The position numbers were made by a program, and so were the translations under genes. Under the pieces are notes generated by a model, which was not told where the DNA came from, did no database searches, and saw nothing but the letters and a program-made list of their open reading frames with translations. Of a stretch of DNA of 55,581 nt, positions 1 to 55,581 are shown piece by piece; positions within the stretch are counted from its first letter, which is position 1, and every line of letters starts with the position of its first letter. Origin of the DNA: a virus; the IMG/VR virus record IMGVR_UViG_3300045242_000134, positions 1-55,581 of that record. One strand, 5' to 3'.

Positions 1-127
1 ACGCCCACCATCACAGTAACCGTAAACATCGTAGGCACCGATCCGCCGGTAGCTATTCCCGTTCAAGCAGGTTCGATATTAACCTCGCCACCGACAACTG
101 CCGTTAGACAATTTCCAGTTGGCCGGA
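1..127. repeat. Left copy of 127-bp exact terminal direct repeat
   Basis: These bases are identical to 55455-55581. An exact overlap of 127 at contig ends is what a de Bruijn assembler leaves when it closes a circle with k=127, so this is read as proof of circularity (or circular permutation), not as a biological end repeat. The reading frame of the 702-codon gene is continuous through it. Confidence 0.95.
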
Positions 128-1419
128 ATTGGGCTTACGGACGCGGGCGTGTGTGGATGGCGTTGGCCAACGCCAAAGATTACATCGCTGGCGATATTGT
201 TGGTGGACCATCAGGAACCAAGGCACTCAAATTTCGAGATGCGATCCTGAACGTAACGGAAAATGATTTTCTTGCTGGTGGTGGCACTTTCACAATTCCA
301 GGTTCCATTGGTGATATTAAGGCGATGATTTTCACCGCGCAGATGGACACTTCGCTTGGTCAAGGTCCGCTGATGATATTCACTCCAACGCATGTGTTCA
401 GTAATAACGCACCTGTTGACCGCCTCACGTGGCAGACACTCACAAATCCAATCCAGACTGAGGCGGCAATCGGAAATGGTGGCTTGGGGCAGGATTCAAC
501 GTTCCTCGTCAACAGCGATACCACTTACCGCTCAACAGACGGAATTCGTTCGCTCATTTTGGCCGCGCAAGATTTCAACCTGTGGATACGCACGCCTATC
601 AGCCATGAAGTCCAGCGCATTCTTTCCCGTGACAATCAAGCGTTGCTTCCATTTGGAAGTGGAGTGTTCTTCGACAATCGAACGCTGATGACGGTCAGCC
701 CGATTTCAACACCGCAAGGCGTTTACCATCAAGGAGTGATTGCGTTGAACACAGATTTGATTACGACCGTTCGTGAGAAACAGCCACCGGCTTATGACGG
801 TGTGTGGCCGGGTATGAATTTGTTCAGTCAGGTGACGGGTCAATTCTCGGCAGTCGAACGTTGTTATCAATTTGTGTATAACTCCGTTTTACAGACTCTC
901 GAACTTTGGGAGTTGATGCCTGAAAGCGCGGGAGATGTGAATAACCAAAGCGCGGTTCCAATCGTTGGGGATAACGGGACGCAGGCAATCGAGTGGTGGT
1001 TTGAAAGTCCGGTATTATTCCGCGAGACGGACCCTGCCAAAAGGACTTTCAAGCGGTTGGTGAATGGAGAGATTTTCGTCACTGATTTAGTTGGTCAAGT
1101 TGACTTTCAAGTGTTCTGGAAACCCGACTTATATCCGTGCTGGCAACCGTGGATCGCATGGAGTGAGTGCGCCGCCCAAAACACAGGCGCTCCAACCGAC
1201 AACACTAAGCCCCAATTTCGTCCGCGTATGGGATTAGGAACGCCGTCGTCAACACCTTGCGATCCATCAACCAATAGACCGTTGAACGAAGGTTACTTTT
1301 TCCAAATAAAAATCGTCGTCACTGGTCAATGCGTTTTCTTGGGTGGACGATTTGCGGCGGTGATCATTCCTGAGGCTACGTTTGCAGCCCCGGCGTGCAA
1401 TGCAATTTGCGGAGGATGA
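1..1419 (+). CDS. Virion structural protein, C-terminal 472 codons (gene starts at 54765)
   Basis: This is the 3' part of a gene that starts at 54765 and crosses the circle junction, giving 702 aa in total. The frame is open from base 1; the ATG at 160 and the alternative codon at 151 are internal. The N-terminal part matches a pattern I know from uncharacterised virion proteins of environmental podoviruses ('LLLPKNQLAFGSN' followed by 'RPPRR'). The C-terminal half is rich in aromatic residues and beta-type sequence, with no transmembrane segment or enzyme motif. It ends in a TGA directly before the next gene, which has its own GGAGG. Probable role is connector, tail hub or decoration, inferred only from position among virion genes. 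Confidence 0.8.
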   Translation, partial: TPTITVTVNIVGTDPPVAIPVQAGSILTSPPTTAVRQFPVGRNWAYGRGRVWMALANAKDYIAGDIVGGPSGTKALKFRDAILNVTENDFLAGGGTFTIPGSIGDIKAMIFTAQMDTSLGQGPLMIFTPTHVFSNNAPVDRLTWQTLTNPIQTEAAIGNGGLGQDSTFLVNSDTTYRSTDGIRSLILAAQDFNLWIRTPISHEVQRILSRDNQALLPFGSGVFFDNRTLMTVSPISTPQGVYHQGVIALNTDLITTVREKQPPAYDGVWPGMNLFSQVTGQFSAVERCYQFVYNSVLQTLELWELMPESAGDVNNQSAVPIVGDNGTQAIEWWFESPVLFRETDPAKRTFKRLVNGEIFVTDLVGQVDFQVFWKPDLYPCWQPWIAWSECAAQNTGAPTDNTKPQFRPRMGLGTPSSTPCDPSTNRPLNEGYFFQIKIVVTGQCVFLGGRFAAVIIPEATFAAPACNAICGG

Positions 1420-1420
1420 A

Positions 1421-2320
1421 ATGACTACACCAATTTGCCGTCCTTGTGTGGCTCTGCCATGCACAAATCCAGATGATTTATCATCTGGTATAGACGGGGC
1501 TTTTTATAGTGCCTTGGACTTTTCTTTTTTGGTTTCCTGTCCAGAAAATTGTTATTGTCCAAGTGGTCTTTTCCCACAAACAATTTCAATTCTCGCAAGC
1601 ACGATTCCGCCAGTCATTCCACCGATTCTTGAACCGGGCGATCCAATCATCCTGCGACTTCAAGGTTGCACGGCGTTAATCACTCGCACACTGGACGCTG
1701 GTTCGACTCAAGCTCAAATCGCTGCCGCCGCGCAGTCGATGCAAGCGGAGTGGGCGGGACAACAGGCGTTGTGTTTGGCCACACAAGTTCCGGGTGTCAA
1801 TTGCACACCAAGCGATTCCATTGATGTGTGCAATGACCCACAGACTTTCTTTTGCGCCATTCAGGGAGGAACAATCACAGTTCCTGCGGGAACGTTCTGC
1901 CAAACACTTTCAACTGTCGGATTAACTCAAGCTCAAATTGACGCGGCTGTTGCTTTGATAAAAGCCAGTCTCAATGAACTTGCGAAGGAAAAGTTTTGTT
2001 CGTTCCTTCACATCTTTTGTTCTCTCACTTTTACTGACACGCTATTTGGAACGGAGTGGACATTGCGAGTGGATAATTTTAGCGCATTAAATTTCGACTC
2101 CAGCAGCTTTCAGATTTTCGATAATACAACCAATGCGTTTTTGCAAAGCTCTGTTCAACCCTCAATTGCCCCCGGTGTGGTAAACGTCGTGGTACTTGAC
2201 GCACAACCCGGCGTGCCGCCTGCTGGATTTTTTATGACCTACAAAGGTGTGAGGTTTTTTACCTACCCAAACAATCTTGCCGGTCACACCGTGGTGGTGC
2301 GTTTACAAGTTTGCCCATGA
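1421..2320 (+). CDS. Cysteine-rich virion-region protein, 299 aa
   Basis: ATG 1421 is chosen because GGAGG at 1411-1415 sits 5 nt before it; an in-frame TTG at 1382 lies inside the previous gene and is unlikely. The protein has about 16 cysteines, clustered at the N-terminus (CRPC, CPENCYC) and mid-region. It also has two repeats of an 'LTQAQIDAA / STQAQIAAA' helical segment that resembles a duplicated three-helix unit (residues about 98-130 and 170-200). The C-terminal 110 aa look like a beta-sandwich. I do not recognise the family. Cotranscription with the 702-aa gene (1-nt gap) suggests a virion component, perhaps fibre or decoration. No signal peptide is seen, so the cysteines may be disulphides in the particle or metal ligands. 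Confidence 0.75.
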   Translation: MTTPICRPCVALPCTNPDDLSSGIDGAFYSALDFSFLVSCPENCYCPSGLFPQTISILASTIPPVIPPILEPGDPIILRLQGCTALITRTLDAGSTQAQIAAAAQSMQAEWAGQQALCLATQVPGVNCTPSDSIDVCNDPQTFFCAIQGGTITVPAGTFCQTLSTVGLTQAQIDAAVALIKASLNELAKEKFCSFLHIFCSLTFTDTLFGTEWTLRVDNFSALNFDSSSFQIFDNTTNAFLQSSVQPSIAPGVVNVVVLDAQPGVPPAGFFMTYKGVRFFTYPNNLAGHTVVVRLQVCP

Positions 2321-2366
2321 CGACTATCCTTGACGTTAACGTTATCGGATAGTAAAGAAGGCTAAG
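2321..2366 (+). promoter_or_regulatory. Intergenic hairpin with embedded palindrome
   Basis: The 46-nt gap holds ACTATCC (2323-2329) paired with GGATAGT (2347-2353), and the perfect palindrome ACGTTAACGT (2333-2342) inside the loop. A purine-rich AAAGAAGG ribosome site (2354-2361) follows. It could be an mRNA processing hairpin or a protein-binding site; there is no T-run, so it is not an intrinsic terminator. Confidence 0.4.
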
Positions 2367-3371
2367 ATGCTCACCGTATCAGAGGCAGAAGACAGCCGAA
2401 TCAATAGAATATCCGGCGTCTGCCCCGGCTCACCGGATTGGTTTCAGTTGCTTAACGACGGCACGCGCATGTTAATGCGACGTGGTAATTGGTGGGGAAC
2501 ACTCAAGGTTATGCGTGGTTGCATCTACAACGGATGTGTGACTTGGCCGCGCCCGGTTGGAACTGTTCTCGCCTTCGACCGATGCGGGGCAGCACCTCCC
2601 AAGAATCAATGGTATGACTTCAACGCCGTTCTCCCTGAACACGTCCATCAATTCAACCGCAACGAAGGAGTGTTTGGCTGTGCTCGGGACATTGCTTTGG
2701 TTGACCACGGCACGAGTCCGGTCTTCAACCCAATTCCGTGCGGCCAAAATCGTTATATCCGATTCATGCCCGTTCAGCCAACCGACGTGGGCAAAAGTAT
2801 CACACTCTTTGGGATTGACGGTAACGGTGTGGAAATCATCAGCACACGAAGTGATGGAACAATACAACCGGGGCTTGTCCTTACGCTTGCCATCCCGTTC
2901 GTACAGACGCCGATCTTAATTCGCCGCGTTGACCGAGTTATCAAAGACGAAACGGATGGTCCAATTTACGGCTATCAGGTGAGCATTGATGGAACCATAG
3001 ATAATCTGGCGACATACGCGCCCGGTGAGACGCTGCCTGATTATCGCACCTCACGACTCGTGCGTTCCACCTGTCGCGATTGCGGTTGCTGGCCGTCGCA
3101 GATTGCGGCATTCGTGAAGCTCGCGTTCGTTCCTGCAAAGCGCCCTGATGACCTTATCTTAATCGAGAACCTAGATGCCCTTGCGCTCGCAATGCAAAGT
3201 ATAAAAATGTCTGATTCATTTGATTCACAAGGAGCGGAAGGAATGATGTTAAGGGCGACCCATGAGCTAAATTTAGAGCTAAGGGACCGTCTTCCGATAG
3301 ACGCTACTCCGGTGCGATTTGCCCCATTTGGAACGGCAAGGTTAGAGAGACTCAGTATCGGGATGCAGTGA
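2367..3371 (+). CDS. Probable head-tail connector or tail adaptor protein, 334 aa
   Basis: ATG 2367 follows an AAAGAAGG ribosome site. The sequence opens 'MLTVSEAEDSRINRISGVC' and continues with a tryptophan-rich region (NWWGTLKV, residues about 39-46) and a predicted all-beta middle. I have seen similar architecture in uncharacterised proteins encoded beside portal-proximal virion genes in environmental phages, but I cannot name a family. Its last 30 bases overlap the 3' end of the antisense HNH gene at 3342. That is the expected geometry if the endonuclease gene inserted just behind it. The reading frame itself looks intact. Confidence 0.75.
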   Translation: MLTVSEAEDSRINRISGVCPGSPDWFQLLNDGTRMLMRRGNWWGTLKVMRGCIYNGCVTWPRPVGTVLAFDRCGAAPPKNQWYDFNAVLPEHVHQFNRNEGVFGCARDIALVDHGTSPVFNPIPCGQNRYIRFMPVQPTDVGKSITLFGIDGNGVEIISTRSDGTIQPGLVLTLAIPFVQTPILIRRVDRVIKDETDGPIYGYQVSIDGTIDNLATYAPGETLPDYRTSRLVRSTCRDCGCWPSQIAAFVKLAFVPAKRPDDLILIENLDALALAMQSIKMSDSFDSQGAEGMMLRATHELNLELRDRLPIDATPVRFAPFGTARLERLSIGMQ

Positions 3372-3878
3372 TTCTTTCCAAGTTTTGTTTTTAACCACCA
3401 TACAAATGTTTTCTTTTGTCACACAAAACTGAACTGCCAATTGACGACTTGAAGCTCCTTCTGATGACAGCCTTCTGATTTCTCTTACCTTGTCCCAAGT
3501 TAATTTTGACAATGGATGATCCTCTCCCGAGGAGAATGGGTGGGTTCTGTTTCTTCCTTTTGAAACTGCATCTTTGATGTTTGTAATTCTGTCACCCAAA
3601 AATAAATGGTCAGGACGAACACATGCCCGATTGTCGCACTTGTGAAGAACCCATTCATCATGCGGAAATTTTCCGTAATGGATCATCCAAGATATTCTGT
3701 GCACGGCTACCGGAATCCGGGGTTTTATCTGCGCTGCGCTCATTATTCCATAACCGCTCGGATTTTTAGTTTTTGTCCATACCCAACAATTCCCAAGATG
3801 GGGCATGTGTTGCGGTATGGGGCCATTCTTATCTACAGCGGCCCAAAATCTTGGTTCAATAGGTAATCGTCCGGGCAT
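3342..3878 (-). CDS. Free-standing HNH homing endonuclease, 178 aa
   Basis: The protein shows the phage HNH layout: 'CWVWTKTKNPSGYG' (residues about 30-43), then 'HRISWMIHYGKFP', 'VLHKCDNRACVRPDHLFLG' (catalytic H plus Cys/Asp/Asn/His set) and a C-terminal helix-turn-helix ('SSRQLAVQFCVTKENI') of the NUMOD/resolvase type for target binding. Start ATG 3878 is chosen; a TTG at 3959 would add 27 residues that lack HNH character and would run through the inverted repeat. The gene is antisense to the flanking virion genes and sits exactly between two of them, as expected for an invasive homing gene. The expected role is to nick or cut alleles lacking the insertion, to spread itself. Confidence 0.9.
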   Translation of the reverse strand: MPGRLPIEPRFWAAVDKNGPIPQHMPHLGNCWVWTKTKNPSGYGIMSAAQIKPRIPVAVHRISWMIHYGKFPHDEWVLHKCDNRACVRPDHLFLGDRITNIKDAVSKGRNRTHPFSSGEDHPLSKLTWDKVREIRRLSSEGASSRQLAVQFCVTKENICMVVKNKTWKESLHPDTESL

Positions 3879-3895
3879 AAAAAATCCATCGCCGT

Positions 3896-3953
3896 GTAGT
3901 TCGGCAAGAGGAGGACTCTCGCCACAGCGATGGAAATTGGCTTGCCGAACTAC
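3896..3953. repeat. 13-bp perfect inverted repeat with 32-nt structured loop
   Basis: GTAGTTCGGCAAG (3896-3908) is the exact complement of CTTGCCGAACTAC (3941-3953). The loop holds two smaller hairpins: AGAG/CTCT around GAGGA, and TCGC/GCGA around CACA. It lies just upstream of the HNH start (3878, - strand), so it would fold in the 5' leader of that message. Regulatory hairpins before free-standing endonucleases are known in T4-like phages; here the role is inferred. Confidence 0.6.
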
Positions 3954-4006
3954 CAGCAATGTGCTTTCAGTTAAGCAGATGACTTCCTATTCGTCAACTT
4001 CGTAAT

Positions 4007-4786
4007 ATGCCAACCTTCGGAGTATCAACAACAAATCCTCCAAGGACTGGTTTCGGATCTGTTCCACAAAGCATACCGATTCCCCCCAACGTCTTCTCTC
4101 AACTTAGCGGGGCTGTGCCCAATTTCACCGGCAACTTAGCTGGCGCTGGCAGCGTTATTCAAAGCCAACTCGCGGGCGATGTAAGTCCCGGCACAATGAA
4201 CGCGCTCAAGACTGGCGCTGCTGAATTTGGAGTTGCCAGTGGTATGCCGGGAAGCGATTTGGAAGAAAACCAACTGTTCGGAAACATCGCAGGTTTCAGC
4301 GAGGGTCAGCAGCAGAAAGGTCTTCAAAATCTCTTGGCTCAAATCGGAGCACTTGGACCGACACAGACCAATCCAAATCTCGCGGCAGAAATCTCCGCAC
4401 GCAATGCCGATTATGCTGCTGCTCCCGATCCAAAGCTCGCCGCTCAAGAACAATTCAATCAATGGCTCAAGGGCGCGGGTGCCGCAGCAGGGTTGGCAAA
4501 TCCCGCTCGTGGACCATGGTGGGCACCTCAAGGCATCAGCAGCCCGCCAATTGGAGCGACGATTGGGCGTAGCTATGCGGGCGCAGGTGGAAATTTTAAT
4601 CCATTCGGATCACCTGATGCGTTTGGCTACAACTATAGCAATCCCGAAGCAGGAACTACTGGTGTTTACGGCGCAACAAATCCATCAACTTACACGGCTT
4701 CTGGTTCCGCGTTGGCTCCCAATTATTACTCACCATTGGATGAAGAACAGGTGCCAACCGCTCCCGGACCTGACCCCTACGGTTAA
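4007..4786 (+). CDS. Glycine/alanine/proline-rich internal virion protein, 259 aa
   Basis: ATG 4007 has no clear ribosome site. The sequence is low complexity (Gly, Ala, Pro, Asn, Gln), with a helical segment 'LEENQLFGNIAGFSEGQQQ' around residue 80 and a flexible C-terminus rich in Gly, Tyr and Ser. No enzyme motif is visible. Small low-complexity proteins encoded just before large internal proteins in podoviruses (P22 gp7/gp20-like, T7 gp14-like positions) are often ejected with DNA. That role is inferred from order alone. Its stop overlaps the next start by one base (TAATG). Confidence 0.75.
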   Translation: MPTFGVSTTNPPRTGFGSVPQSIPIPPNVFSQLSGAVPNFTGNLAGAGSVIQSQLAGDVSPGTMNALKTGAAEFGVASGMPGSDLEENQLFGNIAGFSEGQQQKGLQNLLAQIGALGPTQTNPNLAAEISARNADYAAAPDPKLAAQEQFNQWLKGAGAAAGLANPARGPWWAPQGISSPPIGATIGRSYAGAGGNFNPFGSPDAFGYNYSNPEAGTTGVYGATNPSTYTASGSALAPNYYSPLDEEQVPTAPGPDPYG

Positions 4787-5694
4787 TGGCCTTAGACATT
4801 CCAACGCCCTGGGTTCACGGCCCAAATGTAGCCGAAGCGATTTCCTCTGGCGCCGCTGCTGGTGAGGGCGCTGCCCGCATCAATCTTCAACGTGATGAAT
4901 CTTCCGCACGACTGGCTCAAGATGCGATTCAACACAATCAGCAGATACAAGCTGAAAGCGCACGGCTCTCTCAACAGGAACACATAGCGCAGATGGAGAT
5001 GCAGGCGCGAAAGGAAGTATCGCAACAAAATCAATTGCGTGAGCAACAACGATTGGCGATTACCGACGCCTACCATCAGGCCCAAATTGGTGTTGAAAAA
5101 GGACGACTTGAGCAGCAACAGGCAGTTGCGCAGGCCAAGGCGAAAGAGGCAGCAGCAGCATTTCAGCGCGAGCAAAGCTTCGCATCAGATGTAGCGTCGG
5201 GCGTTCCGGTGATGGATGCCTTTCGAAAAAATCCAGTCAGCCCTTCTGTGTTGAGTGCAATTGGTAGAACGCAGTTGAAGGAAGACACGGCAGCAAAACC
5301 CGTTCTACGCGAAGGCAAGTTTCCACTCATTGAATACGATCCCAAAACTGGAACCACCCGACAGGTTTACACACCTCCAACTCCTGCTGGATTAAGCGCA
5401 GCCGACAAGGAGGATTTGAAAGACCTTCGACACGAGCGTGATACCCTTACAAAGAAGATGGGAGATTCTCTTAGTGAACGCATTGCCCCAACACCGCCAG
5501 AAGAACGCAAGGCGAATGAAGACAGACTTAATTTGCTGAACAAGCAGATTGATTCCATCAAGCGTGGATCAAAACCAAATACCGAATCCGACACTTCGAA
5601 GGACAAGATCACTCGCGCTCACGCATTGGGTATCGCTCACCCCGATTGGACCAAAGAACAAATCATTGATGCGGTGAACAAGGAAATGCAGTAA
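4786..5694 (+). CDS. Coiled-coil internal virion protein, 302 aa
   Basis: It starts at the ATG that shares a base with the previous stop, so translation is coupled. Residues about 35-135 are a long charged coiled coil very rich in Gln, Glu and Ala; residues about 205-260 form a second coil. The centre has a short Pro/Thr-rich linker. The C-terminus ('ALGIAHPDWTKEQIIDAVNK') looks like a small helical domain. There is no catalytic motif. Together with its neighbours at 4007 and 6183 it resembles the trio of ejection proteins seen in short-tailed phages; this is inference from order and composition. Confidence 0.75.
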   Translation: MALDIPTPWVHGPNVAEAISSGAAAGEGAARINLQRDESSARLAQDAIQHNQQIQAESARLSQQEHIAQMEMQARKEVSQQNQLREQQRLAITDAYHQAQIGVEKGRLEQQQAVAQAKAKEAAAAFQREQSFASDVASGVPVMDAFRKNPVSPSVLSAIGRTQLKEDTAAKPVLREGKFPLIEYDPKTGTTRQVYTPPTPAGLSAADKEDLKDLRHERDTLTKKMGDSLSERIAPTPPEERKANEDRLNLLNKQIDSIKRGSKPNTESDTSKDKITRAHALGIAHPDWTKEQIIDAVNKEMQ

Positions 5695-5706
5695 TGGTGG
5701 TCTGTG

Positions 5707-6150
5707 TCAAAACGGAGACGATTTTCGGTGGCGATTGTTGTGGCAATCATTACACAACCAAACAACATCTAATTTGTGCTCAACTGAATACCCATTATGA
5801 TGGTGAGCTTCTATCTTGGATTTTTTGCCGCAATCAGAGCACTTTTTTGCTCTGATCAAAGCACCGCTCTTTACGGCATTCCTAACGGCGTTTTGGGCAC
5901 GCTTTACTTCCAAATATTTTGGATATTCTGGACTATTCTTTCGTCTGTAATAATAAGCCCTAACCCTCTCCAAATATTTTTGTTTATTCTTTCGATAATG
6001 CCGCTGCGTGAGTTTGTTGCATCTTTTCGGATCAGACCAATATCTCCTCCTAGAGCTTTCAATGTATCGCTCTTTGTGATCTGCGTAATATTCCCTATAT
6101 TTTCGCTTATAATAAGCTTTGTATTTTTGGTAGTTCTCCGCACCTGTCAT
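5707..6150 (-). CDS. HNH endonuclease with zinc-binding HNH domain, 147 aa
   Basis: The N-terminal 80 residues are strongly basic and Tyr/Arg rich ('YRKKYREYY', 'RHYRKNKQKYLERVRAYYYRR'), probably a DNA-wrapping helix. The C-terminus is a compact HNH: CSDCG (residues about 105-109), EAHHHNGYS, then WLCNDCHNNRH. The paired CxxC motifs bind zinc and the HH/N/H are catalytic. Like the gene at 3342 it is antisense, wedged between two virion genes with only 12 and 32 bases on either side. Its A+T content is higher than that of its neighbours, consistent with recent arrival. Confidence 0.88.
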   Translation of the reverse strand: MTGAENYQKYKAYYKRKYREYYADHKERYIESSRRRYWSDPKRCNKLTQRHYRKNKQKYLERVRAYYYRRKNSPEYPKYLEVKRAQNAVRNAVKSGALIRAKKCSDCGKKSKIEAHHHNGYSVEHKLDVVWLCNDCHNNRHRKSSPF

Positions 6151-6182
6151 AGAATTTACAGAATAATCTAAAGGCGATTAAC

Positions 6183-9100
6183 TTGGCAAACAATTTCACA
6201 TTTACAGAAGAAGACTTCGCTCCCAAAAGTAAGTTCGATTTCACTGAGGAAGATTTCCAACCATCTGAAGTGCCTCAATTTTCATCAGACCGTAATTTAG
6301 TTCCACCCACACCGCAGGACACCGCAGAAGCACAAGCTCGAGGAAGTTTCGCCTCTCCAATCAATCAGGCTATGGAGACAGCAGGCCGTGGCGTGGTTGG
6401 CGCTTACAACGCGGCATTCGCTGGTCCACTGACAACACCGCCACTGGAATACGGAAAACCGCTGGTTCACCTCGCGGAACCATTGACACCCGAAGAAGAA
6501 GCCAGCATACCTCCGGTGCTCGCTGGTGGTTATCGCTCTGTATCAAAGGCCGCTGATGCCTTAACCACTCCCGAGATGCTGCTAACCATGCCTTTCTTGG
6601 GATCCAAACCCATTCAGGCAGCGTTTATGGCGCAGATGGGGCTGAACGTGCCTGGACAGGTCGAACGCGCCAAGGAGGTGCTCTCAGACCCCAATGCTTC
6701 GACAATTGAAAAAACTGAATCAGTGGTCGATCCGTTAATCACAGCGGGATTTACTGGATTAGCAGCGCGAGGATTAGCAAGAGAAACACCATCGACAGAA
6801 GTCGCACAACCAAAGGAAACAGATGCCAGCAAAGTCGGAGAAGCAGCGCCGGTTCATGCAGATGTGCGCACACAGCCCATCGAAGGCGAAAGGCAAGTGC
6901 CCACCGAAGAAGGTGGCGCAGGAATTCAGTCACAAGCCGAAGGACAAACGGTACGTGAAGTATCACTAAGTCCTTCTGAAACGCTCGAAAAAGTTATTCG
7001 AGATCCAGACTCAAAGGCCAACAACAAACATTCGACCGAAGCAGGCATGGCGGTGAAATCAGTCAAAGACCTTGACACGCTGCTGGATTTGCGAGACAGG
7101 CTTTTGAAGGAGAGCAAAGACTTGTTCAAACAATCGGCAGAGGAAACCGATCCTGCAAAGAAGATGGAGTTGATGAACAAGGGTGCCTTAATTGGTGTTA
7201 AATCACAACTTCCACGAGAAGCAATTGAAGTAGCGACCAATGTTGGTTCTTGGGCAGAGACTCCTGAAAAGAATTGGACGAACCTCGGTGAGCGTCCGTT
7301 GGAGCACTCAAAAAATCCAGAGGTGGTTGATTGGTTGCATAAGAACAAAAGGATTTTCAGCGAGGGTGTTGAATTGCCAGAGAAGACGAAACCCACCCCG
7401 ACCGAAACAGTTTTGGCCAATTACTCCACCACAGGTCACGGTCTCCCCGCTGGAGTGCCAGATCATGGCCCACAATTCGCCAGTGAATTGATGGAAGCAT
7501 CTCGTCAGCTTGGCGCTCTCGTCCGTAGCCGCGCCACACTTCGTCCGGGTGTCCTTGGCCAATTCGTTCGCACCAAACTCGCGGGTATCAAACAGGCCGA
7601 CAAAATTGAAGTTGGCGACATTCGAAATCAAAATACTGTTGCTCACGAGATTGGTCATAGCCTTGATGGAATTCTGTGGCCGACAGTGAATTTCGGAGAA
7701 AGCCAAGAAAGTTTAGCTGCGAGGTTAAGCCCGACATATTTCCCCACGAGCCAACAAGCGATGCGTTCTCTTGGTAAAGATTTATCCAAAGAACTAACCA
7801 GCGTCAGTGAGTTAATGCGTGGTCCAATGACCGGCAGCAAAGGGCATGTTGCCTATCGTAAACGCGCTACGGAATTGATTGCCGATTACTTCTCGCTCTA
7901 CGCACACGACCGTGATCGTGCTGCGGCGATGGCTCCAAAGTTCACAAAAGGATTTGAGAATGCCTTAGCCAAAGACCAAAACACTGCCGATGTGGTGAAA
8001 GGCGTTGTCAGTGGAAATGTCATTCCCAAACCGCCGCCGCCAGCACTTCCAAAACAGTTGGCAGGCATCACTGGCACACCACCGCAACCCGGCACGGCGA
8101 TGCCTGGACAAGTTCCGGCACCGCCAATCGCTCCGCCTCCTGTCAGAGAACGCGCAGCGGCAGTTGCCGCCGAAGGATTGGTTAAAGATGCTGTCAGAAC
8201 ATTCGCCGCAAAAGTTGAGAAGGCTCGTATCGTTGCTGACAACTGGAGGAAGTTTGTTAAGAGCCAATCGGATCGCAACGACGTGGGCGCTTTCGTTGAG
8301 GGCATCGGCAATCTGGAAAAACCCGGCGACACTATCGACCGCGTTCGCAACCGAATGACTCCAGCCAAGGAGCGACTGGCCAAAGACTACCGTTTTCGTC
8401 AAGAGTTGGAGCGACAGGAGATTAACAAATATCTTAAGGACAGCGAGGAGGGTGAGTATCTCAAATTCCTTGAAGATTATCTCGGTCACTTCTACGTGGA
8501 TAACACAGCAAAGCGTCAGGCGGCAATCTCTCGTTGGGCCAAAGAATCACCACATGCCAAGCAACGTAAGTTGCCCACACTGAAAGAGGCAGTTGACATG
8601 GGGCTCACGCCCATCACTCAAGACCCTGCTGTTACTTACGAATTGAATTCAAGAATCAATTGGCAGGTTGCTACCAACCGTAAGTTTGTTGATAAACTCG
8701 GAGACATTAAAACCGCCGCTGGCGCTGATGCTGTTGTTCCGGCCAAAGACGCTCCAGCAGGTTGGGAAATCACAAACAATCCGCTTATCCAGCGCGTGTA
8801 TGCCCGTCGTGTTCCGAATGGAGTTATGATTTGGAAAGGTGGCGCTGCAATTCATCCTGACATTTGGCGTGCTGCACGTCAGATTTTGGAAGCGCCACAA
8901 TCAGGCGACTTGGGAAAGGCTTATGATGCCATCAACGGATTCACGCGAGCTAATGCGTTTGCATTTTCCTTATTCCACGACCTTACACTTAGAAGTGCTG
9001 CTGTCGGATCGCAGGCAACTCTGGCAAACCCATTGCGTGGATTGGTCCGATTATTTGAGCGTCATCCTATCACTGGAGAACGGCAGATATTTGCCTCCAC

Positions 9101-10496
9101 CCGAGGACTTGGAAAAGAGTTACTTCAAAACGAAGACGCTGTTAGCGACGCCGCCGAACATGGTTTGAAGTTCTCTTACACCGACAGCGAAGCGTATCAA
9201 CACACTGCCCGAACATTCCTTGAGAAGTCTGCCGCTCGTTGGCGTGATGTTCCGGTTCTTGGAAAGGCAACGCGAATTGCACGAGACATTCAACAGTTTC
9301 GACAGGAAGGGTTGTGGAAGAACACTCACGATGCGTTCAAGATTATCACCTACCACGATTTGGTGAATAAGGCGCTGGAGGGAGCGCCACCAGGGACAGA
9401 CGCAAAGGGTGTCAAAGAACAAATCGCATCGTATCTCAACGACGCTTACGGTGGTCAAGAATGGCAGACCAAGTTTTGGTTGGACCCCGGCACCAGAAAA
9501 GTTCTTTCACGATTCTTTCTCGCGCCTGACTGGACGCTATCCACCCTCCGCAGCGTTCCTGGATTATCAGATGTTGCTTCAACCGCCCGCGAACAGGCTC
9601 CACGCATTGCTGGTCGTGAGACTTTTCCAACACCCAAAGAAGGAATTGAAGGCGCTGGTCGTCGTCTTCGATTCTGGGGCACCGAAGTTGCTGCCCTCGC
9701 GCTGGCAACTGCCGCCGCTCAATACGCAATCTACAAATCGTTTGGAGACGACAAGAAGGGTGACAAGCCCATGCCGTGGGATAACGAGTTGAATCAAAAG
9801 ATGCGTGTCGATGTGACGCCGCTGATGAGAAAACTTCCATGGCACGATCCAAAAGATCCAACTCGTCACTACGTCAACCTTGGAAAGCGTCCACAGGAGA
9901 TTCTCAACTGGTTCACTGAACCAGACAAGCAAGTGTTGTCCAAAGCCTCTCGTCCAGTTGCCATGATATTCGAGCAAGTGACGGGAAGCGAGGGCGATTT
10001 CAAAGCACCATGGAAACAAGACCACGAATCGTTTGTTGAGAGTCTCCCATCACGAGCCAAAGCTATCGGCACCGAAGCCCTGCCGTTCACGTTCAGGGGA
10101 AATCAATTCGCGCTGTCTGCACCAGTGCGTAAAGGCATGACCAAATACAAAGCACAACAGGCTTACGAAAGCGTGTTCGAATTGGCGACCAATCCCAATC
10201 GACTGAAATCACTGCTGCGTGGGCAACAACCGTCAGAAGGCACGCTATCTGAAATGACGAGTCAAATCACCGATGCCGCCAAACGAAACGGCGTGCCCGC
10301 CGAAGAAGTGTTGAAGCGTTCGCTGTCGGTTGTTCGCGGTCATCATTACAACGAGTTTTTCAAAGCGTTCGAAAAAGGTGACCGCAAAAAGATGGATGAT
10401 GAGGCGAAGGCGCTCATCACACTTGGCGCAACAGGACGTGGAATTGAAGAATCCGTCAAACGCCGGTTGGAGTTACAGCCGGTGGCACCTGAGTAA
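6183..10496 (+). CDS. Large internal virion (ejection) protein with gluzincin motif, 1437 aa
   Basis: The start is a TTG at 6183 preceded by AAAGG; the peptide begins MANNFTFTEEDFAP and the acidic 'FTEEDF' is repeated at residue about 20. A zinc protease motif HEIGH spans residues 488-492. A downstream ELIAD motif (Glu564) fits the third ligand of gluzincins. A proline-rich linker (about 620-660) precedes a long helical C-terminal half. That half contains a hydrophobic stretch near residues 1165-1185 ('VAALALATAAAQYAIYKSF') that could insert in a membrane. Length and position match the giant ejected proteins of podoviruses (T7 gp16-like); the zincin could cut cell-wall peptides or a virion partner. 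The enzyme activity is inferred from motif only. Confidence 0.85.
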   Translation: MANNFTFTEEDFAPKSKFDFTEEDFQPSEVPQFSSDRNLVPPTPQDTAEAQARGSFASPINQAMETAGRGVVGAYNAAFAGPLTTPPLEYGKPLVHLAEPLTPEEEASIPPVLAGGYRSVSKAADALTTPEMLLTMPFLGSKPIQAAFMAQMGLNVPGQVERAKEVLSDPNASTIEKTESVVDPLITAGFTGLAARGLARETPSTEVAQPKETDASKVGEAAPVHADVRTQPIEGERQVPTEEGGAGIQSQAEGQTVREVSLSPSETLEKVIRDPDSKANNKHSTEAGMAVKSVKDLDTLLDLRDRLLKESKDLFKQSAEETDPAKKMELMNKGALIGVKSQLPREAIEVATNVGSWAETPEKNWTNLGERPLEHSKNPEVVDWLHKNKRIFSEGVELPEKTKPTPTETVLANYSTTGHGLPAGVPDHGPQFASELMEASRQLGALVRSRATLRPGVLGQFVRTKLAGIKQADKIEVGDIRNQNTVAHEIGHSLDGILWPTVNFGESQESLAARLSPTYFPTSQQAMRSLGKDLSKELTSVSELMRGPMTGSKGHVAYRKRATELIADYFSLYAHDRDRAAAMAPKFTKGFENALAKDQNTADVVKGVVSGNVIPKPPPPALPKQLAGITGTPPQPGTAMPGQVPAPPIAPPPVRERAAAVAAEGLVKDAVRTFAAKVEKARIVADNWRKFVKSQSDRNDVGAFVEGIGNLEKPGDTIDRVRNRMTPAKERLAKDYRFRQELERQEINKYLKDSEEGEYLKFLEDYLGHFYVDNTAKRQAAISRWAKESPHAKQRKLPTLKEAVDMGLTPITQDPAVTYELNSRINWQVATNRKFVDKLGDIKTAAGADAVVPAKDAPAGWEITNNPLIQRVYARRVPNGVMIWKGGAAIHPDIWRAARQILEAPQSGDLGKAYDAINGFTRANAFAFSLFHDLTLRSAAVGSQATLANPLRGLVRLFERHPITGERQIFASTRGLGKELLQNEDAVSDAAEHGLKFSYTDSEAYQHTARTFLEKSAARWRDVPVLGKATRIARDIQQFRQEGLWKNTHDAFKIITYHDLVNKALEGAPPGTDAKGVKEQIASYLNDAYGGQEWQTKFWLDPGTRKVLSRFFLAPDWTLSTLRSVPGLSDVASTAREQAPRIAGRETFPTPKEGIEGAGRRLRFWGTEVAALALATAAAQYAIYKSFGDDKKGDKPMPWDNELNQKMRVDVTPLMRKLPWHDPKDPTRHYVNLGKRPQEILNWFTEPDKQVLSKASRPVAMIFEQVTGSEGDFKAPWKQDHESFVESLPSRAKAIGTEALPFTFRGNQFALSAPVRKGMTKYKAQQAYESVFELATNPNRLKSLLRGQQPSEGTLSEMTSQITDAAKRNGVPAEEVLKRSLSVVRGHHYNEFFKAFEKGDRKKMDDEAKALITLGATGRGIEESVKRRLELQPVAPE

Positions 10497-10498
10497 AA

Positions 10499-10530
10499 GC
10501 CGCTCCCACTCAGGAGCGGCCCTGTTGCTT
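10499..10530 (+). terminator. Probable intrinsic terminator after the virion operon
   Basis: GCCGCTCC (10499-10506) pairs perfectly with GGAGCGGC (10513-10520) around CACTCA, starting 3 nt after the stop codon. The tail CCTGTTGCTTTCC is T-rich but interrupted, so termination may be partial. It separates the late virion genes from the replication region. Confidence 0.7.
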
Positions 10531-10672
10531 TCCCTCTATGCACACCGTTCTTCTATGACTAGACGGTTCGAGATTCTCAACAAATCTCACTTTAGTCAAC
10601 AGATTGTTCTTGCAATCTGCGCCATGATTTTGTAACAATTCGTTTCAGCGAACGGCCAGTCGCATGATAACC
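10531..10672 (+). ncRNA. Structured intergenic RNA, two perfect hairpins
   Basis: No open frame with a credible start is present. GAGATT/AATCTC (10570-10575, 10583-10588) and CAGATTG/CAATCTG (10600-10606, 10613-10619) form perfect hairpins with 7- and 6-nt loops. CGTT/AACG follows near 10641-10654. This is probably the 5' part of the same leader as the next element. I see no convincing promoter hexamers inside it. Confidence 0.45.
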
Positions 10673-10780
10673 GGCTCTTTAAACGAATGCAGTAGTCCAT
10701 TGGTAGCGGCACCTCAATGTCGCTCTCAACCCTTGGCCGGGTGGGCGCTGCATTCGCTTAAGGAGCCAACGAAAGGCTCC
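10673..10780 (+). promoter_or_regulatory. Switch-like structured leader before the replication operon
   Basis: GGCTCTTTAA-A-CGAATGCAG (10673-10692) pairs with CTGCATTCG-C-TTAAGGAGCC (10748-10767) in a 20-bp stem with one A/C mismatch and one G-U. It closes a multi-branch loop with GCGGCA/TGTCGC (around CCTCAA) and ACCC/GGGT (around TTGGCC). The same 3' strand, GGAGCC (10762-10767), can instead pair with GGCTCC (10775-10780). That alternative hairpin buries the AAAGG ribosome site of the gene starting at 10783. Mutually exclusive pairings around a ribosome site are the layout of a translational riboswitch or attenuator. The sequence 'TAGTCCATTGGTAG' resembles a tRNA D-arm, but no T-loop is present. 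No known riboswitch consensus was recognised. Confidence 0.6.
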
Positions 10781-10782
10781 CG

Positions 10783-11058
10783 ATGGATTTAAAAACCCGC
10801 GACCGCAAACTCAAATGCCTCGAAGACATTCTCGAACAACCGCGTAACGATCAAAACGTCGTAGCCGTCGCGCTCTTTAAGATCTGGCACGACGCGCTTT
10901 GGGAAGTGTCCGACGACAGCTTTGATGAATTCACTCAGAATGAATTCGAGATGAGTGAGGTTGATGCGTTTATCATTATGAAGGCTGCGGCAAGCGCCGG
11001 TCAATTTCCTGAGTATGAAGCGGAGAAGATTAACGCGGAATTTGAGAGGTTGGGATGA
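10783..11058 (+). CDS. Small acidic protein, 91 aa, first gene of replication operon
   Basis: ATG 10783 follows AAAGG at 10772-10776, the site controlled by the alternative hairpin. The protein is acidic and helical ('DSFDEFTQNEFEMSEVDAF'), with no known motif. Its stop overlaps the next start (ATGA), so it is coupled to the following genes. As the leading gene behind a switch-like leader it may be a regulator, but nothing in the sequence shows that. Confidence 0.75.
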   Translation: MDLKTRDRKLKCLEDILEQPRNDQNVVAVALFKIWHDALWEVSDDSFDEFTQNEFEMSEVDAFIIMKAAASAGQFPEYEAEKINAEFERLG

Positions 11059-11651
11059 GTATGAATAATAAGTCTAACTTTGTTTTGGTGGCCAAGGTAG
11101 TGATAAAGAAGGAAATCGAATGGGTTTTGATGGACAAGCGAGAGCAACCAGTGTCTTTCGTTTACGCCCTTCAATGCGAAGAAACTTCGCGGGTAAAAAT
11201 AGGAATCACCCAAAATGTGCGCCAACGACTGAAAGACATTCGTGCGATGTGCTCAACGAATCTAAGATTGATTTTGTGCGTACCTGCCATTGGTCAAGAG
11301 GTTGAGTTGTTTCTTCACAGGGAGTTTGACAGGTTCCGGCTGCATGGTGAGTGGTTTGCAATACCGAGAGGTAGGATTGGAAGGCTCACTGGTTTGAAAA
11401 TGGATTACGACAGCAGAATTGAAATGGATGAAGAAGACGCTCCTCCAGAAGAATTTCCCGAAGAAGTTCGAATCAGTATTCGCGAATATCATCGTGAGCA
11501 AGCCTTCCAATCTCAAGAGAAGGAAGACGATATGTCGGCTTCCAATTTTACACCAAAGCCCATAAAAGAGTTTTGGAACGAACGACCGAATGGACCAAGG
11601 TCTTACGAAGCCTCAATCGCTGATTGCTACCCAGAGCACAATAGGATTTGA
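11055..11651 (+). CDS. T5orf172/MUG113-type GIY-YIG-like protein, 198 aa
   Basis: Residues about 34-97 read 'FVYALQCEETSRVKIGIT', 'RLKDIRAMC' and 'ELFLHREFDRFRLHGEWF', the hallmarks of the T5orf172 branch of the GIY-YIG superfamily (Y-A/L, K-I-G, R, then HR.F...R..GEWF). The C-terminal 90 aa are acidic and extended. Such proteins are common near phage replication genes; roles range from nuclease to DNA-binding accessory. It starts in the ATGA overlap and ends immediately before the next ATG. It could be a domesticated endonuclease rather than a homing gene, since it is colinear and coupled with its neighbours. Confidence 0.8.
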   Translation: MSMNNKSNFVLVAKVVIKKEIEWVLMDKREQPVSFVYALQCEETSRVKIGITQNVRQRLKDIRAMCSTNLRLILCVPAIGQEVELFLHREFDRFRLHGEWFAIPRGRIGRLTGLKMDYDSRIEMDEEDAPPEEFPEEVRISIREYHREQAFQSQEKEDDMSASNFTPKPIKEFWNERPNGPRSYEASIADCYPEHNRI

Positions 11652-12551
11652 ATGAAATCAGCCGCCAAAAGAGATATTCGCGCTGCTGCAAATGCGAAGC
11701 GCCAGAAGCGAAGGGATGAATTAATCACCATCGTAAATAACGGCATTCGTGACGTTGGAAAGGCTCTTATAGAACTGCGCGACGACGAGCACTGGCGAGA
11801 CACTCACAATAACTTTTCTGACTTTTGCCGCGACAATTTCAAAATCAGCAAAACTTATTTATACGATGTAATTAAAGGCATGGAGGTGATTGCATCCCTG
11901 CCGAAAGACGTGCGGTCAAAAATCACTAACGAAGGGCAGGCTCGCGCACTCGCCAAGCTGCCCGAAAGTAAGCGCGTGGGAGCCATTTTAAGCGCGGAAA
12001 AAAAGGGAGGAATAACTGCGGAAAGCCTACTAAGTCACGCCACCAAGCCAGCGCCACCAAAGTCCGCAATTGCGGACTCCGCTTTTATTGGAAAATCCGA
12101 ATCAAAAACGCCGTCAAAAAAAGAACCGACACTAGTCGATGACGTGAACACACCCATTCCTTTGGATGCGATGCCTTACGCAATTCGACAGAAACAAGTT
12201 GGGAGAGTTTTGAAAATTATTTCAGACCTTCGAGTTGATATAAAAAAGAATCGAGACGGTGGCGATCATCTGTGGGTAAAACACGGTCAAGACGCCTACG
12301 AATACTTAAGTCGTGCTTATAGCTACATCAGCGATGCGTCCCCCGACTGCGTATGCCTTACATGCCAAGGAAGTTACTCAATGCAAGAGGAGGGATGCAA
12401 TGCCTGCGGCAATACTGGAATGATTTCTCAGTACCGTTTCGACCACTTTTTGCCGAAGGAGATGCGAGAGATTCGGCTTCTGTCAAACTCGGATTACGTC
12501 AAGACTCACGAAGTAACTAAAACTCGACCCGACCCCAAAAATGTTTGTTGA
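11652..12551 (+). CDS. ParB/KorB-like DNA-binding protein with zinc knuckle, 299 aa
   Basis: Residues about 20-110 contain 'GKALIELRDDEHW', a helix-turn-helix-like 'FKISKTYLYDVIKGMEVI', and 'NEGQARALAKLPESKR', which resembles the ParB central domain. A Pro/Lys/Ser linker follows. The C-terminus has CLTCQGSYSM...GCNACGNTG, a DnaJ-type CxxCxGxG zinc pair (residues about 236-258). No ParA partner is encoded nearby, so partition seems unlikely. A replication-origin or regulatory role beside helicase and primase is more plausible, by inference. It overlaps the helicase start by 11 bases. Confidence 0.65.
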   Translation: MKSAAKRDIRAAANAKRQKRRDELITIVNNGIRDVGKALIELRDDEHWRDTHNNFSDFCRDNFKISKTYLYDVIKGMEVIASLPKDVRSKITNEGQARALAKLPESKRVGAILSAEKKGGITAESLLSHATKPAPPKSAIADSAFIGKSESKTPSKKEPTLVDDVNTPIPLDAMPYAIRQKQVGRVLKIISDLRVDIKKNRDGGDHLWVKHGQDAYEYLSRAYSYISDASPDCVCLTCQGSYSMQEEGCNACGNTGMISQYRFDHFLPKEMREIRLLSNSDYVKTHEVTKTRPDPKNVC

Positions 12552-14181
12552 ACGTGAATATCAAACGCGAGCCGAAGCCGCGATTGTTAAGGAGTGGGAA
12601 ACAGTTCAGTCCACACTTCTGGAATTAGCTACCGGATTAGGCAAGACCAAAATTGCTTGCGACTTAATCAAGCGCATGTATCCAGGGCGAACGATGTGGC
12701 TGACTCATCAGGAGGAGCTTGTTGGCCAAGCTGTCGAATCAATTCAAAAAGGGGCGGGCATTCCTGTAGAAATTGAACAGGCGTCTCAGTACGCCTCAAC
12801 AAATCTTTTCCATCGCACACCAGTTATTGTGTCCACCGTTCAGAGCCAGTGCTCCGGTCCAAAAGATGCGAGACGTTACAAACGATTTGATCCAAATGAC
12901 TTCTCGCTTTTAGTGGTTGATGAAGTTCATCACGGAGTTGCAGAATCTTGGAAGGAAGTCATCGCTTATTATTGCCGAAACCCGAAACTAAAAATGGTTG
13001 GCTTATCAGCGACCCCCAAGCGCGGTGACGACAAAGCCCTTTCTCAAATAATTCAGTCGGTTGCCTTCCAGTATGGGATTGAAGATGGAAAAAACGATGG
13101 TTGGCTGGTCAACATTGCACAGCGATATGTCACGGTTAACAGCCTCGATCTGACACATATACGAACTGTCGCTGGTGATTTCAATAAAGGGGAGTTGTCG
13201 GCAATGGTGGAGCAGGAAGAAAATGTATTGGGCATGTGCCAGCCAACCCTTGAGGCAGTATTTGGGCTGGAACCCAACACACTTTCCTCAATTCCAGAAC
13301 CAAAGTGGAAAGAATACCTTTCATCACTTAGCAGAAGGCCGAGGCGCACACTTGCTTTCACTGTGTCGGTTGCTCAGGCTGAAATGTTCGCCAGTGTATT
13401 CAGTCGCGCCATGGACGGTGTTGAGTGGGTGTGCGGCAAAACAAACAAAGAGGATCGAAAAAAGATTCGTGAACGATTTCTGCGTGGTGACACTCATTTG
13501 GTGGCCAACTGTGGGGTTTATCTCGAAGGTTACAACAACCCATTTGTTGAGTTGATGCCAATTTCACGCCCAACTAAATCCATCAATCTTTACATTCAAA
13601 TGATGGGCAGGGGCACGCGCACACTTCCGGGTATTGTTGATGGTCTGACAACAGTTGCTGAACGCCTTGAAGCCATCAAACGCAGCGAGAAGCCATTCCT
13701 TCGTATTCTCGACTTCGTTGGCAACAGCGGTCACAACAAAGTGAAAACAATTTCAGCTTATGATGTGTTAAGTGGCCACGTGAGCACTGAGGCGGTTGAT
13801 CGAGCCAAGGAGATTGCGATGAAATCCGGCACAACCAAGATGATCACTGTCACCATGTCGAATGCTCAAATTGAAGTGGATAGAAAAAAGAGAGAGGAGG
13901 CTGAACGACGCCGCAAATCCGAAGAAGCTCGAAAAGCAGGGCTACTTGCCAAGTCCAACTACTCAATGCGTGAAGTCAGTCCGTTCGATCACAATCACGA
14001 AAGGGTTCCATTGCACTCGCGTTGCTCAAAAGATGGAAGATTTTTCTCCGAAAAGCAGATGAAGATCTTGCGCGAGGTGGGAGTGAATCCTGCGAACATA
14101 AAGTATCGTCAGGGACAAGCCATCATTGGAAAGAAAATCGAAGAATGGAAGGCGAGAAAAGAATCAAAGGCAGCCGCATGA
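12541..14181 (+). CDS. SF2 DEAD/DEAH-type helicase, 546 aa
   Basis: Motifs appear in order: 'ELATGLGKTK' (Walker A, residues about 28-37), 'LVVDEVHHG' (motif II, DEVH, about 122-130), 'GLSATPKR' (motif III, about 152-159), 'LAFTVSVAQAE' (motif IV region), 'GYNNPFVELMPISRPTKS' (motif V region) and 'QMMGRGTR' (motif VI, about 353-360). This is the RecG/UvsW/type-III-restriction-like superfamily 2 fold common as phage replicative or branch-migration helicases. The C-terminal 110 aa are highly charged, then end in a small basic domain. The primase start overlaps its stop (ATGA), so the two are translated together. Confidence 0.92.
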   Translation: MFVEREYQTRAEAAIVKEWETVQSTLLELATGLGKTKIACDLIKRMYPGRTMWLTHQEELVGQAVESIQKGAGIPVEIEQASQYASTNLFHRTPVIVSTVQSQCSGPKDARRYKRFDPNDFSLLVVDEVHHGVAESWKEVIAYYCRNPKLKMVGLSATPKRGDDKALSQIIQSVAFQYGIEDGKNDGWLVNIAQRYVTVNSLDLTHIRTVAGDFNKGELSAMVEQEENVLGMCQPTLEAVFGLEPNTLSSIPEPKWKEYLSSLSRRPRRTLAFTVSVAQAEMFASVFSRAMDGVEWVCGKTNKEDRKKIRERFLRGDTHLVANCGVYLEGYNNPFVELMPISRPTKSINLYIQMMGRGTRTLPGIVDGLTTVAERLEAIKRSEKPFLRILDFVGNSGHNKVKTISAYDVLSGHVSTEAVDRAKEIAMKSGTTKMITVTMSNAQIEVDRKKREEAERRRKSEEARKAGLLAKSNYSMREVSPFDHNHERVPLHSRCSKDGRFFSEKQMKILREVGVNPANIKYRQGQAIIGKKIEEWKARKESKAAA

Positions 14182-14963
14182 CTTGGATTCGAGTCACCAA
14201 ATCTTTCCCATGCCAGATTTGCAAGGCTCCAGACTGGTGCACTTGGTCTGTTGATATGCAGGGCTTTTGCTGTATGCGCGTTGACTCCCCGCGCCGGATG
14301 AAAAACGGCGGTTGCTTCCATCCTCTTGGCTCCAAACCTCAGTTTGTGCCCAAACCACCGCCAGAAGCACCCGAAATTGACGCTGGTGCCCTCATGCAAC
14401 GCTTTCGGTCGGACACCACCCCCGTTATGCTGGCCCGACACGCCGCATCTCTCGGTGTCTCGACCGACTCTTTAACGGCTACAGGATGCGCGTGGGCGGC
14501 TCCCCATTGCGCTTGGGCGTGGCCAATGGTGTCTGGAATAGGTAAAACCGTTGGGATACGTCTCAGGGCCGAAGACGGCAGGAAATGGAGCGTTCGTGGA
14601 GGGCACGAGGGTATCTTCGTCCCCAATGGCAGCGCACGAACGGCGTATGTGGTGGAGGGTCCGACTGATTTGGCGGCGTGCCTGACCCTCGGATTGTGGG
14701 GAATCGGTCGTCCGAGTTGTCGCGGAAGCGTTGCCCACACCCAGGTGGCTATCAATCGCCTGCACATTCAGCGAGCGATACTCGTGAGCGACAACGATGG
14801 TCCGGGGATTGAAGGTGCGAAGGCGCTCGCCAGCGAGTTACAGATCCCCGTCGCAGCGATGCTGCTTCCGGCCAAGGATTTGAGGCAGTTTTTGGCCTAT
14901 GGTGGGACGCGATGCTTGCTGGACAGTTTGGAGCGGCAGTTGGTGTGGAGACAACCTGCTTGA
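14178..14963 (+). CDS. TOPRIM primase with zinc-binding domain, 261 aa
   Basis: ATG 14178 overlaps the helicase stop. The N-terminus is a zinc ribbon (CQICKAPDWCTW...GFCCMRV, residues about 11-34). A central region contains the WxxP/GIGKTVGIRLR elements seen in mini-primases. The C-terminus has TOPRIM motifs 'VVEGPTDLAA' (Glu, about 157-166) and 'VSDNDGPGIEGAKALA' (DxD, about 202-217). It lacks a fused DnaB helicase, so it would work with the SF2 helicase upstream or with a host DnaB. It probably makes the primers for lagging-strand synthesis. No phage DNA polymerase is encoded, so elongation must rely on the host. Confidence 0.88.
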   Translation: MTWIRVTKSFPCQICKAPDWCTWSVDMQGFCCMRVDSPRRMKNGGCFHPLGSKPQFVPKPPPEAPEIDAGALMQRFRSDTTPVMLARHAASLGVSTDSLTATGCAWAAPHCAWAWPMVSGIGKTVGIRLRAEDGRKWSVRGGHEGIFVPNGSARTAYVVEGPTDLAACLTLGLWGIGRPSCRGSVAHTQVAINRLHIQRAILVSDNDGPGIEGAKALASELQIPVAAMLLPAKDLRQFLAYGGTRCLLDSLERQLVWRQPA

Positions 14964-14988
14964 CACAATGAAGACTTTGGGTTTTAGT
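14960..14988 (+). promoter_or_regulatory. Sigma70-type promoter for a small RNA
   Basis: TTGACA (14960-14965) lies 17 nt from TTTAGT (14983-14988), a full -35 and a 4/6 -10 box, placed over the stop codon of the primase gene. The predicted start, near 14994-14996, falls at the first stem of the structured RNA below. Confidence 0.65.
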
Positions 14989-14989
14989 T

Positions 14990-15146
14990 CTCTCGTTCAT
15001 GACTGTAGGAAGTCAATGGGTGGCGAGAGCGAACTTGGATTTAGATTCCGGGATCGAAAAGGCTTCGGCCTCTCCGCACCCGTGGAGTTCCTACCGATAC
15101 CGGCATCGTTCCCGCAGCGAATAACGGCGCTGCGGGTTTTATTTTT
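14990..15146 (+). ncRNA. Promoter-to-terminator structured small RNA, about 150 nt
   Basis: No protein fits. Stem CTCTCG/CGAGAG (14990-14995, 15024-15029) encloses TGACT/AGTCA around GTAGGA. A UUCG-capped hairpin AGGC/GCCT follows near 15058-15072. CGAT/ATCG occurs around ACCGGC. The 3' end is a strong intrinsic terminator. With its own promoter it is a self-contained transcription unit. Host-directed regulation, RNA-polymerase binding or replication control are all possible; the sequence does not decide. Confidence 0.65.
15111..15146 (+). terminator. Intrinsic terminator of the small RNA
   Basis: CCCGCAGC (15111-15118) pairs perfectly with GCTGCGGG (15129-15136) around a 10-nt loop and is followed by TTTTATTTTT (15137-15146). 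This is the clearest terminator in the window. Confidence 0.92.
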
Positions 15147-15452
15147 GCCTCATGGACCGCTGATGTATTCCCTTGGTCAGCGGTACCAAAATCAAGGACT
15201 TAGCTACCCCCGCTCAGTAATGGGTAAAGGGTCCAGATGGGAAGCCATTTGGGTTGGTGCTCGATGGCCTGTGCCACCAACAGAAAAAAGGGCGCAGACT
15301 TCGGTAGACGTTGGCCAGAGCGATGCGAGATACTGCTTCTCTCACCGTGTTTCCAACGATGAAGAACGGATAATATCCGGCCTGCTTCAAGCGGTTTTCC
15401 GCTCTACTTCATATCCTCCGTCTTGTCTTCTTCCCTTCGGGGTCTTGGTCTT
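15147..15452 (+). ncRNA. Second structured non-coding stretch, about 300 nt
   Basis: Frames are open here but lack ribosome sites and protein-like composition. Perfect stems include ACCGCTGA/TCAGCGGT (15156-15163, 15177-15184), GTTGGTG/CACCAAC (15253-15259, 15275-15281), AGCGG-TTTT-CCGCT (15390-15403) and CCC-TTCG-GGG (15433-15442). CGGATA-A-TATCCG (15367-15379) is a near-perfect palindrome. It ends where the next small gene starts, so it may be a long leader or a separate RNA. No promoter was recognised. Confidence 0.5.
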
Positions 15453-15644
15453 ATGATCCCTCACATCGAAAAGGAAGTAATCGACCGACTGAACGAGTTG
15501 GAGGTTCCAACAGATGCGTTTAATTCGGTTGTTTTACGGAAAGAATTCAAGATGTTTATGAATGGGAAACGGTTGATGGTTGTGCATCGTCCTAAAAACG
15601 CACTTGGGATTGTTCTGTTTTACGAACGGAAGAAAATCAAATGA
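15453..15644 (+). CDS. Small protein, 63 aa, unknown
   Basis: ATG 15453 lacks a ribosome site; a UUCG hairpin lies 10 nt upstream. The protein opens 'MIPHIEKEVIDRLNEL' and is an amphipathic helix followed by a basic beta-like tail. It is coupled by ATGA to the next gene. No family recognised. Confidence 0.6.
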   Translation: MIPHIEKEVIDRLNELEVPTDAFNSVVLRKEFKMFMNGKRLMVVHRPKNALGIVLFYERKKIK

Positions 15645-15949
15645 CTCGCGGCAACCGTCACGGCAACTGGCTTCAATTCGTTCCCATGCACAACGAAATC
15701 ACCAACATCAATCTACTCCCACACACGCCGGAAGAAATCGAACAGGAGCGGCGTTATCGCATTGAAGAACGCCTTGGAATTATGTGTGGTGCTGATGCTC
15801 CGACTGATGATCAATTGGAGATTGCTGTGCGTGAGGCTGATGAGTGGGTGAGAGATTATCTCACTCACTGTCCTTCCACTCCCACTTGCAGCCCAACGCC
15901 TCCAGTTCCTTCTTCGCCTCAGACGGAGTGCGGCCCATCAGAAAACTGA
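15641..15949 (+). CDS. Small protein, 102 aa, unknown
   Basis: It starts in the ATGA overlap. The middle is acidic and helical ('EEIEQERRYRIEERLG', 'DQLEIAVREADEWVRDYL'); the last 28 residues are a Pro/Ser/Thr-rich tail. That tail is antisense to the gene at 15861, so the two converge and overlap by 89 bases. Either the tail or the antisense C-terminus may be less constrained. Confidence 0.6.
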   Translation: MTRGNRHGNWLQFVPMHNEITNINLLPHTPEEIEQERRYRIEERLGIMCGADAPTDDQLEIAVREADEWVRDYLTHCPSTPTCSPTPPVPSSPQTECGPSEN

Positions 15950-16055
15950 GCCTGCCTTTCTCTGGACCGACGCACGTCCAGCAGCCTTCGAACAGAATCC
16001 ATTTACTGACGCCGCTCCAGTATTTGTTGGAGGCGTGGAGGTAGCGGGTTTTCAA
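15861..16055 (-). CDS. Small protein, 64 aa, last gene of minus operon
   Basis: The C-terminus 'RTPSEAKKELEALGCKWEW' is a helical segment like those in small phage DNA-binding or Gam-like accessory proteins, but no family is certain. The ATG overlaps the stop of the upstream gene at 16052, so it is coupled. It converges on the plus-strand gene at 15641. Confidence 0.6.
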   Translation of the reverse strand: MKTRYLHASNKYWSGVSKWILFEGCWTCVGPEKGRLSFLMGRTPSEAKKELEALGCKWEWKDSE

Positions 16056-16243
16056 GCCGGTTCAAGGTTGGAGATATTGCAGTATTGTTTGGTGCCTTTG
16101 GTGCCATCCCAAACAACAGGCACTCCGTTCCATGCTGTTATCCTGTCGCTGTAAACTGTGCCCAATCGGGTTGGTTTTTGAGGCTTCCATGGAAGGTTCT
16201 GTCGAAGCTTAACCCGATCTCCTTTTTTGAAGTTGAAGTTCAT
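16052..16243 (-). CDS. SH3/KOW-like small basic protein, 63 aa
   Basis: The pattern 'FKKGDRVKLRQNLP' followed by 'RLGTVYSD' and 'PVVWDGTK' is the beta-barrel signature of KOW/SH3-like modules (GDxV...G.V.......V.WD). Such mini-barrels are common phage accessory proteins. Both ends overlap its neighbours by 4 bases (ATGA). Confidence 0.7.
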   Translation of the reverse strand: MNFNFKKGDRVKLRQNLPWKPQKPTRLGTVYSDRITAWNGVPVVWDGTKGTKQYCNISNLEPA

Positions 16244-16557
16244 CCCACCTGTTTCAAGATGCGTTCGAGGGTTTCGAGCATACGCTGCCAGCTTCGATAA
16301 TCTTTACGATCTCCTCGAACTGAAAAGAGCGCCTGCTTGTATTCGTCTCGCCCCTCTTTCAGCGTGAGAATGTCGTCGGGGGTGAGGACGATACTGCGCT
16401 CTAGAATTTCGCGGCATTCCATAATCAAATCTCGAACCGCATCTTGAGGCGTGACCATTTCAGGATTGAACAACCCGCCAACCGAAAGGTATTCGGTGAT
16501 GCGGTAGAGAATTTCCCTGCGTGTCATTGGGATTTTGGTTGAGGGTGTGGGGTGCAT
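16240..16557 (-). CDS. Helical protein, 105 aa, unknown
   Basis: ATG 16557 is chosen because it follows the upstream stop by 5 nt; ATG 16527 ('MTRREILYRITEYL') is an alternative. The sequence is mostly charged helix with 'DDILTLKEGRDEYKQALF'. No motif recognised. Confidence 0.6.
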   Translation of the reverse strand: MHPTPSTKIPMTRREILYRITEYLSVGGLFNPEMVTPQDAVRDLIMECREILERSIVLTPDDILTLKEGRDEYKQALFSVRGDRKDYRSWQRMLETLERILKQVG

Positions 16558-16562
16558 TGGTG

Positions 16563-16790
16563 TTATTGGAATGTTTCGTCGCAATCGCAGCGTATGTGTG
16601 CCATCACTTCCATCATCCAGTCAAGGCACCATGATTCTTCTTTCTTTGAGGCGATGCCTTGTTCTCCAGTGTGAATTCCTTCGCGGTCAGCGATGACAAT
16701 ATAGCGAAAATCTTTTTCACCGAATAACATGAACAAACGCTCGTAATCATCGGGGATTTTGAAATTTGGTTGGATGGTACGGAGGGGCAC
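16563..16790 (-). CDS. Small protein, 75 aa, first gene of minus operon
   Basis: The start is a GTG at 16790; an in-frame TGA lies 6 nt further upstream, so the gene cannot be longer. 'DFRYIVIADREGIHTGEQGI' suggests a compact alpha/beta fold. It lies about 27 nt downstream of the predicted start of the minus promoter in the 16806-16852 inverted repeat. Confidence 0.65.
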   Translation of the reverse strand: MPLRTIQPNFKIPDDYERLFMLFGEKDFRYIVIADREGIHTGEQGIASKKEESWCLDWMMEVMAHIRCDCDETFQ

Positions 16791-16805
16791 AATTCACGAA
16801 AGGTG

Positions 16806-16852
16806 TTGACACATAACGGCGTGATGATAAATAGTCCACAGTTATGTGTCAA
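16806..16852. promoter_or_regulatory. Divergent promoter pair inside a perfect 12-bp inverted repeat
   Basis: TTGACACATAAC (16806-16817) and GTTATGTGTCAA (16841-16852) are perfect complements, so each strand carries a TTGACA -35 box. On the minus strand TATCAT (5/6 to the -10 consensus) follows after 17 nt and would drive the operon at 16790. On the plus strand GATAAA/TAAATA (16826-16833) is a weaker -10 for the structured RNA. The dyad is a natural operator for a dimeric regulator that would control both directions. Confidence 0.65.
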
Positions 16853-17720
16853 GGCGTATCAGGTGCGTCAAAGCGTTCGGGATCCATCCGAACCCGCCGT
16901 GAGGCGTCTTCTACACATAACACCCCGTCGCTCTCCAAGCCTCGGGGATTTTTCACTATGGCAAGGCCCTCAGAAGCTTATCCTGTGAACTTCGACTGTC
17001 ATGGAACGGGAGTGTCTTTCTGTCCTCCCCTAACCTTCCTCAAAGGCATTCGTGCCCTTGGAAACCGGAACATGCTCCAGCCTAAGCAACCCCCACCTTT
17101 GGCCATCCGCCACCGGTGGAGATGCGAATCACCCGACACAAAAGGTCTGTCCGCACAGTGAAAACGTAGCCCAATCCCCGACGCCTGATTACCAGTCAGG
17201 CTTGTGCAAGGTTCGATTGGAACCGGGTTCGGAAGCTCTCCGACAAAAACCCGGACTTCTTCTAACGTGTCGGGTGTATTCTGCTCCGATGACTTTCTGA
17301 CTTCCAACGCCAAACTGTGCGTCGTACACCCTCGTCGTTCTCAAACCACAGGGATCGCTGTCAGCCCCGAAAAGGTGGTGTCCTCGTCGCTGCCAATGCC
17401 AACCCCATCGGCAAGAGCACGCACCCGTTGCAGGCGAAAAGACCAGTGCGAACGAGTACGGTGTGATCAGGTTCCCGATTTCGGGAAGATGATGGAAAAC
17501 CCAAAACCATTTCCGTGACACCACGAAAATGGTCACCAAGGAAAGTCCGCACGGTTTACGGAAGGGATGTTACTCACCCACCCGCGCTCACCAATCGGGG
17601 CCAGGGCAGGGTCTGGTGGGGACGGTCAACCGGGTTTAAGAGATTCCTTAAGCATTCTTTCTCCCTAGCTGCTTGGCTTGCCCTGTGGCGATTACACTAT
17701 GGACCACTATAACGGTAGGG
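16836..17720 (+). ncRNA. Candidate large ornate non-coding RNA, about 0.9 kb
   Basis: Frames up to 116 codons occur, but none has a ribosome site, protein-like composition or coupling, while hairpins are dense. GTTATGTGT (16841-16849) can pair with ACACATAAC (16913-16921) around GTTCGG/CCGAAC. CCCCG/CGGGG is followed by ATTTTT (16923-16952). GGCA-TTCG-TGCC is at 17045-17056 and GCCTGA/TCAGGC at 17183-17201. The two-tier stem CCGGGT/ACCCGG plus TCGGA/TCCGA spans 17223-17254. GGGTGTA/TACACCC is at 17272-17331, TTCCCG-ATTT-CGGGAA at 17472-17487, ACCATTT/AAATGGT with inner CGTG/CACG at 17506-17533, TTAAG/CTTAA at 17636-17651, and long-range CAGGGCA/TGCCCTG joins 17602-17608 to 17679-17685. Size, density, phage setting and own promoter recall GOLLD and ROOL RNAs, but I cannot assign it to either. 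The 3' end is uncertain. Confidence 0.65.
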
Positions 17721-17780
17721 TCACACAATCAAAGTCGCTCATATCCAAACGTGGAGCGAAATCCGTGGGGCCGAAATGCC

Positions 17781-18272
17781 CTAAAACGGGGTGTCTTCGG
17801 GTTTGGTGGGAATAGGCGCCGGTGGGGTAATGGCCGTCTCTGACGCGGGGCACGCGGTCGCAGGATTCACGCTTTGGTTCCCGCTATCGGGCATGGGGAA
17901 GGAGGATGGAGCGGATGGAATTGAGTGGGGTTTGGATGACTTGTGACGATGGCCGGAAAGCTCCATTTCCATATCAAAAAACAATCGCGCCACCTTGGCT
18001 CGTTTCATTGCTTGGTCCGCATCGGTAGCAAGCTCACTAGCTTTGGCGTGTCGTCTAAACGCCCGCCGAATAGCTGCCAGCAAGATTGATGCGGCTTTGG
18101 GTGTCAGGTTGCCGATTCCTGTCCTGGGCTTTCCTGGGGTTTGGACGGCTCGTCTTGCGTCAAATCCAGGCCTAAACGGTGGCCGGTATCCTTTGAGTAT
18201 CGGTATTCCGTTTTCGTCAATTTGCGGTGGGGATTGCAACGCGAGCACTGAGGCACGCCTACAGCAATCCAT
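17781..18272 (-). CDS. Basic protein, 163 aa, unknown
   Basis: Upstream codons stay open to 18665 but lose protein character, so ATG 18272 is used; AAAGGA lies immediately before it, closer than usual. The N-terminal half is basic with 'YRPPFRPGFDARRAVQ' and 'AAIRRAFRRHAKASELA'. The pattern 'F.PGFD.RR' is seen in some small-terminase-like and DNA-binding phage proteins. The last 55 aa are a Pro/Ser-rich tail. A small-terminase role is possible but weakly supported. It faces the ornate RNA region and ends about 60 nt beyond it. Confidence 0.55.
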   Translation of the reverse strand: MDCCRRASVLALQSPPQIDENGIPILKGYRPPFRPGFDARRAVQTPGKPRTGIGNLTPKAASILLAAIRRAFRRHAKASELATDADQAMKRAKVARLFFDMEMELSGHRHKSSKPHSIPSAPSSFPMPDSGNQSVNPATACPASETAITPPAPIPTKPEDTPF

Positions 18273-18306
18273 TCCTTTGGTCAAGCGCGGATTATTTTGC
18301 GAAAGT

Positions 18307-18337
18307 ATTTGACAACTTTGTGTGTTATGTGCGAATG
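18307..18337 (+). promoter_or_regulatory. Promoter/operator sharing 17 identical bases with 50155-50171
   Basis: ATTTGACAACTTTGTGT (18307-18323) is identical to 50155-50171 and the next 14 bases are 8/14 identical. TTGACA is at 18309-18314. A GTG start codon lies 36 nt after the first T. Both copies sit between divergent genes, so the shared block may be a regulator site as well as a promoter. Confidence 0.55.
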
Positions 18338-18344
18338 TTGTCTT

Positions 18345-18644
18345 GTGATCGTAGTGAACAAACTTTTCCCGTCTCATGCGTATTGCATCTTCGATGCGAC
18401 TACGATCACCGTGGGGCGGGTTTTTCCACTTATGAAAATAATCGAATACGATAATCCAAAAGTAGGCTGCTATGTCGATGAATCGGCGGGTGGTGCGGAT
18501 TGTCTCAATCGGCGCACTATTGAGTTTGCAGAGGATTACGGCTTCGTTGCCAAGGTGTCCGGCTGCTTGAGAATATGGCTGGTTGCCAATGCTACGACAG
18601 TGAAAGCGATCAAACGTTGCGGACTGCCCTGCTTGAGAACGTGA
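18345..18644 (+). CDS. Small protein, 99 aa, possibly leaderless
   Basis: GTG 18345 is proposed because it sits 36 nt after the TTGACA box, the same spacing as at two other early genes; ATG 18432 would give a 70-aa protein. The later part ('KIIEYDNPKVGCYVDE', 'TIEFAEDYGFVAKVSG') looks like a small alpha/beta protein with four cysteines. No family recognised. Another frame in the same place (18575-18682) also looks protein-like at its end, so the choice is not secure. Confidence 0.45.
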   Translation: MIVVNKLFPSHAYCIFDATTITVGRVFPLMKIIEYDNPKVGCYVDESAGGADCLNRRTIEFAEDYGFVAKVSGCLRIWLVANATTVKAIKRCGLPCLRT

Positions 18645-18682
18645 AGGACGGGACGGTTCCCGCATACGAGATTAACAACTAA
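18575..18682 (+). CDS. Possible 35-aa micropeptide, overlapping frame
   Basis: ATG 18575 opens 'MAGCQCYDSESDQTLRTALL' and ends 'KDGTVPAYEINN' just before a run of eight C residues. It overlaps the end of the previous gene in another frame, with no clear ribosome site. It is listed because the composition is protein-like. Confidence 0.3.
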   Translation: MAGCQCYDSESDQTLRTALLENVKDGTVPAYEINN

Positions 18683-18692
18683 CCCCCCCCCT

Positions 18693-19094
18693 ATGCCTAC
18701 ACAAACCATGAGCTATACACGAGTAATTCCTAGGGACCTATTCAACGAGGCTAACTTGCTCAAGTGTCTTGGCCAGCTTTATCTAAAACTTGAACAAGGC
18801 TGGCAGCAAATAGCTGAGTTGGAATATGATTCAGAGCAAGTCGAGGGCTTTGACATTCAGCAATCGTCCGATGATGGACACCTTTTTGTGGATAATGTCA
18901 GATTGAAGCTGTTGCGAAGCAAAATCAACGGAGGCTTACCTTGGCACTACATTTTGTTTCGGCCATTAAACAGCCGTGACCCTTATCCACTTTACTTAAA
19001 CCCCAGTTGGGACTCTGAACCTATTCCGGTATTCAATGACGCCGGGGAGCTTTCAACCGAGATGGTAGAACTACTAAAAAAGGAAACACTATGA
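18693..19094 (+). CDS. Conserved hypothetical phage/plasmid protein, 133 aa
   Basis: The pattern 'YTRVIPRDLFNEANLLKCLG' and later 'ILFRPLNSRDPYPLY' belongs to a conserved family of uncharacterised proteins that I recall from many phages and prophages. ATG 18693 or ATG 18708 could be the start; neither has a ribosome site. It is the first of a coupled string of small genes (ATGA with the next). Confidence 0.75.
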   Translation: MPTQTMSYTRVIPRDLFNEANLLKCLGQLYLKLEQGWQQIAELEYDSEQVEGFDIQQSSDDGHLFVDNVRLKLLRSKINGGLPWHYILFRPLNSRDPYPLYLNPSWDSEPIPVFNDAGELSTEMVELLKKETL

Positions 19095-19414
19095 CACAAA
19101 CCAAACAGGCGAGACATACGCCCTTGCCGTGGATAGCTATTCCCAATGGTAACGATATAACTACAATCCGCCACATTAACCAAACGTCGGGGCAACGCAA
19201 AGAATTGTGGGTTGCGGATTGCTTAACACCTAACGCCGCTTTCATCGTCAAGGCCGTCAACTCCCACGAGGAGCTTTTGGGGGCGCTTGACGTTGAAATG
19301 CTGCTAACTATCGCCAATGAACTTGACAGTTTTAAGGATAGTGCCCGTGCTCATTCGTTGCGGGTATTGGCGGCGAGGCAACAAAAAGCCATCACCCGAG
19401 CGGTGGGGGAGTGA
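19091..19414 (+). CDS. HTPGPW-type conserved phage protein, 107 aa
   Basis: 'RHTPLPWIAIPNGN' near the N-terminus and 'NAAFIVKAVNSHEELLGAL' in the middle match the widespread phage family that begins HTPGPW and contains A.FIV.AVN.H..L. The family's function is unknown. It starts in an ATGA overlap. Confidence 0.8.
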   Translation: MTQTKQARHTPLPWIAIPNGNDITTIRHINQTSGQRKELWVADCLTPNAAFIVKAVNSHEELLGALDVEMLLTIANELDSFKDSARAHSLRVLAARQQKAITRAVGE

Positions 19415-19420
19415 GGATTT

Positions 19421-19603
19421 ATGAACGCAACCAATAAGCAAGGCCATGTGTGGACTGGCGAGCGGGAAAGGGAATGGTGGAACTACCTTGACGACAACGG
19501 GCAGGAATATCAGTCCCGCGAGGTTCCGTCCTATCGCATTGTTATGGACAAGGCTGTAATGACGAAGCACGGAATAACACCAATAACCGCCTTGGAACAA
19601 TGA
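19421..19603 (+). CDS. Small protein, 60 aa, unknown
   Basis: GGGGGAGTGAGG upstream gives a good ribosome site for ATG 19421. The protein is polar with 'EREREWWNYLDDNGQEY'. Coupled by ATGA to the next gene. No motif recognised. Confidence 0.6.
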   Translation: MNATNKQGHVWTGEREREWWNYLDDNGQEYQSREVPSYRIVMDKAVMTKHGITPITALEQ

Positions 19604-19755
19604 CTAACATTCAAAAACGACTTAGTAAAGTATTTGGTTCCAAGGGAACGATTGTCACTATCCCATGGCGCAAGTGTAACGACGTGCCAAACTTTCTTAA
19701 GCGATTGGCCGCACATCAAAAAGCAGCGCGAAAAACCAAGCTAACTGTAAAGTGA
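19600..19755 (+). CDS. Small basic protein, 51 aa
   Basis: It starts in the ATGA overlap with the gene before and is strongly basic ('MTNIQKRLSKVFGSKG', 'HQKAARKTKLTVK'). It might bind nucleic acid; that is composition only. Confidence 0.6.
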   Translation: MTNIQKRLSKVFGSKGTIVTIPWRKCNDVPNFLKRLAAHQKAARKTKLTVK

Positions 19756-19820
19756 CCTCCCCATTCTGCCCCTTCCACGGGGGTAGACTGAGGCGATCAG
19801 GCCTTAACGAAAGAATCAAT

Positions 19821-20672
19821 ATGACAACACTCGAACTACCAAAAAGCACACTAACAAAGCATCAGGTTAAAACTTACGGCCCAAAGTTTTACACCGAGCA
19901 TGGATCGCAATTCCGCATCGCTGTAGAAGTCCGCTACGATGACGAATGCGGAAACGGCCACAACTCTTTTGGAATCACAGCAACTATTGACGAAAAGCGC
20001 GGCAATCAATGGCGCGAGTATTCTGGCGGCTGCTGCCATGAAGAAGTGGCGAAGCACTTCCCAGAGCTTGCGCCGTTCATCAAGTGGCACCTGTGCGCCA
20101 GTGATGGACCGATGCACTATCTCGTCAACACGCTCTACCACGCCGGGAACCGGGACCACAACGGACGCACTAAGGGCGAGCGGTATCATATCAAAGGACA
20201 GGAAGAAAACCGGATTGTGTTCGGTGACTTTCCAATCTCGTTTGAATTCAAAGACGATTTTACGAAGTTCATTAGCTCCGTCTCACGCTGGCAGTATGCC
20301 GAAGCAATTCCCGTTGAACATCCGCCAGAAGAAAAGAGTAATTACAGATTTGCGCCGAAGTGGACGATCAAAGGCCATAATTGCGAGTGGTATCAATGCC
20401 CATTCGACCGGGAAGAAGAAGCAAAGGACTTCATCAAAGCGTGTCAGATATTCGCCCCTCGTATCGTGGTATTCACTGAAAAATACACCAAGGTTGGCGA
20501 AGGCAAAGAGCGGCAACTGGAGTATGCCCGCAATGGGGCAATCTGGCCCGAAGCAACAGATGAACAACTTTGCAGCGAGCCGGAAGAATTGAAGCGGCTG
20601 CTCGTAGAACGTCTGCCAGCATTGATCGAGGATTTCAAAAAGGCTGTTGAATCACTCGGGTTCATATTTTGA
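19821..20672 (+). CDS. Conserved hypothetical phage protein, 283 aa
   Basis: ATG 19821 follows GAAAGA; an in-frame start at 19752 would add 23 residues lacking similarity to the rest and would sit across the CCCC/GGGG hairpin near 19778. The middle 'PFIKWHLCASDGPMHYLVNTL' followed by 'YHAGNRDHNG' is a motif I know from uncharacterised phage and bacterial proteins ('WHL...DGPMHY..NT.Y.A.'). A small C-terminal domain is rich in Glu/Leu helices. No active-site pattern is obvious apart from the conserved His residues. Confidence 0.8.
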   Translation: MTTLELPKSTLTKHQVKTYGPKFYTEHGSQFRIAVEVRYDDECGNGHNSFGITATIDEKRGNQWREYSGGCCHEEVAKHFPELAPFIKWHLCASDGPMHYLVNTLYHAGNRDHNGRTKGERYHIKGQEENRIVFGDFPISFEFKDDFTKFISSVSRWQYAEAIPVEHPPEEKSNYRFAPKWTIKGHNCEWYQCPFDREEEAKDFIKACQIFAPRIVVFTEKYTKVGEGKERQLEYARNGAIWPEATDEQLCSEPEELKRLLVERLPALIEDFKKAVESLGFIF

Positions 20673-20741
20673 CCAACGACTAACCCCACCCAGGATCAGA
20701 AAGCGTTTGTCTAGCTCTCGGTAAAGTGATTAAAATAATTA

Positions 20742-20770
20742 TTGACACTTTAGTGATGCTGTGATTAAAT
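20742..20770 (+). promoter_or_regulatory. TTGACA promoter with start codon 37 nt downstream
   Basis: TTGACA (20742-20747), 17-nt spacer, TTAAAT (20765-20770). The predicted transcript start, about 20776-20778, coincides with ATG 20779, so the message would be leaderless. CACTTTAGTG inside the spacer and AAAGTG at 20723-20728 form a dyad that could be an operator. Confidence 0.55.
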
Positions 20771-20778
20771 CCTCCTCA

Positions 20779-20907
20779 ATGAAAGTTGTTCCGATTAGAT
20801 TGGACCTTCCTGAAACAGTTCACGCGGCGTTGAAGTCCAAGGCTTCACTAAAACGCAAGACGCTTAAAGCATATCTCGCGGACGTTCTCAAAAAGGCTTC
20901 GAAATGA
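20779..20907 (+). CDS. Ribbon-helix-helix-like small regulator, 42 aa
   Basis: 'VVPIRLDLPETVHAALKS' followed by 'RKTLKAYLADVLKK' has the beta-strand, helix, turn, helix pattern of Arc/CopG repressors (hydrophobic strand, LP..., then a helix with a final LKK). It has its own promoter and may bind the local dyad. A second member lies at 50194 behind a similar promoter. Confidence 0.7.
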   Translation: MKVVPIRLDLPETVHAALKSKASLKRKTLKAYLADVLKKASK

Positions 20908-21102
20908 TTTCGATTTATACAGTATGCAATTCTTCTGGCGAGTGTCTTTATGTTGGCAGCACTTCCAATCCATTCCATTGATCGCTATCCAAACAATGAC
21001 GGCAACTATGAGCCGGGTAATTGCCGATGGGCAACTATGAAACAGCAGTGCAACAACACGCGCCGGAACAAGCGCAAGGCAGTCGGCACTGCCGCAGCCT
21101 GA
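20904..21102 (+). pseudogene. Chimeric remnant: GIY-YIG N-terminus joined out of frame to an HNH-like C-terminus
   Basis: ATG 20904 begins 'SIYTVCNSSGECLYVGSTSNP', the opening strands of a GIY-YIG nuclease (Y-T-V, then Y-V-G). After 24 codons a TGA follows. In another frame from about 20978 the sequence reads 'SIDRYPNNDGNYEPGNCRW', which is the signature of the family at 29513 and 54207. This looks like a deletion joining two endonuclease genes, leaving a short GIY-YIG peptide and a dead HNH-like tail. Confidence 0.75.
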
Positions 21103-21112
21103 AAGCTGATTT

Positions 21113-21304
21113 ATGAATACTGACGATCCAAAAATAAGAAAGCTTCACAGGGAAACAATCCAGACGCTTAAAGCTATGCAATCATCGGACGATACGGAGT
21201 CGGCGCACGCGGACGCAGATGACGCTTTGTGTCAATTGCTTGGCGCTCTTGGATTCAAAGATGTTGTCACTGAATACCACAAAGTTCCAAAATGGTTCGC
21301 ATGA
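21113..21304 (+). CDS. Small protein, 63 aa, unknown
   Basis: The protein has an acidic helical centre ('DTESAHADADDALCQLLGAL') and a short C-terminal basic segment. ATGA coupling to the next gene. There is no motif I can name. Confidence 0.6.
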   Translation: MNTDDPKIRKLHRETIQTLKAMQSSDDTESAHADADDALCQLLGALGFKDVVTEYHKVPKWFA

Positions 21305-21468
21305 AAATCTTCATCGTCATCTCCGCAGGCTTCGTCTCTGCCGTTTACGCTGACTCAAACTCGGTGGAGGTGGAAATCATCGACCAGGATTCGCTAGAGG
21401 AAGGCGAGCGCGAAAGGCTATTGACGCGAGAGGATGAGATTGCGGGGGAATTTGTTAAGGTCGCATGA
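21301..21468 (+). CDS. Small protein with N-terminal signal-like segment, 55 aa
   Basis: It begins 'MKIFIVISAGFVSAVYADS', a short hydrophobic stretch ending in A-x-A-like residues, then an acidic helix ('DQDSLEEGEREREL'-type composition). It could be a secreted or membrane-anchored micropeptide. Both ends overlap its neighbours. Confidence 0.55.
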   Translation: MKIFIVISAGFVSAVYADSNSVEVEIIDQDSLEEGERERLLTREDEIAGEFVKVA

Positions 21469-21671
21469 AATCTCTAATACTTTACGGCTCACCAACGAAG
21501 CTGACCAACTCGCACAAGTTAGTGACGCGCACAAATAGCGGATTCGCGCCACAACCACCTTACTACGTGCGCGCCCATCTGGTGCCTGTTGGCATCGACC
21601 AAGCCCTTGTGAAGGCTGGTCAAGGAATGATGGAAGGCGAAACCGTTCTTAATACCGTTCCTATAGAATAA
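21465..21671 (+). CDS. Small protein, 68 aa, unknown
   Basis: It starts in an ATGA overlap and ends 2 nt before recT. 'LILYGSPTKLTNSHKLVTRT' suggests a beta-rich fold. No motif recognised. Confidence 0.55.
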   Translation: MKSLILYGSPTKLTNSHKLVTRTNSGFAPQPPYYVRAHLVPVGIDQALVKAGQGMMEGETVLNTVPIE

Positions 21672-21673
21672 TT

Positions 21674-22750
21674 ATGAACCCACAAACCGCCCCACAGGCA
21701 CAAACTGCCGTCGTCGTTGCCCCCAAGCGCGAGATTCGCGTTGTTGAAGATGATTCGCCACTGGCCTACATCATGGACACCGCGAAGTTCGAACACTGCT
21801 ATCGCATTGCCGAAGCCATGTCTCGCGCCAGCCTAATCCCGCAGCATTTGAAAGGCGGCACCAAAGAGGAAACGGCAGCGAATTGCTTTCTCGTCGTCAA
21901 TCAGGCGTTGCGCTGGCACATGGACCCATTCCTAATCGCGCCAGAGACGTACGCAATCCAGGGCAAGCTTGGATACCAAGGCAAGCTCGTTGCGGCAGTC
22001 ATCAACACGCGAGCAAACCTTGCGGAGAAACTGCGCTATGACTTTTCCGGCACCAAGGGAACTGATGATTACACCGTGACCGTCTCAGGACGATTTGAGG
22101 GTGAGGCAGAACCTCGAACAGTCAGTGTCAGCGTCGGGCAGGCCAAGACGCAAAATCAAATGTGGACCAAAGACCCTGAGCAGAAACTTGTTTATACAGG
22201 GAGCATAAGGTGGGCGAGAAGGCACAAGCCAGAGATAATCATGGGCGTTGTGACTGATGACGATCTGGACGCGGTGAGAGAGCAGGCGATGATTGACGGC
22301 ATGAAGCAGGTGAAATCGCCGGTGTTTGACGGCCCGATGCCGCAAGGACTGTCTGAGCCTGCGCCTGAACCAGAGAAACGCACTCGCAAACGCCCCACAA
22401 TGGTGGAAGCGCCTCTTGACTCACCAACGCCGACAGTCCAAGCTGAATCGGCAACAAACCCCACGGCGGCACCGCTCGTCTCTGATTCTTCGACGGTGCC
22501 GCCAACTCCTCCCGTAAACGAAACTCCCGGCGAAAAGGAATTGCGCGAGTTGAATGACGCGCTCAAGAAACTGTGCGCGGATGCGGGGATTAGTGAGGAA
22601 CAGTTGGTGGCGTATATGAGAGCGGAGAAGTGGCTTAAACCGGCCCATAAAAAACCTTCCGACCTTTCAACTACAATGTTGAGAGGCTTCATCAAAGGTT
22701 GGCAAACCAACACAGACGAAATGGTTAAACGGATCAAGAGCGCAAAGTGA
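21674..22750 (+). CDS. recT: RecT-family single-strand annealing protein, 358 aa
   Basis: Residues about 30-215 match the RecT fold: 'RIAEAMSRASLIPQHLKGG', 'FLVVNQALRWHMDPFLIA', 'YAIQGKLGYQGKLVAAVIN' and 'GSIRWARRHKPEIIMGV'. The C-terminal third is a Pro/Thr/Ser linker followed by a small helical domain, which is variable in the family. It anneals complementary strands during recombination or concatemer formation. Its partner nuclease is at 23417, now separated by an HNH gene. Start ATG 21674 is 2 nt after the previous stop. Confidence 0.92.
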   Translation: MNPQTAPQAQTAVVVAPKREIRVVEDDSPLAYIMDTAKFEHCYRIAEAMSRASLIPQHLKGGTKEETAANCFLVVNQALRWHMDPFLIAPETYAIQGKLGYQGKLVAAVINTRANLAEKLRYDFSGTKGTDDYTVTVSGRFEGEAEPRTVSVSVGQAKTQNQMWTKDPEQKLVYTGSIRWARRHKPEIIMGVVTDDDLDAVREQAMIDGMKQVKSPVFDGPMPQGLSEPAPEPEKRTRKRPTMVEAPLDSPTPTVQAESATNPTAAPLVSDSSTVPPTPPVNETPGEKELRELNDALKKLCADAGISEEQLVAYMRAEKWLKPAHKKPSDLSTTMLRGFIKGWQTNTDEMVKRIKSAK

Positions 22751-23454
22751 ATTGCTCAGTTATTAATTGCAGACGACCGGCACGAAACAAGGGTTTGTGT
22801 GATGCGCATTACCAGAGATCGCGCACTCCAAAAGGTCTAATGCCCGGAAAACCTATTGGCGATAAGTCTGGGGAGAACAACCCCAATTGGAACGGAGGAC
22901 AGAAAGAACAAGATGGAAGAATTTATATCCATGTTCCAGATCATCCCCGAGCGAAAAAGAGCGGATACGTGGTGAGGGCAAGGTTGGTAATGGAGAAATC
23001 AATTGGCAGGCTTCTTTCTCCCGAGGAGGTGGTTCATCATAAAAACCAAAACACGCTGGACGACAGAATAGAAAATCTTCAACTGCTTGCCAATGATGCC
23101 GAACATGCACGAATTCATAAGCAAAAACTCATTGAGCACAATGGTACTACGCTTAGTGTAGTCCAATGGGCGGCAAAGATTGGAATAAGAAGTAACACCA
23201 TTTACGACAGGCTCAAAAAAGGCTGGACGGTAGAAAAAGCCTTAACAACTCCATCAATATACGAGGGTAAAAACGTCCTTTTAACTTCAAATGGATTAAC
23301 CCTCACCGTCGCTGAGTGGTCGAAAAGAACAGGGATTAAAGACGACTGCCTTCGAAGAAGGATTATACTCGGATGGTCGGACGAAAAGGTAATCAATACT
23401 CCCGTGAGGATAAAAAATGGAAGACCCAAGACTCGGACTCCCATCGGCAAGTAG
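22747..23454 (+). CDS. HNH homing endonuclease with repeat DNA-binding modules, 235 aa
   Basis: GTG 22747 overlaps the recT stop. An N-terminal zinc knuckle (CSVINCRRPARNKGLCDAHY) precedes the HNH core 'EEVVHHKNQNTLDDRIENLQ' (residues about 94-113). Two copies of an 'TLSVVQWAAKIGIRSNTI...RLKKGWT' / 'LTVAEWSKRTGIKDDCL...RIILGWS' module follow (NUMOD/IENR-type helix-turn-helix). It is on the coding strand here and overlaps the next gene start by 38 bases. It therefore sits inside an operon without breaking it, exactly between recT and its exonuclease. Confidence 0.9.
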   Translation: MNCSVINCRRPARNKGLCDAHYQRSRTPKGLMPGKPIGDKSGENNPNWNGGQKEQDGRIYIHVPDHPRAKKSGYVVRARLVMEKSIGRLLSPEEVVHHKNQNTLDDRIENLQLLANDAEHARIHKQKLIEHNGTTLSVVQWAAKIGIRSNTIYDRLKKGWTVEKALTTPSIYEGKNVLLTSNGLTLTVAEWSKRTGIKDDCLRRRIILGWSDEKVINTPVRIKNGRPKTRTPIGK

Positions 23455-24547
23455 TTTTTCGCTGACTGCACTTTGTCCCGGCAGAGAAGAATTGCTTCGC
23501 TCCCTTCCCGACATTCCAGAGCCGGTTGATGAAGATGCCGCACGCGGCGTAAAACTTCACAGTGCGTGGGAAAAAGAAAATCCCGAAGGACTCGACAGCG
23601 AAGACTTGGAAATCTACGAACGCGGATTGGATCTTGTGAAGCTGGCTGTTGCTCAATGGGTTTCTGACTTCAAAATAGAAAAGTTTATCGAAGGCACAAG
23701 GGAGGAACGTTTTTATTTCCATTCCGGCAATGGAGAACTATCAGCGAGTGGACAAGCAGATCGCCATTATCGTTCTGTGCCCGACGGGTTCCTTCTTGTT
23801 CTAGATTTCAAGAGTTTATACGCGAAGAACTTGGTTCCGAGTGAAATGAACTGGCAGGCTCGTTTTCTGAGTGTCTCTGTCAGTCGGGAGTATTGCGCTC
23901 ACCATTCTCGGTTTTCGTTCTTGAAAGCAATGTGGGGCAAACTTGATACCGTGGATTATGCACCACTCGATTTGGAGAGAGCGGAGTATGGGATTCATAG
24001 CATCCTCTGGGAAAGCCGCCAGCCCCACGCGCAACGTCGCGCTAGTGCCCATTGCAGGCATTGCAAGGCTGCAAGTGGGTGCCCAGAGGCCGCAGCGTGG
24101 CAAATGCTGCCCTCAGTGCAAGCCAAGGCCCAAGGCGACAGCATTACGCCCAAGGTTGCGACTGAATTGGTCGAGAATATCAGCCTTTTAGACTGTGTGA
24201 GGATATTCGAGACTTCGACTGCGAGAAGGAATATCGAAGATGCGTGCAAGGCGCGTCTCAAGGCGCTTCCATCTGGTGAACTCGCCGAATTGGGTCTGAT
24301 GTTCGGAAAACCCAAAATCCTGCGTCCGATCACAAAGGTGGACAAGGCATTTGAATTCCTGCTATCGTTAGGTGTCCCCGTTGATAAGCTTTGGGCTGCG
24401 ACAAAGATGAGTAACGGCGAACTAACGACCGTTGTCCAGGAATCGCTGGGATTGAAGTCTCAAAAGGAAGCGCAAACTTGGGTCCGTGAAAAACTTAGCG
24501 CGTTCATCACCGAAACCCCGACAGAAAAACCTTTGGAGAAAATCTAA
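23417..24547 (+). CDS. Cas4/RecB-like PD-(D/E)XK exonuclease (DUF2800-like), 376 aa
   Basis: 'PSASSFSLTALCPGREELLR' at the N-terminus (first Cys of a cluster), 'GVKLHSAWE' (His-containing motif), 'GQADRHYRSV...LLVLDFKS' (catalytic Asp and D-x-K, residues about 112-134) and 'HCRHCKAASGCPEA' (three closing Cys, about 214-227) give the Fe-S nuclease layout of Cas4/AddB-type enzymes. It would resect dsDNA ends to give ssDNA for the RecT protein. The start ATG lies inside the 3' end of the HNH gene; its stop overlaps the next gene (TAATG). Confidence 0.87.
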   Translation: MEDPRLGLPSASSFSLTALCPGREELLRSLPDIPEPVDEDAARGVKLHSAWEKENPEGLDSEDLEIYERGLDLVKLAVAQWVSDFKIEKFIEGTREERFYFHSGNGELSASGQADRHYRSVPDGFLLVLDFKSLYAKNLVPSEMNWQARFLSVSVSREYCAHHSRFSFLKAMWGKLDTVDYAPLDLERAEYGIHSILWESRQPHAQRRASAHCRHCKAASGCPEAAAWQMLPSVQAKAQGDSITPKVATELVENISLLDCVRIFETSTARRNIEDACKARLKALPSGELAELGLMFGKPKILRPITKVDKAFEFLLSLGVPVDKLWAATKMSNGELTTVVQESLGLKSQKEAQTWVREKLSAFITETPTEKPLEKI

Positions 24548-24702
24548 TGAAGTGGGAATTTGAAATCCGAGGCGGTCTCACTCATGTGCGCGTCTTTATG
24601 AACGGCGCTAAGTGCGGCGATTTGTGTTTTCGTAACGAAGAATTTCAGCAGGTTCGCGAACACTGTCCTTGGATACAATTTATAGAATACATCTCACTAT
24701 GA
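24547..24702 (+). CDS. Small protein, 51 aa, unknown
   Basis: The ATG shares a base with the exonuclease stop (TAATG). 'KWEFEIRGGLTHVRVFMNG' suggests a small beta-sheet protein with one Cys pair (C-G-D-L-C). ATGA coupling to the next gene. Confidence 0.6.
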   Translation: MKWEFEIRGGLTHVRVFMNGAKCGDLCFRNEEFQQVREHCPWIQFIEYISL

Positions 24703-24890
24703 AATTAATCCCATGGCGCTGCTCTGCGCTCGCTCTCTTATGGACGTTGCTTGGAATCGTCCTGCATCTCATTGACCGCAACACACCGCATCTGGACCTT
24801 GCAACGTGGGGAGCGTTGCTGATTGCGAGCGCAAGCTATCTCATTGGAACCGTAGCACTCATCAAACCATTAACCCACATGACCAAATGA
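24699..24890 (+). CDS. Two-span membrane protein, 63 aa
   Basis: ATG 24699 is in the ATGA overlap. Two hydrophobic segments, 'CSALALLWTLLGIVLHLI' (residues about 7-24) and 'WGALLIASASYLIGTVALI' (about 38-56), are joined by a polar loop. Small two-span proteins like this can be holins, but no lysin is adjacent, so membrane protein is the safe call. Confidence 0.7.
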   Translation: MKLIPWRCSALALLWTLLGIVLHLIDRNTPHLDLATWGALLIASASYLIGTVALIKPLTHMTK

Positions 24891-25603
24891 AACCAACAAT
24901 ATGGGCAGTGACTTTATTTTTCACTGCGTACTTCGCCCTCCCAAAATCCCAAGCCGCCATCATCAACCCAACCAACTGCTGGCAGTTCGCCAATCATCAA
25001 GCAGTGGCCGTCAATCAAATCACCAACATCATCGACCAGCCCACAGAAGTGCAGTCGCCGCCAAAAGAGAAAGCGTGGGGTGCAGTTATCTTCTTCGTAA
25101 TTATACTCATGGCGTTCGCCTACATCATCTCTCAACTCATTCGATTGATGGACAAGATAATTCCACCGCCAGAGCCGCCGCCCGAACCGCACGGACCTAC
25201 GAATGGAGCGCCGATTACCTTCAATCCAACTGGAAGTCCAGGGCCTTGCGTATCGAGCCTGAGTAAGAACCTTCTCGATACCAACATGCCGTCATGGGGA
25301 ACGATGGGCTACTACCACATCAGTCAATTCAACTATGTGGACAAGTGGGCGAAGACACCGAGCACGTTTTTTTATTTCTGGTCAACTGGCATGACGACCA
25401 GCACGAATCTCAGCGATTGGGAAGACAGCCATTATCGTGTTGATGCCTATGTGAGCGCCAGCGGAACGTTCTTCGCCTACTACCATTTCAACACCAATTT
25501 TTACAACGCGTACTTCTCAGAGACGACGAATGCGCGAGCGTATTTCGACCTGTCAGACAAACCATATCAACCGCAACAATATTTTAGATTGGACCCGAAG
25601 TGA
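24887..25603 (+). CDS. Exported or membrane-anchored protein, 238 aa
   Basis: ATG 24887 overlaps the previous stop. A signal peptide ('TIWAVTLFFTAYFALPKSQA') is followed by a polar region, a second transmembrane helix ('AWGAVIFFVIILMAFAYIIS', residues about 63-82), a proline hinge (PPPEPPPEPH) and a C-terminal domain rich in Tyr/Phe/Thr/Asn, which looks extracellular and beta-rich. It may sit in the host envelope, for example as a superinfection-exclusion factor; that is a guess from topology. Confidence 0.7.
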   Translation: MKPTIWAVTLFFTAYFALPKSQAAIINPTNCWQFANHQAVAVNQITNIIDQPTEVQSPPKEKAWGAVIFFVIILMAFAYIISQLIRLMDKIIPPPEPPPEPHGPTNGAPITFNPTGSPGPCVSSLSKNLLDTNMPSWGTMGYYHISQFNYVDKWAKTPSTFFYFWSTGMTTSTNLSDWEDSHYRVDAYVSASGTFFAYYHFNTNFYNAYFSETTNARAYFDLSDKPYQPQQYFRLDPK

Positions 25604-25740
25604 GAAGGCGGTTTATTTGTCCGAAGTGTGGCCGTGGAATTCACGATCACCCCAACAAGGTGAAAGCACACTTGGACAAGCACTCTCGTCTTGAAGCTGG
25701 AGCCAAACCTAAAAATAAACTCAACGCCCATAAATACTAA
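25600..25740 (+). CDS. C2H2-like zinc-finger micropeptide, 46 aa
   Basis: GTG 25600 overlaps the previous stop. 'RFICPKCGRGIHDHPNKVKAHLDKH' region: CPKC plus two His spaced as in a C2H2 finger (CxxC-x12-H-x3-H approximately). The tail is Lys-rich. Probably nucleic-acid binding. Confidence 0.6.
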   Translation: MRRRFICPKCGRGIHDHPNKVKAHLDKHSRLEAGAKPKNKLNAHKY

Positions 25741-25741
25741 A

Positions 25742-26185
25742 ATGAAAACAATACTCACACTCATCGCCCTGCTCGCAACGCTCACCGTTCACGCATTTCC
25801 AGGTTGCATCACCAACGTCACCATCGCTTGCATGAACAGCACCCGCGTGCTCATCAACGGTTCGACAAACTACAGCATCCTCCAGACCTACACGAACGCC
25901 ACTTCATTAGACCTGATGGCGCAGGATTGTGATACTGGAACAGTGCTAACATTCACCACGGATGTTTGCCCGCCGTCCGACACTGATATTTGCACAGTGT
26001 CTTGGCAGTGCGATAACCACATCTTTTGCGGAGGTGGAACTTGTAGCCCTGGTAGCTCATTCACCATCACCATGCCAGCGCACACTCAATATATGTCAGT
26101 GAGGGTATATAGCTCGCTCGGTTGCTGCACGCTGACGAAGTGTATTCTTTACCTTGGAAACTTCTGCAACAGTGACCAGCAGTGA
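25742..26185 (+). CDS. Secreted cysteine-rich protein, 147 aa
   Basis: ATG 25742 opens with a clear signal peptide ('KTILTLIALLATLTVHAFP'). About 14 cysteines lie in the mature part, including CDNHIFCGGGTC and LGCCTLTKC, consistent with disulphides after export. I do not recognise the family. It ends without ATGA coupling. Confidence 0.7.
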   Translation: MKTILTLIALLATLTVHAFPGCITNVTIACMNSTRVLINGSTNYSILQTYTNATSLDLMAQDCDTGTVLTFTTDVCPPSDTDICTVSWQCDNHIFCGGGTCSPGSSFTITMPAHTQYMSVRVYSSLGCCTLTKCILYLGNFCNSDQQ

Positions 26186-26204
26186 CCTCATGGGCAGTAA
26201 CCTC

Positions 26205-26429
26205 ATGACCACCCAATCCGAAACACTCACTAAAAGAAAACATACTGCAAAATCATTGTCGTTTCTCGGGTGGAAGCTTGAAATGAGGCTTCAGGAGCTT
26301 AAAGGAGCCGAGAAACGTGTGGCCAGATTGAAACTAGAAATAGCCTCAATTTACAAGGCGGCATGTGATGCTGATTGCGAGAACGACGGAAATGCACATC
26401 GCTCCGAGTGCTCGATTTATAAACTATGA
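26205..26429 (+). CDS. Small coiled-coil protein, 74 aa
   Basis: ATG 26205 is preferred over 26190 because the resulting N-terminus (MTTQSETLTKR) matches that of the following gene (MNQSETLTIR). A charged coil ('KLEMRLQELKGAEKRVARLK') precedes a Cys/His-containing end. ATGA coupling to the next gene. Confidence 0.6.
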   Translation: MTTQSETLTKRKHTAKSLSFLGWKLEMRLQELKGAEKRVARLKLEIASIYKAACDADCENDGNAHRSECSIYKL

Positions 26430-26650
26430 ACCAATCCGAAACACTCACCATCAGGTTTCCGGTTGCGATCTGCGGCTATTGCAGCGGTCGTGGCATTAAC
26501 GATTCGGGAAGTGATTGCCAGTATTGCGACCTGGGCGAAATCGAATCTCCTTTTGACCAAATCGCGCAGAAGGAATGTGGACTGGATTTGAGAGATTGTA
26601 GAACAGACCACGTTTTTTACACCCGAGAAAGGTATTCCAGTCGTGAATAA
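26426..26650 (+). CDS. Zinc-ribbon small protein, 74 aa
   Basis: CGYCSGRG...DCQYCDLG (residues about 17-37) is a CxxCxGxG-type zinc pair like those of DnaJ. The N-terminus QSETLT is shared with the preceding gene, suggesting duplication of the start region or a conserved translation-initiation segment. Confidence 0.65.
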   Translation: MNQSETLTIRFPVAICGYCSGRGINDSGSDCQYCDLGEIESPFDQIAQKECGLDLRDCRTDHVFYTRERYSSRE

Positions 26651-26694
26651 CCCTCAACCCTCGCGGAGTTGTATTGCGAGGTGAGGAACGTGCC

Positions 26695-26868
26695 ATGCAA
26701 ATAGCAATCTCTGTAAAAGTGGCCAATGTCCGAGGCGGATTTGAGTTGGGAGAACTCAACGATTATCTGGCCAAGGGTTACACCGTTGATAATGCCTATG
26801 CCTCAACCGATAATGCTCTACTTGTAATTCTCGATGAACCCAAAAAAGAAACAGACGTTCCAAATTGA
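26695..26868 (+). CDS. Small protein, 57 aa, unknown
   Basis: ATG 26695 follows GAGG with 8-nt spacing. 'IAISVKVANVRGGFELGELN' then 'YLAKGYTVDNAYAST' suggests a small alpha/beta fold. It overlaps the next gene by 35 bases in another frame. Confidence 0.6.
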   Translation: MQIAISVKVANVRGGFELGELNDYLAKGYTVDNAYASTDNALLVILDEPKKETDVPN

Positions 26869-27022
26869 AGTTACTCGTAAAGAGTTTCTTACACTACCAA
26901 TGAAAATCAGACGTAAGGCGTTGAGGGCGCAAGCCAAAGCGTTCAGCGATAAAATGCGAGAGCTTCAAGAAATTCCCATCACCGCCAAGGCGAGACTTAA
27001 CGAATTGAAAGGAAACCCATGA
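26834..27022 (+). CDS. Small basic helical protein, 62 aa
   Basis: Very Lys/Arg-rich ('MKIRRKALRAQAKAFSDKM'). It starts inside the end of the previous gene and is coupled by ATGA to the next. It may bind nucleic acid. Confidence 0.55.
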   Translation: MNPKKKQTFQIEVTRKEFLTLPMKIRRKALRAQAKAFSDKMRELQEIPITAKARLNELKGNP

Positions 27023-27264
27023 CCCCAATCGAAAAGAGTCAAATGAGTACCGAAAAACAGAAAGAGTATTTAATGAAACCTATGCAAATACCATTCGTCC
27101 AAAACGGTCAATTCAAAGGCTCTGTAGAAGTAGAGTCTCAACCCAAAAAATCCTGTCGCCACCCAAATGCCAAAACAACCGGCGAAACTTGTTCTACTGG
27201 ATGCTGTGACGAATACAGGTGCCCAGATTGTGGAAAAGTTTTCATGGTCGAAGTCCCGGATTAA
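27019..27264 (+). CDS. Zinc-ribbon protein, 81 aa
   Basis: 'CRHPNAKTTGETCSTGCCDEY' followed by 'RCPDCGKVF' gives two zinc-binding pairs at the C-terminus. The N-terminal half is polar. It starts in an ATGA overlap. Confidence 0.6.
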   Translation: MTPIEKSQMSTEKQKEYLMKPMQIPFVQNGQFKGSVEVESQPKKSCRHPNAKTTGETCSTGCCDEYRCPDCGKVFMVEVPD

Positions 27265-27265
27265 C

Positions 27266-27796
27266 ATGAACTCACTTGAACAGGCGGAAGCTCTTTACGC
27301 AGCACTCCCAAGACTGGGACAGCGAGAGGTAATTATTGACAGCATCCAAAAGCACCTGGAGGCGTTTGCGAGTGACCTCCAATCCCGTCTCGCCAAAGTC
27401 GAGGAGATAAACCGTAGGGCTTGTGAGGACTGGGCCGACGATGATACCCGCGTGAAGGAACTAGCCAAACCGTTCTTCACTGAATTACAAATCAACGGTG
27501 ATGGCAATTGGGTCGGTGTAATCGACATCGCCGAATTGTTTGCAACAAGATTGGCCAAGGTCGAGGAGGAAAAGAGGGAGTTGCTTGAAGCCGCCTCAGA
27601 CTTACTCGATTACGACAATGAGAATCAATGTCCAGTTTGCCATTGCTGCAACATGGAACTGAGCGACAAAGGCACTGGCCACAAACTAAGTTGCTTGGCT
27701 TACAAGATTCTTAGCCAGCATACACCAGCAGCCAAAGCCCTTGACAAAGCCGCCCTCGCAAAAGGGGAGGCTAAACCTTCGGAGGACCGGCAGTAG
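27266..27796 (+). CDS. Coiled-coil protein with C-terminal zinc motif, 176 aa
   Basis: ATG 27266 is one base after the previous stop codon. Two coiled segments contain a repeated 'RLAKVEEI / RLAKVEEEK' (residues about 38 and 92). CPVCHCCNMEL near residue 120 may bind zinc. It is the last plus gene before strand direction switches; its end overlaps the minus lipoprotein gene by 26 bases. Confidence 0.65.
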   Translation: MNSLEQAEALYAALPRLGQREVIIDSIQKHLEAFASDLQSRLAKVEEINRRACEDWADDDTRVKELAKPFFTELQINGDGNWVGVIDIAELFATRLAKVEEEKRELLEAASDLLDYDNENQCPVCHCCNMELSDKGTGHKLSCLAYKILSQHTPAAKALDKAALAKGEAKPSEDRQ

Positions 27797-28097
27797 TTGG
27801 CGAGGTCGTCGTTGACGCATCAACGCCCGAGTTGACTCCCGATTTGTGCGCCCACACTCCAAGTGCGGCTGACGCTAAAGTGAGTACTGCCGAAATTGGT
27901 ATCGTCCAAGGCCCTGGAACTGTCTGCTGCGCTTTGTTGGCAGTGTTCACTAGAGCCTGCGCCAGATCGACGTTTGGGGCGTTCGTGGGTAGATTTTCAA
28001 ACGAACGAGCGGAGTTTCCTATCGGAGTGCCAGCGCAACCGATTAGCAGCATTGCGCCCAATGCAGCGATTAGACTTAACGGGATGATTTTTTTCAT
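27771..28097 (-). CDS. Lipoprotein with C-terminal membrane helix, 108 aa
   Basis: A lipoprotein signal ends in the lipobox LLIGC (Cys21). A hydrophobic segment, 'TIPISAVLTLASAALGVWA' (residues about 64-82), follows a helical linker. The protein is coupled by ATGA to a membrane protein upstream. The pair resembles a spanin or holin-associated module (small lipoprotein next to a single-span coiled-coil protein), but no endolysin was recognised nearby. Confidence 0.7.
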   Translation of the reverse strand: MKKIIPLSLIAALGAMLLIGCAGTPIGNSARSFENLPTNAPNVDLAQALVNTANKAQQTVPGPWTIPISAVLTLASAALGVWAHKSGVNSGVDASTTTSPTTAGPPKV

Positions 28098-28381
28098 GGG
28101 TTTTGTTTTGTTGGTGTGATTGGCGGTGGGAATCTATGTGGACGACCGATTTCAAACGAAATCTGTGCGATGATCGAGCTTTGTGACAACTGCTCGTTTT
28201 TGATTGCTGAGACTTCTTCCTTCTGTGAAACCATCCCCATTTTTAACACTGCAATGTCTGATGAAATATCCGCGAGCTTGGAATCGTGAGAGTGTAGCGT
28301 TGCTCCCACCCAAACCACGACACCAAGGATGATGCAGGTAACGACGTTGTTGAAAGTGATTTGGCCCTTGGTTGATTCCAT
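28094..28381 (-). CDS. Single-span membrane protein with periplasmic coil, 95 aa
   Basis: An N-terminal helix ('VVTCIILGVVVWVGATL', residues about 13-29) is followed by a coiled coil ('KLADISSDIAVLKMGMVSQK'). This is the layout of i-spanins and XhlA-like proteins. With the downstream lipoprotein it could form a two-component spanin that fuses inner and outer membranes at lysis. That is inference from topology and pairing. Confidence 0.65.
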   Translation of the reverse strand: MESTKGQITFNNVVTCIILGVVVWVGATLHSHDSKLADISSDIAVLKMGMVSQKEEVSAIKNEQLSQSSIIAQISFEIGRPHRFPPPITPTKQNP

Positions 28382-28467
28382 TAGTCATTTTCCGATTACT
28401 CGCATCAGAATGTCAAGCGCCAACTTGAGGTGCTTCTCTATCTTAGAGAGGCGTTTGTTGATTGAAG

Positions 28468-28761
28468 CTAGACAATGCCTGCCTGCTTTGCCAGTACAGC
28501 GATCTTGAATTCGCTTTTTGTGCGGAATCTTTTGGTGATTTGTTTCCAATAGTAGTTGAACGAAAAGGAGTTTTTGAAGTGCAGGGCCGAAGCAACTTGC
28601 CTTCGCGTTAAACCCGCCGCCATGTGTTGAAGAATAGCATCTTGCACTCGGAACTTGAGAGCGCGACGACAGACGATGCACATTTCGGCCTGTGTCCGCT
28701 TCCATCTTCCGCATGGGCATTTATTATAATCGCTGCCAAGACGTTTTGGATCTATGGCCAC
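28468..28761 (-). CDS. Zinc plus helix-turn-helix regulator-like protein, 97 aa
   Basis: CPCGRWKRTQAEMCIVC (residues about 15-31) is a zinc knuckle. 'AAGLTRRQVASALHFKNSFS' is a helix-turn-helix of the kind used to bind DNA. It may be a late transcription regulator. After the stop, the 86-nt gap to 28381 has another frame that reads 'KRLSKIEKHLKLALDILMR' but has no start codon. Confidence 0.65.
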   Translation of the reverse strand: MAIDPKRLGSDYNKCPCGRWKRTQAEMCIVCRRALKFRVQDAILQHMAAGLTRRQVASALHFKNSFSFNYYWKQITKRFRTKSEFKIAVLAKQAGIV

Positions 28762-29111
28762 ACAAATCCGGCGCGGTAGAATTGATGTGACTGTTGATGG
28801 TCAATCTGAACTTCAACATCCCAACCAGCAGGCACCACGCCGTTCGTGATTACTTGCCACGACGGATTGACTAAATTAGGAGTGGACTCAATCACCCATC
28901 TTTGAGTTGCGGTGTTGGTGTTTGGGTTGGTAAACGAGAGTGTCAGTGTAATTAACTGCGGCTTAACAATCGCAGGCGGTTTCTTTTGAACAATCTGCGG
29001 CTCTAGTGGAAACACAACGTGGTGTTTCACCGGACGATTGGCAGTGTCTCGCGGCGAACCGACTAACAGAAGGATGAGGAGGAGGCGGGTCACACGGCCA
29101 CATTTATCCAA
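28752..29111 (-). CDS. Secreted protein with Verrucomicrobiota-type C-terminal domain, 119 aa
   Basis: The N-terminus 'RVTRLLLILLLVGSP' is a short signal sequence. The C-terminal 60 aa, 'WVIESTPNLVNPSWQVITNG' then 'HQFYRAGF', match a pattern I know from exported proteins of Verrucomicrobiota (V.E.T.NL....W..L.N...FYR). This is the best clue to the host lineage. It may be a captured host domain used on the particle or in the envelope. It overlaps both neighbours slightly. Confidence 0.65.
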   Translation of the reverse strand: MDKCGRVTRLLLILLLVGSPRDTANRPVKHHVVFPLEPQIVQKKPPAIVKPQLITLTLSFTNPNTNTATQRWVIESTPNLVNPSWQVITNGVVPAGWDVEVQIDHQQSHQFYRAGFVWP

Positions 29112-29416
29112 TTGCCATTGTTATCAAGCGAGCATCTGAAAAGTGTTCCGTTTGGTGACTGCATAAACAGAGTGGAACACTTGATGCCGTTTTCAACAGC
29201 AAGATCATGAATGGTGGTAAGGCCGTTGTTGTCAACGATAACACCCAGGTCCGAACTGTTGAGTAGGCTCACGCTGATTGCTTGCTGGTCGAATTGAAGG
29301 CGAGCGGTTTGTTTGTCAACGCCAATCCCAGAGCTTTTCAAGACAGCCAAATTGCTTTGAGAGTCAGCGGTCAAAACCAATCCAGTGCTACCATCGGATA
29401 ATGTTAAGTTTTGCAT
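29090..29416 (-). CDS. Beta-rich protein, 108 aa, unknown
   Basis: 'MQNLTLSDGSTGLVLTADSQ' and later hydrophobic/polar alternation suggest a small all-beta protein, perhaps a virion accessory. No family recognised. It overlaps the secreted protein gene by 22 bases. Confidence 0.65.
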   Translation of the reverse strand: MQNLTLSDGSTGLVLTADSQSNLAVLKSSGIGVDKQTARLQFDQQAISVSLLNSSDLGVIVDNNGLTTIHDLAVENGIKCSTLFMQSPNGTLFRCSLDNNGNWINVAV

Positions 29417-29460
29417 ATCAATAGTTGCGTCTTATACATGAATTTAGGATTATACGCAAT

Positions 29461-29500
29461 GAGCGCCGGTTGTCGCCGGTCGCCCATCGCTAAACACAAC
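29461..29500 (+). repeat. 40-nt motif shared with 54682-54720, upstream of an HNH-like gene
   Basis: It begins GAGCGCC and ends TAAACACAAC. About 33 of 40 positions match the complement of 54682-54720 with one gap. GTTGT/ACAAC could close a hairpin. In both places it lies 12-25 nt before the start codon of an HNH-like gene, in the same orientation to that gene. Confidence 0.7.
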
Positions 29501-29512
29501 GCCATTATCGTT

Positions 29513-29989
29513 ATGCCTTCCAAAACATTTACCACACTTACACATGGACAAGCAAGGAGAGGAAATCGCACCCGAGAGTATGAAACTTGGTTGAGAATGC
29601 GTGCGAGATGCACCAATCCAAAATCAAAGGATTACAAAAATTATGGTGGTCGTGGGATTGTAGTTTGCGAACGCTGGAAAAACTTTGAAAAATTTTATGA
29701 AGATATGGGGCCAAGACCAGATAGGCATTCTCTTGACCGAAAAGAAAACAATGGCAATTACGAGCCATTAAATTGCAGATGGGCTACAAAACAGGAGCAA
29801 ATTGAAAACAGGAGATGTAATCGAAATTTCACTATCAATGGAGTGACCGGGACAATGACCGCACTTGCTCGTTATTTTGGATTGAAGCAACAAATAGTAC
29901 AGGCGCGAATTGATAGGTTGGGATGGAACCCTGAAAAGGCTTTTCTTACACCAGTTGGTAAAATAACTCGATGGAAACAGAATGGCTAA
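29513..29989 (+). CDS. HNH-like homing-type protein (NYGGRGI...GNYEP.NCRWAT family), 158 aa
   Basis: ATG 29513 follows the shared motif. 'EYETWLRMRARCTNP', 'NYGGRGIVVCERWKNFEKF', 'DMGPRPDRHSLDRKENNGNY' and 'PLNCRWATKQEQIENRR' are the hallmarks of a widespread phage family usually labelled HNH or AP2 endonuclease; the LDR...NCRWA part aligns with the third HNH segment with His replaced. A C-terminal helix-turn-helix ('MTALARYFGLKQQIVQARI') would recognise DNA. It is the only plus-strand gene in a long minus-strand block. Confidence 0.82.
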   Translation: MPSKTFTTLTHGQARRGNRTREYETWLRMRARCTNPKSKDYKNYGGRGIVVCERWKNFEKFYEDMGPRPDRHSLDRKENNGNYEPLNCRWATKQEQIENRRCNRNFTINGVTGTMTALARYFGLKQQIVQARIDRLGWNPEKAFLTPVGKITRWKQNG

Positions 29990-30918
29990 TTCGTGTTCAC
30001 AACATTACCCGCAACAATCAAGGTTGCTTTATCCGCAACTCCTTGACCCGATGGAGCGGCATTAGTGCCAAGGTTTAATTCGAAATCGTAGGTGTGTAAC
30101 ACGGGTGCGGAAGCAACACCGCGAGCAAGAACTGCATTCACAGACGCAGCGTTGAGAGCGCAGTTGCTTAAATCTAAAACGCCGCCATCAACGAAATTTG
30201 CTGTTCCGATATTTACCGAAACCAAGGACGTGCTGGAGTCTCCGTCAAGGCTGTGGATCGATGTAAGAGCGGGGAAGGAGATGGATGTAAGAGCGGTGCA
30301 ACTGTTGAATTCAATAGTATTTCCAACTGAAATTAAAGAGGTGAGAGTTACTGAGGTTAAGAATATATCTCCTCCAAAATTTAACAGACCCAACACCGTT
30401 TTTAACGCTGGCAGAGAAAGCGAAGTAATCGCTATGCCACTAGCAACAAAGTCACCAAACTCCCTTATCAAAGTCGGGAGAGAAATAGATACCGCTGGCC
30501 CCGACGTGAAATTGAACGACGCGCTCACCACCGAAGTGAACGCCGAGCAGCTTAATCCGTTACATGCTCTCACTTTGTAATACCAGATGTTCCCTGCCGC
30601 CATTCCGGTCGCATCAGCCTTTTGAGTCAAGCCACCAGCGACGGATGCGAACAGTGCGAACGTGATTCCGTCAGTAGATTTCCAAAGTTCGTTGGTTGTT
30701 CCGGGAGTTGCACCGTTGGTCCATGTCACTATGACGTTCGTTTGATCTGATGCGATGGCAATGTCGGGTGCACTTGGCGCTGATGGCGCAACCACACTCC
30801 CGCCAGCACGTTGATTCCACTGACACATGAGATAACTGCGAACAACCAGCAGTTGCCCTTCTGTGAGGCATCTCAAACAGGAAGTTAATCGTGACAATGT
30901 ATTTGGATCGCAGTTCAC
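29986..30918 (-). CDS. Virion decoration/fibre protein with FN3 and leucine-rich repeats, 310 aa
   Basis: The N-terminus 'CDPNTLSRLTSCLRCLTE' is the module shared with the next two upstream genes. Residues about 45-132 are a fibronectin type III domain ('VIVTWTNGATPGTTNELW' to 'YYKVRACNG'). Residues about 150-285 are irregular leucine-rich repeats of the BspA kind ('ITSLSLPALKTV', 'LTSISFPALTSI'). Exposed FN3 and LRR domains on phage particles commonly bind cell-surface sugars or proteins. It is coupled by ATGA to the gene upstream. Confidence 0.75.
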   Translation of the reverse strand: MNCDPNTLSRLTSCLRCLTEGQLLVVRSYLMCQWNQRAGGSVVAPSAPSAPDIAIASDQTNVIVTWTNGATPGTTNELWKSTDGITFALFASVAGGLTQKADATGMAAGNIWYYKVRACNGLSCSAFTSVVSASFNFTSGPAVSISLPTLIREFGDFVASGIAITSLSLPALKTVLGLLNFGGDIFLTSVTLTSLISVGNTIEFNSCTALTSISFPALTSIHSLDGDSSTSLVSVNIGTANFVDGGVLDLSNCALNAASVNAVLARGVASAPVLHTYDFELNLGTNAAPSGQGVADKATLIVAGNVVNTN

Positions 30919-31910
30919 GCAAAGCCTCCCCCAAGTGCCACGCGCAATGCCTGCACGCGATTGAACAGCGATTGAGTCTGAGCAGCCGTCAACCCATCGT
31001 GCAGCGCCACAAATGAAAACCTTCTATCCGTCCAATCAAAGGGTGTTCCGGCTGCCGAAATTGTCACCCACACCTGTAACGCCTGATTGCAAGTGGCAAC
31101 TGTGCCGCCCAATGGGTTTACGTTCGTAGCACCAATTTGCGCAAATGGATGCGTGGAGTTGGCAAAGAATATCCGCGTGTCGCTGGCGGCGATTCTGCTC
31201 GCTGAATAGAATCCGTTCAGATTTGGTGCAGGCGCTTGAGTCTCGCCATTGAAATCGTTGTTCTCCCAACAATCGTATCGAACCAAATTGTCTGTGAAGT
31301 TCAGGCCGAACTGGAATACTGCTCCACCACCGCCAGTGCCGAATGCGCCAATGTCAAAAACGCCACTAGCTGAAATTCCAGAACAGTAAATAGAAACTCC
31401 GGCGTTTGTGTTGCTCTTGAAACTCACACTCGGTTGGAAGTTTGTAATCATACGGGTTTGAAGCGGTGCGTTGCCCGCCAATCCATTTGCCGTCAAATCT
31501 GTTTCACCGAATGCAACACGCGTCCACAGCCTGCCCTGCGTGGGTGCTCCCTGGGGTCCAACAAGCAATGGCATCGCCGCAAGGTCAAGATTGTCCACAC
31601 CTCCAGCAATTCGCAGGACGCAGTTCACCTCAATCATCTTGCTCCAGATGCCATCAGCACGCATTCCCTTTACGAACAAATCCAAGGCCGTGGTCGTCGT
31701 GGGGTCCAACGGTGGCATCGTGGGCAGTGGACCAGCGCGGAGATTGTTCAGGTCCGTGATGAACTGAGTAACTACCGGGTCTTGAGGCTGAATCCGTGGA
31801 GTCATCACCGCCTGACAGAGCAGGTAGGTGCGGACGACCAACAATTGCGACTCAGTCAGACAACGCAGGCATGACGAAAGCTGACTGAGTGTATTCGGGT
31901 CGCATGTCAT
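30915..31910 (-). CDS. Virion decoration/fibre protein with lectin-like domain, 331 aa
   Basis: It shares the N-terminal 'CDPNTLSQLSSCLRCLTES' module. After a Pro-rich linker the remainder looks like a concanavalin/LamG-type beta sandwich, ending 'FSFVALHDGLTAAQTQSLF', a closing motif common in phage LamG-like proteins. The N-terminal module probably anchors it to the capsid or tail while the lectin domain binds glycans; both are inferred. It is coupled to both neighbours. Confidence 0.75.
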   Translation of the reverse strand: MTCDPNTLSQLSSCLRCLTESQLLVVRTYLLCQAVMTPRIQPQDPVVTQFITDLNNLRAGPLPTMPPLDPTTTTALDLFVKGMRADGIWSKMIEVNCVLRIAGGVDNLDLAAMPLLVGPQGAPTQGRLWTRVAFGETDLTANGLAGNAPLQTRMITNFQPSVSFKSNTNAGVSIYCSGISASGVFDIGAFGTGGGGAVFQFGLNFTDNLVRYDCWENNDFNGETQAPAPNLNGFYSASRIAASDTRIFFANSTHPFAQIGATNVNPLGGTVATCNQALQVWVTISAAGTPFDWTDRRFSFVALHDGLTAAQTQSLFNRVQALRVALGGGFA

Positions 31911-32158
31911 CCACCAAGAGCGGTCACAATATTACAAAGCAGAAGCACCTGCATTGCAGACAGGTTCCCGCCCGTACATTCGAAGCAACGCGCCTCATTT
32001 GCAATGAACCCCGGATCGGTTGAAGCCCCAGGAATCAACGCAGCTCGAATTTGAGCGAGCAGCATCGTCTGCACTGCCATGTGGCCACCGAATGGTATGC
32101 AGGTATCGAAACAAACTGCGGCGTTGGCCAATGTCGTTGGGTCACAAGAAATTGCCAC
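31907..32158 (-). CDS. Small cysteine-rich virion protein, 83 aa
   Basis: 'SCDPTTLANAAVCFDTCIPF' and 'ARCFECTGGNLSAMQVLLLC' are two copies of the cysteine module seen once in each of the two genes downstream. The whole protein is little more than this module, so it may be the minimal particle-binding unit or a capsid decoration. Confidence 0.7.
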   Translation of the reverse strand: MAISCDPTTLANAAVCFDTCIPFGGHMAVQTMLLAQIRAALIPGASTDPGFIANEARCFECTGGNLSAMQVLLLCNIVTALGG

Positions 32159-32455
32159 TTAGTAACCTCCCGCCGAAGTCTCAGACGCCATGCCGTCCAT
32201 TTCGTCCATAGAATCAGCCATGCCAGATTTTTCTTTGTCCTTCTCCTCGCCGGTGGCGTAAGCAATTTCAGCCTCGCCTTCGTGAAGTCGGACTACCTTG
32301 AACACGTACTCCTCACCGACTTTAGGCTCGTGCTTGCCGAACATTGATTTCGGCAATAAAGAAGTTTCTCCCTCTGTGCCCTCCTCTTGCTTTTCAGGCG
32401 GGTCGTCGGATGACTCACCGGGATCGCCGCCGTAATAGTCAGAATCCTCTGCCAT
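32159..32455 (-). CDS. Acidic head-region protein, 98 aa
   Basis: ATG 32455 ('MAEDSDYYGGDPGES') is chosen; upstream codons to 32521 would overlap the capsid leader region. The first half is very acidic. The middle 'KVGEEYVFKVVRLHEGEAEI' looks like a small beta barrel and is common in phage genes next to capsid. A decoration or assembly-helper role is inferred from position. Confidence 0.65.
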   Translation of the reverse strand: MAEDSDYYGGDPGESSDDPPEKQEEGTEGETSLLPKSMFGKHEPKVGEEYVFKVVRLHEGEAEIAYATGEEKDKEKSGMADSMDEMDGMASETSAGGY

Positions 32456-32524
32456 AATCAGTCTTTCGTTAAGAGGTTGCGCCGAAAACCACTCCGGCGC
32501 AACCAATCTGTTTTGGCCCAACGC

Positions 32525-34168
32525 TTAGACTTCGAACGGTAAAGAAAATGACGCGCATGGCCCGGTCAATTGGATCTGCGTTGCGTTCAACACAGTCCAT
32601 GTGCCCGCGACTTCCAGCACGAAGTTCAATTGAGTGACCAACGCCGCCAGTGTGGTTGTTCCAGAAAGCTGACCATGAGAAACGGGTCCGCCTTCGCAAA
32701 TGGCGCTGTTTGCCGCCACTTCGTAATCACCACGCACGGAGTTAAGAACAGGCGCGAAGGTGATGACTGTGTTAATCGGAATCGGGCTGGTGCCGGTGTG
32801 TTCATCCGCGCAACTGGTGTTGGCGCTGTTGTAGGTCTGAACAGGATAGCCGGGATCGGCGTTGCAAGTCTGAATTTCGATAACGCAAGAAGGCTCGCGT
32901 TTGTGCATGATAAGCACGCCAAATTCAGTGTGGTCAGGTGCAATCGCCTGCTTAAAGTCGGCAATGAACTGGCCTTTGTTGCGGCGTTTGTTTTCGATGA
33001 CGCAACCGTTCACATCCGCGCCAAGGTTATCCATGACAAACTGCCACTTGCCACCGAAGTTACGAGCGGCGAACGGCATCTCGGGATTAACCGGCTGCGC
33101 TTCTGATACGAGCACTTCCAACACCTTCGGATGCCAGATGTAAGACCATGTGTATTGAGCGGTATCGAAGTCAGGATTGGGAATCGACTTGAGTCCCGAC
33201 GCACTACCTGCGCCCGATGACGGCACGTTTTTGTACGGCAGCACAATCTGATAACGGAACAGACCATTGACTACGCCCACGAAGTTGAAGCGCAATCCCA
33301 TCTGGTCAACGCGCACTGAGTAGTCACCAAGTTGGCCCATGAATCCGTACTGCCAGTATTTGCTGGCTGCATCCCACTGCTCAAAGCGCCAATTGCCGGA
33401 TACCGATGGAACTCCACCAACACCCTGTTGACCACCAAGCCGGTCAAGTTCCCATTTGGTTTCGTTATCGGTGACAAGCTGAATCATCGGCGGATGTTTC
33501 TCGCCGTAGGGGTTCTTGCCGCCATAACCAACACGCAGCAGTGGATCAACCAACCGCTGCAACATCTGCGGGGTCAGCTTGAACACGCTGGTGTTTGGAA
33601 CATTGGTGTCGATGTAGATTTCTTCGTCGCCAGCGCCAGCAATCACGAAGTTGAAAGTGAAGTTGGACAACGGCCCACCAAAGTTACGGTTGGCAATAAA
33701 CTTATTGTCAACGTATTGAGCAGCGCGTTTGCGGAGGAAGTTGTCCTGAATAAAGACCGTCGCCGGTTTCAAAATGTCGCTGATGATGTAGCTCCACTGC
33801 TTCTTGGCGTGGGTAATGTGCATCTCCTGGTCGAAGCACAACAGGTCAGACTGCCAGCTTTGTTCCTCCAGAAATTCAGTGATCCGCGTGCTTCCCCAAC
33901 CAATGCGATGTTCATTCTTATCGCAGGGCGTCCCCAAACAGTTGCCGCTGTTGGTCGCAATCCACGTCTTGGTGGTATTGGGATAGACGTTATTGAATCG
34001 GTCGCGGGTGTGCTGCGTGCCACTCCATGCCTCCCACGTTCCGCTGGTGACATGCGGTATCCATCCGGCGTAAACCGGGCGAATATCTTCGATGATGTAT
34101 TTGTCGAAAACCGGCTGTTGATCGACCAAAAATTGTGTGAACTGACTACAACTTAAAATTCTTGCCAT
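32525..34168 (-). CDS. Probable major capsid protein, 547 aa
   Basis: The gene lies downstream of a scaffold-like gene, has a long structured leader, and its product has the length and globular composition of a HK97-fold coat with an extra domain. Motif-like parts are 'FDKYIIEDIRPVYAGWIPHV' near the N-terminus and 'FVMDNLGADVNGCVIENKRR' near residue 375. The last 130 aa are cysteine- and beta-rich and could be an accessory domain on the outer surface. I do not have a family name. The call rests on order (portal, ATP-grasp, scaffold, GroES, this gene) and size. Confidence 0.65.
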   Translation of the reverse strand: MARILSCSQFTQFLVDQQPVFDKYIIEDIRPVYAGWIPHVTSGTWEAWSGTQHTRDRFNNVYPNTTKTWIATNSGNCLGTPCDKNEHRIGWGSTRITEFLEEQSWQSDLLCFDQEMHITHAKKQWSYIISDILKPATVFIQDNFLRKRAAQYVDNKFIANRNFGGPLSNFTFNFVIAGAGDEEIYIDTNVPNTSVFKLTPQMLQRLVDPLLRVGYGGKNPYGEKHPPMIQLVTDNETKWELDRLGGQQGVGGVPSVSGNWRFEQWDAASKYWQYGFMGQLGDYSVRVDQMGLRFNFVGVVNGLFRYQIVLPYKNVPSSGAGSASGLKSIPNPDFDTAQYTWSYIWHPKVLEVLVSEAQPVNPEMPFAARNFGGKWQFVMDNLGADVNGCVIENKRRNKGQFIADFKQAIAPDHTEFGVLIMHKREPSCVIEIQTCNADPGYPVQTYNSANTSCADEHTGTSPIPINTVITFAPVLNSVRGDYEVAANSAICEGGPVSHGQLSGTTTLAALVTQLNFVLEVAGTWTVLNATQIQLTGPCASFSLPFEV

Positions 34169-34380
34169 ACTCGCTAAAAGTTTTGCGTTTACCGCTATGC
34201 TCCTGAACGCATCAAATGCGCAGAAGGCTTACGCTACTCTTAGGAGTGCCTCCCCTAACTCTGGTCTTTCGACCGGCTAACGCTCGTGCCTACACGTAAT
34301 TGAAAGGCCGATTCCAATGTGACCATTGGCAGTCTCGGTTGCCTACCCGAGCTATGGCAATTGAAGCACTAACAGAAATA
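34169..34380 (-). ncRNA. Hairpin-rich 5' leader of the capsid gene
   Basis: Read on the minus strand, the 212-nt leader holds CTCGG/CCGAG (34334-34351), CCAATG-GTCA-CATTGG (34314-34329), CGTG-TAGG-CACG (near 34285-34296), the GNRA hairpin GGTC-GAAA-GACC (34263-34274), TTAGG/CCTAA (34240-34258), CGCAT-TTG-ATGCG (34208-34220) and a stem near the ATG. No frame is protein-like. Possible roles are mRNA stability, translational control by coat protein, or a packaged RNA. Confidence 0.6.
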
Positions 34381-34400
34381 AGAAATCCGTCAAGAGGAAA

Positions 34401-34459
34401 GTGCAGGTCTGGGATTTGAACCCATCCAAGGGCACCTGCTGGACCTTTCGCTTCATGCA
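34401..34459 (-). ncRNA. Truncated tRNA-like element, no D-arm
   Basis: The minus strand reads GTGCATG at the 5' end and CCTGCAC at the 3' end (6 of 7 pairs), with an intact T-arm TGGG-TTCAAAT-CCCA. Only 28 nt lie between, room for one arm (AAGG/CCTT) but not for both D and anticodon arms. No CCA is encoded (TTT follows). It could be a degenerate tRNA or a processing signal. Confidence 0.45.
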
Positions 34460-34465
34460 CGAAGA

Positions 34466-34608
34466 TGGCAGGCGAGGCAGGAATCGAACCTGCGGTGATT
34501 GCGGCGTCCGTTCGGCGGGCCTATCGCATAGGGGATTACCCGTTTCGTTTGCCCCGCCGCGTCGGAAAACGCTGTCTAACGCTGAGTCCACCATTTCTCT
34601 ACTCGCCT
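34466..34608 (-). ncRNA. Expanded tRNA-like element, 143 nt with encoded CCA
   Basis: Acceptor AGGCGAG/CTCGCCT pairs perfectly. D-arm GAG-(AAATGGTGGA)-CTC, T-arm GCAGG-TTCGATT-CCTGC and terminal GCCA are all canonical. Between D- and T-arms there are 89 nt instead of about 22-40. These can form GCGT/ACGC, GGCGGG/CCCGCC and CCTAT-GCG-ATAGG but no clear 7-nt anticodon loop. It may be an intron-bearing tRNA, an extreme variable-arm tRNA or a tmRNA-like RNA. It lies 6 nt before the truncated element on the same strand. Confidence 0.6.
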
Positions 34609-34614
34609 TATAAA

Positions 34615-34938
34615 TTATCCCAACACGCACACTATCTCATCGTAATTCACAATGCGATAGTCGCCACTGCCCACCTTAACCTCGCTGCCAGTGTAACGAT
34701 GGGCAATGACCCGCTGCCCAATCTTCACCTCAGATTCGATCTCAGTGCCGTCTTTAGCCACACGACGACCAAGAGCCAATACGATAGCCTCCTGAGACTT
34801 TTCCTGTGACGATTCGGGAATAACCAGCACGCTTTTAATCTCAGTGCGTTCAGGGTCAACGGTCTTCACCAAGACTTTATTGGTCAATGGGCGTGTGATG
34901 CGGGCTTTCAATTTGACGTTGCCTCGGTTGAACCACAT
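34615..34938 (-). CDS. GroES/Cpn10-like co-chaperonin, 107 aa
   Basis: 'RPLTNKVLVKTVDPERTEIK' then 'VLVIPESSQEKSQEAIVLAL', 'VKIGQRVIAHRYTGSEVKVG' and 'DYRIVNYDEIVCVLG' follow the GroES pattern (P..D.VLVK, IP..A.EK...G.V.AVG, VK.GD.V....Y.G.EV...DEE..I....DILA). It would cap the host GroEL to help fold the capsid protein, as T4 gp31 does. Position directly before the capsid leader supports that. ATG 34938 is chosen; the first 10 residues are not GroES-like. Confidence 0.85.
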   Translation of the reverse strand: MWFNRGNVKLKARITRPLTNKVLVKTVDPERTEIKSVLVIPESSQEKSQEAIVLALGRRVAKDGTEIESEVKIGQRVIAHRYTGSEVKVGSGDYRIVNYDEIVCVLG

Positions 34939-35768
34939 TGAGACGCAACAACGCTCTGCTGGTCGCATTCGGAATGGAATGTATCCTTCTCGCTTCTAAA
35001 CCAGCGTGGGCCAGTGCCGTGCCATGAGTTGGTTACTGGTGAGTATCCCCATTTGAATCGACCGCCGCATTTAGAGCAACGCGAGAAAGCCCACCGCTTG
35101 AAATCCTGCAATGGATGACATTGAAATTTCCAGTGCCAGAAATGCCACCTTGGGTGTTTCCACCAAGGACGTTTCAAATCCAACAACCCGCGAGCAACAC
35201 CGCACAGGATTCCATGGAAATGGTCACGGCGATGCTCCTCTGAGTCTTTTTCGAAGTTGGTGTGATACCCCGGGAGAAAACAGAAAACATCACCAGCATG
35301 GCCCCCCGTGCGGATGTGCATAGATTCGGCGGCGTATCTTGAAACTTCATCAAGTGACAATCTGAGTTTCAGCACTCGACACACCAGTAAGACCAATCCT
35401 CGGTAAAGAAACTCAGCTTCGGCTATGCTTCTATCCCATTTTTTACCAAGGCAAATCAGGAAGTGCGGATCGTGCCCCTCGGACCATGCGGTGTTGCGCA
35501 AAATCTCGCGTTGTTTTTTGGTTATCTTTGGATAGCCCCACCCACAAGAATCATCCGTGCCGTCTTTTTCGGGGTCAACATGCCAAATGGTGATAAACGT
35601 GTTACGATACCCGTCTTCCCAAAATGAATCGCGATCTATAATGCCCGATTCTGTCATTCGCTTGAATGCCCACCTTCTGTCACCGCTATCTCGAAACTTC
35701 TTTGGCCAAGGTTTGTGTTTCCACCATGGATACTTAATTTCGTGAGCTACTGTTTGGGGGTCGTGCAT
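34908..35768 (-). CDS. Conserved hypothetical phage protein, 286 aa
   Basis: The N-terminal part 'HEIKYPWWKHKPWPKKFRD' and 'FITIWHVDPEKDGTDDSCGW' is a pattern I recall from uncharacterised proteins of environmental phages ('W.KHKP.PK.FR...R.WA.K', 'TFIT.WH.DPE.DG.DDSC.W'). Histidines and tryptophans are abundant. CSKCGG and nearby Cys may bind zinc. The 3' end overlaps the GroES start. Role unknown. Confidence 0.75.
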   Translation of the reverse strand: MHDPQTVAHEIKYPWWKHKPWPKKFRDSGDRRWAFKRMTESGIIDRDSFWEDGYRNTFITIWHVDPEKDGTDDSCGWGYPKITKKQREILRNTAWSEGHDPHFLICLGKKWDRSIAEAEFLYRGLVLLVCRVLKLRLSLDEVSRYAAESMHIRTGGHAGDVFCFLPGYHTNFEKDSEEHRRDHFHGILCGVARGLLDLKRPWWKHPRWHFWHWKFQCHPLQDFKRWAFSRCSKCGGRFKWGYSPVTNSWHGTGPRWFRSEKDTFHSECDQQSVVASQCGSTEATSN

Positions 35769-35771
35769 AAA

Positions 35772-37034
35772 TTATCTCCTGCTCTCCACAGCCATGTCAT
35801 CCAATATTTGGTCTGGGGTTTTCTCTGATGGAACTGGCGTGCGTCCACGACCGTCGCCATTACCCGGTACACTTATTTCAAAATCAGCCAGCCTCGCCTT
35901 AAGCTCTTTGATTTCTTTGTTAGCCAGCGACAGGCGATGAGCAACTCGCGGGAAGGCAATCGCACCATTACGCACTTGAGCGACAGCCCGAGAGTATTCT
36001 TCGTGTGTCCATTGTGCCTGACCGTCCTTTAATGGAACGCCGCCCCTCAATACCCTCTCAAGTGTCTCGCGTCCTGTTTCGAGAAGCTCATTGCCCTTGG
36101 GGTCCGCGTCATCGGGCTTGAAAAACTTCGGATACTTTTCGACAGCAGCAGTCATCTCACGGTCAATCATTGAACTGGCGTCCTTATGCCATTTCTCTTG
36201 CTGCTCACGCATCTGCTTCTCACGTTCAGCGCCTTTCTCACGATATTCTTTGATTGCACTGGACGCCTGATTGTTTAGCTCATTCGCCCGTTCGCGGTGA
36301 TAGAGGACCATCGGCGCTTTGTTGCCGAACATCTCAACCGCTTTTTCAGCAGCAACATCGTCATCGGTAATCGCCATCAGCGCGTCAAAGTCTTCGGCGG
36401 TTCCTTTTCGGGTTTGCTGCAACACCGCGCCTTCGTCGTTTTTGCGTTCGACAACTTTGAGAGCAGCCGCTTTAGAGCGTCCAGCAAGGTACGCAGTCTC
36501 GAAAGGCTTTTGATACTTCTCTTTGTACTCCTGAGACTTTTCGTATTGAGTGAACTTAAGTTCAGTTTCGTATTCAGCAACCTTTTTACTGTGCTCCTCA
36601 AGGCGCTTCTCGTAGTCAGCAACCTTTTGATCATAGGTCTTCTTCTCCGGCCATTCCTGTGGGGCTTTGGATTTGGCTTCATAATCAGCCATCTTTTTTT
36701 CCAACTCAGCAACACGGGATTTGGACGCATGATAGTGCTTGGCCAGTTCGCCAGCCTTCATCTTGCTTGGGTCAATGTCCTTCGGCGGTTCAGCGGGCTT
36801 CTCGGGCGGCTTTACAAAGCGCCCCTTATCGTCTTTGGGACGCGCAGGCGCAGCGGCAGTTGCCGCAGGTGCCGCTGGAGCATCATCGTCGCTTCCAAGG
36901 GCATCCAGAGCATCCCATGCCCCATTACCAGCAGTAGGCGAGCTTGGTGTAGGCGCTGACGATGCTGGCGCTGGTGCAGGAGTTGAAGGCGCTGCGGGCG
37001 CGGCGGGAGGGGTTATTGCGGGTGCATCTGCCAT
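35772..37034 (-). CDS. Scaffolding-like protein, 420 aa
   Basis: The first 85 residues are low-complexity Ala/Pro. The rest is a highly charged coiled coil with long Lys/Glu heptads (residues about 100-330), and the C-terminus is basic and helical. Charge, length, Ala/Pro start and position between portal and capsid match phage scaffold proteins, which form the inner core of the procapsid and then leave. No protease motif is seen. Confidence 0.8.
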   Translation of the reverse strand: MADAPAITPPAAPAAPSTPAPAPASSAPTPSSPTAGNGAWDALDALGSDDDAPAAPAATAAAPARPKDDKGRFVKPPEKPAEPPKDIDPSKMKAGELAKHYHASKSRVAELEKKMADYEAKSKAPQEWPEKKTYDQKVADYEKRLEEHSKKVAEYETELKFTQYEKSQEYKEKYQKPFETAYLAGRSKAAALKVVERKNDEGAVLQQTRKGTAEDFDALMAITDDDVAAEKAVEMFGNKAPMVLYHRERANELNNQASSAIKEYREKGAEREKQMREQQEKWHKDASSMIDREMTAAVEKYPKFFKPDDADPKGNELLETGRETLERVLRGGVPLKDGQAQWTHEEYSRAVAQVRNGAIAFPRVAHRLSLANKEIKELKARLADFEISVPGNGDGRGRTPVPSEKTPDQILDDMAVESRR

Positions 37035-37035
37035 A

Positions 37036-37314
37036 TCAAACGGAGTGATCTAAATTGCCAGTATCTTTGCGCTTCGGAAGGTCTTCAATCGGCGTCGTAA
37101 GATTGAGCAAACTATAAGCAAATATGCGTGCGCCTTGCATCCTGAAATCGTTTGCTGCTGCGCTATCGGCAGAATCCGAAGGCGCCATGGAGTATTGCAT
37201 TTGCAACATCGCGGCACCAATAGCCACTGTCATCATTTCAGACGACGCGACATTTGCCCACAACTTGGATTGAGGGCTGTCGATGAACGCCTGTTTGGGA
37301 TTGATTTCGATCAT
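37036..37314 (-). CDS. Small head-region protein, 92 aa
   Basis: ATG 37314 ('MIEINPKQAFIDSPQSKLWA') is in the ATGA overlap. A helical middle with Met-rich patch ('SSEMMTVAIGAAMLQMQYSM') suggests packing against the scaffold or portal. No family name. Confidence 0.65.
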   Translation of the reverse strand: MIEINPKQAFIDSPQSKLWANVASSEMMTVAIGAAMLQMQYSMAPSDSADSAAANDFRMQGARIFAYSLLNLTTPIEDLPKRKDTGNLDHSV

Positions 37315-37631
37315 GCTGGTTCGTAAGTCGCTTCGAAAATATCTGGCTTGCAGGGGTAGTTCTCCCCTTTGATTCCAGTAATAATCCAATCACCGGGACA
37401 AACAATGTAACCGCCTTCAAGGGTATCTATCCATCCGTGGACGTGCATTATTTGTTGGCAGTGTTTGCAAACGTCGCTTCCGTCTCCGGCAGGTGTTCGA
37501 TAGTAACGAACAATTTGGCCTTCCCACTCATTGGCCTTAACCTCATCTTTGGCATAGTCATTTGGATGATCTCCGTTTTTAAACCACTGCGTTGCGTCAA
37601 TCACTACCGGCTTCTTTCTAAACTTTGGCAT
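37311..37631 (-). CDS. Conserved phage protein (RKKPVVI...GDWIITG.KGE.YPCKPDIF), 106 aa
   Basis: 'MPKFRKKPVVIDATQWFKNG' at the start and 'GDWIITGIKGENYPCKPDIF' at the end are the fixed ends of a very common phage family of unknown function. CKHCQQIMHVHGW may bind zinc. It is coupled to the previous gene. Confidence 0.85.
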   Translation of the reverse strand: MPKFRKKPVVIDATQWFKNGDHPNDYAKDEVKANEWEGQIVRYYRTPAGDGSDVCKHCQQIMHVHGWIDTLEGGYIVCPGDWIITGIKGENYPCKPDIFEATYEPA

Positions 37632-37632
37632 A

Positions 37633-37983
37633 TCATTTCACTTCCGCCAGTTCTGGTGCCTCGCCAATCAGTTCGGCAATGGACTTAGGGGCTTCGCCGG
37701 GAGTAGGCGGTGGCCATGTGGCTGGTAATTGCGGTGGAATATCGCGCTCCACCTTGCCCACACCGCTCGTAAGCGTCTTCGGCTCTTGAGCGCGGCTACG
37801 CATCACAGCGTCCGCGCAACGCACAGAATTGTCAGCAATCATATCCCACTTTCCAAAGTCTCCTTTTTCAATTGCCTGTTTCAGCAACTCGCGCAGTGCA
37901 ATACCAATGAAAGCATCACGGGCGTTGGTGTCGGAGAGTGAGGGCTTTGCTGGTGCGAGTTTGATTTCAGGTTTTTCAGGCAT
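37633..37983 (-). CDS. Small protein, 116 aa, unknown
   Basis: ATG 37983 lies 2 nt after the upstream stop; ATG 37992 is an alternative. Proline-rich C-terminus and a central helix ('RDAFIGIALRELLKQAIEKG'). No motif recognised. Confidence 0.6.
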   Translation of the reverse strand: MPEKPEIKLAPAKPSLSDTNARDAFIGIALRELLKQAIEKGDFGKWDMIADNSVRCADAVMRSRAQEPKTLTSGVGKVERDIPPQLPATWPPPTPGEAPKSIAELIGEAPELAEVK

Positions 37984-37985
37984 AG

Positions 37986-38213
37986 TTACCATCCAAGGAG
38001 TTTCGACCAATAATCAAATTGTTTTTGAAAATCTGGATTTGAGTTTCTCACTTTTTGAAGTTTATAATTCAACTCACGCCAGGCGATTTGAATCTCAGAG
38101 TAGTAATTAGAAGTTTGGATAGCGCGAGTAAATACGTGCCAATGCCACACAGGGTCGTACCTTAAAGGTTCGCCGCTTGGTAGATTGAGAAGCCATTTCA
38201 ATTTCCTGTTCAT
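37986..38213 (-). CDS. Small protein, 75 aa, unknown
   Basis: The ATG overlaps the upstream stop (TGATG). The sequence is aromatic and basic ('DPVWHWHVFTRAIQTSNYYS'). No family recognised. Confidence 0.6.
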   Translation of the reverse strand: MNRKLKWLLNLPSGEPLRYDPVWHWHVFTRAIQTSNYYSEIQIAWRELNYKLQKVRNSNPDFQKQFDYWSKLLGW

Positions 38214-38491
38214 CAATACTCCAACAGGGGAAGCCTCTTTCGTTTTAATGATTTTCGAGACTCGTCAAGGAAGTTTTGTTTTATGACCACTTCATTGCAA
38301 ACCTTGCCAATATGTTCGTGTTGACCAAAGCGCGATACTAGTTGGGCTACGGTGCAAACCAGCTTGCGCTTTCGGCAGGATTCATCCGCGAATTGAAGCG
38401 CCAAATATCTTGCATCAGGTCCATCAAATTGAGCCATACGAGCGTTTTGAGTTTCGTCCTCAAGCACGACAATGTAGCTAACGTTTTCCAT
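38213..38491 (-). CDS. Small protein, 92 aa, unknown
   Basis: ATG 38491 overlaps the end of the upstream gene by 14 bases; upstream in-frame codons to 38545 lie inside that gene. 'NVSYIVVLEDETQNARMAQF' looks like beta-strands of a small alpha/beta domain. No motif. Confidence 0.6.
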   Translation of the reverse strand: MENVSYIVVLEDETQNARMAQFDGPDARYLALQFADESCRKRKLVCTVAQLVSRFGQHEHIGKVCNEVVIKQNFLDESRKSLKRKRLPLLEY

Positions 38492-38717
38492 GCGCTCCAA
38501 TTCCCTTGCCAGCGGGCAACTTACCTTTTGCTGGACGGTTTCCAAATTTAAGTTTCTTCGCCGCTATCTTGAACAGCATCGAACCAAGTTTTTGTGGAGA
38601 GAAAAACTCGTTATAAGGCACACCCTTGGGAGTCGGGACACTTTCGTGATCGGGCCGATAGGTTCGGTGCGTGAAGTCCCAAAACGGTTTAGCGTCTTCT
38701 GGTGGTTCAGAAGTCAT
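38478..38717 (-). CDS. Small basic protein, 79 aa, possibly leaderless
   Basis: ATG 38717 falls at the predicted start of the TTGACA promoter just upstream. 'DAKPFWDFTHRTYRPDH' and a Lys-rich C-terminus. Role unknown. It heads the group of small genes running into the scaffold region. Confidence 0.65.
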   Translation of the reverse strand: MTSEPPEDAKPFWDFTHRTYRPDHESVPTPKGVPYNEFFSPQKLGSMLFKIAAKKLKFGNRPAKGKLPAGKGIGAHGKR

Positions 38718-38723
38718 AAAGTG

Positions 38724-38751
38724 AGATTATGTAATTTCACAACTATGTCAA
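38724..38751 (-). promoter_or_regulatory. TTGACA promoter inside the head-gene operon
   Basis: On the minus strand TTGACA (38751-38746) is followed by CATAAT (38731-38726, spacer 14) or TAATCT (38729-38724, spacer 16). It overlaps the last codons of the ATP-grasp gene and sits 34 nt before ATG 38717. It would give extra expression of the scaffold and capsid genes. Confidence 0.5.
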
Positions 38752-40035
38752 CACTGTTTCCGGTGCTGGAACCTCCGACGGAAAGTCAATGCCAGCATCT
38801 TGTGCCTGTTCTACGACGGTAAGCAACTCTCCCAATGGTTCAAGGTCTGCGCTCATACCATCAGGCAGCAGTTTGATTTGCTCCTTCATTGTGGCTATCA
38901 TTTCTTCCACAGTGTCACCAATAGCCACCAGCCAACCAATTGCCTCTCCGTGTTGCTCATCAGGAGGAAAGCAGCGCAAGTCATCAATCTGGCACGAATT
39001 TGGAAGCTTTAGCCAACGCTTCAACTCAGTTGGAACTTCGGCAATGCCCCAAGCGTGACGGTCGCCCTTCATGTTCACCAACACCTCTCCAGTGAATTTC
39101 TTTTCGTAATCAGGCTGCACCAGCTCACCTTGAGCGCCATGGTAAATGACTTTCGGTAGGTTCGTGATGTTCTCAAGGTTTGAGGGTGTGGCAGGCATTG
39201 GGGCGCGAGTAGTGGCATCTCCAAAGTAATGCTTATCGCCCTTTACCCTGTCCTCCATCGACCAGAAATTGCGGTAGCGATATTTTGATAACTCAGGACC
39301 AAAAGCATTGAGTATTTCAATGATCTGTGGTGGCATTTCTTTGCGCGGCGTCACGGCGCTGATGTATGCCTTATCCTTGTTCTCATCACCGTGGAGCATT
39401 TCATCCGGCCACTGGCCATCAATGCAATAGGTGTCCCCACCAATTTCTAGCGGTGTGTCAATTGGATCGAATACCATGAACGGCACAATCTCTTTTGCCG
39501 GTCCAAACTTCACCGCCCATGAGTCAAGAAGGCATTCATCCAACTTCCAGCTACGAAATTTCTGAGTCTCGAAACTTCCACGCCATCGACTTATCTTTAT
39601 GAACCATGGCCCGTCATTTGACTTTAGAAATTCAGAGAGTTTGGTAAGTCCTTGGATAGTGCGGTACTTCGGAACATCCAATCCAACTTGTTCGAGCACG
39701 CGATGAAACTTCTCTCGGAACAATTCTAGTGAGTCACCCTTGCGGCTGCCCCACACAGCGCGGCCTTGAGATTCCAATTCGAGCTGCAACCCACCGTGTT
39801 CAATGTCGGGGAACACCCAAATATCTACATCGTCTTTGACGCTCCAAATGTCATTGATCCGTTCAACTCCATCCAGACCGTAACCGAGAATTGCACTATT
39901 GAGTTTGGAGAAGCCTTCTTCGTAAGGGCTGTGATAGAGGACTCTACCAAAACCGTTTCGAGCGAGGCGTTCAGCGAGAGTTACGAAAAGGCCATGGTCG
40001 AAGACAAGGGCTGTGGCTTCTGATAGTGGCTTCAT
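38743..40035 (-). CDS. ATP-grasp-like protein in the head module, 430 aa
   Basis: The N-domain 'GRVLYHSPYEEGFSKLN' plus 'DVDIWVFPDIEHGGLQLELE' and the linker 'GRAVWGSRKGDSLELFREKF' resemble the GAR-synthetase/PurD layout. It is followed by 'VPKYRTIQGLTKLSEFLKSN' and 'GPWFIKISRWRGSFET', which is the ATP-binding small domain (Lys in FIK). Later 'VKGDKHYFGDATTRAPM' may be the second lobe. Such ligases join a carboxylate to an amine using ATP. What substrate it has in a head-gene cluster is unknown. It could modify a virion protein or make a small metabolite. Confidence 0.65.
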   Translation of the reverse strand: MKPLSEATALVFDHGLFVTLAERLARNGFGRVLYHSPYEEGFSKLNSAILGYGLDGVERINDIWSVKDDVDIWVFPDIEHGGLQLELESQGRAVWGSRKGDSLELFREKFHRVLEQVGLDVPKYRTIQGLTKLSEFLKSNDGPWFIKISRWRGSFETQKFRSWKLDECLLDSWAVKFGPAKEIVPFMVFDPIDTPLEIGGDTYCIDGQWPDEMLHGDENKDKAYISAVTPRKEMPPQIIEILNAFGPELSKYRYRNFWSMEDRVKGDKHYFGDATTRAPMPATPSNLENITNLPKVIYHGAQGELVQPDYEKKFTGEVLVNMKGDRHAWGIAEVPTELKRWLKLPNSCQIDDLRCFPPDEQHGEAIGWLVAIGDTVEEMIATMKEQIKLLPDGMSADLEPLGELLTVVEQAQDAGIDFPSEVPAPETVLT

Positions 40036-40088
40036 TCATCACCATTCTCATCCCCGTATTCATCGTCATCAGCCCAACCTTCTGGCAT
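40032..40088 (-). CDS. Possible acidic 18-aa micropeptide
   Basis: ATG 40088 opens 'MPEGWADDDEYGDENGDE' and overlaps the start of the ATP-grasp gene (TGA within ATGAAG). It follows the HNH gene by 1 base. It might be a leftover C-terminus displaced by the HNH insertion, or a coupling leader. Confidence 0.35.
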   Translation of the reverse strand: MPEGWADDDEYGDENGDE

Positions 40089-40089
40089 A

Positions 40090-40578
40090 TTAGGGGACAA
40101 CAAGACCAAGTTGTTTATTTGTTAGAGCAAAATCTCCCCAACGCTTTACAGCTTCGGCGTCATATGCCGCTACCGCATCTTTAAGACTAGAAAACCGTTT
40201 TACAAATCTGCTCGGTCCAACACCAACTCTGACATTCCACTTGCTGTTAAACTTATCCCAAGAAACACCCTTGTATCCAGAAGTATTGGTTTTCCTTTTT
40301 TTGGAGTGACCCATGTTGTTTGCATGGGTGGTTCTCTTGAGGTTGTGCTTCTGATTATTTAATCCGTTATGATCTTCGTGGTGAATTATGGTTCCTTTTA
40401 TCTTTCCCATTACCATTTCGTGCATTCTCATCACAGATCTTCCTAAATGAGTTTGAGCATACCAAATATCATCGCTTTTGCTGGCTTTTTCGGCAGACCA
40501 CTTATGCCTGAAAAGTAATTCAAAATCTTCGTCATCAACCAAGGCAAATCTTCCTCTGGTTAGCGGGATTGTCTTCAT
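40090..40578 (-). CDS. HNH endonuclease with AP2 domain, 162 aa
   Basis: 'RHKWSAEKASKSDDIWYAQT' (N-terminal NUMOD4-like part), 'RMHEMVMGKIKGTIIHHEDH' and 'GLNNQKHNLKRTTHANNMGH' form the HNH core (HHEDHNGLNN). 'SGYKGVSWDKFNSKWNVRV' and 'RFSSLKDAVAAYDAEAVKRW' are an AP2/ERF DNA-binding domain. It is on the same strand as its neighbours and overlaps the portal stop by 4 bases (ATGA), unlike the antisense copies elsewhere. Confidence 0.9.
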   Translation of the reverse strand: MKTIPLTRGRFALVDDEDFELLFRHKWSAEKASKSDDIWYAQTHLGRSVMRMHEMVMGKIKGTIIHHEDHNGLNNQKHNLKRTTHANNMGHSKKRKTNTSGYKGVSWDKFNSKWNVRVGVGPSRFVKRFSSLKDAVAAYDAEAVKRWGDFALTNKQLGLVVP

Positions 40579-42890
40579 TCTTCGTCAAATAGCTGCTTTC
40601 GTTTGCTCAGTTCGACTTTAGCTTTTGCTTGCTCAACACTCAACTGCAACGCCGCCTCGGAAGCGTCCTTCTGCATTTGAAAGGCGTGCTTTTGCTCATC
40701 TTGCCTTTGCTTAGCTTCGAAACTCAACTGCCTCTGAGCTGTCTTGCTGGCATGACTCTGACTGCCTTGCTGAATCTTAGCCTGAGCAGTCATCATAATC
40801 GCCTTCACCTTCGCCTGTGCTGCGGGGTCTTGGCCGTTCTGTGCGGTTGCCTTCTGTGCCGCCTGCTGCTGGCGTTGGGCCATGGCCTTAACTTCGTTGG
40901 TTTCGTTCTTGAGCGCGTCGTTCAGTTCTTTGACCAACGCCTTTTGCGTCCTGTCTTGAGCAAGTTGAGCGATAAAATTCTGAGCGTATTGAATGGCTCC
41001 TGCTAACCCCTTAACTTCCTGAGGCATACCAACACCACCGCCCTGCATGATTTCCTGAACCTTGCCTTGAATGAGTTGAAGCATCGTCTGAGCGACTTCA
41101 ATTGCATTGAGTCCCGGTCGTGGACGAACAGTGCCACCAGCAAGGAACGTTCCGAACGTCTGCTCAGTGTCGTGCATCGAATTGCTGATATGCGGTGACT
41201 CTGGATTAAGACTCATCGCCAGCTTCCAATCTCCGGTGATTGCCGCGTCATAACGCCGTTGAATCTCAACTTGCGCCTCGGGTCCATGTGCGGGTTTGGC
41301 AGCATAAAGCTTCTCTGCGATAGCGACTTCCAGCATCTTGTTGCCGCCACCCATCACGCGGTTGATTTGCAAATCCCAACGATCGTGGTTTAGAGCTTCT
41401 TCCGGCACGCCGTCCTTGAGGCATTCGACACGAAACTTCCGAACGTCAGGGTCTTTGGAATTGGGGATACAAAAACGTCGGGCAATTTCACGGTAACGAA
41501 ATAACTCACGGGCATACATGCTGTTAATCATGCTCCCTACCAACGACGCCTGAGAGTTGACCGTAGCCATCGTGTGCGTCGCAGTCTCGCCCTTGCCGCT
41601 TTCTTCGTTATACTCCTGGGTGAACGACGCCGAATGATCGGCCATCGTTTGGCGCAGCTTGGCAAACGCACTCTCAACCAATTGTTCGTTCACCTGCCAT
41701 CGTTCTTCTGGTCGAACGAACTGCATTCCCTCGGGCAGAAAACCTTTGTCAATCAGATCCACCTTTTGAAGCCGGTCAACATCCTGCGGGTTGTTGATGC
41801 GAAAGTATTGCATCAATGATTCGAACACAGAATCGGTGAAGCGACAGTTGAGCCGGTTTTGTAAGTGGCATACCGCGTAGAGTAGGAATCCCAAGCTGCG
41901 TATAGAATGATACCGGAATGGAGCGACTGCGCTCGCATCTCCAAATTGGAAATGGATAATTTTGTCCAGCTTATCGGCGTAGATGCGTTTCCCGCTATCG
42001 TACAGGAATTGGCCTTTGGACCAATCAAAACGACGTGTGTTCGAGTCAGGTTTTGAGAAAGTTCCACCCACGCCCGGTTGCCCCCACGCATCCAGGATAA
42101 TTCTCCGGTTCCAACCACTTTGCTTGCCATCATCGTTCCAAAAATAAAAGTCATAACAATCAATGGTAGGCACTGCGTCTGAGGCAAACAATCCCGAGTC
42201 CTGCTTAACCCGCTCCTCGAACTTTTCAGGCATCCAATACTCAGGCCAGTTTTGACCCAAGAGTGTTCGGGCTTGTTGGTCTGCCCATTTGAGAGCTTGG
42301 TCTACAATCGGCATGTTCCAACCGGGGTCAACTCTCGGGCCATGCGTCATCTTCCAAAGTTGATTGGCCGAATACTGGCGGAAGATTGTCAGGAACGGCA
42401 GGTTCTTGAGTGAGCGCAAGGTATTCGATGGCACGAGCACGTCTTCAATCCCAAGCTCTGATTGCAACCACATCTCTTTGTCTTCCCACGTCGCAGGACC
42501 AACACCGTGCAGGACAACAGACGCGCCAGTTCCTTCCCGAAGATCGAGAAAGTCCGCGCAGTTAATCATCGGTTTGTTCCATTCCTTCGTAATCTTAGCA
42601 CCCCACTCTGCTCGTTTATGGGCAGGACCATAATCGAGATTAACTGTCACCAGTGGATCGGCGGAAGTCAGGGCATTGGAAATCTGGCGGCGTGCGGAGT
42701 GGTCGAGGTTGGTTGCGCTAAGGTCGTTGTAATTTGTCGCAACATGATTGTCCCGCATTTCATCGGCAGAATAAGGTGGAGCGCCGTTGAAAAGTGAATT
42801 AATTTTGGCCCGATTGTTGGCGCGGGGGAATTCAGCTAAGAGCAATTGCCATACGACCTGCTCAACTGCTTGCGCTGTTTTGAAGTTCAA
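40575..42890 (-). CDS. Portal protein, long podovirus type, 771 aa
   Basis: It starts at a TTG overlapping the VRR-NUC stop (TTGA). The N-terminal 450 aa have the portal crown/wing pattern ('NHVATNYNDLSATNLDHSAR', 'DWSK', 'RFTDSVFESLMQYFRIN'). The C-terminal 170 aa are a Gln-rich coiled coil that would form the barrel seen in P22 gp1 ('KAIMMTAQAKIQQGSQSHAS'). The portal is the DNA entry ring at one capsid vertex and binds the terminase. Confidence 0.88.
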   Translation of the reverse strand: MNFKTAQAVEQVVWQLLLAEFPRANNRAKINSLFNGAPPYSADEMRDNHVATNYNDLSATNLDHSARRQISNALTSADPLVTVNLDYGPAHKRAEWGAKITKEWNKPMINCADFLDLREGTGASVVLHGVGPATWEDKEMWLQSELGIEDVLVPSNTLRSLKNLPFLTIFRQYSANQLWKMTHGPRVDPGWNMPIVDQALKWADQQARTLLGQNWPEYWMPEKFEERVKQDSGLFASDAVPTIDCYDFYFWNDDGKQSGWNRRIILDAWGQPGVGGTFSKPDSNTRRFDWSKGQFLYDSGKRIYADKLDKIIHFQFGDASAVAPFRYHSIRSLGFLLYAVCHLQNRLNCRFTDSVFESLMQYFRINNPQDVDRLQKVDLIDKGFLPEGMQFVRPEERWQVNEQLVESAFAKLRQTMADHSASFTQEYNEESGKGETATHTMATVNSQASLVGSMINSMYARELFRYREIARRFCIPNSKDPDVRKFRVECLKDGVPEEALNHDRWDLQINRVMGGGNKMLEVAIAEKLYAAKPAHGPEAQVEIQRRYDAAITGDWKLAMSLNPESPHISNSMHDTEQTFGTFLAGGTVRPRPGLNAIEVAQTMLQLIQGKVQEIMQGGGVGMPQEVKGLAGAIQYAQNFIAQLAQDRTQKALVKELNDALKNETNEVKAMAQRQQQAAQKATAQNGQDPAAQAKVKAIMMTAQAKIQQGSQSHASKTAQRQLSFEAKQRQDEQKHAFQMQKDASEAALQLSVEQAKAKVELSKRKQLFDEE

Positions 42891-43285
42891 TCACCTGATG
42901 TATCGGAGATTTTGGGAGATTGGTCAATAACCATCATAAACTCCCCGAATGACCGTACTAAACAATAGCGATGACCAAGCTTATCCAGCATCATTTGAAC
43001 ACCCATTTGCTCTGGCGTCTGCTTTCCTGTTTTGGACTTTGTTTCGACGGTGAACACTGTGCCTTTGTCAGCGTAGATAATAAAGTCGGGTGTTCCGATA
43101 GGCGTGGAAGTTTTCCGGTGCATTCCACTAAACACAACGAACCATCCTCGCCTGCGACATTCGGCCACGATGGAGTCTTGAAGCGTGGACTCGTCTTCAA
43201 CAGGTTTGTTATGATCGCAATGCCTACCCACGCCAAACATCCTCGCCTCATAATCCCTCAACTGCTGACTGGTCATTGTGGCCAT
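42887..43285 (-). CDS. VRR-NUC domain nuclease, 132 aa
   Basis: 'ESTLQDSIVAECRRRGWFVV', 'TPIGTPDFIIYADKGTVFTV' and 'ETKSKTGKQTPEQMGVQMML' follow the VRR-NUC pattern (E..Q, G.PD, ..VE.K...GK.S..Q). The catalytic set is Glu, Asp and E-x-K. Phage members resolve branched DNA before packaging; position next to the portal gene fits that. It overlaps the portal start. Confidence 0.9.
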   Translation of the reverse strand: MATMTSQQLRDYEARMFGVGRHCDHNKPVEDESTLQDSIVAECRRRGWFVVFSGMHRKTSTPIGTPDFIIYADKGTVFTVETKSKTGKQTPEQMGVQMMLDKLGHRYCLVRSFGEFMMVIDQSPKISDTSGD

Positions 43286-43286
43286 T

Positions 43287-43865
43287 TCACCTCTTCCTCA
43301 TCACACACAGTTCTCGGGCAAAGTAGATTGAGTCCACATCGAAAGTCGAACCGTGGATGTGGCTGATGAAGCTCTCCAACCATTCCTTTGATTTACCGTC
43401 AAAGTTCAAATCTTCAACGACGTAAATTCCACCGGATTTGAGATGGTGCCACAACGACGTGAAAGCAGCCTTCATGTCGGAGGCGTAGTGGGAGCCGTCG
43501 TCGATGATTATGTTGAAGCCGCCACCAAACGTTGCAGTGAATGTTTGCCAAAAATAATAGTCGGATTGACTGCCGCAGAAGAATTCATATCGGTCGTTGT
43601 CAGAAGCGCCAGGGGTATTCCACGGATTTGTTTTCGAAACAAGGTCTACTCCGAACACTTTGGCATTCGGAAAATACTCCAGCCACGTCAGCACAGACTC
43701 TCCACCACCAACCCCAATTTCGAGCAGCTTAATCGGCATGTCCCGCATCGGTTCAAAGAACCTTTCGAGATGCCGAAGGTAGTCGTGTGGCTTCGCGTAT
43801 GTGCGCGAGAACTGAGAGGCTTTGTCGGTCTGGTGGGCGATGCCGATTTCGTCAAGGGTTTTCAT
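43287..43865 (-). CDS. Class I SAM methyltransferase, TylF/MycE-like, 192 aa
   Basis: 'KLLEIGVGGGESVLTWLEYF' is SAM motif I. 'FGVDL' (acidic end of strand 2), 'NIIIDDGSHYASDMKAAF' (the metal/catalytic IDDGSH motif of macrocin-type O-methyltransferases) and 'LKSGGIYVVEDLNFDG' follow. The family methylates sugar hydroxyls. ATG 43865 overlaps the stop of the micropeptide gene. It is the last gene of the sugar-modification cassette. Confidence 0.85.
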   Translation of the reverse strand: MKTLDEIGIAHQTDKASQFSRTYAKPHDYLRHLERFFEPMRDMPIKLLEIGVGGGESVLTWLEYFPNAKVFGVDLVSKTNPWNTPGASDNDRYEFFCGSQSDYYFWQTFTATFGGGFNIIIDDGSHYASDMKAAFTSLWHHLKSGGIYVVEDLNFDGKSKEWLESFISHIHGSTFDVDSIYFARELCVMRKR

Positions 43866-43972
43866 CAGTTCCAAAAGAATCTATACTGACATTCGTAATA
43901 ATCAGTTCGCCACGGCTTTTTAACAAGCACTGTGGCGTAGCCATTGAGCATACAAATATAAAGATGCTTCAT
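43865..43972 (-). CDS. Micropeptide in sugar cassette, 35 aa
   Basis: ATG 43972 overlaps the radical-SAM stop (ATGA) and its own stop overlaps the methyltransferase start (TGATG). It opens 'MKHLYICMLNGYATVLVKK' and has an aromatic end. Coupling on both sides argues that it is translated. Confidence 0.55.
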   Translation of the reverse strand: MKHLYICMLNGYATVLVKKPWRTDYYECQYRFFWN

Positions 43973-45054
43973 GGCTCCCACTTCTTTCTGTCCACCAAAT
44001 GAAAATACATATTCGTTCGATACTTCAAACATTGCTTACAAAAAGCGTGCCCCGTTCGCTGCTCAATCATCTGCTCCGGCGTCGCGTCCAGATAATCAGT
44101 GAGCTTCAATCGCCTGTCAGCGGTGCACGCGCACAACGAAGTCTGCCCATCGTGACGGATGAAAGTAAACATCCCACCTGCACCTACCGGACACACGGAA
44201 GAAACTGGATACTCCTTATACATCTCACGAGCATTCGTCGGGGGTATCTTCAAACGCTCCATCGTTGCGATATAAGTATCGCCAACCGGGGGAAGAATTT
44301 TATTCCAGTCAGGCTTACCTTCAACCACTTCGAAGGGTGTGGCATCGGGGTCTTTGGAGCGGCAATATTGAATCGCATTCTCCATTGAAATCGCACGCGC
44401 CATTGAGGTAAAGAAACCAAGACCGAGATTCTTAGCATACTCGCGCATTGGTTCAATCTCGTGTTCGTTATCGTTATAGACGTGGTAGTTCACCGATATA
44501 CGAACGCGGCGTTCTTCTGGTATGCGATTGTTGGTTTCGGCCAGTATCCGCATGTTCTCTTTAACTCGTTCGATGTTGCCGCCAGCATGACCGCGAACGT
44601 AAATGTCTTGGGTAAACCCTGAGAGACTAATGATGATGAAATCGGGACGAGCGGTTAACACTTCCTCAACGCGATTGAGTTTGTTCAGATTAGTGGACAT
44701 TTCGGGATGCAGTCCCCAATCGTGAACGGCGGTAATGCACTCCGGTAAATTGGGATGCAGAAATGGCTCACTGTTGCCATACATAAAGACTATCGCATTG
44801 GAATTTTCCTTAGCGATTTTCTCAAGTATGGAGTTCATTAAATCCATGTCCATGAAACCACTTTTGTGTTCATAACGAAGTCCTTGAATCGGACGCTGAT
44901 TACCCTTGGTGCAGGTTGGACAGAATAGGTTGCAGGCGCTTCCGATCTCCAAAAACACCCGCCACGGTTTCAGCTTCACCGTATCCGCGCTGATAGCGCC
45001 GTCTATGAACGGGATGCAGGAGTCGGCGTAGGCTTGTTGGAGGGCGGTGGTCAT
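43969..45054 (-). CDS. Radical SAM enzyme with SPASM-like C-terminus, 361 aa
   Basis: ATG 45054 is 8 nt after the upstream stop; an alternative at 45087 overlaps it. 'EIGSACNLFCPTCTKGNQRP' carries CxxxCxxC for the 4Fe-4S cluster. 'FMYGNSEPFLHPNLPECITA' is the GGEP-like motif; 'LSGFTQDIYVRGHAGGNIER' is typical of the barrel. C-terminal Cys (VCPVGAGGM, CACTAD, FCKQCLKY) look like a SPASM or twitch auxiliary cluster. Targets in relatives are peptides or sugars. In this cassette a sugar or virion-peptide modification is plausible. Confidence 0.88.
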   Translation of the reverse strand: MTTALQQAYADSCIPFIDGAISADTVKLKPWRVFLEIGSACNLFCPTCTKGNQRPIQGLRYEHKSGFMDMDLMNSILEKIAKENSNAIVFMYGNSEPFLHPNLPECITAVHDWGLHPEMSTNLNKLNRVEEVLTARPDFIIISLSGFTQDIYVRGHAGGNIERVKENMRILAETNNRIPEERRVRISVNYHVYNDNEHEIEPMREYAKNLGLGFFTSMARAISMENAIQYCRSKDPDATPFEVVEGKPDWNKILPPVGDTYIATMERLKIPPTNAREMYKEYPVSSVCPVGAGGMFTFIRHDGQTSLCACTADRRLKLTDYLDATPEQMIEQRTGHAFCKQCLKYRTNMYFHLVDRKKWEP

Positions 45055-45061
45055 ACAAAGT

Positions 45062-46024
45062 TCATTCCTTTTCCCATATTTGCTCAAAGAAGCCTTCGGC
45101 CCTTAAAGGCAACGCTGGTTTTCGAGAGATGAGTTTGAGATTGGTGTTGGCCGAAACAACATCTCCAATGTGAGTTGCGAGTTCGTGATTTACTGATACA
45201 AACCTTCCCTTCTTTCGGAGCACTCTCTCAATGGATTTCACGCAATCTATTTGATCGTGCGAAAGAAATTCAACAATAGAATCTTCATTTACAACCAGAT
45301 CCATTTCTGTATCAGGCCAAGCCAATCCATGCACATGGACTGGGAAAAATCTGTCCTTAAGCTCTCCGTTTAACCAGACCTTATCCTCACCTATTTTCGC
45401 CATGGACAGGAATGCGAAAATAGATGCCATTATGAATAAATCTCGGGCGTGCCAAGTAATTCCAGGAATTTGCAATGCGAGCGCGGAAAGCCCCCCAGTT
45501 CCTGGACCTATTTCCAACACCGAGGCATTTGTAAGCATTGGCGCAAGTGTTTTGAAAAGCATGGTGTAATGCGCCACTCTCGGCTGAATCAGTTTTGTGT
45601 CCATGACTAGTCCACATGCTCCAAATGATTGCGGAATGCTTATATCGACACCCAAGCAAGTTTCAATTGACGACACTGCGTCTGCTAAGTTGTTTGGGGT
45701 TGGCAATCCCAACTCGATTGCACAAGATGAAATTGTCGATTTGATAAATTCAGGGTAGTTCTCTCCGGGCCACTGAGAGTCTGCATAGTATTTGGGTAAA
45801 TCTACTCCGTGGAGAATTGAGCCGTCGTATAAGTGTTCGAGTTCCTTTCGGATGGTGGGCACATCGCCTCCAGACAGAATGTCATGGAACTTTTTTTGAC
45901 AGGAATCGAATATCATACCCCAAGTTGATTGCGGTGGGGCTGGAGAAGATCTGCGGGAGTAAAACTCCACCACTCTTTTTATTGCGTTGTCAGAGAGTGG
46001 ACACCCGTAACATTGTGTGATCAC
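45062..46024 (-). CDS. SAM-dependent methyltransferase (sugar O-methyltransferase-like), 320 aa
   Basis: GTG 46024 overlaps the stop of the gene upstream (GTGA). 'ASVLEIGPGTGGLSALAL' (motif I, residues about 169-186) is preceded by a 165-aa helical domain, as in putative sugar O-methyltransferases. 'MDLVVNEDSIVEFLSHDQI' and 'LRKKGRFVSVNHELATH' complete the fold. The substrate is unknown. Confidence 0.8.
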   Translation of the reverse strand: MITQCYGCPLSDNAIKRVVEFYSRRSSPAPPQSTWGMIFDSCQKKFHDILSGGDVPTIRKELEHLYDGSILHGVDLPKYYADSQWPGENYPEFIKSTISSCAIELGLPTPNNLADAVSSIETCLGVDISIPQSFGACGLVMDTKLIQPRVAHYTMLFKTLAPMLTNASVLEIGPGTGGLSALALQIPGITWHARDLFIMASIFAFLSMAKIGEDKVWLNGELKDRFFPVHVHGLAWPDTEMDLVVNEDSIVEFLSHDQIDCVKSIERVLRKKGRFVSVNHELATHIGDVVSANTNLKLISRKPALPLRAEGFFEQIWEKE

Positions 46025-46704
46025 GTCCCAATCCCCCCCGCATAATAATTCTTTACCTTCGGCAATCGTGGCCCAATGCTCAAAATCACCTCTGCCTCAA
46101 AGCGACTGTCAATCGAGTCAATCCCTGAATCTTTGATGCGTTGCCTTGTCATCACGCTTGGAAGTGTTCTCAAGAACGAAGCTCTAACCCAATAACAGGT
46201 GCCCGCGAAATAGAATTGACTCTTGTCCCATCCCTGACCAGTTAGCCAATGCGCTCCGCAACTTTCGTACCCTTCACGTAAATCCTTGACGCATAATCGC
46301 CAGTCTTCCACGCAATGCTTCATCATTCTTGCCCTCCAAGGCGTTGACATATTTTTTTCGTAATCGGATCCGATTGCGTGAGTCGCTCCCTTGCTGTGGA
46401 AATTTAAAATGTAAGCCTCGGGTTTGAAATTTCTGCACCAGTCTTCAATCATCAACAATGTTCGAAGTTCGTTGCGACATTGCAACCCGTGATAGGTGAC
46501 AATCGCCTTTCGCGGTATCAACGCTTCAACGAAGTGTTTGCTCTCGTCGCCGCCGTTTACACCAACTCGAAATTCGTCACAGGCATCAAGCAACCCGCTG
46601 TCTTTGAGCGCCGTCATCTGCTTGTAAACGATGGAAGGCGCGGCGGGCAAGACCTTGGCTCCGATTTGGAACAGGCAGTGATAAAAAACTATGATAGGCG
46701 TCAT
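46021..46704 (-). CDS. Glycosyltransferase-like protein (RgpF/capsular type), 227 aa
   Basis: ATG 46704 overlaps the upstream stop. 'PIIVFYHCLFQIGAKVLPAA', 'YILNFHSKGATHAIGSDYEK', 'WRARMMKHCVEDWRLCVKDL' and 'FYFAGTCYWVRASFLRTLPS' match the pattern of surface-polysaccharide glycosyltransferases (H.HSKG; G.FW.A...LR.LP). No signal or transmembrane segment. Confidence 0.75.
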   Translation of the reverse strand: MTPIIVFYHCLFQIGAKVLPAAPSIVYKQMTALKDSGLLDACDEFRVGVNGGDESKHFVEALIPRKAIVTYHGLQCRNELRTLLMIEDWCRNFKPEAYILNFHSKGATHAIGSDYEKNMSTPWRARMMKHCVEDWRLCVKDLREGYESCGAHWLTGQGWDKSQFYFAGTCYWVRASFLRTLPSVMTRQRIKDSGIDSIDSRFEAEVILSIGPRLPKVKNYYAGGIGT

Positions 46705-47384
46705 GGTGATGGCCAATACGGTGGACTCGTGAGGCGGTCGCCCACAATAATGTTGTGCTGCGTTCCTTGATGAAATCCACCAGCCATGCTGTCACAGTTA
46801 TGAAGTGGCAGCACGCAATCCCAACCAACGATATAGGCAGGCAAGCCTTTTGAAATTGCGAATTGAGTTATGGAGTTTTCAGAATGCTCCCATGGATACC
46901 TCTGGCTGTTATCGGTCACTTTGAATGGATGTTCATTTAACAGTTTAGGATTACACCAGAAGCCCGTTGTGCGTACATGCGGCCACACGTTTACGCGAAT
47001 ATCGCCCTGATTTCCAGAACAACCGTAGAGTCCATCGCCGTAGCAATTGTAAGCGCCCATCATTCGGCGCAACCATCCTGGACGGCGGAAGTAGCTGCTG
47101 CCTCCAAAGAACACCATTAGGTCACACGGGATACGTAGAGCGGCAAACTGATAAGCGCCAATGTCCATGCCCACGTTGTCACGACTCAAGAACATCGCGC
47201 CACCAATACTTGAGAACTGTTCGATAGCTCTCGCGTCAGGCTTTCCGCCGTTGCTCACCACAATCATTTGGTGGTCTTTGTGTGGTGGATTGTTGCGGTA
47301 GCTGGTCACAAAGTGTTCGGCGTAATCCGCGTGCTGTGGTCCGAAGTTAGCGGTTGGATAGTTGTAACAACAAACAATCTTCAC
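46701..47384 (-). CDS. Glycosyltransferase-like protein, 227 aa
   Basis: GTG 47384 overlaps the upstream stop (GTGA). 'HQMIVVSNGGKPDARAIEQF', 'LSRDNVGMDIGAYQFAALRI' and 'FFGGSSYFRRPGWLRRMMGA' are typical of the NxGxDIGAY family that adds rhamnose or other sugars to surface glycans. It probably works with the next gene. Confidence 0.75.
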   Translation of the reverse strand: MKIVCCYNYPTANFGPQHADYAEHFVTSYRNNPPHKDHQMIVVSNGGKPDARAIEQFSSIGGAMFLSRDNVGMDIGAYQFAALRIPCDLMVFFGGSSYFRRPGWLRRMMGAYNCYGDGLYGCSGNQGDIRVNVWPHVRTTGFWCNPKLLNEHPFKVTDNSQRYPWEHSENSITQFAISKGLPAYIVGWDCVLPLHNCDSMAGGFHQGTQHNIIVGDRLTSPPYWPSP

Positions 47385-47482
47385 TCCTCACCATCCCACC
47401 AGTTGAGAAAACAAGCCAAGGCCAGCCACGCAATTAGCACGATCTGTTTGAACAGCCCACGTTCTTCGTATTCGTCGCTCAT
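47381..47482 (-). CDS. Single-span membrane micropeptide, 33 aa
   Basis: ATG 47482 opens 'MSDEYEERGLFKQIVLIAWL' with a hydrophobic helix 'IVLIAWLALACFLNWW'. It overlaps both neighbours by 4 bases, so it is probably translated. It may anchor cassette enzymes to the membrane. Confidence 0.6.
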   Translation of the reverse strand: MSDEYEERGLFKQIVLIAWLALACFLNWWDGEE

Positions 47483-47694
47483 CGTCTCACCCCAATCTTC
47501 GCAAGTATCTGCCTGCCAATTTGAGAGTTAATGTAAACCTCCTTGAGATTTTTCATCTTGCAAAATATCTGAGCGGAAGCGAACAAGTTGAATGAGGCTA
47601 TGTCTCCGTTTTCCCAATAGACTCGACCATCCAATGTAAACAGCAGATAGCGTTCAAATACCCGATCCCAAAGAATGATGACGGGAGTGATCAC
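47479..47694 (-). CDS. Small protein, 71 aa, in sugar cassette
   Basis: GTG 47694 overlaps the stop of the large glycosyltransferase. 'MITPVIILWDRVFERYLLFT' then 'LDGRVYWENGDIASFNLF'. Beta-rich start, basic C-terminal helix. No family. Confidence 0.55.
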   Translation of the reverse strand: MITPVIILWDRVFERYLLFTLDGRVYWENGDIASFNLFASAQIFCKMKNLKEVYINSQIGRQILAKIGVRR

Positions 47695-49049
47695 GCCAAC
47701 ATCTCCTCTGACAGTTTGTAATACGCTCCCGGTCGTTCAATTCTCGTGTTGGGATTTTTCGTCCACTCCTCGACCACCACTTTCTTGTGCAGTCCGTGGG
47801 CAATCGCCAGTGGTAGGCTTTGATTCATCACGCATAGCTTCGCACCTGCAATCACTCTCGCCAACTCCAAAGCGTCTTTAGTAGGTCGATAATCAAACTT
47901 GCATTGAGGGGCAAATCCGCAGAACGCTTCATATTCTTGAGGCGTGCCCACAAACGTCATTTGCCGGTGAAATTTCTCAATGAACCGCGTCCAGTTGAAG
48001 TCAAGATTCTGATAGCGGGCCGTTCGATTCACTATGATGGGCTTGTCTGGAATTACAACTGGTTCTGGTACGGCCAACCATGGGACAGATGGCATGGGCA
48101 ACGAGAAAGCGTCCATGTGCAGCTTTAGTATAGAATCGAAATCGCGTGCGGTTCGATTTCGCCACGGAATGCGAAATCGGTTCAGGTCGTGTGTCGTTGA
48201 TGCCGGATGCCCGTGCGTGTAACGACATTTCAAAATGTAAGGCTGCGCTTCGACCAACGGCGCGAGGTTATCCACCCAATCAGCTTCGCCGCCCATCCTG
48301 GCCCAACGGCTGTTGAGCGGATACGGATAACGATTGTGCGGCGTGAGAAACATCATACCGCCGCCAAGAGCCTTGACCGCTGCGAGGCTATAAATCAGAT
48401 CGCCAGCATCGCCAGAGTGAGTGAATATGTTGCAGACGCGATGTTCGGCGGGAAGTGGTGTGAGAAGGCTATGGAAACCAAATTGGTTGTGCCAGTGGCT
48501 ATTGGTTCCGCCCCATTCTTTTCCATTCCAAGAACGCCCCTCAAAAGCAAATCGTTTTGCAATTTCCGGTGGAGCAAATCTAAATCCAGCCTTCTCGATT
48601 TCATCGCGGTGCCGAACGCAGATGCACGAGTCCTCTGGGTGGAAGTCATCCCACGGTTGTTTTGAAATCCATTCCATCAGCTTTTTGCTTCGGAGCGAAA
48701 AACCACCGTTCCCTATGATGCCACTCGGATTAAACGGAGCGCCAATGTAATCATACTTCAAAAAATCATCAGCCCACGCCTGCCCGTTCAAAACAAAACC
48801 ATCGTATTGGCAAATTAGCGCGTGAGTGGTATCCACATACTTGTGCATTTCACGGATGCAGAATTTGGAGTAATCATCAAGACCCGAAATGAGCGGTAAA
48901 ACTTTGCTATGGAACCATCGACTATTCAAAAACTTCACGTCTCCAAAGTCACACTGGTCCATGGACTTCTTCATTGCCATTTCAGACCAATGGGCTTTAT
49001 CCGTGCAATCCGCGCACAACAAAGTGACTTGTGGAAGCTTGGGCTTCAC
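47691..49049 (-). CDS. Two-domain glycosyltransferase: DUF5672-like plus GT-B/GT9-like, 452 aa
   Basis: Residues about 1-190: 'THALICQYDGFVLNGQAWAD', 'KYDYIGAPFNPSGIIGNGGF' and 'SLRSKKLMEWISKQ' are the DUF5672 signature (CQYDGF, DYIGAPW, GNGGFSLRS). Residues about 200-452: 'NIFTHSGDAGDLIYSLAAVK', 'IIVNRTARYQNLDFNWTRFI', 'MTFVGTPQEYEAFCGF' and 'VIAGAKLCVMNQSLPLAIAH' look like a GT-B fold near family 9 (heptosyltransferase-like). The fusion suggests two successive glycosyl transfers or a donor-acceptor pair. Confidence 0.8.
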   Translation of the reverse strand: MKPKLPQVTLLCADCTDKAHWSEMAMKKSMDQCDFGDVKFLNSRWFHSKVLPLISGLDDYSKFCIREMHKYVDTTHALICQYDGFVLNGQAWADDFLKYDYIGAPFNPSGIIGNGGFSLRSKKLMEWISKQPWDDFHPEDSCICVRHRDEIEKAGFRFAPPEIAKRFAFEGRSWNGKEWGGTNSHWHNQFGFHSLLTPLPAEHRVCNIFTHSGDAGDLIYSLAAVKALGGGMMFLTPHNRYPYPLNSRWARMGGEADWVDNLAPLVEAQPYILKCRYTHGHPASTTHDLNRFRIPWRNRTARDFDSILKLHMDAFSLPMPSVPWLAVPEPVVIPDKPIIVNRTARYQNLDFNWTRFIEKFHRQMTFVGTPQEYEAFCGFAPQCKFDYRPTKDALELARVIAGAKLCVMNQSLPLAIAHGLHKKVVVEEWTKNPNTRIERPGAYYKLSEEMLA

Positions 49050-49429
49050 TTAATCGCCACCCCATGATACTCACCCATCACCTCACTAGACGTCCCCGTC
49101 CTAAACGCCGCGAGAATCTCACCAAGCCTTGGCAGCGTGGCGTTGATTGCACGATGATAACACGCAGCAGTTTTGTCAGCGCGTTCTTTGGCTTCTGCCG
49201 CTGACAACTCCACAGACTTAAGATTGTTTTCAAGGCGTGAACGTTGGCTTTCATCCTTGAGCGTCATTAACTCAAAACCAATTTCTTCGACTCTCGCAAA
49301 CTTGGTCTTCGCCACCTCCGCAAGCTGCTGCGACTTCTTGAGCTTCCGTTCAGCCATGCGCTTCGTGCGGTCGATGGCGGCGATTATCTCGTCCTCAGTT
49401 TTCCAAATCTTTGGGCGTCGGGAGTGCAT
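49046..49429 (-). CDS. Coiled-coil small protein, 127 aa
   Basis: 'TEDEIIAAIDRTKRMAERKL' and a Lys/Glu-rich coil to residue about 100. ATGA coupling to the glycosyltransferase and a 35-base overlap with the gene upstream. It could be a small-terminase-like or structural adaptor; no motif supports either. Confidence 0.55.
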   Translation of the reverse strand: MHSRRPKIWKTEDEIIAAIDRTKRMAERKLKKSQQLAEVAKTKFARVEEIGFELMTLKDESQRSRLENNLKSVELSAAEAKERADKTAACYHRAINATLPRLGEILAAFRTGTSSEVMGEYHGVAIK

Positions 49430-50114
49430 TTGATTCCTTTCTTATCCAGCAGGCGGCGTCCAACTGCGCCTTAATATCGTCACTCATGTGCTTGACGATG
49501 AACGCGAGCGGAAACCACTGCTTCAAAACAAGTGGGCACATGCAAGCTGAGCAAACATGGAGTTTGCCATCCTGACTCGTCTTTAATCCTCTCCCTTCCT
49601 TGGCCTCGATTTGCTTCCTGATTCGTTCAGCGGCAGGGATGGTGAAGAACCTGCTCAAATCACCCTTCTCATTCAACGGACACGCCACGCACACCGCAGC
49701 GCGTGATTCGGCCACCTCTTGCGAGACTGGAGATTCACCACTGTCCATGAAATCGTTGATTGTGGCGGCTCCGACACTAATTGCTTTTACCGCAGCAAGC
49801 ACTGGCGAGCTTCGTGTCGGAGCCTGATGAAAAGACGCGGGAACATCCGTACTCACGACGTAAATATCTCCACCCGGCATGGCCGCAACTCGTTCGGCAT
49901 TCTTGGCGTCCACTTCGTTCTGAATCGCCGTCATGTCGGTGCTCAGTTTGTATTTTGGATTGGACATGCGGTGTTTCTGCAACTCATTGCACAATAACTG
50001 AAAATCCCATTGTGACGATGGGCAGACCTTGAAATTCTCCCACCCTGTCAACGCCTGCCGATACAAGAAGCCATTCGGCGGCGACTGTGTTCTGCTTTTC
50101 AAACGATAAGGCAT
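49395..50114 (-). CDS. Conserved phage protein with cysteine clusters, 239 aa
   Basis: The N-terminal 'WDFQLLCNELQKHRMSNP' and C-terminal 'EVAESRAAVCVACPLNEKGD' and 'VCSACMCPLVLKQWFPLAFI' follow a pattern I know from environmental phages (RAAVC..CP.N...C..C.C.L..KV..PL..I). The two Cys groups probably bind one or two metals. It heads the minus-strand sugar cassette. Confidence 0.75.
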   Translation of the reverse strand: MPYRLKSRTQSPPNGFLYRQALTGWENFKVCPSSQWDFQLLCNELQKHRMSNPKYKLSTDMTAIQNEVDAKNAERVAAMPGGDIYVVSTDVPASFHQAPTRSSPVLAAVKAISVGAATINDFMDSGESPVSQEVAESRAAVCVACPLNEKGDLSRFFTIPAAERIRKQIEAKEGRGLKTSQDGKLHVCSACMCPLVLKQWFPLAFIVKHMSDDIKAQLDAACWIRKESNALPTPKDLEN

Positions 50115-50154
50115 GACGGTGGTTTACACCTGACTGAAAATAATTGCAAGAACA

Positions 50155-50185
50155 ATTTGACAACTTTGTGTAATTTGTGCTAAAG
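50155..50185 (+). promoter_or_regulatory. TTGACA promoter/operator, twin of 18307-18337
   Basis: TTGACA (50157-50162), 17-nt spacer, CTAAAG (50180-50185). The predicted start, near 50191-50193, adjoins ATG 50194. The first 17 bases are identical to 18307-18323. The complement contains TTGTCA, so the site may also face the minus cassette. Confidence 0.55.
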
Positions 50186-50193
50186 ATGCACCC

Positions 50194-50334
50194 ATGGCCA
50201 AAGCTAATAAACCAATTCGAATCGACATACCCGCCGAAATCCACAGGAAAATTAAAGTTCAAGCTGCTGCCACTGGAAAGACCATGCAGCAGATAATTGT
50301 GGAAATTCTGGCGGCGAGGGTGGAGCGAGAATGA
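50194..50334 (+). CDS. Ribbon-helix-helix-like small regulator, 46 aa
   Basis: 'NKPIRIDIPAEIHRKIKVQA' then 'GKTMQQIIVEILAARVE' has the Arc/CopG pattern (strand, then two helices with hydrophobic spacing). It lies directly behind a TTGACA promoter, like the related gene at 20779. It may autoregulate and could bind the shared 17-bp site. ATGA coupling to the next gene. Confidence 0.72.
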   Translation: MAKANKPIRIDIPAEIHRKIKVQAAATGKTMQQIIVEILAARVERE

Positions 50335-50537
50335 GCGACTCCACCTCCACAATCAGGTTGTGGTTTGTAAGCGACACCGACAAGGCTCGCCTCTATAGCC
50401 GTGTTCCTGCTGAGCGCAACCCGCAGCGTGAAGACATGCTTTGGATACCACTATCGGTCATTGAACACACGACGAAACGGCAGAATGAACACCACATCAC
50501 GCTTGCAAATTGGTTTGTTCAGGCAAGGGGATTATGA
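50331..50537 (+). CDS. Small protein, 68 aa, unknown
   Basis: It starts in an ATGA overlap. 'TIRLWFVSDTDKARLYSRVP' followed by 'DMLWIPLSVIEHTTKRQ' suggests a small alpha/beta fold. Coupled to the next gene. No family. Confidence 0.65.
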   Translation: MSDSTSTIRLWFVSDTDKARLYSRVPAERNPQREDMLWIPLSVIEHTTKRQNEHHITLANWFVQARGL

Positions 50538-50731
50538 AAACAAGTTACTTCACCTTTGGACAGGTTCACGTTCATTCAGTCAATGGCCGCACTTTCGACA
50601 AGGACACGATTGTGAAAATCACTGCCGCAGATCCGCGTAAGGTTATGGTGGCTCACTTTGGTGTAAGATGGTCCATGGAATATGACGAGCAACCCAATAT
50701 GCTTTTCTTTAAGGAGATGGTTGAATTATGA
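50534..50731 (+). CDS. Small protein, 65 aa, unknown
   Basis: ATG 50534 overlaps the previous stop. 'YFTFGQVHVHSVNGRTFDKD' looks beta-rich. A GGAGATG-type site near its end serves the next gene. No motif. Confidence 0.65.
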   Translation: MKTSYFTFGQVHVHSVNGRTFDKDTIVKITAADPRKVMVAHFGVRWSMEYDEQPNMLFFKEMVEL

Positions 50732-50907
50732 CAGACGAAGAAACAATACTAATTATCAAGGGCGCAATATCTGAACTGCCTCCTGAGTTGAAAAAGGCGA
50801 CTTTGGAACTTGCAGAATTTATTCGCATGAATGTCAAAAAGGCAGGTTCTCCAGTTGGACCTATGGCGCTGGCGCTTGTTGGCGCTGAAATGCAAAAGGA
50901 GACATGA
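50728..50907 (+). CDS. Small helical protein, 59 aa
   Basis: It starts in an ATGA overlap. Helix 'LPPELKKATLELAEFIRMN' then a short hydrophobic C-terminus. No motif. Confidence 0.6.
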   Translation: MTDEETILIIKGAISELPPELKKATLELAEFIRMNVKKAGSPVGPMALALVGAEMQKET

Positions 50908-51092
50908 AAATCAAATTCGAACCCCGTGACATTTGGATCGGACTTTATTGGACCAAGTGTCGCGCAACTACGCTCGACACGGATACCGAGACTTACACGT
51001 TCTACGTCTGCGTCGTGCCGTGCTTTCCAATTATTTGGACCGTGACGCAAAACATCCCCGCTTCCCAACGCAGCAAAAACTGGATGATATGA
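50904..51092 (+). CDS. Small protein, 62 aa, unknown
   Basis: 'KIKFEPRDIWIGLYWTKC' and 'TYTFYVCVVPCFPIIWTV' give a beta-hairpin-like small protein seen in phages as an uncharacterised family ('DIWIGLYW......YVC.VP.FPI'). It is coupled on both sides. Confidence 0.65.
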   Translation: MKIKFEPRDIWIGLYWTKCRATTLDTDTETYTFYVCVVPCFPIIWTVTQNIPASQRSKNWMI

Positions 51093-51535
51093 AACAGACC
51101 TACACCTGCCCCGAATGCCAAGACGATATTGAATGCGACGAGAACGCGAAGGCTTGCACCTGCCCATCGTGCAAAACCGAGTATCGAATTGACCACGATG
51201 CGGAACAAATCGAGGGCGTTTGGAAGGATCGCACGACACTTACGCCAGTGAATAAATGCACAGAATGCGGCACTGAAATACCGAACGACATTTGGAAAGA
51301 CCCAATGGTTCGCGAAGCACTTAAAGATGGACGCAGTGCCGACGGTATTATGGTTATCGCCTGCCCGAAATGTAACCGATATGGTTACTACAACGAAGGG
51401 TCACATTTTTCCTGCCGGTTTTGTAACGAAACTTTTCACATTACCGATTCGGATGAATTTGAACCAGTTACTTTGGCTGACACAATTACTGAAACAACTG
51501 AAGGCTACCACAACGAGACTATGCCGCATAATTAA
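51089..51535 (+). CDS. Multi-zinc-ribbon protein, 148 aa
   Basis: ATG 51089 overlaps the previous stop. Three CxxC pairs are seen: CPECQDDIEC...CPSC (residues about 7-30), CTECGTEIP (about 56) and CPKCNRYGYY...CRFCNETF (about 90-112). Probably binds nucleic acid or bridges proteins. Its end overlaps the terminase end by 17 bases, with no terminator between these converging genes. Confidence 0.75.
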   Translation: MKQTYTCPECQDDIECDENAKACTCPSCKTEYRIDHDAEQIEGVWKDRTTLTPVNKCTECGTEIPNDIWKDPMVREALKDGRSADGIMVIACPKCNRYGYYNEGSHFSCRFCNETFHITDSDEFEPVTLADTITETTEGYHNETMPHN

Positions 51536-53312
51536 GTTCGTGCGATTCCCTCAACTTCCTCGACTTCGAAATCAGGTCAGTAATCCATTCGTGGTTTGAA
51601 CTGTCTTCTTCAAGGTTCACCATCTTCTTGATTTGGAAACCTCGGCGTCGTGCGCCTTCAAGAACTATCGCCGCCCAATCGTAAAGGTCTGGTGATTGGC
51701 CTGTGCGTTCCTTCATCTTCATCTTCGGCTCAATCTCAATCTTGTTACCAGCAACCTCACTCCACTCGCGCATACAACCGTCGTCAATCACCTCCTCGAT
51801 TAGCCCGCGCACTTGACCGGCGACAATCGCATAGCGCGTTGACCACCACAGTTCGGATACGAATTTCGAGTAGTGTTCTTTGCACGTCTTAAGTCGCCGC
51901 TGACCATTTCGGTCCATGATGTAATGGTCCATGGTCACGGGTCGATCACTTGGGCTTCCTCCAAATTCAACAGGGTTGATGTTCGCACTCCATATGCGGG
52001 CAAGTGATGGACCGAGACTGCCGCGCCCAGTTGAATCGTAAAACATATTCTCTGGCGGGATGCCATTGCTTTGGCAAAAGTTTCTCACCCACTCTGCAAT
52101 CTGGTCTTCGGGAAGCTTCGGGATGTTCACCACGATTGGAACGATGACCGGCTTCCAGTATTTCAAAATCGTAGCACCTTGAACATCTCGACCAAACTCA
52201 CCGTAGCCACCCACGCAGCGATCACCGCCCGCGCCACCGTAAGCGGCGTCCAATCCGAATATCTTGACGCGTGGACTACCATCCCAAATCACATCTTCCA
52301 GCGCCTTGTTTTGCTTGCACAGTTGAAAGCTGATAACGCGCTTGGCATTAAGACCCGATTTGCGAACACCCAACGCTTGCGAATAATACTGGTGAGAATC
52401 TTTGCCGTAACCGGCGATGACGCGCTCGATTGAATCCTGGTTGAGCATTCCACTGAATTTGTCCTTCGTCTCTTTGTCGAAGTTCGGGCTATCAGGACCG
52501 TAGAGACAAATCGTGCGACTATTGAGGAACCGGCGATTCTTCCAAACCGTTGTCTTGGTTGGCTCAGGCATTGATTCCCAACCGCACTCAGGTTCAGCGA
52601 GTTTATCCAGCGGATCGTTCTGGCCAATTGGGTTGCCGTCAAAGATGCCCTTGTAATCACCGCTGTTCATGTTGCCGATAGACTCAAGCATACCCGGCCC
52701 CATGAACTGCATTTCATTTCCCAAATGGCGACGACGCTTTTGTTTGATGCCCACGTAGGGTGCAATCGACTGAAACTCGCCAGTAGAAGTTTTGCACGCA
52801 ACACAGATGAGTCCTTTGCGCATATCGCGCACATCGCTCTCGTCTTCCAAGTCATCGGTCGAAATCGCTTTCTTGCTGTCGAGGACGTTGCCAGATAGCC
52901 ATGGATGTTTTAACCGAGCAGAACGAAACAGCATCTTAATGTCACCCCACACGCGAGTTTCGATGGCCACCAAAGTCGTTGAAGAAATCAGGATGAGTGT
53001 TGTTTCTGGGAACGCCCAATAATCGACCAATGCGAATTTGGAAATTGTGCGCGTCTTGCCACAGTCCTTTGGTCCGGTAACAACCGTGATGGTGTTGTTG
53101 ATTATTTCGGAGAGTATAAGGTCCGTCCATCGGTTTAAATACTCATCGGGCCAAAGGAGTTTAGTTGCTTCTCGGTAGTGGTGAAATAGCCCAAGCCCAA
53201 CCTCTTTTCCCCCGCTGATGTATTTGCCTCCCTGCTGAATTATGTGAAATTCTATTTTAAGCGCGTCTGCGTCATCAGGCCATTCAGCGTTATATCGCTC
53301 AAACATCTGCAT
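51519..53312 (-). CDS. terL: Terminase large subunit, 597 aa
   Basis: ATG 53312 (AGGT at 7-nt spacing) is preferred; a longer frame would run into the divergent gene. The ATPase has 'VVTGPKDCGKTRTISKF' (Walker A variant GPxxCGKT, residues about 77-93) and 'TTLILISSTT' (strand before Walker B). The nuclease has 'KIFGLDAAYGGAGGDRC' (first Asp), 'NMFYDSTGRGSLG' (second) and 'SPDLYDWAAIVLEGARRR' (third). It cuts and pumps DNA through the portal. No small subunit was recognised with confidence. Confidence 0.9.
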   Translation of the reverse strand: MQMFERYNAEWPDDADALKIEFHIIQQGGKYISGGKEVGLGLFHHYREATKLLWPDEYLNRWTDLILSEIINNTITVVTGPKDCGKTRTISKFALVDYWAFPETTLILISSTTLVAIETRVWGDIKMLFRSARLKHPWLSGNVLDSKKAISTDDLEDESDVRDMRKGLICVACKTSTGEFQSIAPYVGIKQKRRRHLGNEMQFMGPGMLESIGNMNSGDYKGIFDGNPIGQNDPLDKLAEPECGWESMPEPTKTTVWKNRRFLNSRTICLYGPDSPNFDKETKDKFSGMLNQDSIERVIAGYGKDSHQYYSQALGVRKSGLNAKRVISFQLCKQNKALEDVIWDGSPRVKIFGLDAAYGGAGGDRCVGGYGEFGRDVQGATILKYWKPVIVPIVVNIPKLPEDQIAEWVRNFCQSNGIPPENMFYDSTGRGSLGPSLARIWSANINPVEFGGSPSDRPVTMDHYIMDRNGQRRLKTCKEHYSKFVSELWWSTRYAIVAGQVRGLIEEVIDDGCMREWSEVAGNKIEIEPKMKMKERTGQSPDLYDWAAIVLEGARRRGFQIKKMVNLEEDSSNHEWITDLISKSRKLRESHELNYAA

Positions 53313-53347
53313 TGACTTTACCTGTTGACCGATTAAGAGTCGAGAAT

Positions 53348-54220
53348 ATGAGTCCTGCTGATTGCTGCTCTCCCTGTGATAGTCAAGTTGCACCAGTCAA
53401 CATTGTGGGGTCACAGGGGCCAGCGGGAGCGGCGGGAACCAATGGCACGAATGGAGTCAGCGCGTTTACCACAACCACTGCACAGTTTACCTCTCCGGCA
53501 GATCTTACAACAGCCTTCACTGTCTCAGTCGCCAACTCAACGTGGTGTGTTGTTGGCCAAGACCTCATAATTGGGCAAGGTCCAGGTGTGGCACTCGCAA
53601 ATCCCGGCCCGTGCGCGGTCGTCATTACAGCCATTCCTTCACCGAATGCAATTACGGTAAAGAATCTCCGCGTGGTTGATGAGAACGTTACGGTAAGTGC
53701 TGGAGCGTTGGTGTCAGTCAGCGGATTCCTACCAGCGGTGCCGGTGTTGATTTCGCAGGGTGGAACTTCGTCAACTACAAAGGCAGCGGCACAGACTGCG
53801 TTGGGGTTGGGGCAGAATTCAATCATCTCAAGCGGCGCGGCGCTGGCGCAGGCAATTACAGCAGCAAGCCTTCAAGTAGGAGCGATTGACGTGACTCTGC
53901 CTGCTTTGGGTTCTTATGAACTGCGAGGACAAGTTGGGATTGATTTCAACGGAGTCACCTTTGCGGCCAGTCGAACAATCACTGTTAAGATTCGCAATAT
54001 CACTCAAGCCAGCGATCTTGTGAGTGGTGTTTTGCACACGCAGGCGGTTACAACCCTTAGTTTCCCAACTCACTTTCTCCAACTCCCCCCACTTCGATAT
54101 GATACGGCTGGAGTGAATGATCACCTCCAGCTATTTTGCACCATTGACGTGATAAATTCAGCAGGCACGTTGAGTTTGGATTCTGGATCCTTGGAAGCAA
54201 TACCGCTTAGACAGAGTTAG
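53348..54220 (+). CDS. Virion fibre/decoration protein with collagen-like stretch, 290 aa
   Basis: ATG 53348 gives 'MSPADCCSPCDSQVAPVNIV', then a short collagen repeat (GPAGAAGTNGTNG, residues about 22-34), a beta-rich middle and a C-terminal domain of about 130 aa that looks like a receptor-binding or trimer head. The CCSPC start recalls the cysteine anchors of the decoration proteins at 29986-32158. It leads the plus-strand virion operon that continues across the circle junction. TTGACT lies 36 nt upstream. Confidence 0.72.
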   Translation: MSPADCCSPCDSQVAPVNIVGSQGPAGAAGTNGTNGVSAFTTTTAQFTSPADLTTAFTVSVANSTWCVVGQDLIIGQGPGVALANPGPCAVVITAIPSPNAITVKNLRVVDENVTVSAGALVSVSGFLPAVPVLISQGGTSSTTKAAAQTALGLGQNSIISSGAALAQAITAASLQVGAIDVTLPALGSYELRGQVGIDFNGVTFAASRTITVKIRNITQASDLVSGVLHTQAVTTLSFPTHFLQLPPLRYDTAGVNDHLQLFCTIDVINSAGTLSLDSGSLEAIPLRQS

Positions 54221-54656
54221 GTTTCTTTGGGCGTATCGGAGTTAGAAAAGTATCTTCGGGACTCCATCCTAACTTCAAACGATGGTTAGCTTGAAATCTT
54301 GTAATTCCGAAATGACGCGCTAAGTGAGCCATGGTTCCAGTGATTCCACGCACTGTTAATATCACATTTCTACGAGTGTTTGAGTGCTGCTCAATTAGTG
54401 TTGACCACTTACAATTGGAAGGCTCGTAGTTTCCATTATTGTCTTTCCGATCAAGAGTGCATCCCTCCGGTCGAAGCCCCATATCTGCTCGAAAGTTTTT
54501 GAAAATCAACCACCGTTCACAAACAGTAATCCCACGCCCTCCGTAATTGGGATAGTTTTCATGCTTCTCCCAAAAGCACCTATTCATCATTGATTTCCAA
54601 GAATTATATTCTGGAGTTGTTTTAGGCTTGGTTGTAGGAGAGACTGAATCAGACAT
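54207..54656 (-). CDS. HNH-like homing-type protein, second copy, 149 aa
   Basis: 'EYNSWKSMMNRCFWEKHENY', 'NYGGRGITVCERWLIFKNF', 'DMGLRPEGCTLDRKDNNGNY' and 'PSNCKWSTLIEQHSNTRR' match the gene at 29513 throughout. The C-terminal helix-turn-helix ('MAHLARHFGITRFQANHRL') also matches. It is antisense to the virion genes and overlaps the fibre gene stop by 14 bases. The shared 40-nt motif lies 25 nt before its ATG. Confidence 0.82.
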   Translation of the reverse strand: MSDSVSPTTKPKTTPEYNSWKSMMNRCFWEKHENYPNYGGRGITVCERWLIFKNFRADMGLRPEGCTLDRKDNNGNYEPSNCKWSTLIEQHSNTRRNVILTVRGITGTMAHLARHFGITRFQANHRLKLGWSPEDTFLTPIRPKKPNSV

Positions 54657-54681
54657 GACATTATCCCTTTCGATTTCTAAT

Positions 54682-54720
54682 GTTGTGTTTAACGGCGGGC
54701 GACAGCAACAACTGGCGCTC
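54682..54720 (-). repeat. 39-nt motif shared with 29461-29500
   Basis: On the plus strand it begins GTTGTGTTTAACGG and ends GGCGCTC. It is in the same orientation relative to the downstream HNH-like gene as the copy at 29461-29500. See that entry for the match. Confidence 0.7.
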
Positions 54721-54764
54721 GCTGTGTCTTTTGTATCTCAATCAGAATTTGGAGGCAAGAGCTA

Positions 54765-55581
54765 ATGCCTAACCCGCAGTCATCTCAATTCACCCAAACA
54801 ACGGTCTATGATTCGCTGTTCGGGTTCGAGAATGGAATGGACGCGGGCGTTTCACCGCTGCTCCTTCCAAAGAATCAACTCGCCTTTGGCTCCAATCTCA
54901 CGAACAGAGGGGATTTAGTTCACCCTCGACCGCCGCGTCGGATACTCACTCTCAATTTTGGAGGGAACACCGCGCTTCAAACTGCTGTCACCAAAGGACT
55001 ATGGCAGGGACGCACGTACTACAAACCTGATATTGGCCTTGAAACGCTCGTAGCTTCGATTGCAGGCCGTCTCTACCAATTCACCCCCATCGGAACAGTG
55101 GCGACGGTCATGGACATTACTGGAGGCAATCCACAAAGCGCCACAGCCCTTATATGCTGGTTGATCCAAGCTGAGAACTTCGTGCTGTGGAACGATGGCA
55201 TTAACCTGCCAGTGTTTTTCAACGGCACGACGACTGCGCGGAGTAATGGCACGCCTGCACCTGCTCCTACGTTCACAATTTCCACGGCGTTTGTGATTCC
55301 GACTGGCTACAATATCAATGCCGTTCCCGCACCTCCACCTCCCGTAATCACAATCCAACTGAATTCAAATTTCACAGGGTTAAACGGAGCTCCTTTCGTG
55401 ATTAACGGAGGCACTACTTTTCCAATTTCAGGAACAGTGATAAGTGGCCAAGGAACGCCCACCATCACAGTAACCGTAAACATCGTAGGCACCGATCCGC
55501 CGGTAGCTATTCCCGTTCAAGCAGGTTCGATATTAACCTCGCCACCGACAACTGCCGTTAGACAATTTCCAGTTGGCCGGA
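54765..55581 (+). CDS. Virion structural protein, N-terminal part (continues at base 1)
   Basis: ATG 54765 follows GGAGG (54751-54755) at 9-nt spacing. The frame runs off the window end in phase with base 1 (55455 equals base 1), so the full gene is 702 codons. The N-terminal pattern 'GMDAGVSPLLLPKNQLAFGS' then 'RGDLVHPRPPRRI' is a conserved start in uncharacterised virion proteins of environmental podoviruses. About 55 nt upstream lies the shared HNH motif, so the endonuclease gene separates it from the fibre gene of the same operon. Confidence 0.82.
   Translation, partial: MPNPQSSQFTQTTVYDSLFGFENGMDAGVSPLLLPKNQLAFGSNLTNRGDLVHPRPPRRILTLNFGGNTALQTAVTKGLWQGRTYYKPDIGLETLVASIAGRLYQFTPIGTVATVMDITGGNPQSATALICWLIQAENFVLWNDGINLPVFFNGTTTARSNGTPAPAPTFTISTAFVIPTGYNINAVPAPPPPVITIQLNSNFTGLNGAPFVINGGTTFPISGTVISGQGTPTITVTVNIVGTDPPVAIPVQAGSILTSPPTTAVRQFPVGR
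55455..55581. repeat. Right copy of 127-bp exact terminal direct repeat
   Basis: Identical to bases 1-127; see that entry. Joining the two gives a 55,454-bp circle. Confidence 0.95.

Follow-up and report, generated by a model that had tools for sequence, protein, structure and literature searches.

A structured leader RNA of conserved architecture at the head of a replication operon in uncultured phages

Which role is played by a long inverted repeat placed immediately ahead of the first gene of a phage replication operon? The repeat resides in the window, i.e. the whole stretch of DNA analyzed here (55,581 nt), a complete circular phage-like record with few recognisable genes. A preliminary description, made from this sequence alone, had interpreted the locus as a translational switch formed by two mutually exclusive stems. 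The fold, its setting and its counterparts in related phages are described below.

Fold and genomic setting of the leader

The gene upstream of the repeat (6183-10496, 1437 aa) ends at a terminator-like hairpin (10499-10520, + strand; 8 pairs, 7 of which GC, and a T-rich tail), which has a counterpart at the equivalent place in the related phage G1 (L014 4853-4876). About 90 nt past the hairpin, a promoter-like TTGCAA-17-TAACAA was read by eye on the same strand (10610-10638). The match is weak (7 of the 12 consensus residues) and absent from a strict promoter scan; the block is retained in G1, and transcription presumably starts near the 5' end of the leader. The first gene of the operon, ORF1 (10783-11058, + strand, 91 aa), carries the SD-like AAAGG at 10772-10776; it matched nothing in Pfam, PHROG or PADLOC. 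ORF1 is followed by an ORF with a T5orf172/MUG113 domain match (11055-11651; presumably GIY-YIG-like, with matches in neither G1, G3 nor G4), an ORF of unknown function, a superfamily-2 (SF2) helicase identified by domain match at 12541 and, downstream of it, a Toprim-like protein at 14022, the Toprim match being weak and below threshold. Helicase and Toprim-like protein bear out the term replication operon used in the preliminary description.

The arms of the repeat (10673-10692 and 10748-10767, 20 nt each) are 90% complementary and separated by 55 nt. The closing stem reported earlier is real, 18 of the 20 positions being Watson-Crick pairs, the others the pair U10678.G10762 and the mismatch A10683.C10757. 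The minimum free energy of the 10670-10770 region is -52.4 kcal/mol, vs. -29.5 +/- 2.9 kcal/mol in 200 shuffled sequences, none of which was as good (z -7.8). All components of the predicted fold lie on the + strand. The 5' side of the long stem P1 (10673-10698) is made up by outer (10673-10682), inner (10684-10693) and top (10695-10698) segments, pairing with the corresponding segments of the 3' side (10743-10767; top 10743-10746, inner 10747-10756, outer 10758-10767). P1 encloses two hairpins, P2 (10706-10723, pairs 10706-10711/10718-10723) and P3 (10730-10741, pairs 10730-10732/10739-10741), and is therefore a multibranch closing stem, as had been claimed. A further 5' hairpin, HA (10648-10663; stem 10648-10651/10660-10663, loop 10652-10659), had been missed, together with the complementarity of its loop strand CGGCCA (10653-10658) to residues 10734-10739. 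The partner of the HA loop is the P3 loop UGGCC (10734-10738); G10739 is used twice, in the P3 closing pair and in the loop contact. An ORF of about 42 codons, noticed by eye, runs from ATG 10664 through the entire folded region into ORF1 (10664-10792); no SD-like sequence precedes it, and a G1 counterpart was not seen by eye.

No Rfam model matched the window at the gathering cut-off, and at E<=10 the leader had two antisense matches only, both at chance level, in agreement with the earlier statement that no known aptamer consensus was recognised. Rfam scans of the loci hosting the leaders of four related records (G1, G2, G3 and G4) were equally negative, except for a separate tRNA-like element in G1. 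Leaders compared with annotated phages gave no match (3/3), a scan of folding minima revealed no recognisable second copy of the RNA, and no description of it was found in the open-licence PMC literature, which is no proof of absence.

Comparable leaders in related phages

Relatives were searched for in IMG/VR by protein queries. ORF1 retrieved G1 (3300045282_000096), and queries with the upstream protein yielded four records. G1, G2 (3300035118_000264), G3 (3300046529_001172) and G4 (3300014166_000001) share the upstream gene with the window; G2 is a 21-kb fragment identical in letters to G3 in the stretch compared. Four distinct leader sequences (window, G1, G3 and G4), all from uncultured phages, were thus available. 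The downstream helicase alone, used as query, retrieved no relatives. By eye, none of nine further, distant matches to the upstream protein had a comparable leader downstream, and genome contigs scanned with the same protein gave no match. A DNA pattern of the P3 motif hit eight viral contig records, G1 and seven which by eye looked like chance matches. A query with another structural protein added the fragment G6, which ends short of the leader region, and the complete but rearranged relative G5, the structural protein of which is 47% identical. No such leader was found in G5 after the counterpart of the upstream gene, where it was looked for.

Past the end of the upstream gene, G1, G3 and G4 have an intergenic stretch, then a promoter-like sequence and then an RNA built like that of the window. 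A comparable RNA thus heads a replication-type operon at the equivalent place in all four phages. Promoter-like sequences lie just before the leader in each of them, and in G4 the site is listed by the promoter scan (L018 9235-9262); these sequences would be promoters active early. The common plan includes a 5'-terminal hairpin, the long stem P1, the inner hairpin P2 and a P3-loop strand complementary to the HA loop. What follows the leader is variable. Window and G1 have ORF1 as the first gene, and G4 has a DUF6745 gene there. Further on, the G4 operon encodes a DnaB-type helicase with primase-like domains, so that replication genes, albeit different ones, follow the leader in this phage as well. 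The distance from the end of P1 to the start codon is 15, 127, 128 and 4 nt in window, G1, G3 and G4, respectively.

In G1, the leader RNA is immediately followed by a 100-nt tRNA-like element (L002 4883-4982), which separates it from the first gene. The element features an intact acceptor stem, a CCA end, D and T arms, and a 47-nt stretch in place of the normal anticodon arm. The element scores 42.3 bits with the Rfam tRNA model, and ARAGORN calls no tRNA. Its use as a host marker was abandoned: the 3' end is found in eight genome records (seven tRNA-Arg genes and one tRNA-Leu gene), and no host is claimed because their 5' parts differ.

Conservation of the fold

Window and G1 are 87% identical upstream of the leader and 95% identical in ORF1, vs. 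61% in the leader itself (65 of 106 aligned columns). The block that diverges from G1 (10649-10797) begins at the start of HA and extends into ORF1, up to codon 6 or so, as if it had been swapped as a unit. When 29 pairs were compared, 22 were the same, six showed changes in both partners with pairing retained, none a change in one partner only, and one was broken, in a hand alignment which was chosen to fit the structure, omits one bulged U of G1 and favours pairing. An automatic count, based on a model-fitted alignment, was left unused, its four distinct rows including the window antisense and a chance match. One pair of HA has both partners replaced in G1 relative to the window; equivalent hairpins are found in G1, G3 and G4. 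All four leaders fold better than shuffled sequences, with z scores of -5.2 (window, whole 125-nt leader), -3.6 (G1), -6.6 (G3) and -3.7 (G4), and none of 200 shuffles as good in each case. P1 stems span 15-26 positions with few mismatches.

In P1 read on the coding strand, G.U exceed A.C oppositions 10 to 2 (binomial 0.019; the bulged G1 U is omitted from these totals as well), which indicates that the folding strand is the transcript, and argues against a DNA palindrome. Inverted repeats are common at origins, and the location at the head of the replication operon would suit an element working at the DNA level (an origin or a protein site), the repeats of which merely look RNA-like. In addition to the G.U excess, two-sided pair changes and loop-loop complementarity suit a folded strand, and the cumulative GC skew has no clear extreme at 10.6 kb; a DNA element is accordingly the least probable of the interpretations considered, and a very improbable one.

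Complementarity between HA and P3 loops within the same phage involves 6, 7, 6 and 6 Watson-Crick bases in window, G1, G3 and G4, respectively. The observed complementarity was reached by 872, 11, 109 and 560 of 20,000 letter shuffles, values which for window and G1 are not independent. Across phages, loops of window and G1, sharing the motif, are complementary over 6-7 bases, combinations with and between G3 and G4, having different loops, over 3-4 bases. RNAfold handles no pseudoknots and is unable to represent the loop contact; it leaves HA unformed in G4 and proposes another 5' hairpin in G1. In the real molecule the two loops would be expected to meet.

A covariance model built on the window alone recovered G1 (E 5e-5), and neither G3 nor G4 at E values up to 1. 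Other matches were the window antisense (E 0.012), as a consequence of the long inverted repeat, and a second place in G1 (E 0.29). For G3 and G4, kinship is therefore argued from their place, their architecture and the complementarity of their loops. A structural descriptor combining the leader features, written with all four leaders already known, had 102 matches over 48 shuffled strands, each of about 55 kb, or 2.1 per strand, a rate which corresponds to a chance of about 0.006 (0.6%) per 150-nt leader, vs. four out of four leaders observed. The rate elsewhere in real genomes was broadly similar to that in shuffles, and in G5 the descriptor matched at about the chance rate.

No clear common core nor conserved bases were found in the four leaders, which share the architecture. 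Conservation of the closing stem is supported by compensatory change in G1 and by architecture in G3 and G4. At the level of sequence comparison, the structure, the conservation and the position of the leader may be taken as established, and an RNA which keeps its shape, including a predicted loop-to-loop contact, while its letters change is probably functional.

Modes of action

The switch envisaged in the preliminary description requires that GGAGCC (10762-10767), freed by the opening of P1 under the control of a ligand or a protein, pairs with GGCTCC (10775-10780), hiding the AAAGG used by ATG 10783. The two motifs can indeed pair, and translational riboswitches similarly feature two mutually exclusive pairings near the ribosome site. 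The alternative hairpin (10762-10780, + strand) exists as a predicted state; when enforced, the energy is -60.7 vs. -64.6 kcal/mol, i.e. 3.9 kcal/mol above the ground state, and the equilibrium pair probability is about 0.003 (about 0.3% of the ensemble), making it a minor form in isolation. Random combinations of a 21-nt strand with a 30-nt stretch contain a 6-base complement in about 7% of cases. Comparison of the relatives gave a divided answer, the closing stem being kept and the alternative hairpin being peculiar to the window: in G1, G3 and G4, the P1 3' strand has complements of at most 5, 4 and 4 nt, respectively, in the 30 nt ahead of the start codon. In G4, as judged by eye, the only SD-like bases would sit within closed P1, which is the opposite logic. 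A conserved translational switch is unsupported, because the hairpin is absent in three out of three relatives, distances from P1 to the start codon vary, as does the first gene, and the tRNA-like element lies in between in G1. Unlike translational riboswitches, the leader has no conserved ligand core, of the kind a metabolite aptamer needs, no Rfam match at gathering and no conserved expression platform. Specific recognition by the ORF1 protein is disfavoured since ORF1 is 96% identical in G1 and the leader 61%. The block diverged between window and G1 spans HA and reaches into the first codons of ORF1, so that the initiation region may move as one with the leader, a point in favour of the switch. 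The hairpin could be used in the window specifically; as an explanation of the leader, translational switching is improbable, and the plain switch reading, drawn from a single sequence, does not survive comparison with relatives.

The reading we favour, with a probability of roughly 0.4, is that the leader is a conserved RNA element with which the replication-operon transcript begins, and which acts in cis through its shape. Cis action of this type is the most likely because letters drift, pairing stays and the following gene is irrelevant; variation in distance and in first gene points to a gene-independent role, and a fold kept in a drifting leader next to a conserved ORF1 is better explained by a role of shape than by a specific ligand or the ORF1 protein. 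For a new 5' leader RNA conserved in architecture, functions in processing, stability or elongation are more likely than a ligand switch. With the RNA polymerase just clear of the promoter, the initial 20 nt or so would fold as HA, then long P1 would close around P2 and P3, and pairing of the HA and P3 loops would lock the leader in a compact fold. So folded, the leader may protect the 5' end of the message and set its untranslated part apart from the coding message. P1 may provide a long duplex on which RNase III-type processing could act; with 15-26 positions and few mismatches, the stems fall within the range of duplexes cut by RNase III. In G1, the tRNA-like element, as an RNase P-type substrate directly after the leader, could be the next processing signal. 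A contribution to processing or stability is what we would predict on these grounds.

The strongest rival is an antiterminator of the HK022 put type, in which the leader would bind the elongating polymerase and allow read-through of terminators in the early operon. In line with this, conservation is independent of the following gene, and a strong terminator-like hairpin (15111-15136, coding strand; 9 pairs, 8 GC, TTTTATTTTT tail) lies inside the early operon of the window. This single hairpin is all the support that terminators lend, because the density of terminator-like sites in the window operon equals that of shuffles (21 vs. 21.6) and was discarded as evidence. In the parts of the G1, G3 and G4 operons scanned on the coding strand, no terminator of comparable strength was found except the one preceding the promoter. 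The motif GCTCTTTAA, which we take to resemble rrn boxA, has two coding-strand copies, one in the P1 5' strand (10674-10682) and one at 10872-10880. The former would fit antitermination; however, the motif occurs six times over both window strands, so that a chance match is possible, and is confined to the window leader, being found in none of the G1, G3 and G4 leaders. Conserved letters, which would be expected as the polymerase surface is conserved, are missing. According to PMC9378689, putL is a structured RNA in the early phage leader just downstream of the promoter, a position at the extreme 5' end which the leader described here would also occupy, and put RNAs are about 70 nt long, with two stem-loops, a triple helix and required bases. 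Like putL and putR, the phage leader would be a structured early-transcript leader acting independently of the following gene; compared by described features, it differs in size (about 120 nt) and in having a hairpin plus three-way junction and a predicted loop-loop contact. Overall, put-like antitermination is rather unlikely.

A trans-acting RNA, cut from the leader and possibly multimeric via complementary loops as the phi29 pRNA, has a slim chance only. The G1 tRNA-like element could set the 3' end of such an RNA. Against it, no terminator directly follows the leader RNA, the start codon lies as close as 15 and 4 nt in window and G4, two of the four phages, and the window phage encodes a large-terminase-like protein (51519-53393; Walker-A-like stretch by eye, a candidate with no Pfam match). 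In pRNA the complementary loops are on two arms of one junction, whereas here one of them is on a separate 5' hairpin. In PMC12670572, pRNA is described as having a three-way junction, covarying complementary loops and an architecture constant over sequence drift, marks which the leader resembles apart from the placement of one loop. The two differ in loop topology, genomic context and probably packaging machinery, the phage RNA in question being an mRNA leader. More far-reaching, and doubtful, is the notion of a new class of leader RNAs in which a 5' hairpin docks by loop-loop contact on a three-way junction, all letters being free provided that the fold is kept, and which would program early transcription or message fate by riding the polymerase or by multimerising via the loops.

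Structured leaders are known from other phages as well. The lambda N leader contains an RNase III stem, and T7 early transcripts RNase III sites; these share with the leader a long irregular duplex in an early leader upstream of the ribosome site, and are not known to include a loop-loop contact with a 5' hairpin. For the leader described here, moreover, processing is a prediction. The T4 gene 32 leader, too, is tertiary-folded, lies upstream of replication functions and keeps its structure among relatives. Its pseudoknot serves one autoregulating gene, whereas the first gene varies after the leader of these phages. The leader is a new family within structured phage leader RNAs, set apart by its loop-locked plan. 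On the basis of four distinct members compared by sequence, the claim is good for structure, while the function is put forward as a proposal. If the element acts in cis, RNA alone would control the onset of replication-gene expression in uncultured phages with hardly any recognisable genes. Strong architecture and nearly free sequence make the leader a clean test of function by shape only, and the covarying loops suit a compensatory-mutation experiment.

Two observations concern the phages as a whole. The window carries a 127-nt direct terminal repeat (1-127 and 55455-55581), and end repeats in window, G1, G4 and G5 (127, 127, 123 and 127 nt, respectively) are as expected of circular assemblies. 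The window also encodes two proteins that are uncommon cargo in a phage as small or large as this one, a radical SAM-like protein (43969-45087; CxxxCxxC stretch noticed by eye), matched in G1 and G6, and a DUF5672 protein (47691-49049), matched in G1, G3 and G6.

Follow-up and report, generated by a model that had tools for sequence, protein, structure and literature searches.

Noncoding DNA in a 55,581-bp record of an uncultured virus of bacteria, a phage (IMGVR_UViG_3300045242_000134, analyzed over its whole length and called the window here), was found to combine a folded RNA with a site shared across a phage clade. Comparison with related sequences showed that positions 16841-17321 encode a predicted plus-strand structured RNA, which has no coding capacity and belongs to a family absent from Rfam. 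The noncoding segment was also shown to end at an element of ~95 bp that is present once in almost every phage of the clade, where it mostly faces a small convergent gene. The combination of structured RNA and clade-wide site is well supported by these comparisons, and we regard it as very probable. As to what the two do, our tentative preference is for a new structured RNA that would be transcribed towards, and would act at, a cis-acting replication-type site. The features are listed in Table 1.

Table 1 Features of the noncoding segment and its neighbors. Positions are those of the window; G003 (IMGVR_UViG_3300045282_000096) is the closest relative.
Feature	Positions	Strand	Remarks
Left neighbor, 75-aa gene	16563-16790	-	Points away from the RNA; G003 identity 98.7%; codon score +9.4
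Noncoding region	16791-17780		Between the 75-aa gene and a convergent gene ending at 17781
Inverted repeat TTGACACATAAC / GTTATGTGTCAA	16806-16852		12/12 complementary; 23 bp between arms
5' domain, ~80-nt hairpin closed by GUUAUGUGU/ACACAUAAC	16841-16922	+	z -6.1; covariation in inner hairpin
Middle of RNA	16923-17128	+	Holds UUCG hairpin 17045-17056 and pair 17094/17118
Core domain	17129-17302	+	10-bp helix CACCCGACAC (17130-17139) / GUGUCGGGUG (17267-17276) around two-tier stem
Two-tier stem	17223-17254	+	Outer CCGGGTT/AACCCGG; inner CGGA-AGCTC-TCCG; one-sided ACAAA bulge
Fast-changing 3' part of noncoding segment	17322-17557	+	Aligns poorly with G003; fold energy close to chance
Clade-wide 3' element, ~95 bp	17558-17650	+	G-rich tract, GC tract, GGG-ACGGTC (17622-17627), AAGAGATTCCTT (17638-17649)
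Tandem quasi-palindromic boxes AAGAGATTCCTT + AAGCATTCTT	17638-17659
Right neighbor, convergent gene	17781-18665	-	Start codon uncertain; G003 identity 30%

A noncoding segment behind a divergent promoter region

We scored the open reading frames within 16791-17780 and found negative codon scores for all of them (-3.6 to -10.5), while the two genes to the left scored +9.4 and +7.6. The differences between the window and G003 were spread evenly over the codon positions (16/13/11) and included single-base indels. Because the scores are negative and the differences have no codon periodicity, we consider the region noncoding. This bears out the preliminary description, which had seen no credible protein there and had named a codon-substitution signal as the finding that would speak against an RNA; none was seen against G003. 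Open frames of up to 116 aa could be taken to indicate a frameshifted or overlooked protein-coding gene, but the scores, the even spread of changes, the indels and the double changes at paired positions described below make such a gene extremely improbable. The neighboring genes and most large proteins of the window gave weak or no matches in PHROGs and Pfam. Conservation of the right neighbor was confined to its C-terminal part, a short helical hairpin.

The inverted repeat at the left end of the region contains two divergent -35 hexamers. The minus-strand promoter, TTGACA-17-TATCAT (11/12), would serve the left gene, and its -10 is intact in G003. The TTGACA promoter at which the RNA had been said to start is present on the plus strand as TTGACA-18-AATAGT (10/12), but its -10 is altered in G003. 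Judged from these motifs, 16806-16852 is probably a divergent promoter/operator.

Folding and covariation of the plus-strand RNA

The fold energy of the whole region corresponded to z -2.96 on the plus strand and -3.14 on the minus strand, and 16836-17321 taken as one piece reached about -4.5 on both. The strands were found to differ in two sub-regions, 16841-16922 (-6.1 on plus versus -2.5 on minus) and 17129-17302 (-3.4 versus -1.1), and these values are somewhat flattering because the parts were selected after the fold was known. The middle of the RNA folded weakly alone (z -0.6), and 17322-17649 was near chance (z only -1.2). The 0.9-kb structured interval of the preliminary description was therefore too generous on its 3' side, its strong structure being that of 16841-17321. 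The same description had called the region hairpin-dense, which did not hold: perfect hairpins of at least 5 bp numbered 6, compared with a mean of 6.5 in dinucleotide shuffles, and those of at least 6 bp numbered 3 versus 1.4. Of the individual stems it had pointed out, the two-tier stem was found at exactly its positions and the UUCG-capped hairpin reads GGCA-UUCG-UGCC. A long-range 7-bp pairing (17602-17608/17679-17685) is present in the letters of the window, but its partner is missing in G003 as read by eye.

G003 is 93% identical to the window over 16841-17321. The larger block 16562-17321 is shared at 94% identity while most G003 proteins are merely 50-80% identical, a pattern that phage mosaicism can explain. 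We folded the window and G003 together with alifold and obtained z -5.7 on the plus strand, with 4 pairs changed on both sides versus 0.8 in column-shuffled alignments; the minus strand was weaker (z -3.9). In G003, G-C became C-G at 16880/16888 (inner hairpin of the 5' domain) and at 17135/17271 (the 10-bp core helix), C-G became G-C at 17094/17118, and the fourth case is the boundary pair 16837/17319. No pair was broken, and one-sided changes yield G-U or A-U pairs on the plus strand. Covarying pairs in homologues, which had been proposed as a check, were thus found beyond chance. They support the proposed large structured noncoding RNA over 16841-17321 rather than across the whole interval.

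A further relative, L078 (IMGVR_UViG_3300041926_000033), was recovered independently through the 3' element and matches 17171-17325 (profile, E 4e-6). It has a conserved CGGAAGCTCTCCGA hairpin inside an outer helix TCCTGG/CCAGGA, versus CCGGGTT/AACCCGG in the window, and a long-range helix CGCCC/GGGCG where the window has CACCC/GGGTG (RNA CACCC/GGGUG). Covariation of the core comes from three sequences only (window, G003 and L078), one of which is 93% identical. Two other carriers of the element, L103 and L118, have a related hairpin, CGRA-CGCTC-TYCG. A covariance model of the core built from the three sequences finds only those three, so the membership of L103 and L118 remains a suggestion. 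Searches of IMG/VR returned G003 and chance matches only for a 16-mer of the RNA, and G003 and L078 only for a 19-mer of the core stem. By blastn against 50,697 phage records, the region gave a single 28-bp match at chance level (E 0.4).

In L071 and L134, a pair of carriers whose sequence is unrelated to the window, the plus strand had a consensus-fold z of -3.4 with 14 double changes versus 5.7, and the minus strand z -1.2. A poorly aligned control pair gave no consensus-fold signal on the plus strand. Across the upstream segments of 40 carriers the mean folding z was just -0.43, no clear excess, and strong structure is therefore not general among carriers.

Comparison with known RNA families

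The preliminary description had offered GOLLD and ROOL as candidate identities. Scanning the whole window with Rfam models (cmscan, gathering score) gave no match, including to GOLLD, ROOL, OLE and HEARO, and a scan of 16500-18700 at E<=5 also gave none. GOLLD, ROOL, OLE, HEARO or another Rfam family is ruled out, as covariance-model matches are absent. Rfam scans of the 25 related loci, in other carriers, returned nothing but one ordinary tRNA (in L124), and ARAGORN found no tRNA genes in the window. In the openly accessible literature, our search found no large phage RNAs beyond GOLLD, ROOL and OLE.

GOLLD is often located near tRNA genes or contains them, and GOLLD and ROOL form homo-oligomeric RNA cages. 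GOLLD is a large phage-encoded structured RNA whose 5' part is variable and whose 3' end is conserved, and ROOL is a phage-encoded RNA of ~0.6 kb with an elaborate fold (PMC12286853). The window RNA resembles GOLLD in being large, structured and phage-encoded with a variable 5' part and a conserved 3' end, but differs in the missing covariance-model match, in having no tRNA nearby and in having no supported helices in the 3' element. It shares with ROOL the phage origin, elaborate fold and similar size; in contrast, it has few relatives, no covariance-model match and no tRNA island.

A 3' element shared by an uncultured phage clade

The 3' element is the most widespread feature, shared by the whole uncultured phage clade, and was missed in the first reading. 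A divergent relative (G005) retains only a short motif in the corresponding spacer, and searching IMG/VR with this motif yielded about 45 distinct carriers, mostly contigs of 51-59 kb; overall, about 50 phages have the element, each of them once. The general layout is a G-rich tract, a GC tract, GGGACGGTC, a spacer of 6-16 bp and then AAAGAGATTCCTT / AAG..CTT boxes. The GC tract extends over 20 bp, with G or C predominating in columns -26 to -8 and the polarity going either way, and the G-rich tract lies near -58. We then sampled the clade by its terminase, which was chosen to remove the bias of an exact 12-mer search. Among near-complete genomes sampled by large terminase alone, 26 of 29 contained the element at E<=0.01, with the 12-mer variants AAGCATGCTT, AAGGAGACTCCTT, AAGGGATTCCTT and AAGAATGCTT, all AAG..CTT quasi-palindromes. 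The element was single-copy in 15 of 15 genomes examined, and one contig from a Verrucomicrobia MAG (L164, 759-993) has two elements in tandem, ~140 bp apart.

Fixed-register covariation in the element was no better for the top column pair than for shuffled columns, and no terminator-like hairpin with a T run was found there. The element has the look of a DNA site, not of an RNA helix, and we read it as a putative protein-binding site because of the AAG..CTT quasi-palindromes. The noncoding segment ahead of it ranges from ~0.2 to 1.1 kb across carriers, and since some of them (L062 and L141) have <200 nt left before it, the element needs no long RNA.

The clade consists of uncultured phages of ~51-59 kb. 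Its large terminase is encoded in the window at 51519-53393 on the minus strand (Walker A GPKDCGKT, by reading), and related genes were found in 19 of 20 carriers. IMG/VR holds 265 relatives of this terminase, and the 50,697 phage records none. Two MAG contigs labeled Verrucomicrobia/Pedosphaera carry the element, the Pedosphaera MAG has a terminase fragment too, and the exact motif occurs in only that MAG among 388 genomes of its phylum. This weakly suggests a verrucomicrobial host. Among the presumed structural genes, the window also has genes for a radical-SAM-like cysteine-motif protein (43969-45087, by reading; 80% identity in G003) and a DUF5672 protein (47691-49049, Pfam E 3e-18), both on the minus strand.

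Genome surroundings and contig ends

In most carriers the element is approached by small convergent genes on the minus strand, and in several the right gene's stop codon lies directly against it. The convergent gene of L144, L080 and L073 reads the conserved 12-mer in frame, so that its product has KESL at or near its end, and in L109 a serine recombinase/resolvase-like gene (by reading) replaces the usual small protein. Twelve carriers have a winged-helix gene beside the element, which is DnaD-like or replication-initiator-like with weak profile support; short direct repeats (GATACA, AGAAGC) and palindromes lie between the two. Palindromes were also seen just upstream of the element in L048, L041, L137 and L062, namely TGTTCCACGTGGAACA (parS-like), TTCCACATGGAACA and TGATACA-GTGT-TGTATCA. 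On the left of the element, at 3.6-5.1 kb, the window encodes Toprim and helicase proteins, and a RecT gene lies 4.1 kb away on the other side. Cumulative GC skew, a weak origin proxy in phages, placed the element at no consistent extreme in 15 genomes.

Contig ends were moderately enriched within 500 bp of the element (6 of 56 versus 1.0 expected, p 6e-4), which could reflect assembly trouble at the GC tracts or a real terminus. Both ends of one contig (G418, IMGVR_UViG_3300021079_000011) lie exactly within the element and share a 25-nt direct repeat, GACCGTCCCCACACCCCCCACCCCC, and the right end of another (G425) stops inside it. Like a cos or pac site, the element is short, conserved, GC-rich and single-copy, with a few contigs ending inside; unlike one, it is not beside the terminase gene in the window, and most contigs run through it. 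The distance to the terminase gene (~22 kb in the window) and the strand relative to it, which differs across genomes, count against a classical cos/pac site.

Possible roles of the RNA and the element

In the cis-acting reading that we tentatively prefer, transcription would begin in the divergent promoter region (16806-16852) and run towards the element; the RNA would end at or just past 17650 with a length of about 800 nt. At the DNA level, a protein would bind the AAG..CTT quasi-palindromes beside ACGGTC, and the G/C tracts would favor an R-loop or a stalled transcript. The folded body would act in cis by controlling whether the nascent transcript remains hybridized at the GC tract, and the hybridized transcript would be cut there, or would go on to serve phage DNA replication as a primer or a signal. 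Origins of the ColE1 RNA II and T4 oriF types are RNA-primed, with a structured transcript that enters a site rich in G/C and adjacent to replication genes. The window may resemble them in having a structured RNA upstream of a G/C-rich site with replication genes near, but no sequence relation to them is in evidence and GC skew is unsupportive. We offer the replication role of the RNA in cis as a hypothesis, and a doubtful one.

Two rivals are serious. The RNA could act in trans as a large ornate RNA of the GOLLD/ROOL kind, made during infection, abundant, self-folding and perhaps self-assembling, with the element marking a processed or terminated RNA end. That the RNA is ~0.5-0.8 kb long, is encoded by a phage, folds extensively and shows covariation fits this idea, as does the GOLLD-like pairing of a conserved 3' end with a variable 5' part (PMC12286853). 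Rfam matches to GOLLD or ROOL and tRNA genes in the window are however absent, base pairing is not seen in the element, and turnover of the body is so rapid that a model search recovered just G003 and L078, some carriers being nearly bodiless; we consider a trans-acting RNA rather unlikely. Somewhat less likely again is that the segment works throughout as DNA, as an origin, partition or packaging/terminus region, and that its stems are incidental or act as DNA hairpins. The near-universal, single-copy element with its quasi-palindromic boxes and GC tracts speaks for a DNA-level site, as do the excess of contig ends and the contig that starts and stops in the element with a 25-nt terminal repeat. 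The strand preference speaks against it: both the consensus fold and the strongest sub-domains score better on the plus strand than on the minus strand, and changes on a single side of a pair are compatible with G-U pairing when read on the plus strand. The passage of most contigs through the element and the lack of a cos/pac site next to the terminase gene also count against a DNA-level site.

The segment might instead be a long 3' or 5' UTR or attenuator of a neighboring gene, in which case the element would terminate convergent transcripts. The convergent right gene, whose stop codon abuts the element in several carriers, and the strong promoter that diverges towards the left gene are consistent with this, but there is no terminator-like hairpin with a T run, the element is more conserved than an intrinsic terminator requires, and no plus-strand gene adjoins the segment in the window for such a UTR to serve. 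We regard a UTR or terminator as improbable.

Implications

To our knowledge, very few families of large phage RNAs have been described, none with a settled function. The RNA described here adds a family that is not in Rfam and is tied to a near-universal site of an uncultured phage clade. As the 3' element occurs once per genome, is short and can be located with a simple model, a role as an origin, a terminus or an RNA end would be directly testable given a cultured host or a plasmid carrying the site. The folded RNA together with the near-universal site points to an RNA- or DNA-based control step in the viruses of this clade. An unlikely but specific form of it is that the clade would start or end replication at the ~95-bp site under the control of a fast-evolving structured RNA of a new family that is transcribed into the site; this would be the phage equivalent of an RNA-primed origin of the ColE1 type.

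Follow-up and report, generated by a model that had tools for sequence, protein, structure and literature searches.

Bacterial Y RNAs (YrlA) are tRNA mimics in which a tRNA-like module carries a second functional domain, and in engineered tRNA scaffolds a foreign RNA replaces the anticodon loop while the tRNA body gives stability. tRNAs are also targets of anti-phage immunity (PMC11555353, PMC12851939), and phage tRNAs evade the retrons and other defences that target tRNAs (PMC11555353). In IMG/VR record IMGVR_UViG_3300045242_000134, of which the whole stretch of 55,581 nucleotides was analysed (the window), we observed a 143-nt tRNA-like element on the minus strand (34608-34466, 5' end at 34608). 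Like canonical phage tRNAs, including tRNA-Leu, it has acceptor, D and T arms, G18G19, the T-loop and CCA, but it has no anticodon loop, carries two hairpins on the anticodon stem and was not called by ARAGORN. An insertion in the anticodon arm is shared with intron-containing tRNAs (group I in bacteria, bulge-helix-bulge in archaea); here, however, excision restored no anticodon arm, no intron family matched, and promoter-like sites of bacterial type lie nearby. A tRNA body with an insert is also the plan of tmRNA, whereas the 143-nt RNA is far shorter, has a D stem and is without a tag frame or support from Rfam or ARAGORN. Unlike in YrlA, the anticodon stem bears the second domain and the acceptor stem has the normal tRNA form, and unlike the engineered scaffolds for recombinant RNA (e.g. 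PMC3753655) the RNA is natural and conserved in phages. It resembles the phage tRNAs of PMC11555353 as a phage-made tRNA or tRNA mimic of possible counter-defence use, but it would be unable to decode, and a counter-defence role is putative.

Features of the tRNA-like locus, with positions in the window, strand and supporting observations.
Feature	Position	Strand	Observations
Whole 143-nt tRNA-like RNA gene	34466..34608	-	acceptor, D and T arms, CCA; homologues L085/G001, G013, G022; covariation
Acceptor stem, 5' strand AGGCGAG	34602..34608	-	pairs with 34470-34476 (CTCGCCT); 7 bp, perfect
D arm GAG-AAATGGTGGA-CTC	34584..34599	-	A14, G18G19, A21 present; tRNA-Leu-like
Anticodon stem, 5' strand GCGTT	34578..34582	-	pairs with GACGC 34504-34508
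Junction AGACA, in place of the anticodon-loop start, without U33	34573..34577	-	AG(A/C)CA or TGACA in homologues
Hairpin H1 GCGT-TTTCCG-ACGC	34559..34572	-	2/4 pairs altered on both sides
Hairpin H2, 8-position stem GGCGGGGC/GGCCCGCC, one G-G mismatch, 29-nt loop	34514..34558	-	4/7 pairs altered on both sides
Conserved 29-nt H2 loop AAACGAAACGGGTAATCCCCTATGCGATA, inner GGG/CCC	34522..34550	-	26/29 identical in G013
Junction GAACG	34509..34513	-	GAACA in G013 and G022
Anticodon stem, 3' strand GACGC	34504..34508	-	covariation
Variable region CGCAATCACC (10 nt)	34494..34503	-	sequence
T arm GCAGG-TTCGATT-CCTGC	34477..34493	-	5-bp stem, perfect
Acceptor 3' strand CTCGCCT, G73 and encoded CCA	34466..34476	-	sequence
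Small acceptor + T-arm element	34402..34440	-	one match per window, 0.28 expected; absent in G001

The body features of a canonical tRNA were all observed (7-bp acceptor, D arm with GG, T arm TTCRANY, CCA), together with U8, A26 and a D stem of 3 bp. The D arm is close to that of the tRNA-Leu(UAA) in the putative host MAG, and the T arm matches the 3' ends of annotated phage tRNAs. Exactly 90 nt separate the D arm from the T arm, made up of A26 and the 89 nt which the first-pass annotation had reported along with perfect arms and CCA, and this part of its description was borne out. A scanner written for this analysis, which seeks acceptor, D and T arms and tolerates gaps of up to 400 nt, matched only this element in the window and gave no acceptor + D + T match in the first 80 relative loci. 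Sixty Markov-simulated windows yielded zero matches with a D arm and 0.08 per window for acceptor and T arm alone. The element is real and not a chance arrangement.

A canonical 7-nt anticodon loop with U33 and a readable anticodon was not observed; 69 nt with two hairpins stand there instead. The homologues share one order of parts, in which A26 is followed by a 5-bp anticodon stem at its normal place, a junction, H1, H2, the junction GAACR, the variable region and the T arm, with an H1 loop of 6 to ~60 nt. Energy minimisation folds the window RNA into a long rod, which we rejected as the structure since its own pairs break in the divergent homologues (only 16 of 27 kept in G013 and 10 of 27 in G022). 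The pairs unique to the tRNA-like fold were kept in both of these (17 of 17).

The closest homologue, in contig IMGVR_UViG_3300045282_000096 (G001, also L085), was found with a D-arm pattern and sits between the scaffold and capsid genes. Over 138 nt it shares 98% identity with the window RNA; the DNA of the capsid genes reaches only 68%, and the direct flanks of the RNA do not align. Two full compensatory pairs separate the acceptors of the two RNAs, and one base separates the remainder. A DNA search of 50 whole relatives gave a divergent homologue at 32095-32250 of G013, far from the capsid gene among small ORFs, and a covariance model recovered further homologues, including the more divergent G022. 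These finds answer the suggestion of the first-pass annotation that relatives be searched for the 89-nt insert. The anticodon stem reads GCGTT/GACGC in the window, GCCCT/GGGGC in G013 and CCCTG/CGGGG in G022, and both sides were altered in four of its five pairs, as in five of the seven acceptor pairs among the four homologues. The H2 loop is 29 nt long in the window, G001 and G013 and absent in G022.

When the four sequences (three members with the full design and the 29-nt loop, and one more divergent) were aligned, 100% of the cells paired and 17 of 34 pairs were altered on both sides; the alignment was fitted to the model and so favours the modelled structure, though the changes can still be read by eye. 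Slid partners gave 1-4 such changes, and none of 500 shuffles reached 17. A tRNA body whose covarying anticodon stem closes two hairpins, the design that we propose for this over-long family, was thus found in four homologues. The compensatory changes and the placement of the insert on a 5-bp anticodon stem strengthen the original view of a non-canonical tRNA-like RNA.

The near identity of the G001 copy may reflect recent exchange rather than selection, because other segments shared by G001 and the window are also 94-98% identical. These segments (window 16562-17321, 21301-21708 and 10798-11059, against about 65-80% for the rest) we read as recent mosaic exchange. For the RNA itself, exchange with G001 at exact boundaries, as of a mobile element, and selection cannot be told apart. 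DNA searches of cultured phages and plasmids matched only tRNA 3' ends and other short stretches. Part of the insert, used as a pattern, found no match across 84,980 prokaryote genomes, and loop patterns of 17-19 nt gave, beyond G001 and G013, chance matches inside other sequence only.

As first annotated, the element stands before the capsid gene (ORF 32525-34168, minus strand). It is intergenic and on the coding strand, just before a promoter-like site and the leader of that gene. A consensus scan detected no promoter or terminator at the element itself, so the RNA is probably cut from the operon transcript. About a hundred relatives of the capsid gene were observed in IMG/VR, most of them with nothing tRNA-like before it, and none of the capsid protein in the phage collection searched for cultured phages; a portal search gave a single relative. 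The window probably derives from a phage of Verrucomicrobia, for which a capsid relative in a Pedosphaera MAG (Verrucomicrobiota), there on a small contig, is weak evidence.

The capsid leader itself (34169-34395, minus strand, about 200 nt) starts at a TTGACR-N17 promoter-like site. In L002, L003, L004, L013, L020 and others, TTGACA occurs 200-250 nt before the capsid ATG and is followed by GC-rich hairpins, and immediately ahead of the ATG comes a AAAACUUUU-like or CUUCAAAA/UUUUGAAG stretch; the leader is possibly a conserved regulatory RNA of the capsid gene. A GroES-like co-chaperonin gene (34615-34968, minus strand) belongs to the head operon and adjoins the capsid gene. Free-standing HNH endonuclease genes were observed at 3342-3959, 22747-23454, 29411-29989 and 40090-40578, and in L002 the site ahead of the capsid promoter that the tRNA-like RNA occupies in the window is taken by an HNH-like ORF. 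Radical SAM, methyltransferase and DUF5672 genes (43969-49049, minus strand) were also observed in the structural half of the genome, and a radical SAM-like gene lies beside the portal in L085.

The smaller acceptor + T-arm element was present as first described, with a 6-bp acceptor GCAGGT/ACCTGC (seventh pair A-A), an 8-nt spacer and a T arm ATGGG-TTCAAAT-CCCAG (outer pair A-G), but chance alone is expected to give 0.28 such elements per window. Eleven elements of this type occurred in 100 stretches of relatives (about 1.85 Mb), which is near chance. The gap to the large element is 25 nt under strict boundaries and not 6 nt as annotated, and the idea of a tandem pair acting as a unit did not hold, with the small partner near chance level and only the large one in G001. 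The 25-nt proximity is suggestive; the small element is probably a tRNA remnant or a product of chance.

We extended the survey to 34 relatives and to portions of further ones, 100 stretches in all (L106-L205). ARAGORN reported one ordinary tRNA-Leu and one undetermined tRNA among these, and ordinary tRNA-Met genes were present in G053 and G055; ordinary tRNAs are rare in these phages. The scanner returned over-long tRNA-like genes in G035 (131 nt), G001 (a second gene, 100 nt), G018 (130 nt), G008 (128 nt), G011 (125 nt), G022 (149 nt) and G013 (156 nt), and the covariance model added genes in G022 (188 nt), G056 (158 nt) and G072 (131 nt). Including the window and G001 copies the total is about twelve, of 100-188 nt, carried by ten records out of about 95 from related phages; the 95 include many fragments. 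We excluded a 165-nt candidate from G005 (L119), whose score did not exceed that of shuffles. As a control, 43 of 45 scanner matches in three tRNA-rich GenBank phages and one IMG/VR phage were 74-94 nt long, and the two longer ones are probably cross-pairings in tRNA arrays.

The over-long genes represent more than one design. Those of G035 and G072 keep a Met-like CAUAA loop in the second hairpin and have an extra hairpin between the D and anticodon arms, while that of G018 keeps a class II variable arm and only its anticodon hairpin is enlarged. Tests for splicing gave a single product (CAT) for the G035 gene, and this member could be different in that respect. In related phages, tRNA-sized genes at L302 1501-1578 and L184 12078-12150 could not be assigned by ARAGORN because their anticodon loop has 6 or 8 nt. 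A further structured stretch precedes a small gene at window 10684-10770 (plus strand) and at L108 5430-5515, and consists of a GAATGCAG...CTGCATTC closing stem, a D-arm-like ATTGGTAG and a CCCTTGGCCGGG hairpin; its G001 counterpart has another stem and the same CCCTTGGCCGGG, followed by the 100-nt tRNA-like gene of that phage.

The checks with ARAGORN in tRNA and tmRNA modes that the first-pass annotation had proposed gave no standard call: in default, intron and tmRNA modes at default thresholds, 0 genes were called at the element. Rfam returned no family at its cut-offs and only noise at E values up to 10, with nothing beyond noise for the bacterial Y RNA (YrlA) family and only 15.7 bits for tRNA-Sec (gathering 47). 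A tRNA-Sec or other tRNA with a long variable arm does not fit, as covariation places the insert inside the anticodon stem. An overlapping 92-aa ORF (34352-34630) is not supported as coding, because the loop differences fall at codon positions 1, 2, 3 and 1 and the arms covary. No antisense partner of the 29-nt loop was found in the phage's own genome, where the only match of at least 9 nt was the loop itself.

An insert exactly on the anticodon stem of a tRNA-Leu-like body could also mean a working phage tRNA, probably Leu, with an anticodon-arm intron of ~55-65 nt that splices itself out or is excised by an unknown enzyme; ARAGORN with introns allowed does call some other over-long genes of related phages, and the Rfam tRNA model accepts that of G018 (34.2 bits). 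We removed every single stretch between the D and T arms and looked for a canonical anticodon arm, with a 5-bp stem and a U33-containing 7-nt loop, but none was obtained from the window, G013 or G022 elements (the G001 interior equals that of the window apart from one loop base). Relaxed rules gave 2 products in the window against 3.4 in shuffles and some in G013 at other places, and no anticodon agreed between homologues. To our knowledge the insert is too short for any known group I intron, Rfam gave no intron match, and the window proteins that were scanned included no splicing endonuclease and no RNA ligase. One review places every phage intron known at its time in protein genes, with none in tRNAs (PMC3984707). 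Because no single excision restores a canonical anticodon arm, splicing is not supported; we consider it improbable, and so is the intron option that the annotation had left open. Another of its options was a tmRNA-like RNA; a rescue RNA of this type, whose mRNA part would be very short, is highly improbable and was rejected. The tRNA body has a large insert as such an RNA would, the G072 gene has a weak Rfam tmRNA match (14 bits, E 0.05, gathering 47), and a stretch GCAAACGA resembles the start of a tmRNA tag frame. Yet the D stem is a proper one, no G3-U70 pair is present, the GCA frame has no stop within the element, no tag frame closes with a stop held in common, GCA is not kept in G013, and the loop changes hit all three codon positions.

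The annotation also named a structural or processing role, which may apply; in one form of it, RNase P cutting would split the portal-scaffold-GroES transcript from that of the capsid and protect the mRNA 3' end, the insert being secondary. In favour of this, the window element is intergenic, on the strand of the genes, and directly precedes the promoter-like site and leader of the capsid gene; the G001 copy is likewise between scaffold and capsid genes, and both parts of a tRNA that RNase P reads, acceptor and T arm, are perfect. Against a processing signal of this kind, the RNA and the capsid gene lie far apart in G013, most relatives have no element there, and neither a D arm nor a conserved 29-nt loop would be needed; we regard it as unlikely, if less so than splicing. 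A degenerate tRNA drifting with an insertion would fit the ordinary tRNA-Leu and tRNA-Met genes of relatives, the wide variation of over-long genes between phages and the remnant-like small neighbour, but decay is hard to reconcile with compensatory changes in the acceptor, anticodon stem, H1 and H2, with no pair broken in any homologue, and with 26 identical positions of the 29-nt loop between divergent phages. A pseudogene thus seems about as improbable as a spliced tRNA.

Since the same or similar RNAs occur in related phages, we favour a real family of non-decoding RNAs over an ordinary phage tRNA. Our main reading, to which we give a probability of roughly 45%, is that the 143-nt RNA is tRNA-derived and non-decoding and uses the tRNA body as a scaffold for an inserted domain. 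It is probably derived from tRNA-Leu and processed as a tRNA: from what is known of tRNA biology, RNase P would cut it from the late operon transcript at the acceptor 5' end, and the mature CCA end would be the encoded one or be added by the CCA enzyme. Sequence and covariation show a retained L-shaped body (acceptor, D-loop/T-loop elbow and anticodon stem), which would be stable, with the anticodon loop exchanged for a three-way junction bearing H1 and H2. Codon reading should be impossible because there is no U33-containing 7-nt loop. The body would then present the inserted domain, mainly the 29-nt H2 loop. Our best guess as to function is a protein ligand, in which the domain would bind a host factor that acts on tRNA or binds RNA, and so serve as a decoy for it or inhibit it (an anti-phage nuclease that targets tRNA is one example), or would bind a phage factor.

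Given that tRNAs are targeted by anti-phage immunity, a non-decoding tRNA mimic can be tested directly as a counter-defence. In the literature searched, which lay mostly outside subscription journals, we came across no account of RNAs of this type, and there is a fair chance that they form a new RNA class. Somewhat more tentatively than the main reading, we propose that a probably verrucomicrobial phage lineage has made tRNAs into stable, CCA-ended, non-decoding scaffolds that present exchangeable structured domains where the anticodon loop was, and that may counter a host factor acting on tRNA or stand in for it. Counts of phage tRNAs come from software that requires an anticodon; if tRNA-bodied RNAs without one are indeed many, a class of phage non-coding RNA goes unseen, and the tRNA body would be reused in nature as a scaffold.

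Follow-up and report, generated by a model that had tools for sequence, protein, structure and literature searches.

Which function is served by a row of putative sugar-modifying genes lodged among the packaging and head genes of an uncultured bacterial virus, and on what would their products act? The row was studied in a 55-kb window (the whole stretch of DNA analysed, 55,581 nt) and comprises nine cassette reading frames, all open between 43287 and 49049 on the minus strand (Table 1). They had been described in the initial annotation as near-continuously coupled, in agreement with the junctions found: overlaps of 4 nt at p127/GTfus, GTfus/s71, s71/s33, s33/GT227, GT227/GT231 (taking the ATG start of GT231), GT231/MT320 and rSAM/s35, an overlap of 1 nt at s35/MT195, and a single 7-nt gap between MT320 and the ATG of rSAM at 45054. 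MT195 is followed by VRR at a distance of 1 nt. This coupling is not specific to the cassette, because the 4-nt overlaps run on beyond the cassette edge into VRR/portal and portal/HNH; the entire late operon is packed this tightly, and the overlaps were rejected as a delimiter of the cassette. Repeats within the cassette were at chance level only.

Table 1. Features of the sugar-gene island and its boundaries in the window
Feature	Coordinates	Strand	Remarks
Large terminase	51519..53393	-	Upstream boundary of the island
p239, Cys-rich	49395..50114	-	Marks the upstream edge; found in 39 contigs (44 members), as a rule immediately ahead of GT227
p127	49046..49429	-	Function not assigned; upstream of GTfus; homologues in loci L002 and L003
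GTfus, 452 aa	47691..49049	-	N-terminal DUF5672 (GT-like) and C-terminal GT9-like domain
s71, 71 aa	47479..47694	-	Homologue adjoins GTfus in L002 (46%) and in L003 (69%)
s33, 33 aa	47381..47482	-	One hydrophobic stretch, hydropathy peak 2.25
GT227, 227 aa	46701..47384	-	GT2/RgpF-like, glycosyltransferase-like; 71 members in 45 contigs
GT231	46021..46704	-	Glycosyltransferase-like; 227 aa from ATG 46704, 231 aa from TTG 46716; 40 members in 39 contigs
MT320, 320 aa	45062..46024	-	SAM methyltransferase; Pfam Methyltransf_11, E 1e-4
rSAM	43969..45054	-	SPASM/twitch-like C-terminal cysteines; PF04055, E 1.6e-7
s35, 35 aa	43865..43972	-	91% identical in L002
MT195	43287..43865	-	MycE/TylE-like sugar O-methyltransferase; profile matches 3SSM, 8IA9
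Portal (name inferred)	40575..42890	-	Downstream boundary; in 40 contigs, normally after the island

The placement of these genes in a head-gene operon was judged from the two boundary genes. The window also encodes a capsid-like protein, p547 (32525–34168). The window terminase carries a Walker A-like motif and two of its 12 relatives match the PHROG_2 terminase, but the gene at the other boundary has no Pfam or PHROG match, and is putatively named portal from its size, position and conservation only.

The island was compared across 52 IMG/VR contigs (53 with the window), in which presence rates are biased upward because the contigs were found via rSAM or GT227. In most of the 52, the interval between terminase and portal holds a shared core together with exchangeable sugar genes, extending to related metagenomic phages the synteny that the initial annotation had proposed to examine. 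The core, whose order is kept, consists of p239, one or two GT227 genes, GT231 and often rSAM and MT195; the variable set includes a sugar C-methyltransferase (Methyltransf_13/14), an RmlD-like reductase, TylF and FkbM methyltransferases, transferases of the GT2, GT9 and GT34 families, and TOD1/MUCI70. MT320, whose relatives were found neither in phages nor in IMG/VR and which was seen only in this contig, and GTfus, for which profile scans found close relatives in just a few contigs, are recent or subclade additions outside the core. Among the 23 whole records, four of the five GT2 matches lie inside the terminase–portal interval. Dozens of related viruses hold changing sets of sugar genes at this same spot.

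The strong turnover of the outer genes, along with the many HNH insertions in the interval, could be taken to indicate a common insertion hotspot carrying independent cargo with no shared pathway. This is very improbable given the preserved core order and the distance correlations, which are higher for GT231–MT195 (0.74) and rSAM–MT195 (0.62) than for comparisons with the portal (GT231, 0.38; rSAM, 0.25; MT195, 0.27). GT227 and rSAM also travel as a unit into another backbone: a phage whose terminase is unrelated carries the GT227–rSAM–C-methyltransferase set intact. In another phage, GT227–rSAM lies between scaffold-like and capsid-like genes.

The family matches point to sugar chemistry. MT195 (192–195 aa) matches 3SSM (E 1.3e-25) and 8IA9 (E 2e-21) and has in common with the antibiotic sugar O-methyltransferases MycE and TylE the methyltransferase domain and the metal and catalytic residues, whereas the N-terminal domain of these 400-aa enzymes is absent from it and its alignment covers only residues 196–327 of 3SSM. 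The residues D122, D123, H126, E151 and D152, which are invariant across 24 MT195 sequences and align to IDDGSH and ED of 3SSM, correspond to the metal ligands and catalytic histidine of MycE. In a 735-kb phage, a relative of MT195 and a GT2-like domain are fused in one protein. In mycobacteriophage McProf, a relative immediately follows a gene for a glycosyltransferase, a pairing that occurs in mycobacterial prophages of this kind.

Phage-encoded glycosyltransferases are indicated by the DUF5672 match of GTfus, the GT2 matches of GT227 relatives and the GT2, GT9 and GT34 matches of neighbouring genes. GTfus had been predicted to be a fused two-domain glycosyltransferase, and its N-terminal half is indeed DUF5672 (Pfam PF18922, E 3e-18); the C-terminal half, for which GT9 had been suggested, has no Pfam match, and its profile matches that of a neighbouring GT9-like gene only weakly. 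A single-protein search of IMG/VR with GTfus gave nothing, its relatives being found by profile scan. Glycos_transf_2 is matched by four of 60 GT227 members (best E 7e-5) and RgpF by one, the window GT227 itself having no Pfam GT2 match, and none of the 60 has a DxD metal-binding motif at the aligned place. GT231 matches no Pfam family and no RgpF protein, although its relatives occur in glycan clusters of a cyanophage and a huge phage. A profile comparison between GT227 and GT231 yielded no match, and sequence searches of both against the PDB returned nothing of use. The folds proposed for GT227, GT231 and the GT9-like domain thus depend on weak sequence evidence, and the activity of the first two is not certain, since GT227 is without DxD in 60 of 60 members and GT231 without a family match.

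The assignment of rSAM to the radical SAM/SPASM enzymes agrees with its PF04055 match, which is above the cut-off, and with its cysteines: across 26 sequences the CxxxCxxC motif (C41, C45, C48) and the C-terminal C288, C308, C339 and C342 are invariant, and C310 is nearly so. Similarity to DesII, BtrN and anSME is weak, and rSAM scores far under the cut-off of every curated subfamily (66 vs 380 bits for TIGR04317; 32 vs 450 bits for DesII, TIGR04426). A single-protein search of the phage collection gave nothing, relatives being recovered by profile scan. One bacterial relative has methyltransferases as neighbours, TylF-like ones among them, together with a WbsX-like gene (names assigned by eye); two Thiorhodococcus relatives have a non-glycan context and were left out of the argument. 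This enzyme had been thought to make the set unusual, but within the lineage it is ordinary, being present in 29 of 53 contigs including the window, a count from contigs selected partly by rSAM.

Of the three very small proteins of the cassette, s71 has homologues in L002 and L003; s33 and s35 are the products of real genes. For s33 (82% identity to its L002 counterpart and, over 20 aa, 70% to that of L003) and s35, this follows from conservation in L002 and from third-codon-position bias, as the base differences between the window and L002 fall at third positions in 12 of 17 cases for s33 and 10 of 13 for s35. The membrane micropeptide s33 is tied to the pathway by position only. With s35 lying directly after an enzyme that bears SPASM-like cysteines and being highly conserved in L002, rSAM and one tiny peptide might be regarded as forming a RiPP-like pair, tailored with methyl groups and sugars. 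This is extremely unlikely: s33 and s35 occur only in the nearest relatives (a tblastn search of the four remaining loci of the first round did not find s35) whereas rSAM occurs in 29 contigs, its relatives without s33 or s35 still adjoin GT231 and MT195, and no protease or exporter is present.

A single pathway that would build and methylate a glycan, as first proposed for the nine genes, is well supported by these comparisons, because the island recurs in most of the 52 contigs, MT195 is MycE/TylE-like and has a GT2-fused relative, and GT227–rSAM–C-methyltransferase persists in an unrelated backbone; family matches back this reading, and above all the 52-contig comparison.

The target of the pathway is less directly indicated. 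Its core enzymes resemble those of surface polysaccharides, and a membrane micropeptide (s33) lies within the cassette, as might be expected if the host surface were modified during infection, for example by capping a polysaccharide precursor, thereby blocking superinfection or re-adsorption to debris. However, this is unlikely, as the marks of Gtr-type serotype conversion were found in none of 23 records (GtrA-like flippase, with positive controls; integrase of the tyrosine type), the cassette has no evident membrane protein apart from s33, and it sits among late packaging genes. Phage DNA is a second conceivable acceptor, as diverse glycosyltransferases of phages are known to produce glycans on phage DNA (cited in PMC12619734) and the annotation of S-SCSM1 names one cluster member a DNA glucosyltransferase. 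Glycosylation of hypermodified bases is nevertheless rather improbable: relatives of thymidylate synthase (base hydroxymethylase) were present in none of the 23 records, with positive controls, no base-modifying family was found among the scanned window proteins, and MT195 resembles glycoside O-methyltransferases rather than DNA enzymes. A search for TET/JBP-like hydroxylases gave no match, yet gave none for its controls either.

A phage pathway of glycan assembly and capping, expressed with the late head genes and most likely acting on a virion protein, appears moderately likely. We infer this acceptor from the late-operon position together with the absence of GtrA, a tyrosine integrase and a thymidylate-synthase relative from the 23 records, although late-operon position does not prove a virion target. 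Gene order, protein families and conservation are directly observed, whereas the substrates, order of steps and benefit proposed here are likewise conjectural. GT227, GT231 and GTfus would add sugars from the host nucleotide-sugar pool to a cytosolic acceptor, most likely a virion protein from the same operon; rSAM may alter one sugar, for example by dehydrogenating it, epimerising it or removing a group from it; MT195 would cap a hydroxyl by O-methylation and MT320 would supply a further methyl group. The exchange of outer genes seen among relatives would then give a different surface glycan. More tentatively, and with some doubt, rSAM, moving between genomes together with the DxD-less GT227, might place a radical-chemistry modification on the virion glycan, which would be the first step of this kind known for a viral glycan.

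Precedents exist in the glycans of mycobacteriophage capsids and tails (PMC12363180), including virion glycosylation of Che8, Corndog and Myrna (Freeman et al. 2023, as cited in PMC12363180 and PMC12619734). Like the island, these phages encode glycosyltransferases that act in their own replication, whereas the island, whose glycan is a prediction, has a larger number of enzymes, rSAM among them, and lies at the terminase–portal position. GT227, GT231 and GTfus had no mycobacteriophage match (tblastn, 50,697 phage records, among which AY129335 was not found). Chlorovirus enzymes make O-methylated capsid glycans, and PBCV-1 A064R and A061L, which combine a multi-domain glycosyltransferase with O-methyltransferases capping the capsid glycan, resemble the island (PMC9614988); this likeness is one of enzyme make-up and role, and PBCV-1 differs in being a eukaryotic virus without radical SAM. 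The cyanophages S-SCSM1 and S-SRM01 and uncultured phages of 635–735 kb carry clusters with relatives of GT231, MT195, DUF5672 or the C-methyltransferase, but these islands are larger, belong to much larger genomes and are not at a terminase–portal position in the stretches seen. Gene clusters for phage glycans, like the glycosylation of virions, are thus already known, while the rSAM partner and the terminase–portal hotspot look like a new variation.

The closely packed enzymes between two of the DNA-packaging/head genes probably assemble a methylated sugar chain of an unusual kind, which most likely serves to coat the phage's own particles. If so, this uncultured lineage would possess one fixed slot for exchangeable sugar-coat chemistry, comparable to bacterial capsule or O-antigen loci. 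It would also offer a testable set of enzymes for rare methylated sugars, including rSAM and a MycE-like O-methyltransferase, and a route to asking what purpose phage glycans serve beyond mycobacteria.

The window is a 55,581-base virus contig from IMG/VR with a linear classification. On its minus strand, the genes for the Cys-rich protein p239 and for p127, the protein encoded upstream of GTfus, and the nine cassette genes lie between a terminase-like gene on their upstream side and a portal-like gene on their downstream side. All cassette genes have open frames. The cassette had been described as joined by short overlaps, and this held when the internal junctions were recomputed (-4, -4, -4, -4, -4, +7, -4, -1), but equally tight junctions run on into p127, a VRR-NUC-like gene, the portal gene and an HNH gene, and the coupling is therefore real but not specific to the cassette. 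In the compared locus L002, s33 and s35, both small ORFs, are conserved at the protein level, with base changes mostly at third codon positions. The plus-strand replication half of the window encodes a RecT-like annealing protein, a DNA helicase and a GIY-YIG protein. In 15 contigs a conserved protein of 430 aa, p430, is encoded on the downstream side of the portal; by eye it looks ATP-grasp-like, but the sole match of a profile search against the PDB was a GAR synthetase (E 0.49).

Features of the window discussed in the text
Feature	Positions	Strand
GIY-YIG (T5orf172/MUG113) protein	11055-11651	+
DNA helicase	12541-14181	+
RecT-like annealing protein	21674-22750	+
p430	38743-40035	
Portal-like gene	40575-42890	-
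p239	49395-50114	
Terminase-like gene	51519-53393	-

IMG/VR profile scans with the radical SAM enzyme (rSAM) and the glycosyltransferase-like GT227 as baits gave contigs mostly of 40-59 kb; merging left 52, some of them near-duplicates, which were compared with the window after unsupervised clustering of their ORFs. The synteny proposed as a check in the initial annotation was found, with glycan genes placed between terminase and portal across contigs in the order terminase, p239, GT227 (one or two copies), GT231, rSAM, MT195, variable genes and portal. Across the 52 contigs and the window, rSAM occurs in 29 and the methyltransferase MT195 in 26. Presence rates in the 40 portal-bearing contigs (GT227 35, p239 34, GT231 32, MT195 23, rSAM 20, C-methyltransferase 20) are biased because rSAM and GT227 served as baits; the terminase-portal position was not a bait. 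The variable genes include the C-methyltransferase, an RmlD-like reductase, TylF, FkbM, GT2, GT9, GT34, TOD1/MUCI70 and other methyltransferases, and four of the five GT2 matches in 23 whole records fall inside the interval. These variable genes, the restriction of GTfus with the tiny protein s71 to near relatives, and the 320-aa methyltransferase MT320, which had no relatives in either collection searched (phage records and IMG/VR), together indicate that the window cassette is one version of an exchangeable island. HNH and homing-endonuclease-like genes (f9, f14, f18, f26, f33) are frequent between island genes in many contigs and may help to swap the island. Some islands (L014, L045, L055) include DNA cytosine methyltransferase-like genes beside glycosyltransferases (family f34; a 278-aa gene in contig 006854). 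p239, present as 44 copies in 39 contigs and directly upstream of glycosyltransferases in most, has no Pfam or PHROG match and may be part of the island or of packaging.

Pairwise distances, which are non-independent data points for which no significance is claimed, gave Spearman values of 0.74 for GT231 against MT195 and 0.62 for rSAM against MT195, with lower values against portal distances (GT231 0.38, MT195 0.27, rSAM 0.25). The near-identical contigs L028 and L029 carry GT227, rSAM and the C-methyltransferase beside a different, opposite-strand terminase, which matches annotated phage terminases and shows no relation to the window terminase profile. In these two and L064, the same three genes and another glycosyltransferase-like gene lie on the opposite strand at about 2-14 kb, between terminase and portal-like genes. 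In another contig (L023/L082), GT227-rSAM is flanked by scaffold-like and capsid-like genes.

MT195 is, on profile similarity, the best-assigned protein of the cassette, matching MycE (3SSM, 1.3e-25) and TylE (8IA9, 2e-21), both glycoside O-methyltransferases. The residues that line up with the presumed metal ligands and catalytic histidine of these two enzymes do not vary across 24 relatives. Gene fusion and gene neighbourhood link the methyltransferase to glycosylation: a 735-kb uncultured phage has an MT195-like domain joined to one of GT2 type (the latter judged by eye), and in mycobacteriophage McProf a relative comes directly after a glycosyltransferase gene, which it overlaps by 1 nt. 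The island of the 735-kb phage (LR756501 318000-342000) spans ~19 kb, with glycosyltransferases, methyltransferases and a radical SAM protein, and its GT231-like domain lies in a 490-aa protein.

The radical SAM domain of rSAM was found clearly by Pfam profile search, as had been annotated, and its CxxxCxxC motif and further C-terminal cysteines are invariant or nearly so in 26 sequences. The rSAM profile shows weak similarity to the sugar and aminocyclitol enzymes DesII and BtrN as well as to anSME and GDGT-MAS, and rSAM reached none of the curated radical SAM subfamilies scanned. Distant relatives in Thiorhodococcus (L086, L087) have a non-glycan context, adjoining a peptidase-like gene and transporter genes.

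The reading of GTfus as a two-domain glycosyltransferase was borne out by Pfam for its DUF5672 half, and its second half gave a weak GT9-like match. The window copies of GT227 and GT231 have no family match. Glycos_transf_2 is matched by four of 60 GT227 relatives. Relatives from the cyanobacterial phylum, which have a DD motif at the corresponding place, reach 1e-9 to that profile, but the DxD motif is absent there from every phage member. GT231 is a putative glycosyltransferase from its gene context: a weak bacterial relative lies between GT11-like and GT2-like genes (both named by eye), a cyanophage relative clusters with a glycosyltransferase, a sulfotransferase and a nucleotide-sugar epimerase, and another lies inside a larger protein of a huge-phage glycan island.

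In mycobacteriophages it is established that phage enzymes glycosylate the virion (PMC12363180, citing Freeman et al. 2023), and in chloroviruses a capsid glycan is both assembled and O-methylated by viral enzymes (PMC9614988). A full-text search of the open-access literature found no paper tying radical SAM enzymes to viral capsid glycans and, among the papers matched, none that by title or abstract dealt with a terminase-portal glycan island. Neither a tyrosine integrase nor GtrA nor a thymidylate-synthase relative was found in 23 records, with controls giving signal; a TET search gave no match, yet its controls were silent too. Since neither a flippase nor a lipid-carrier transferase is evident and late head genes lie on either side, the simplest acceptor would be a cytosolic virion protein.
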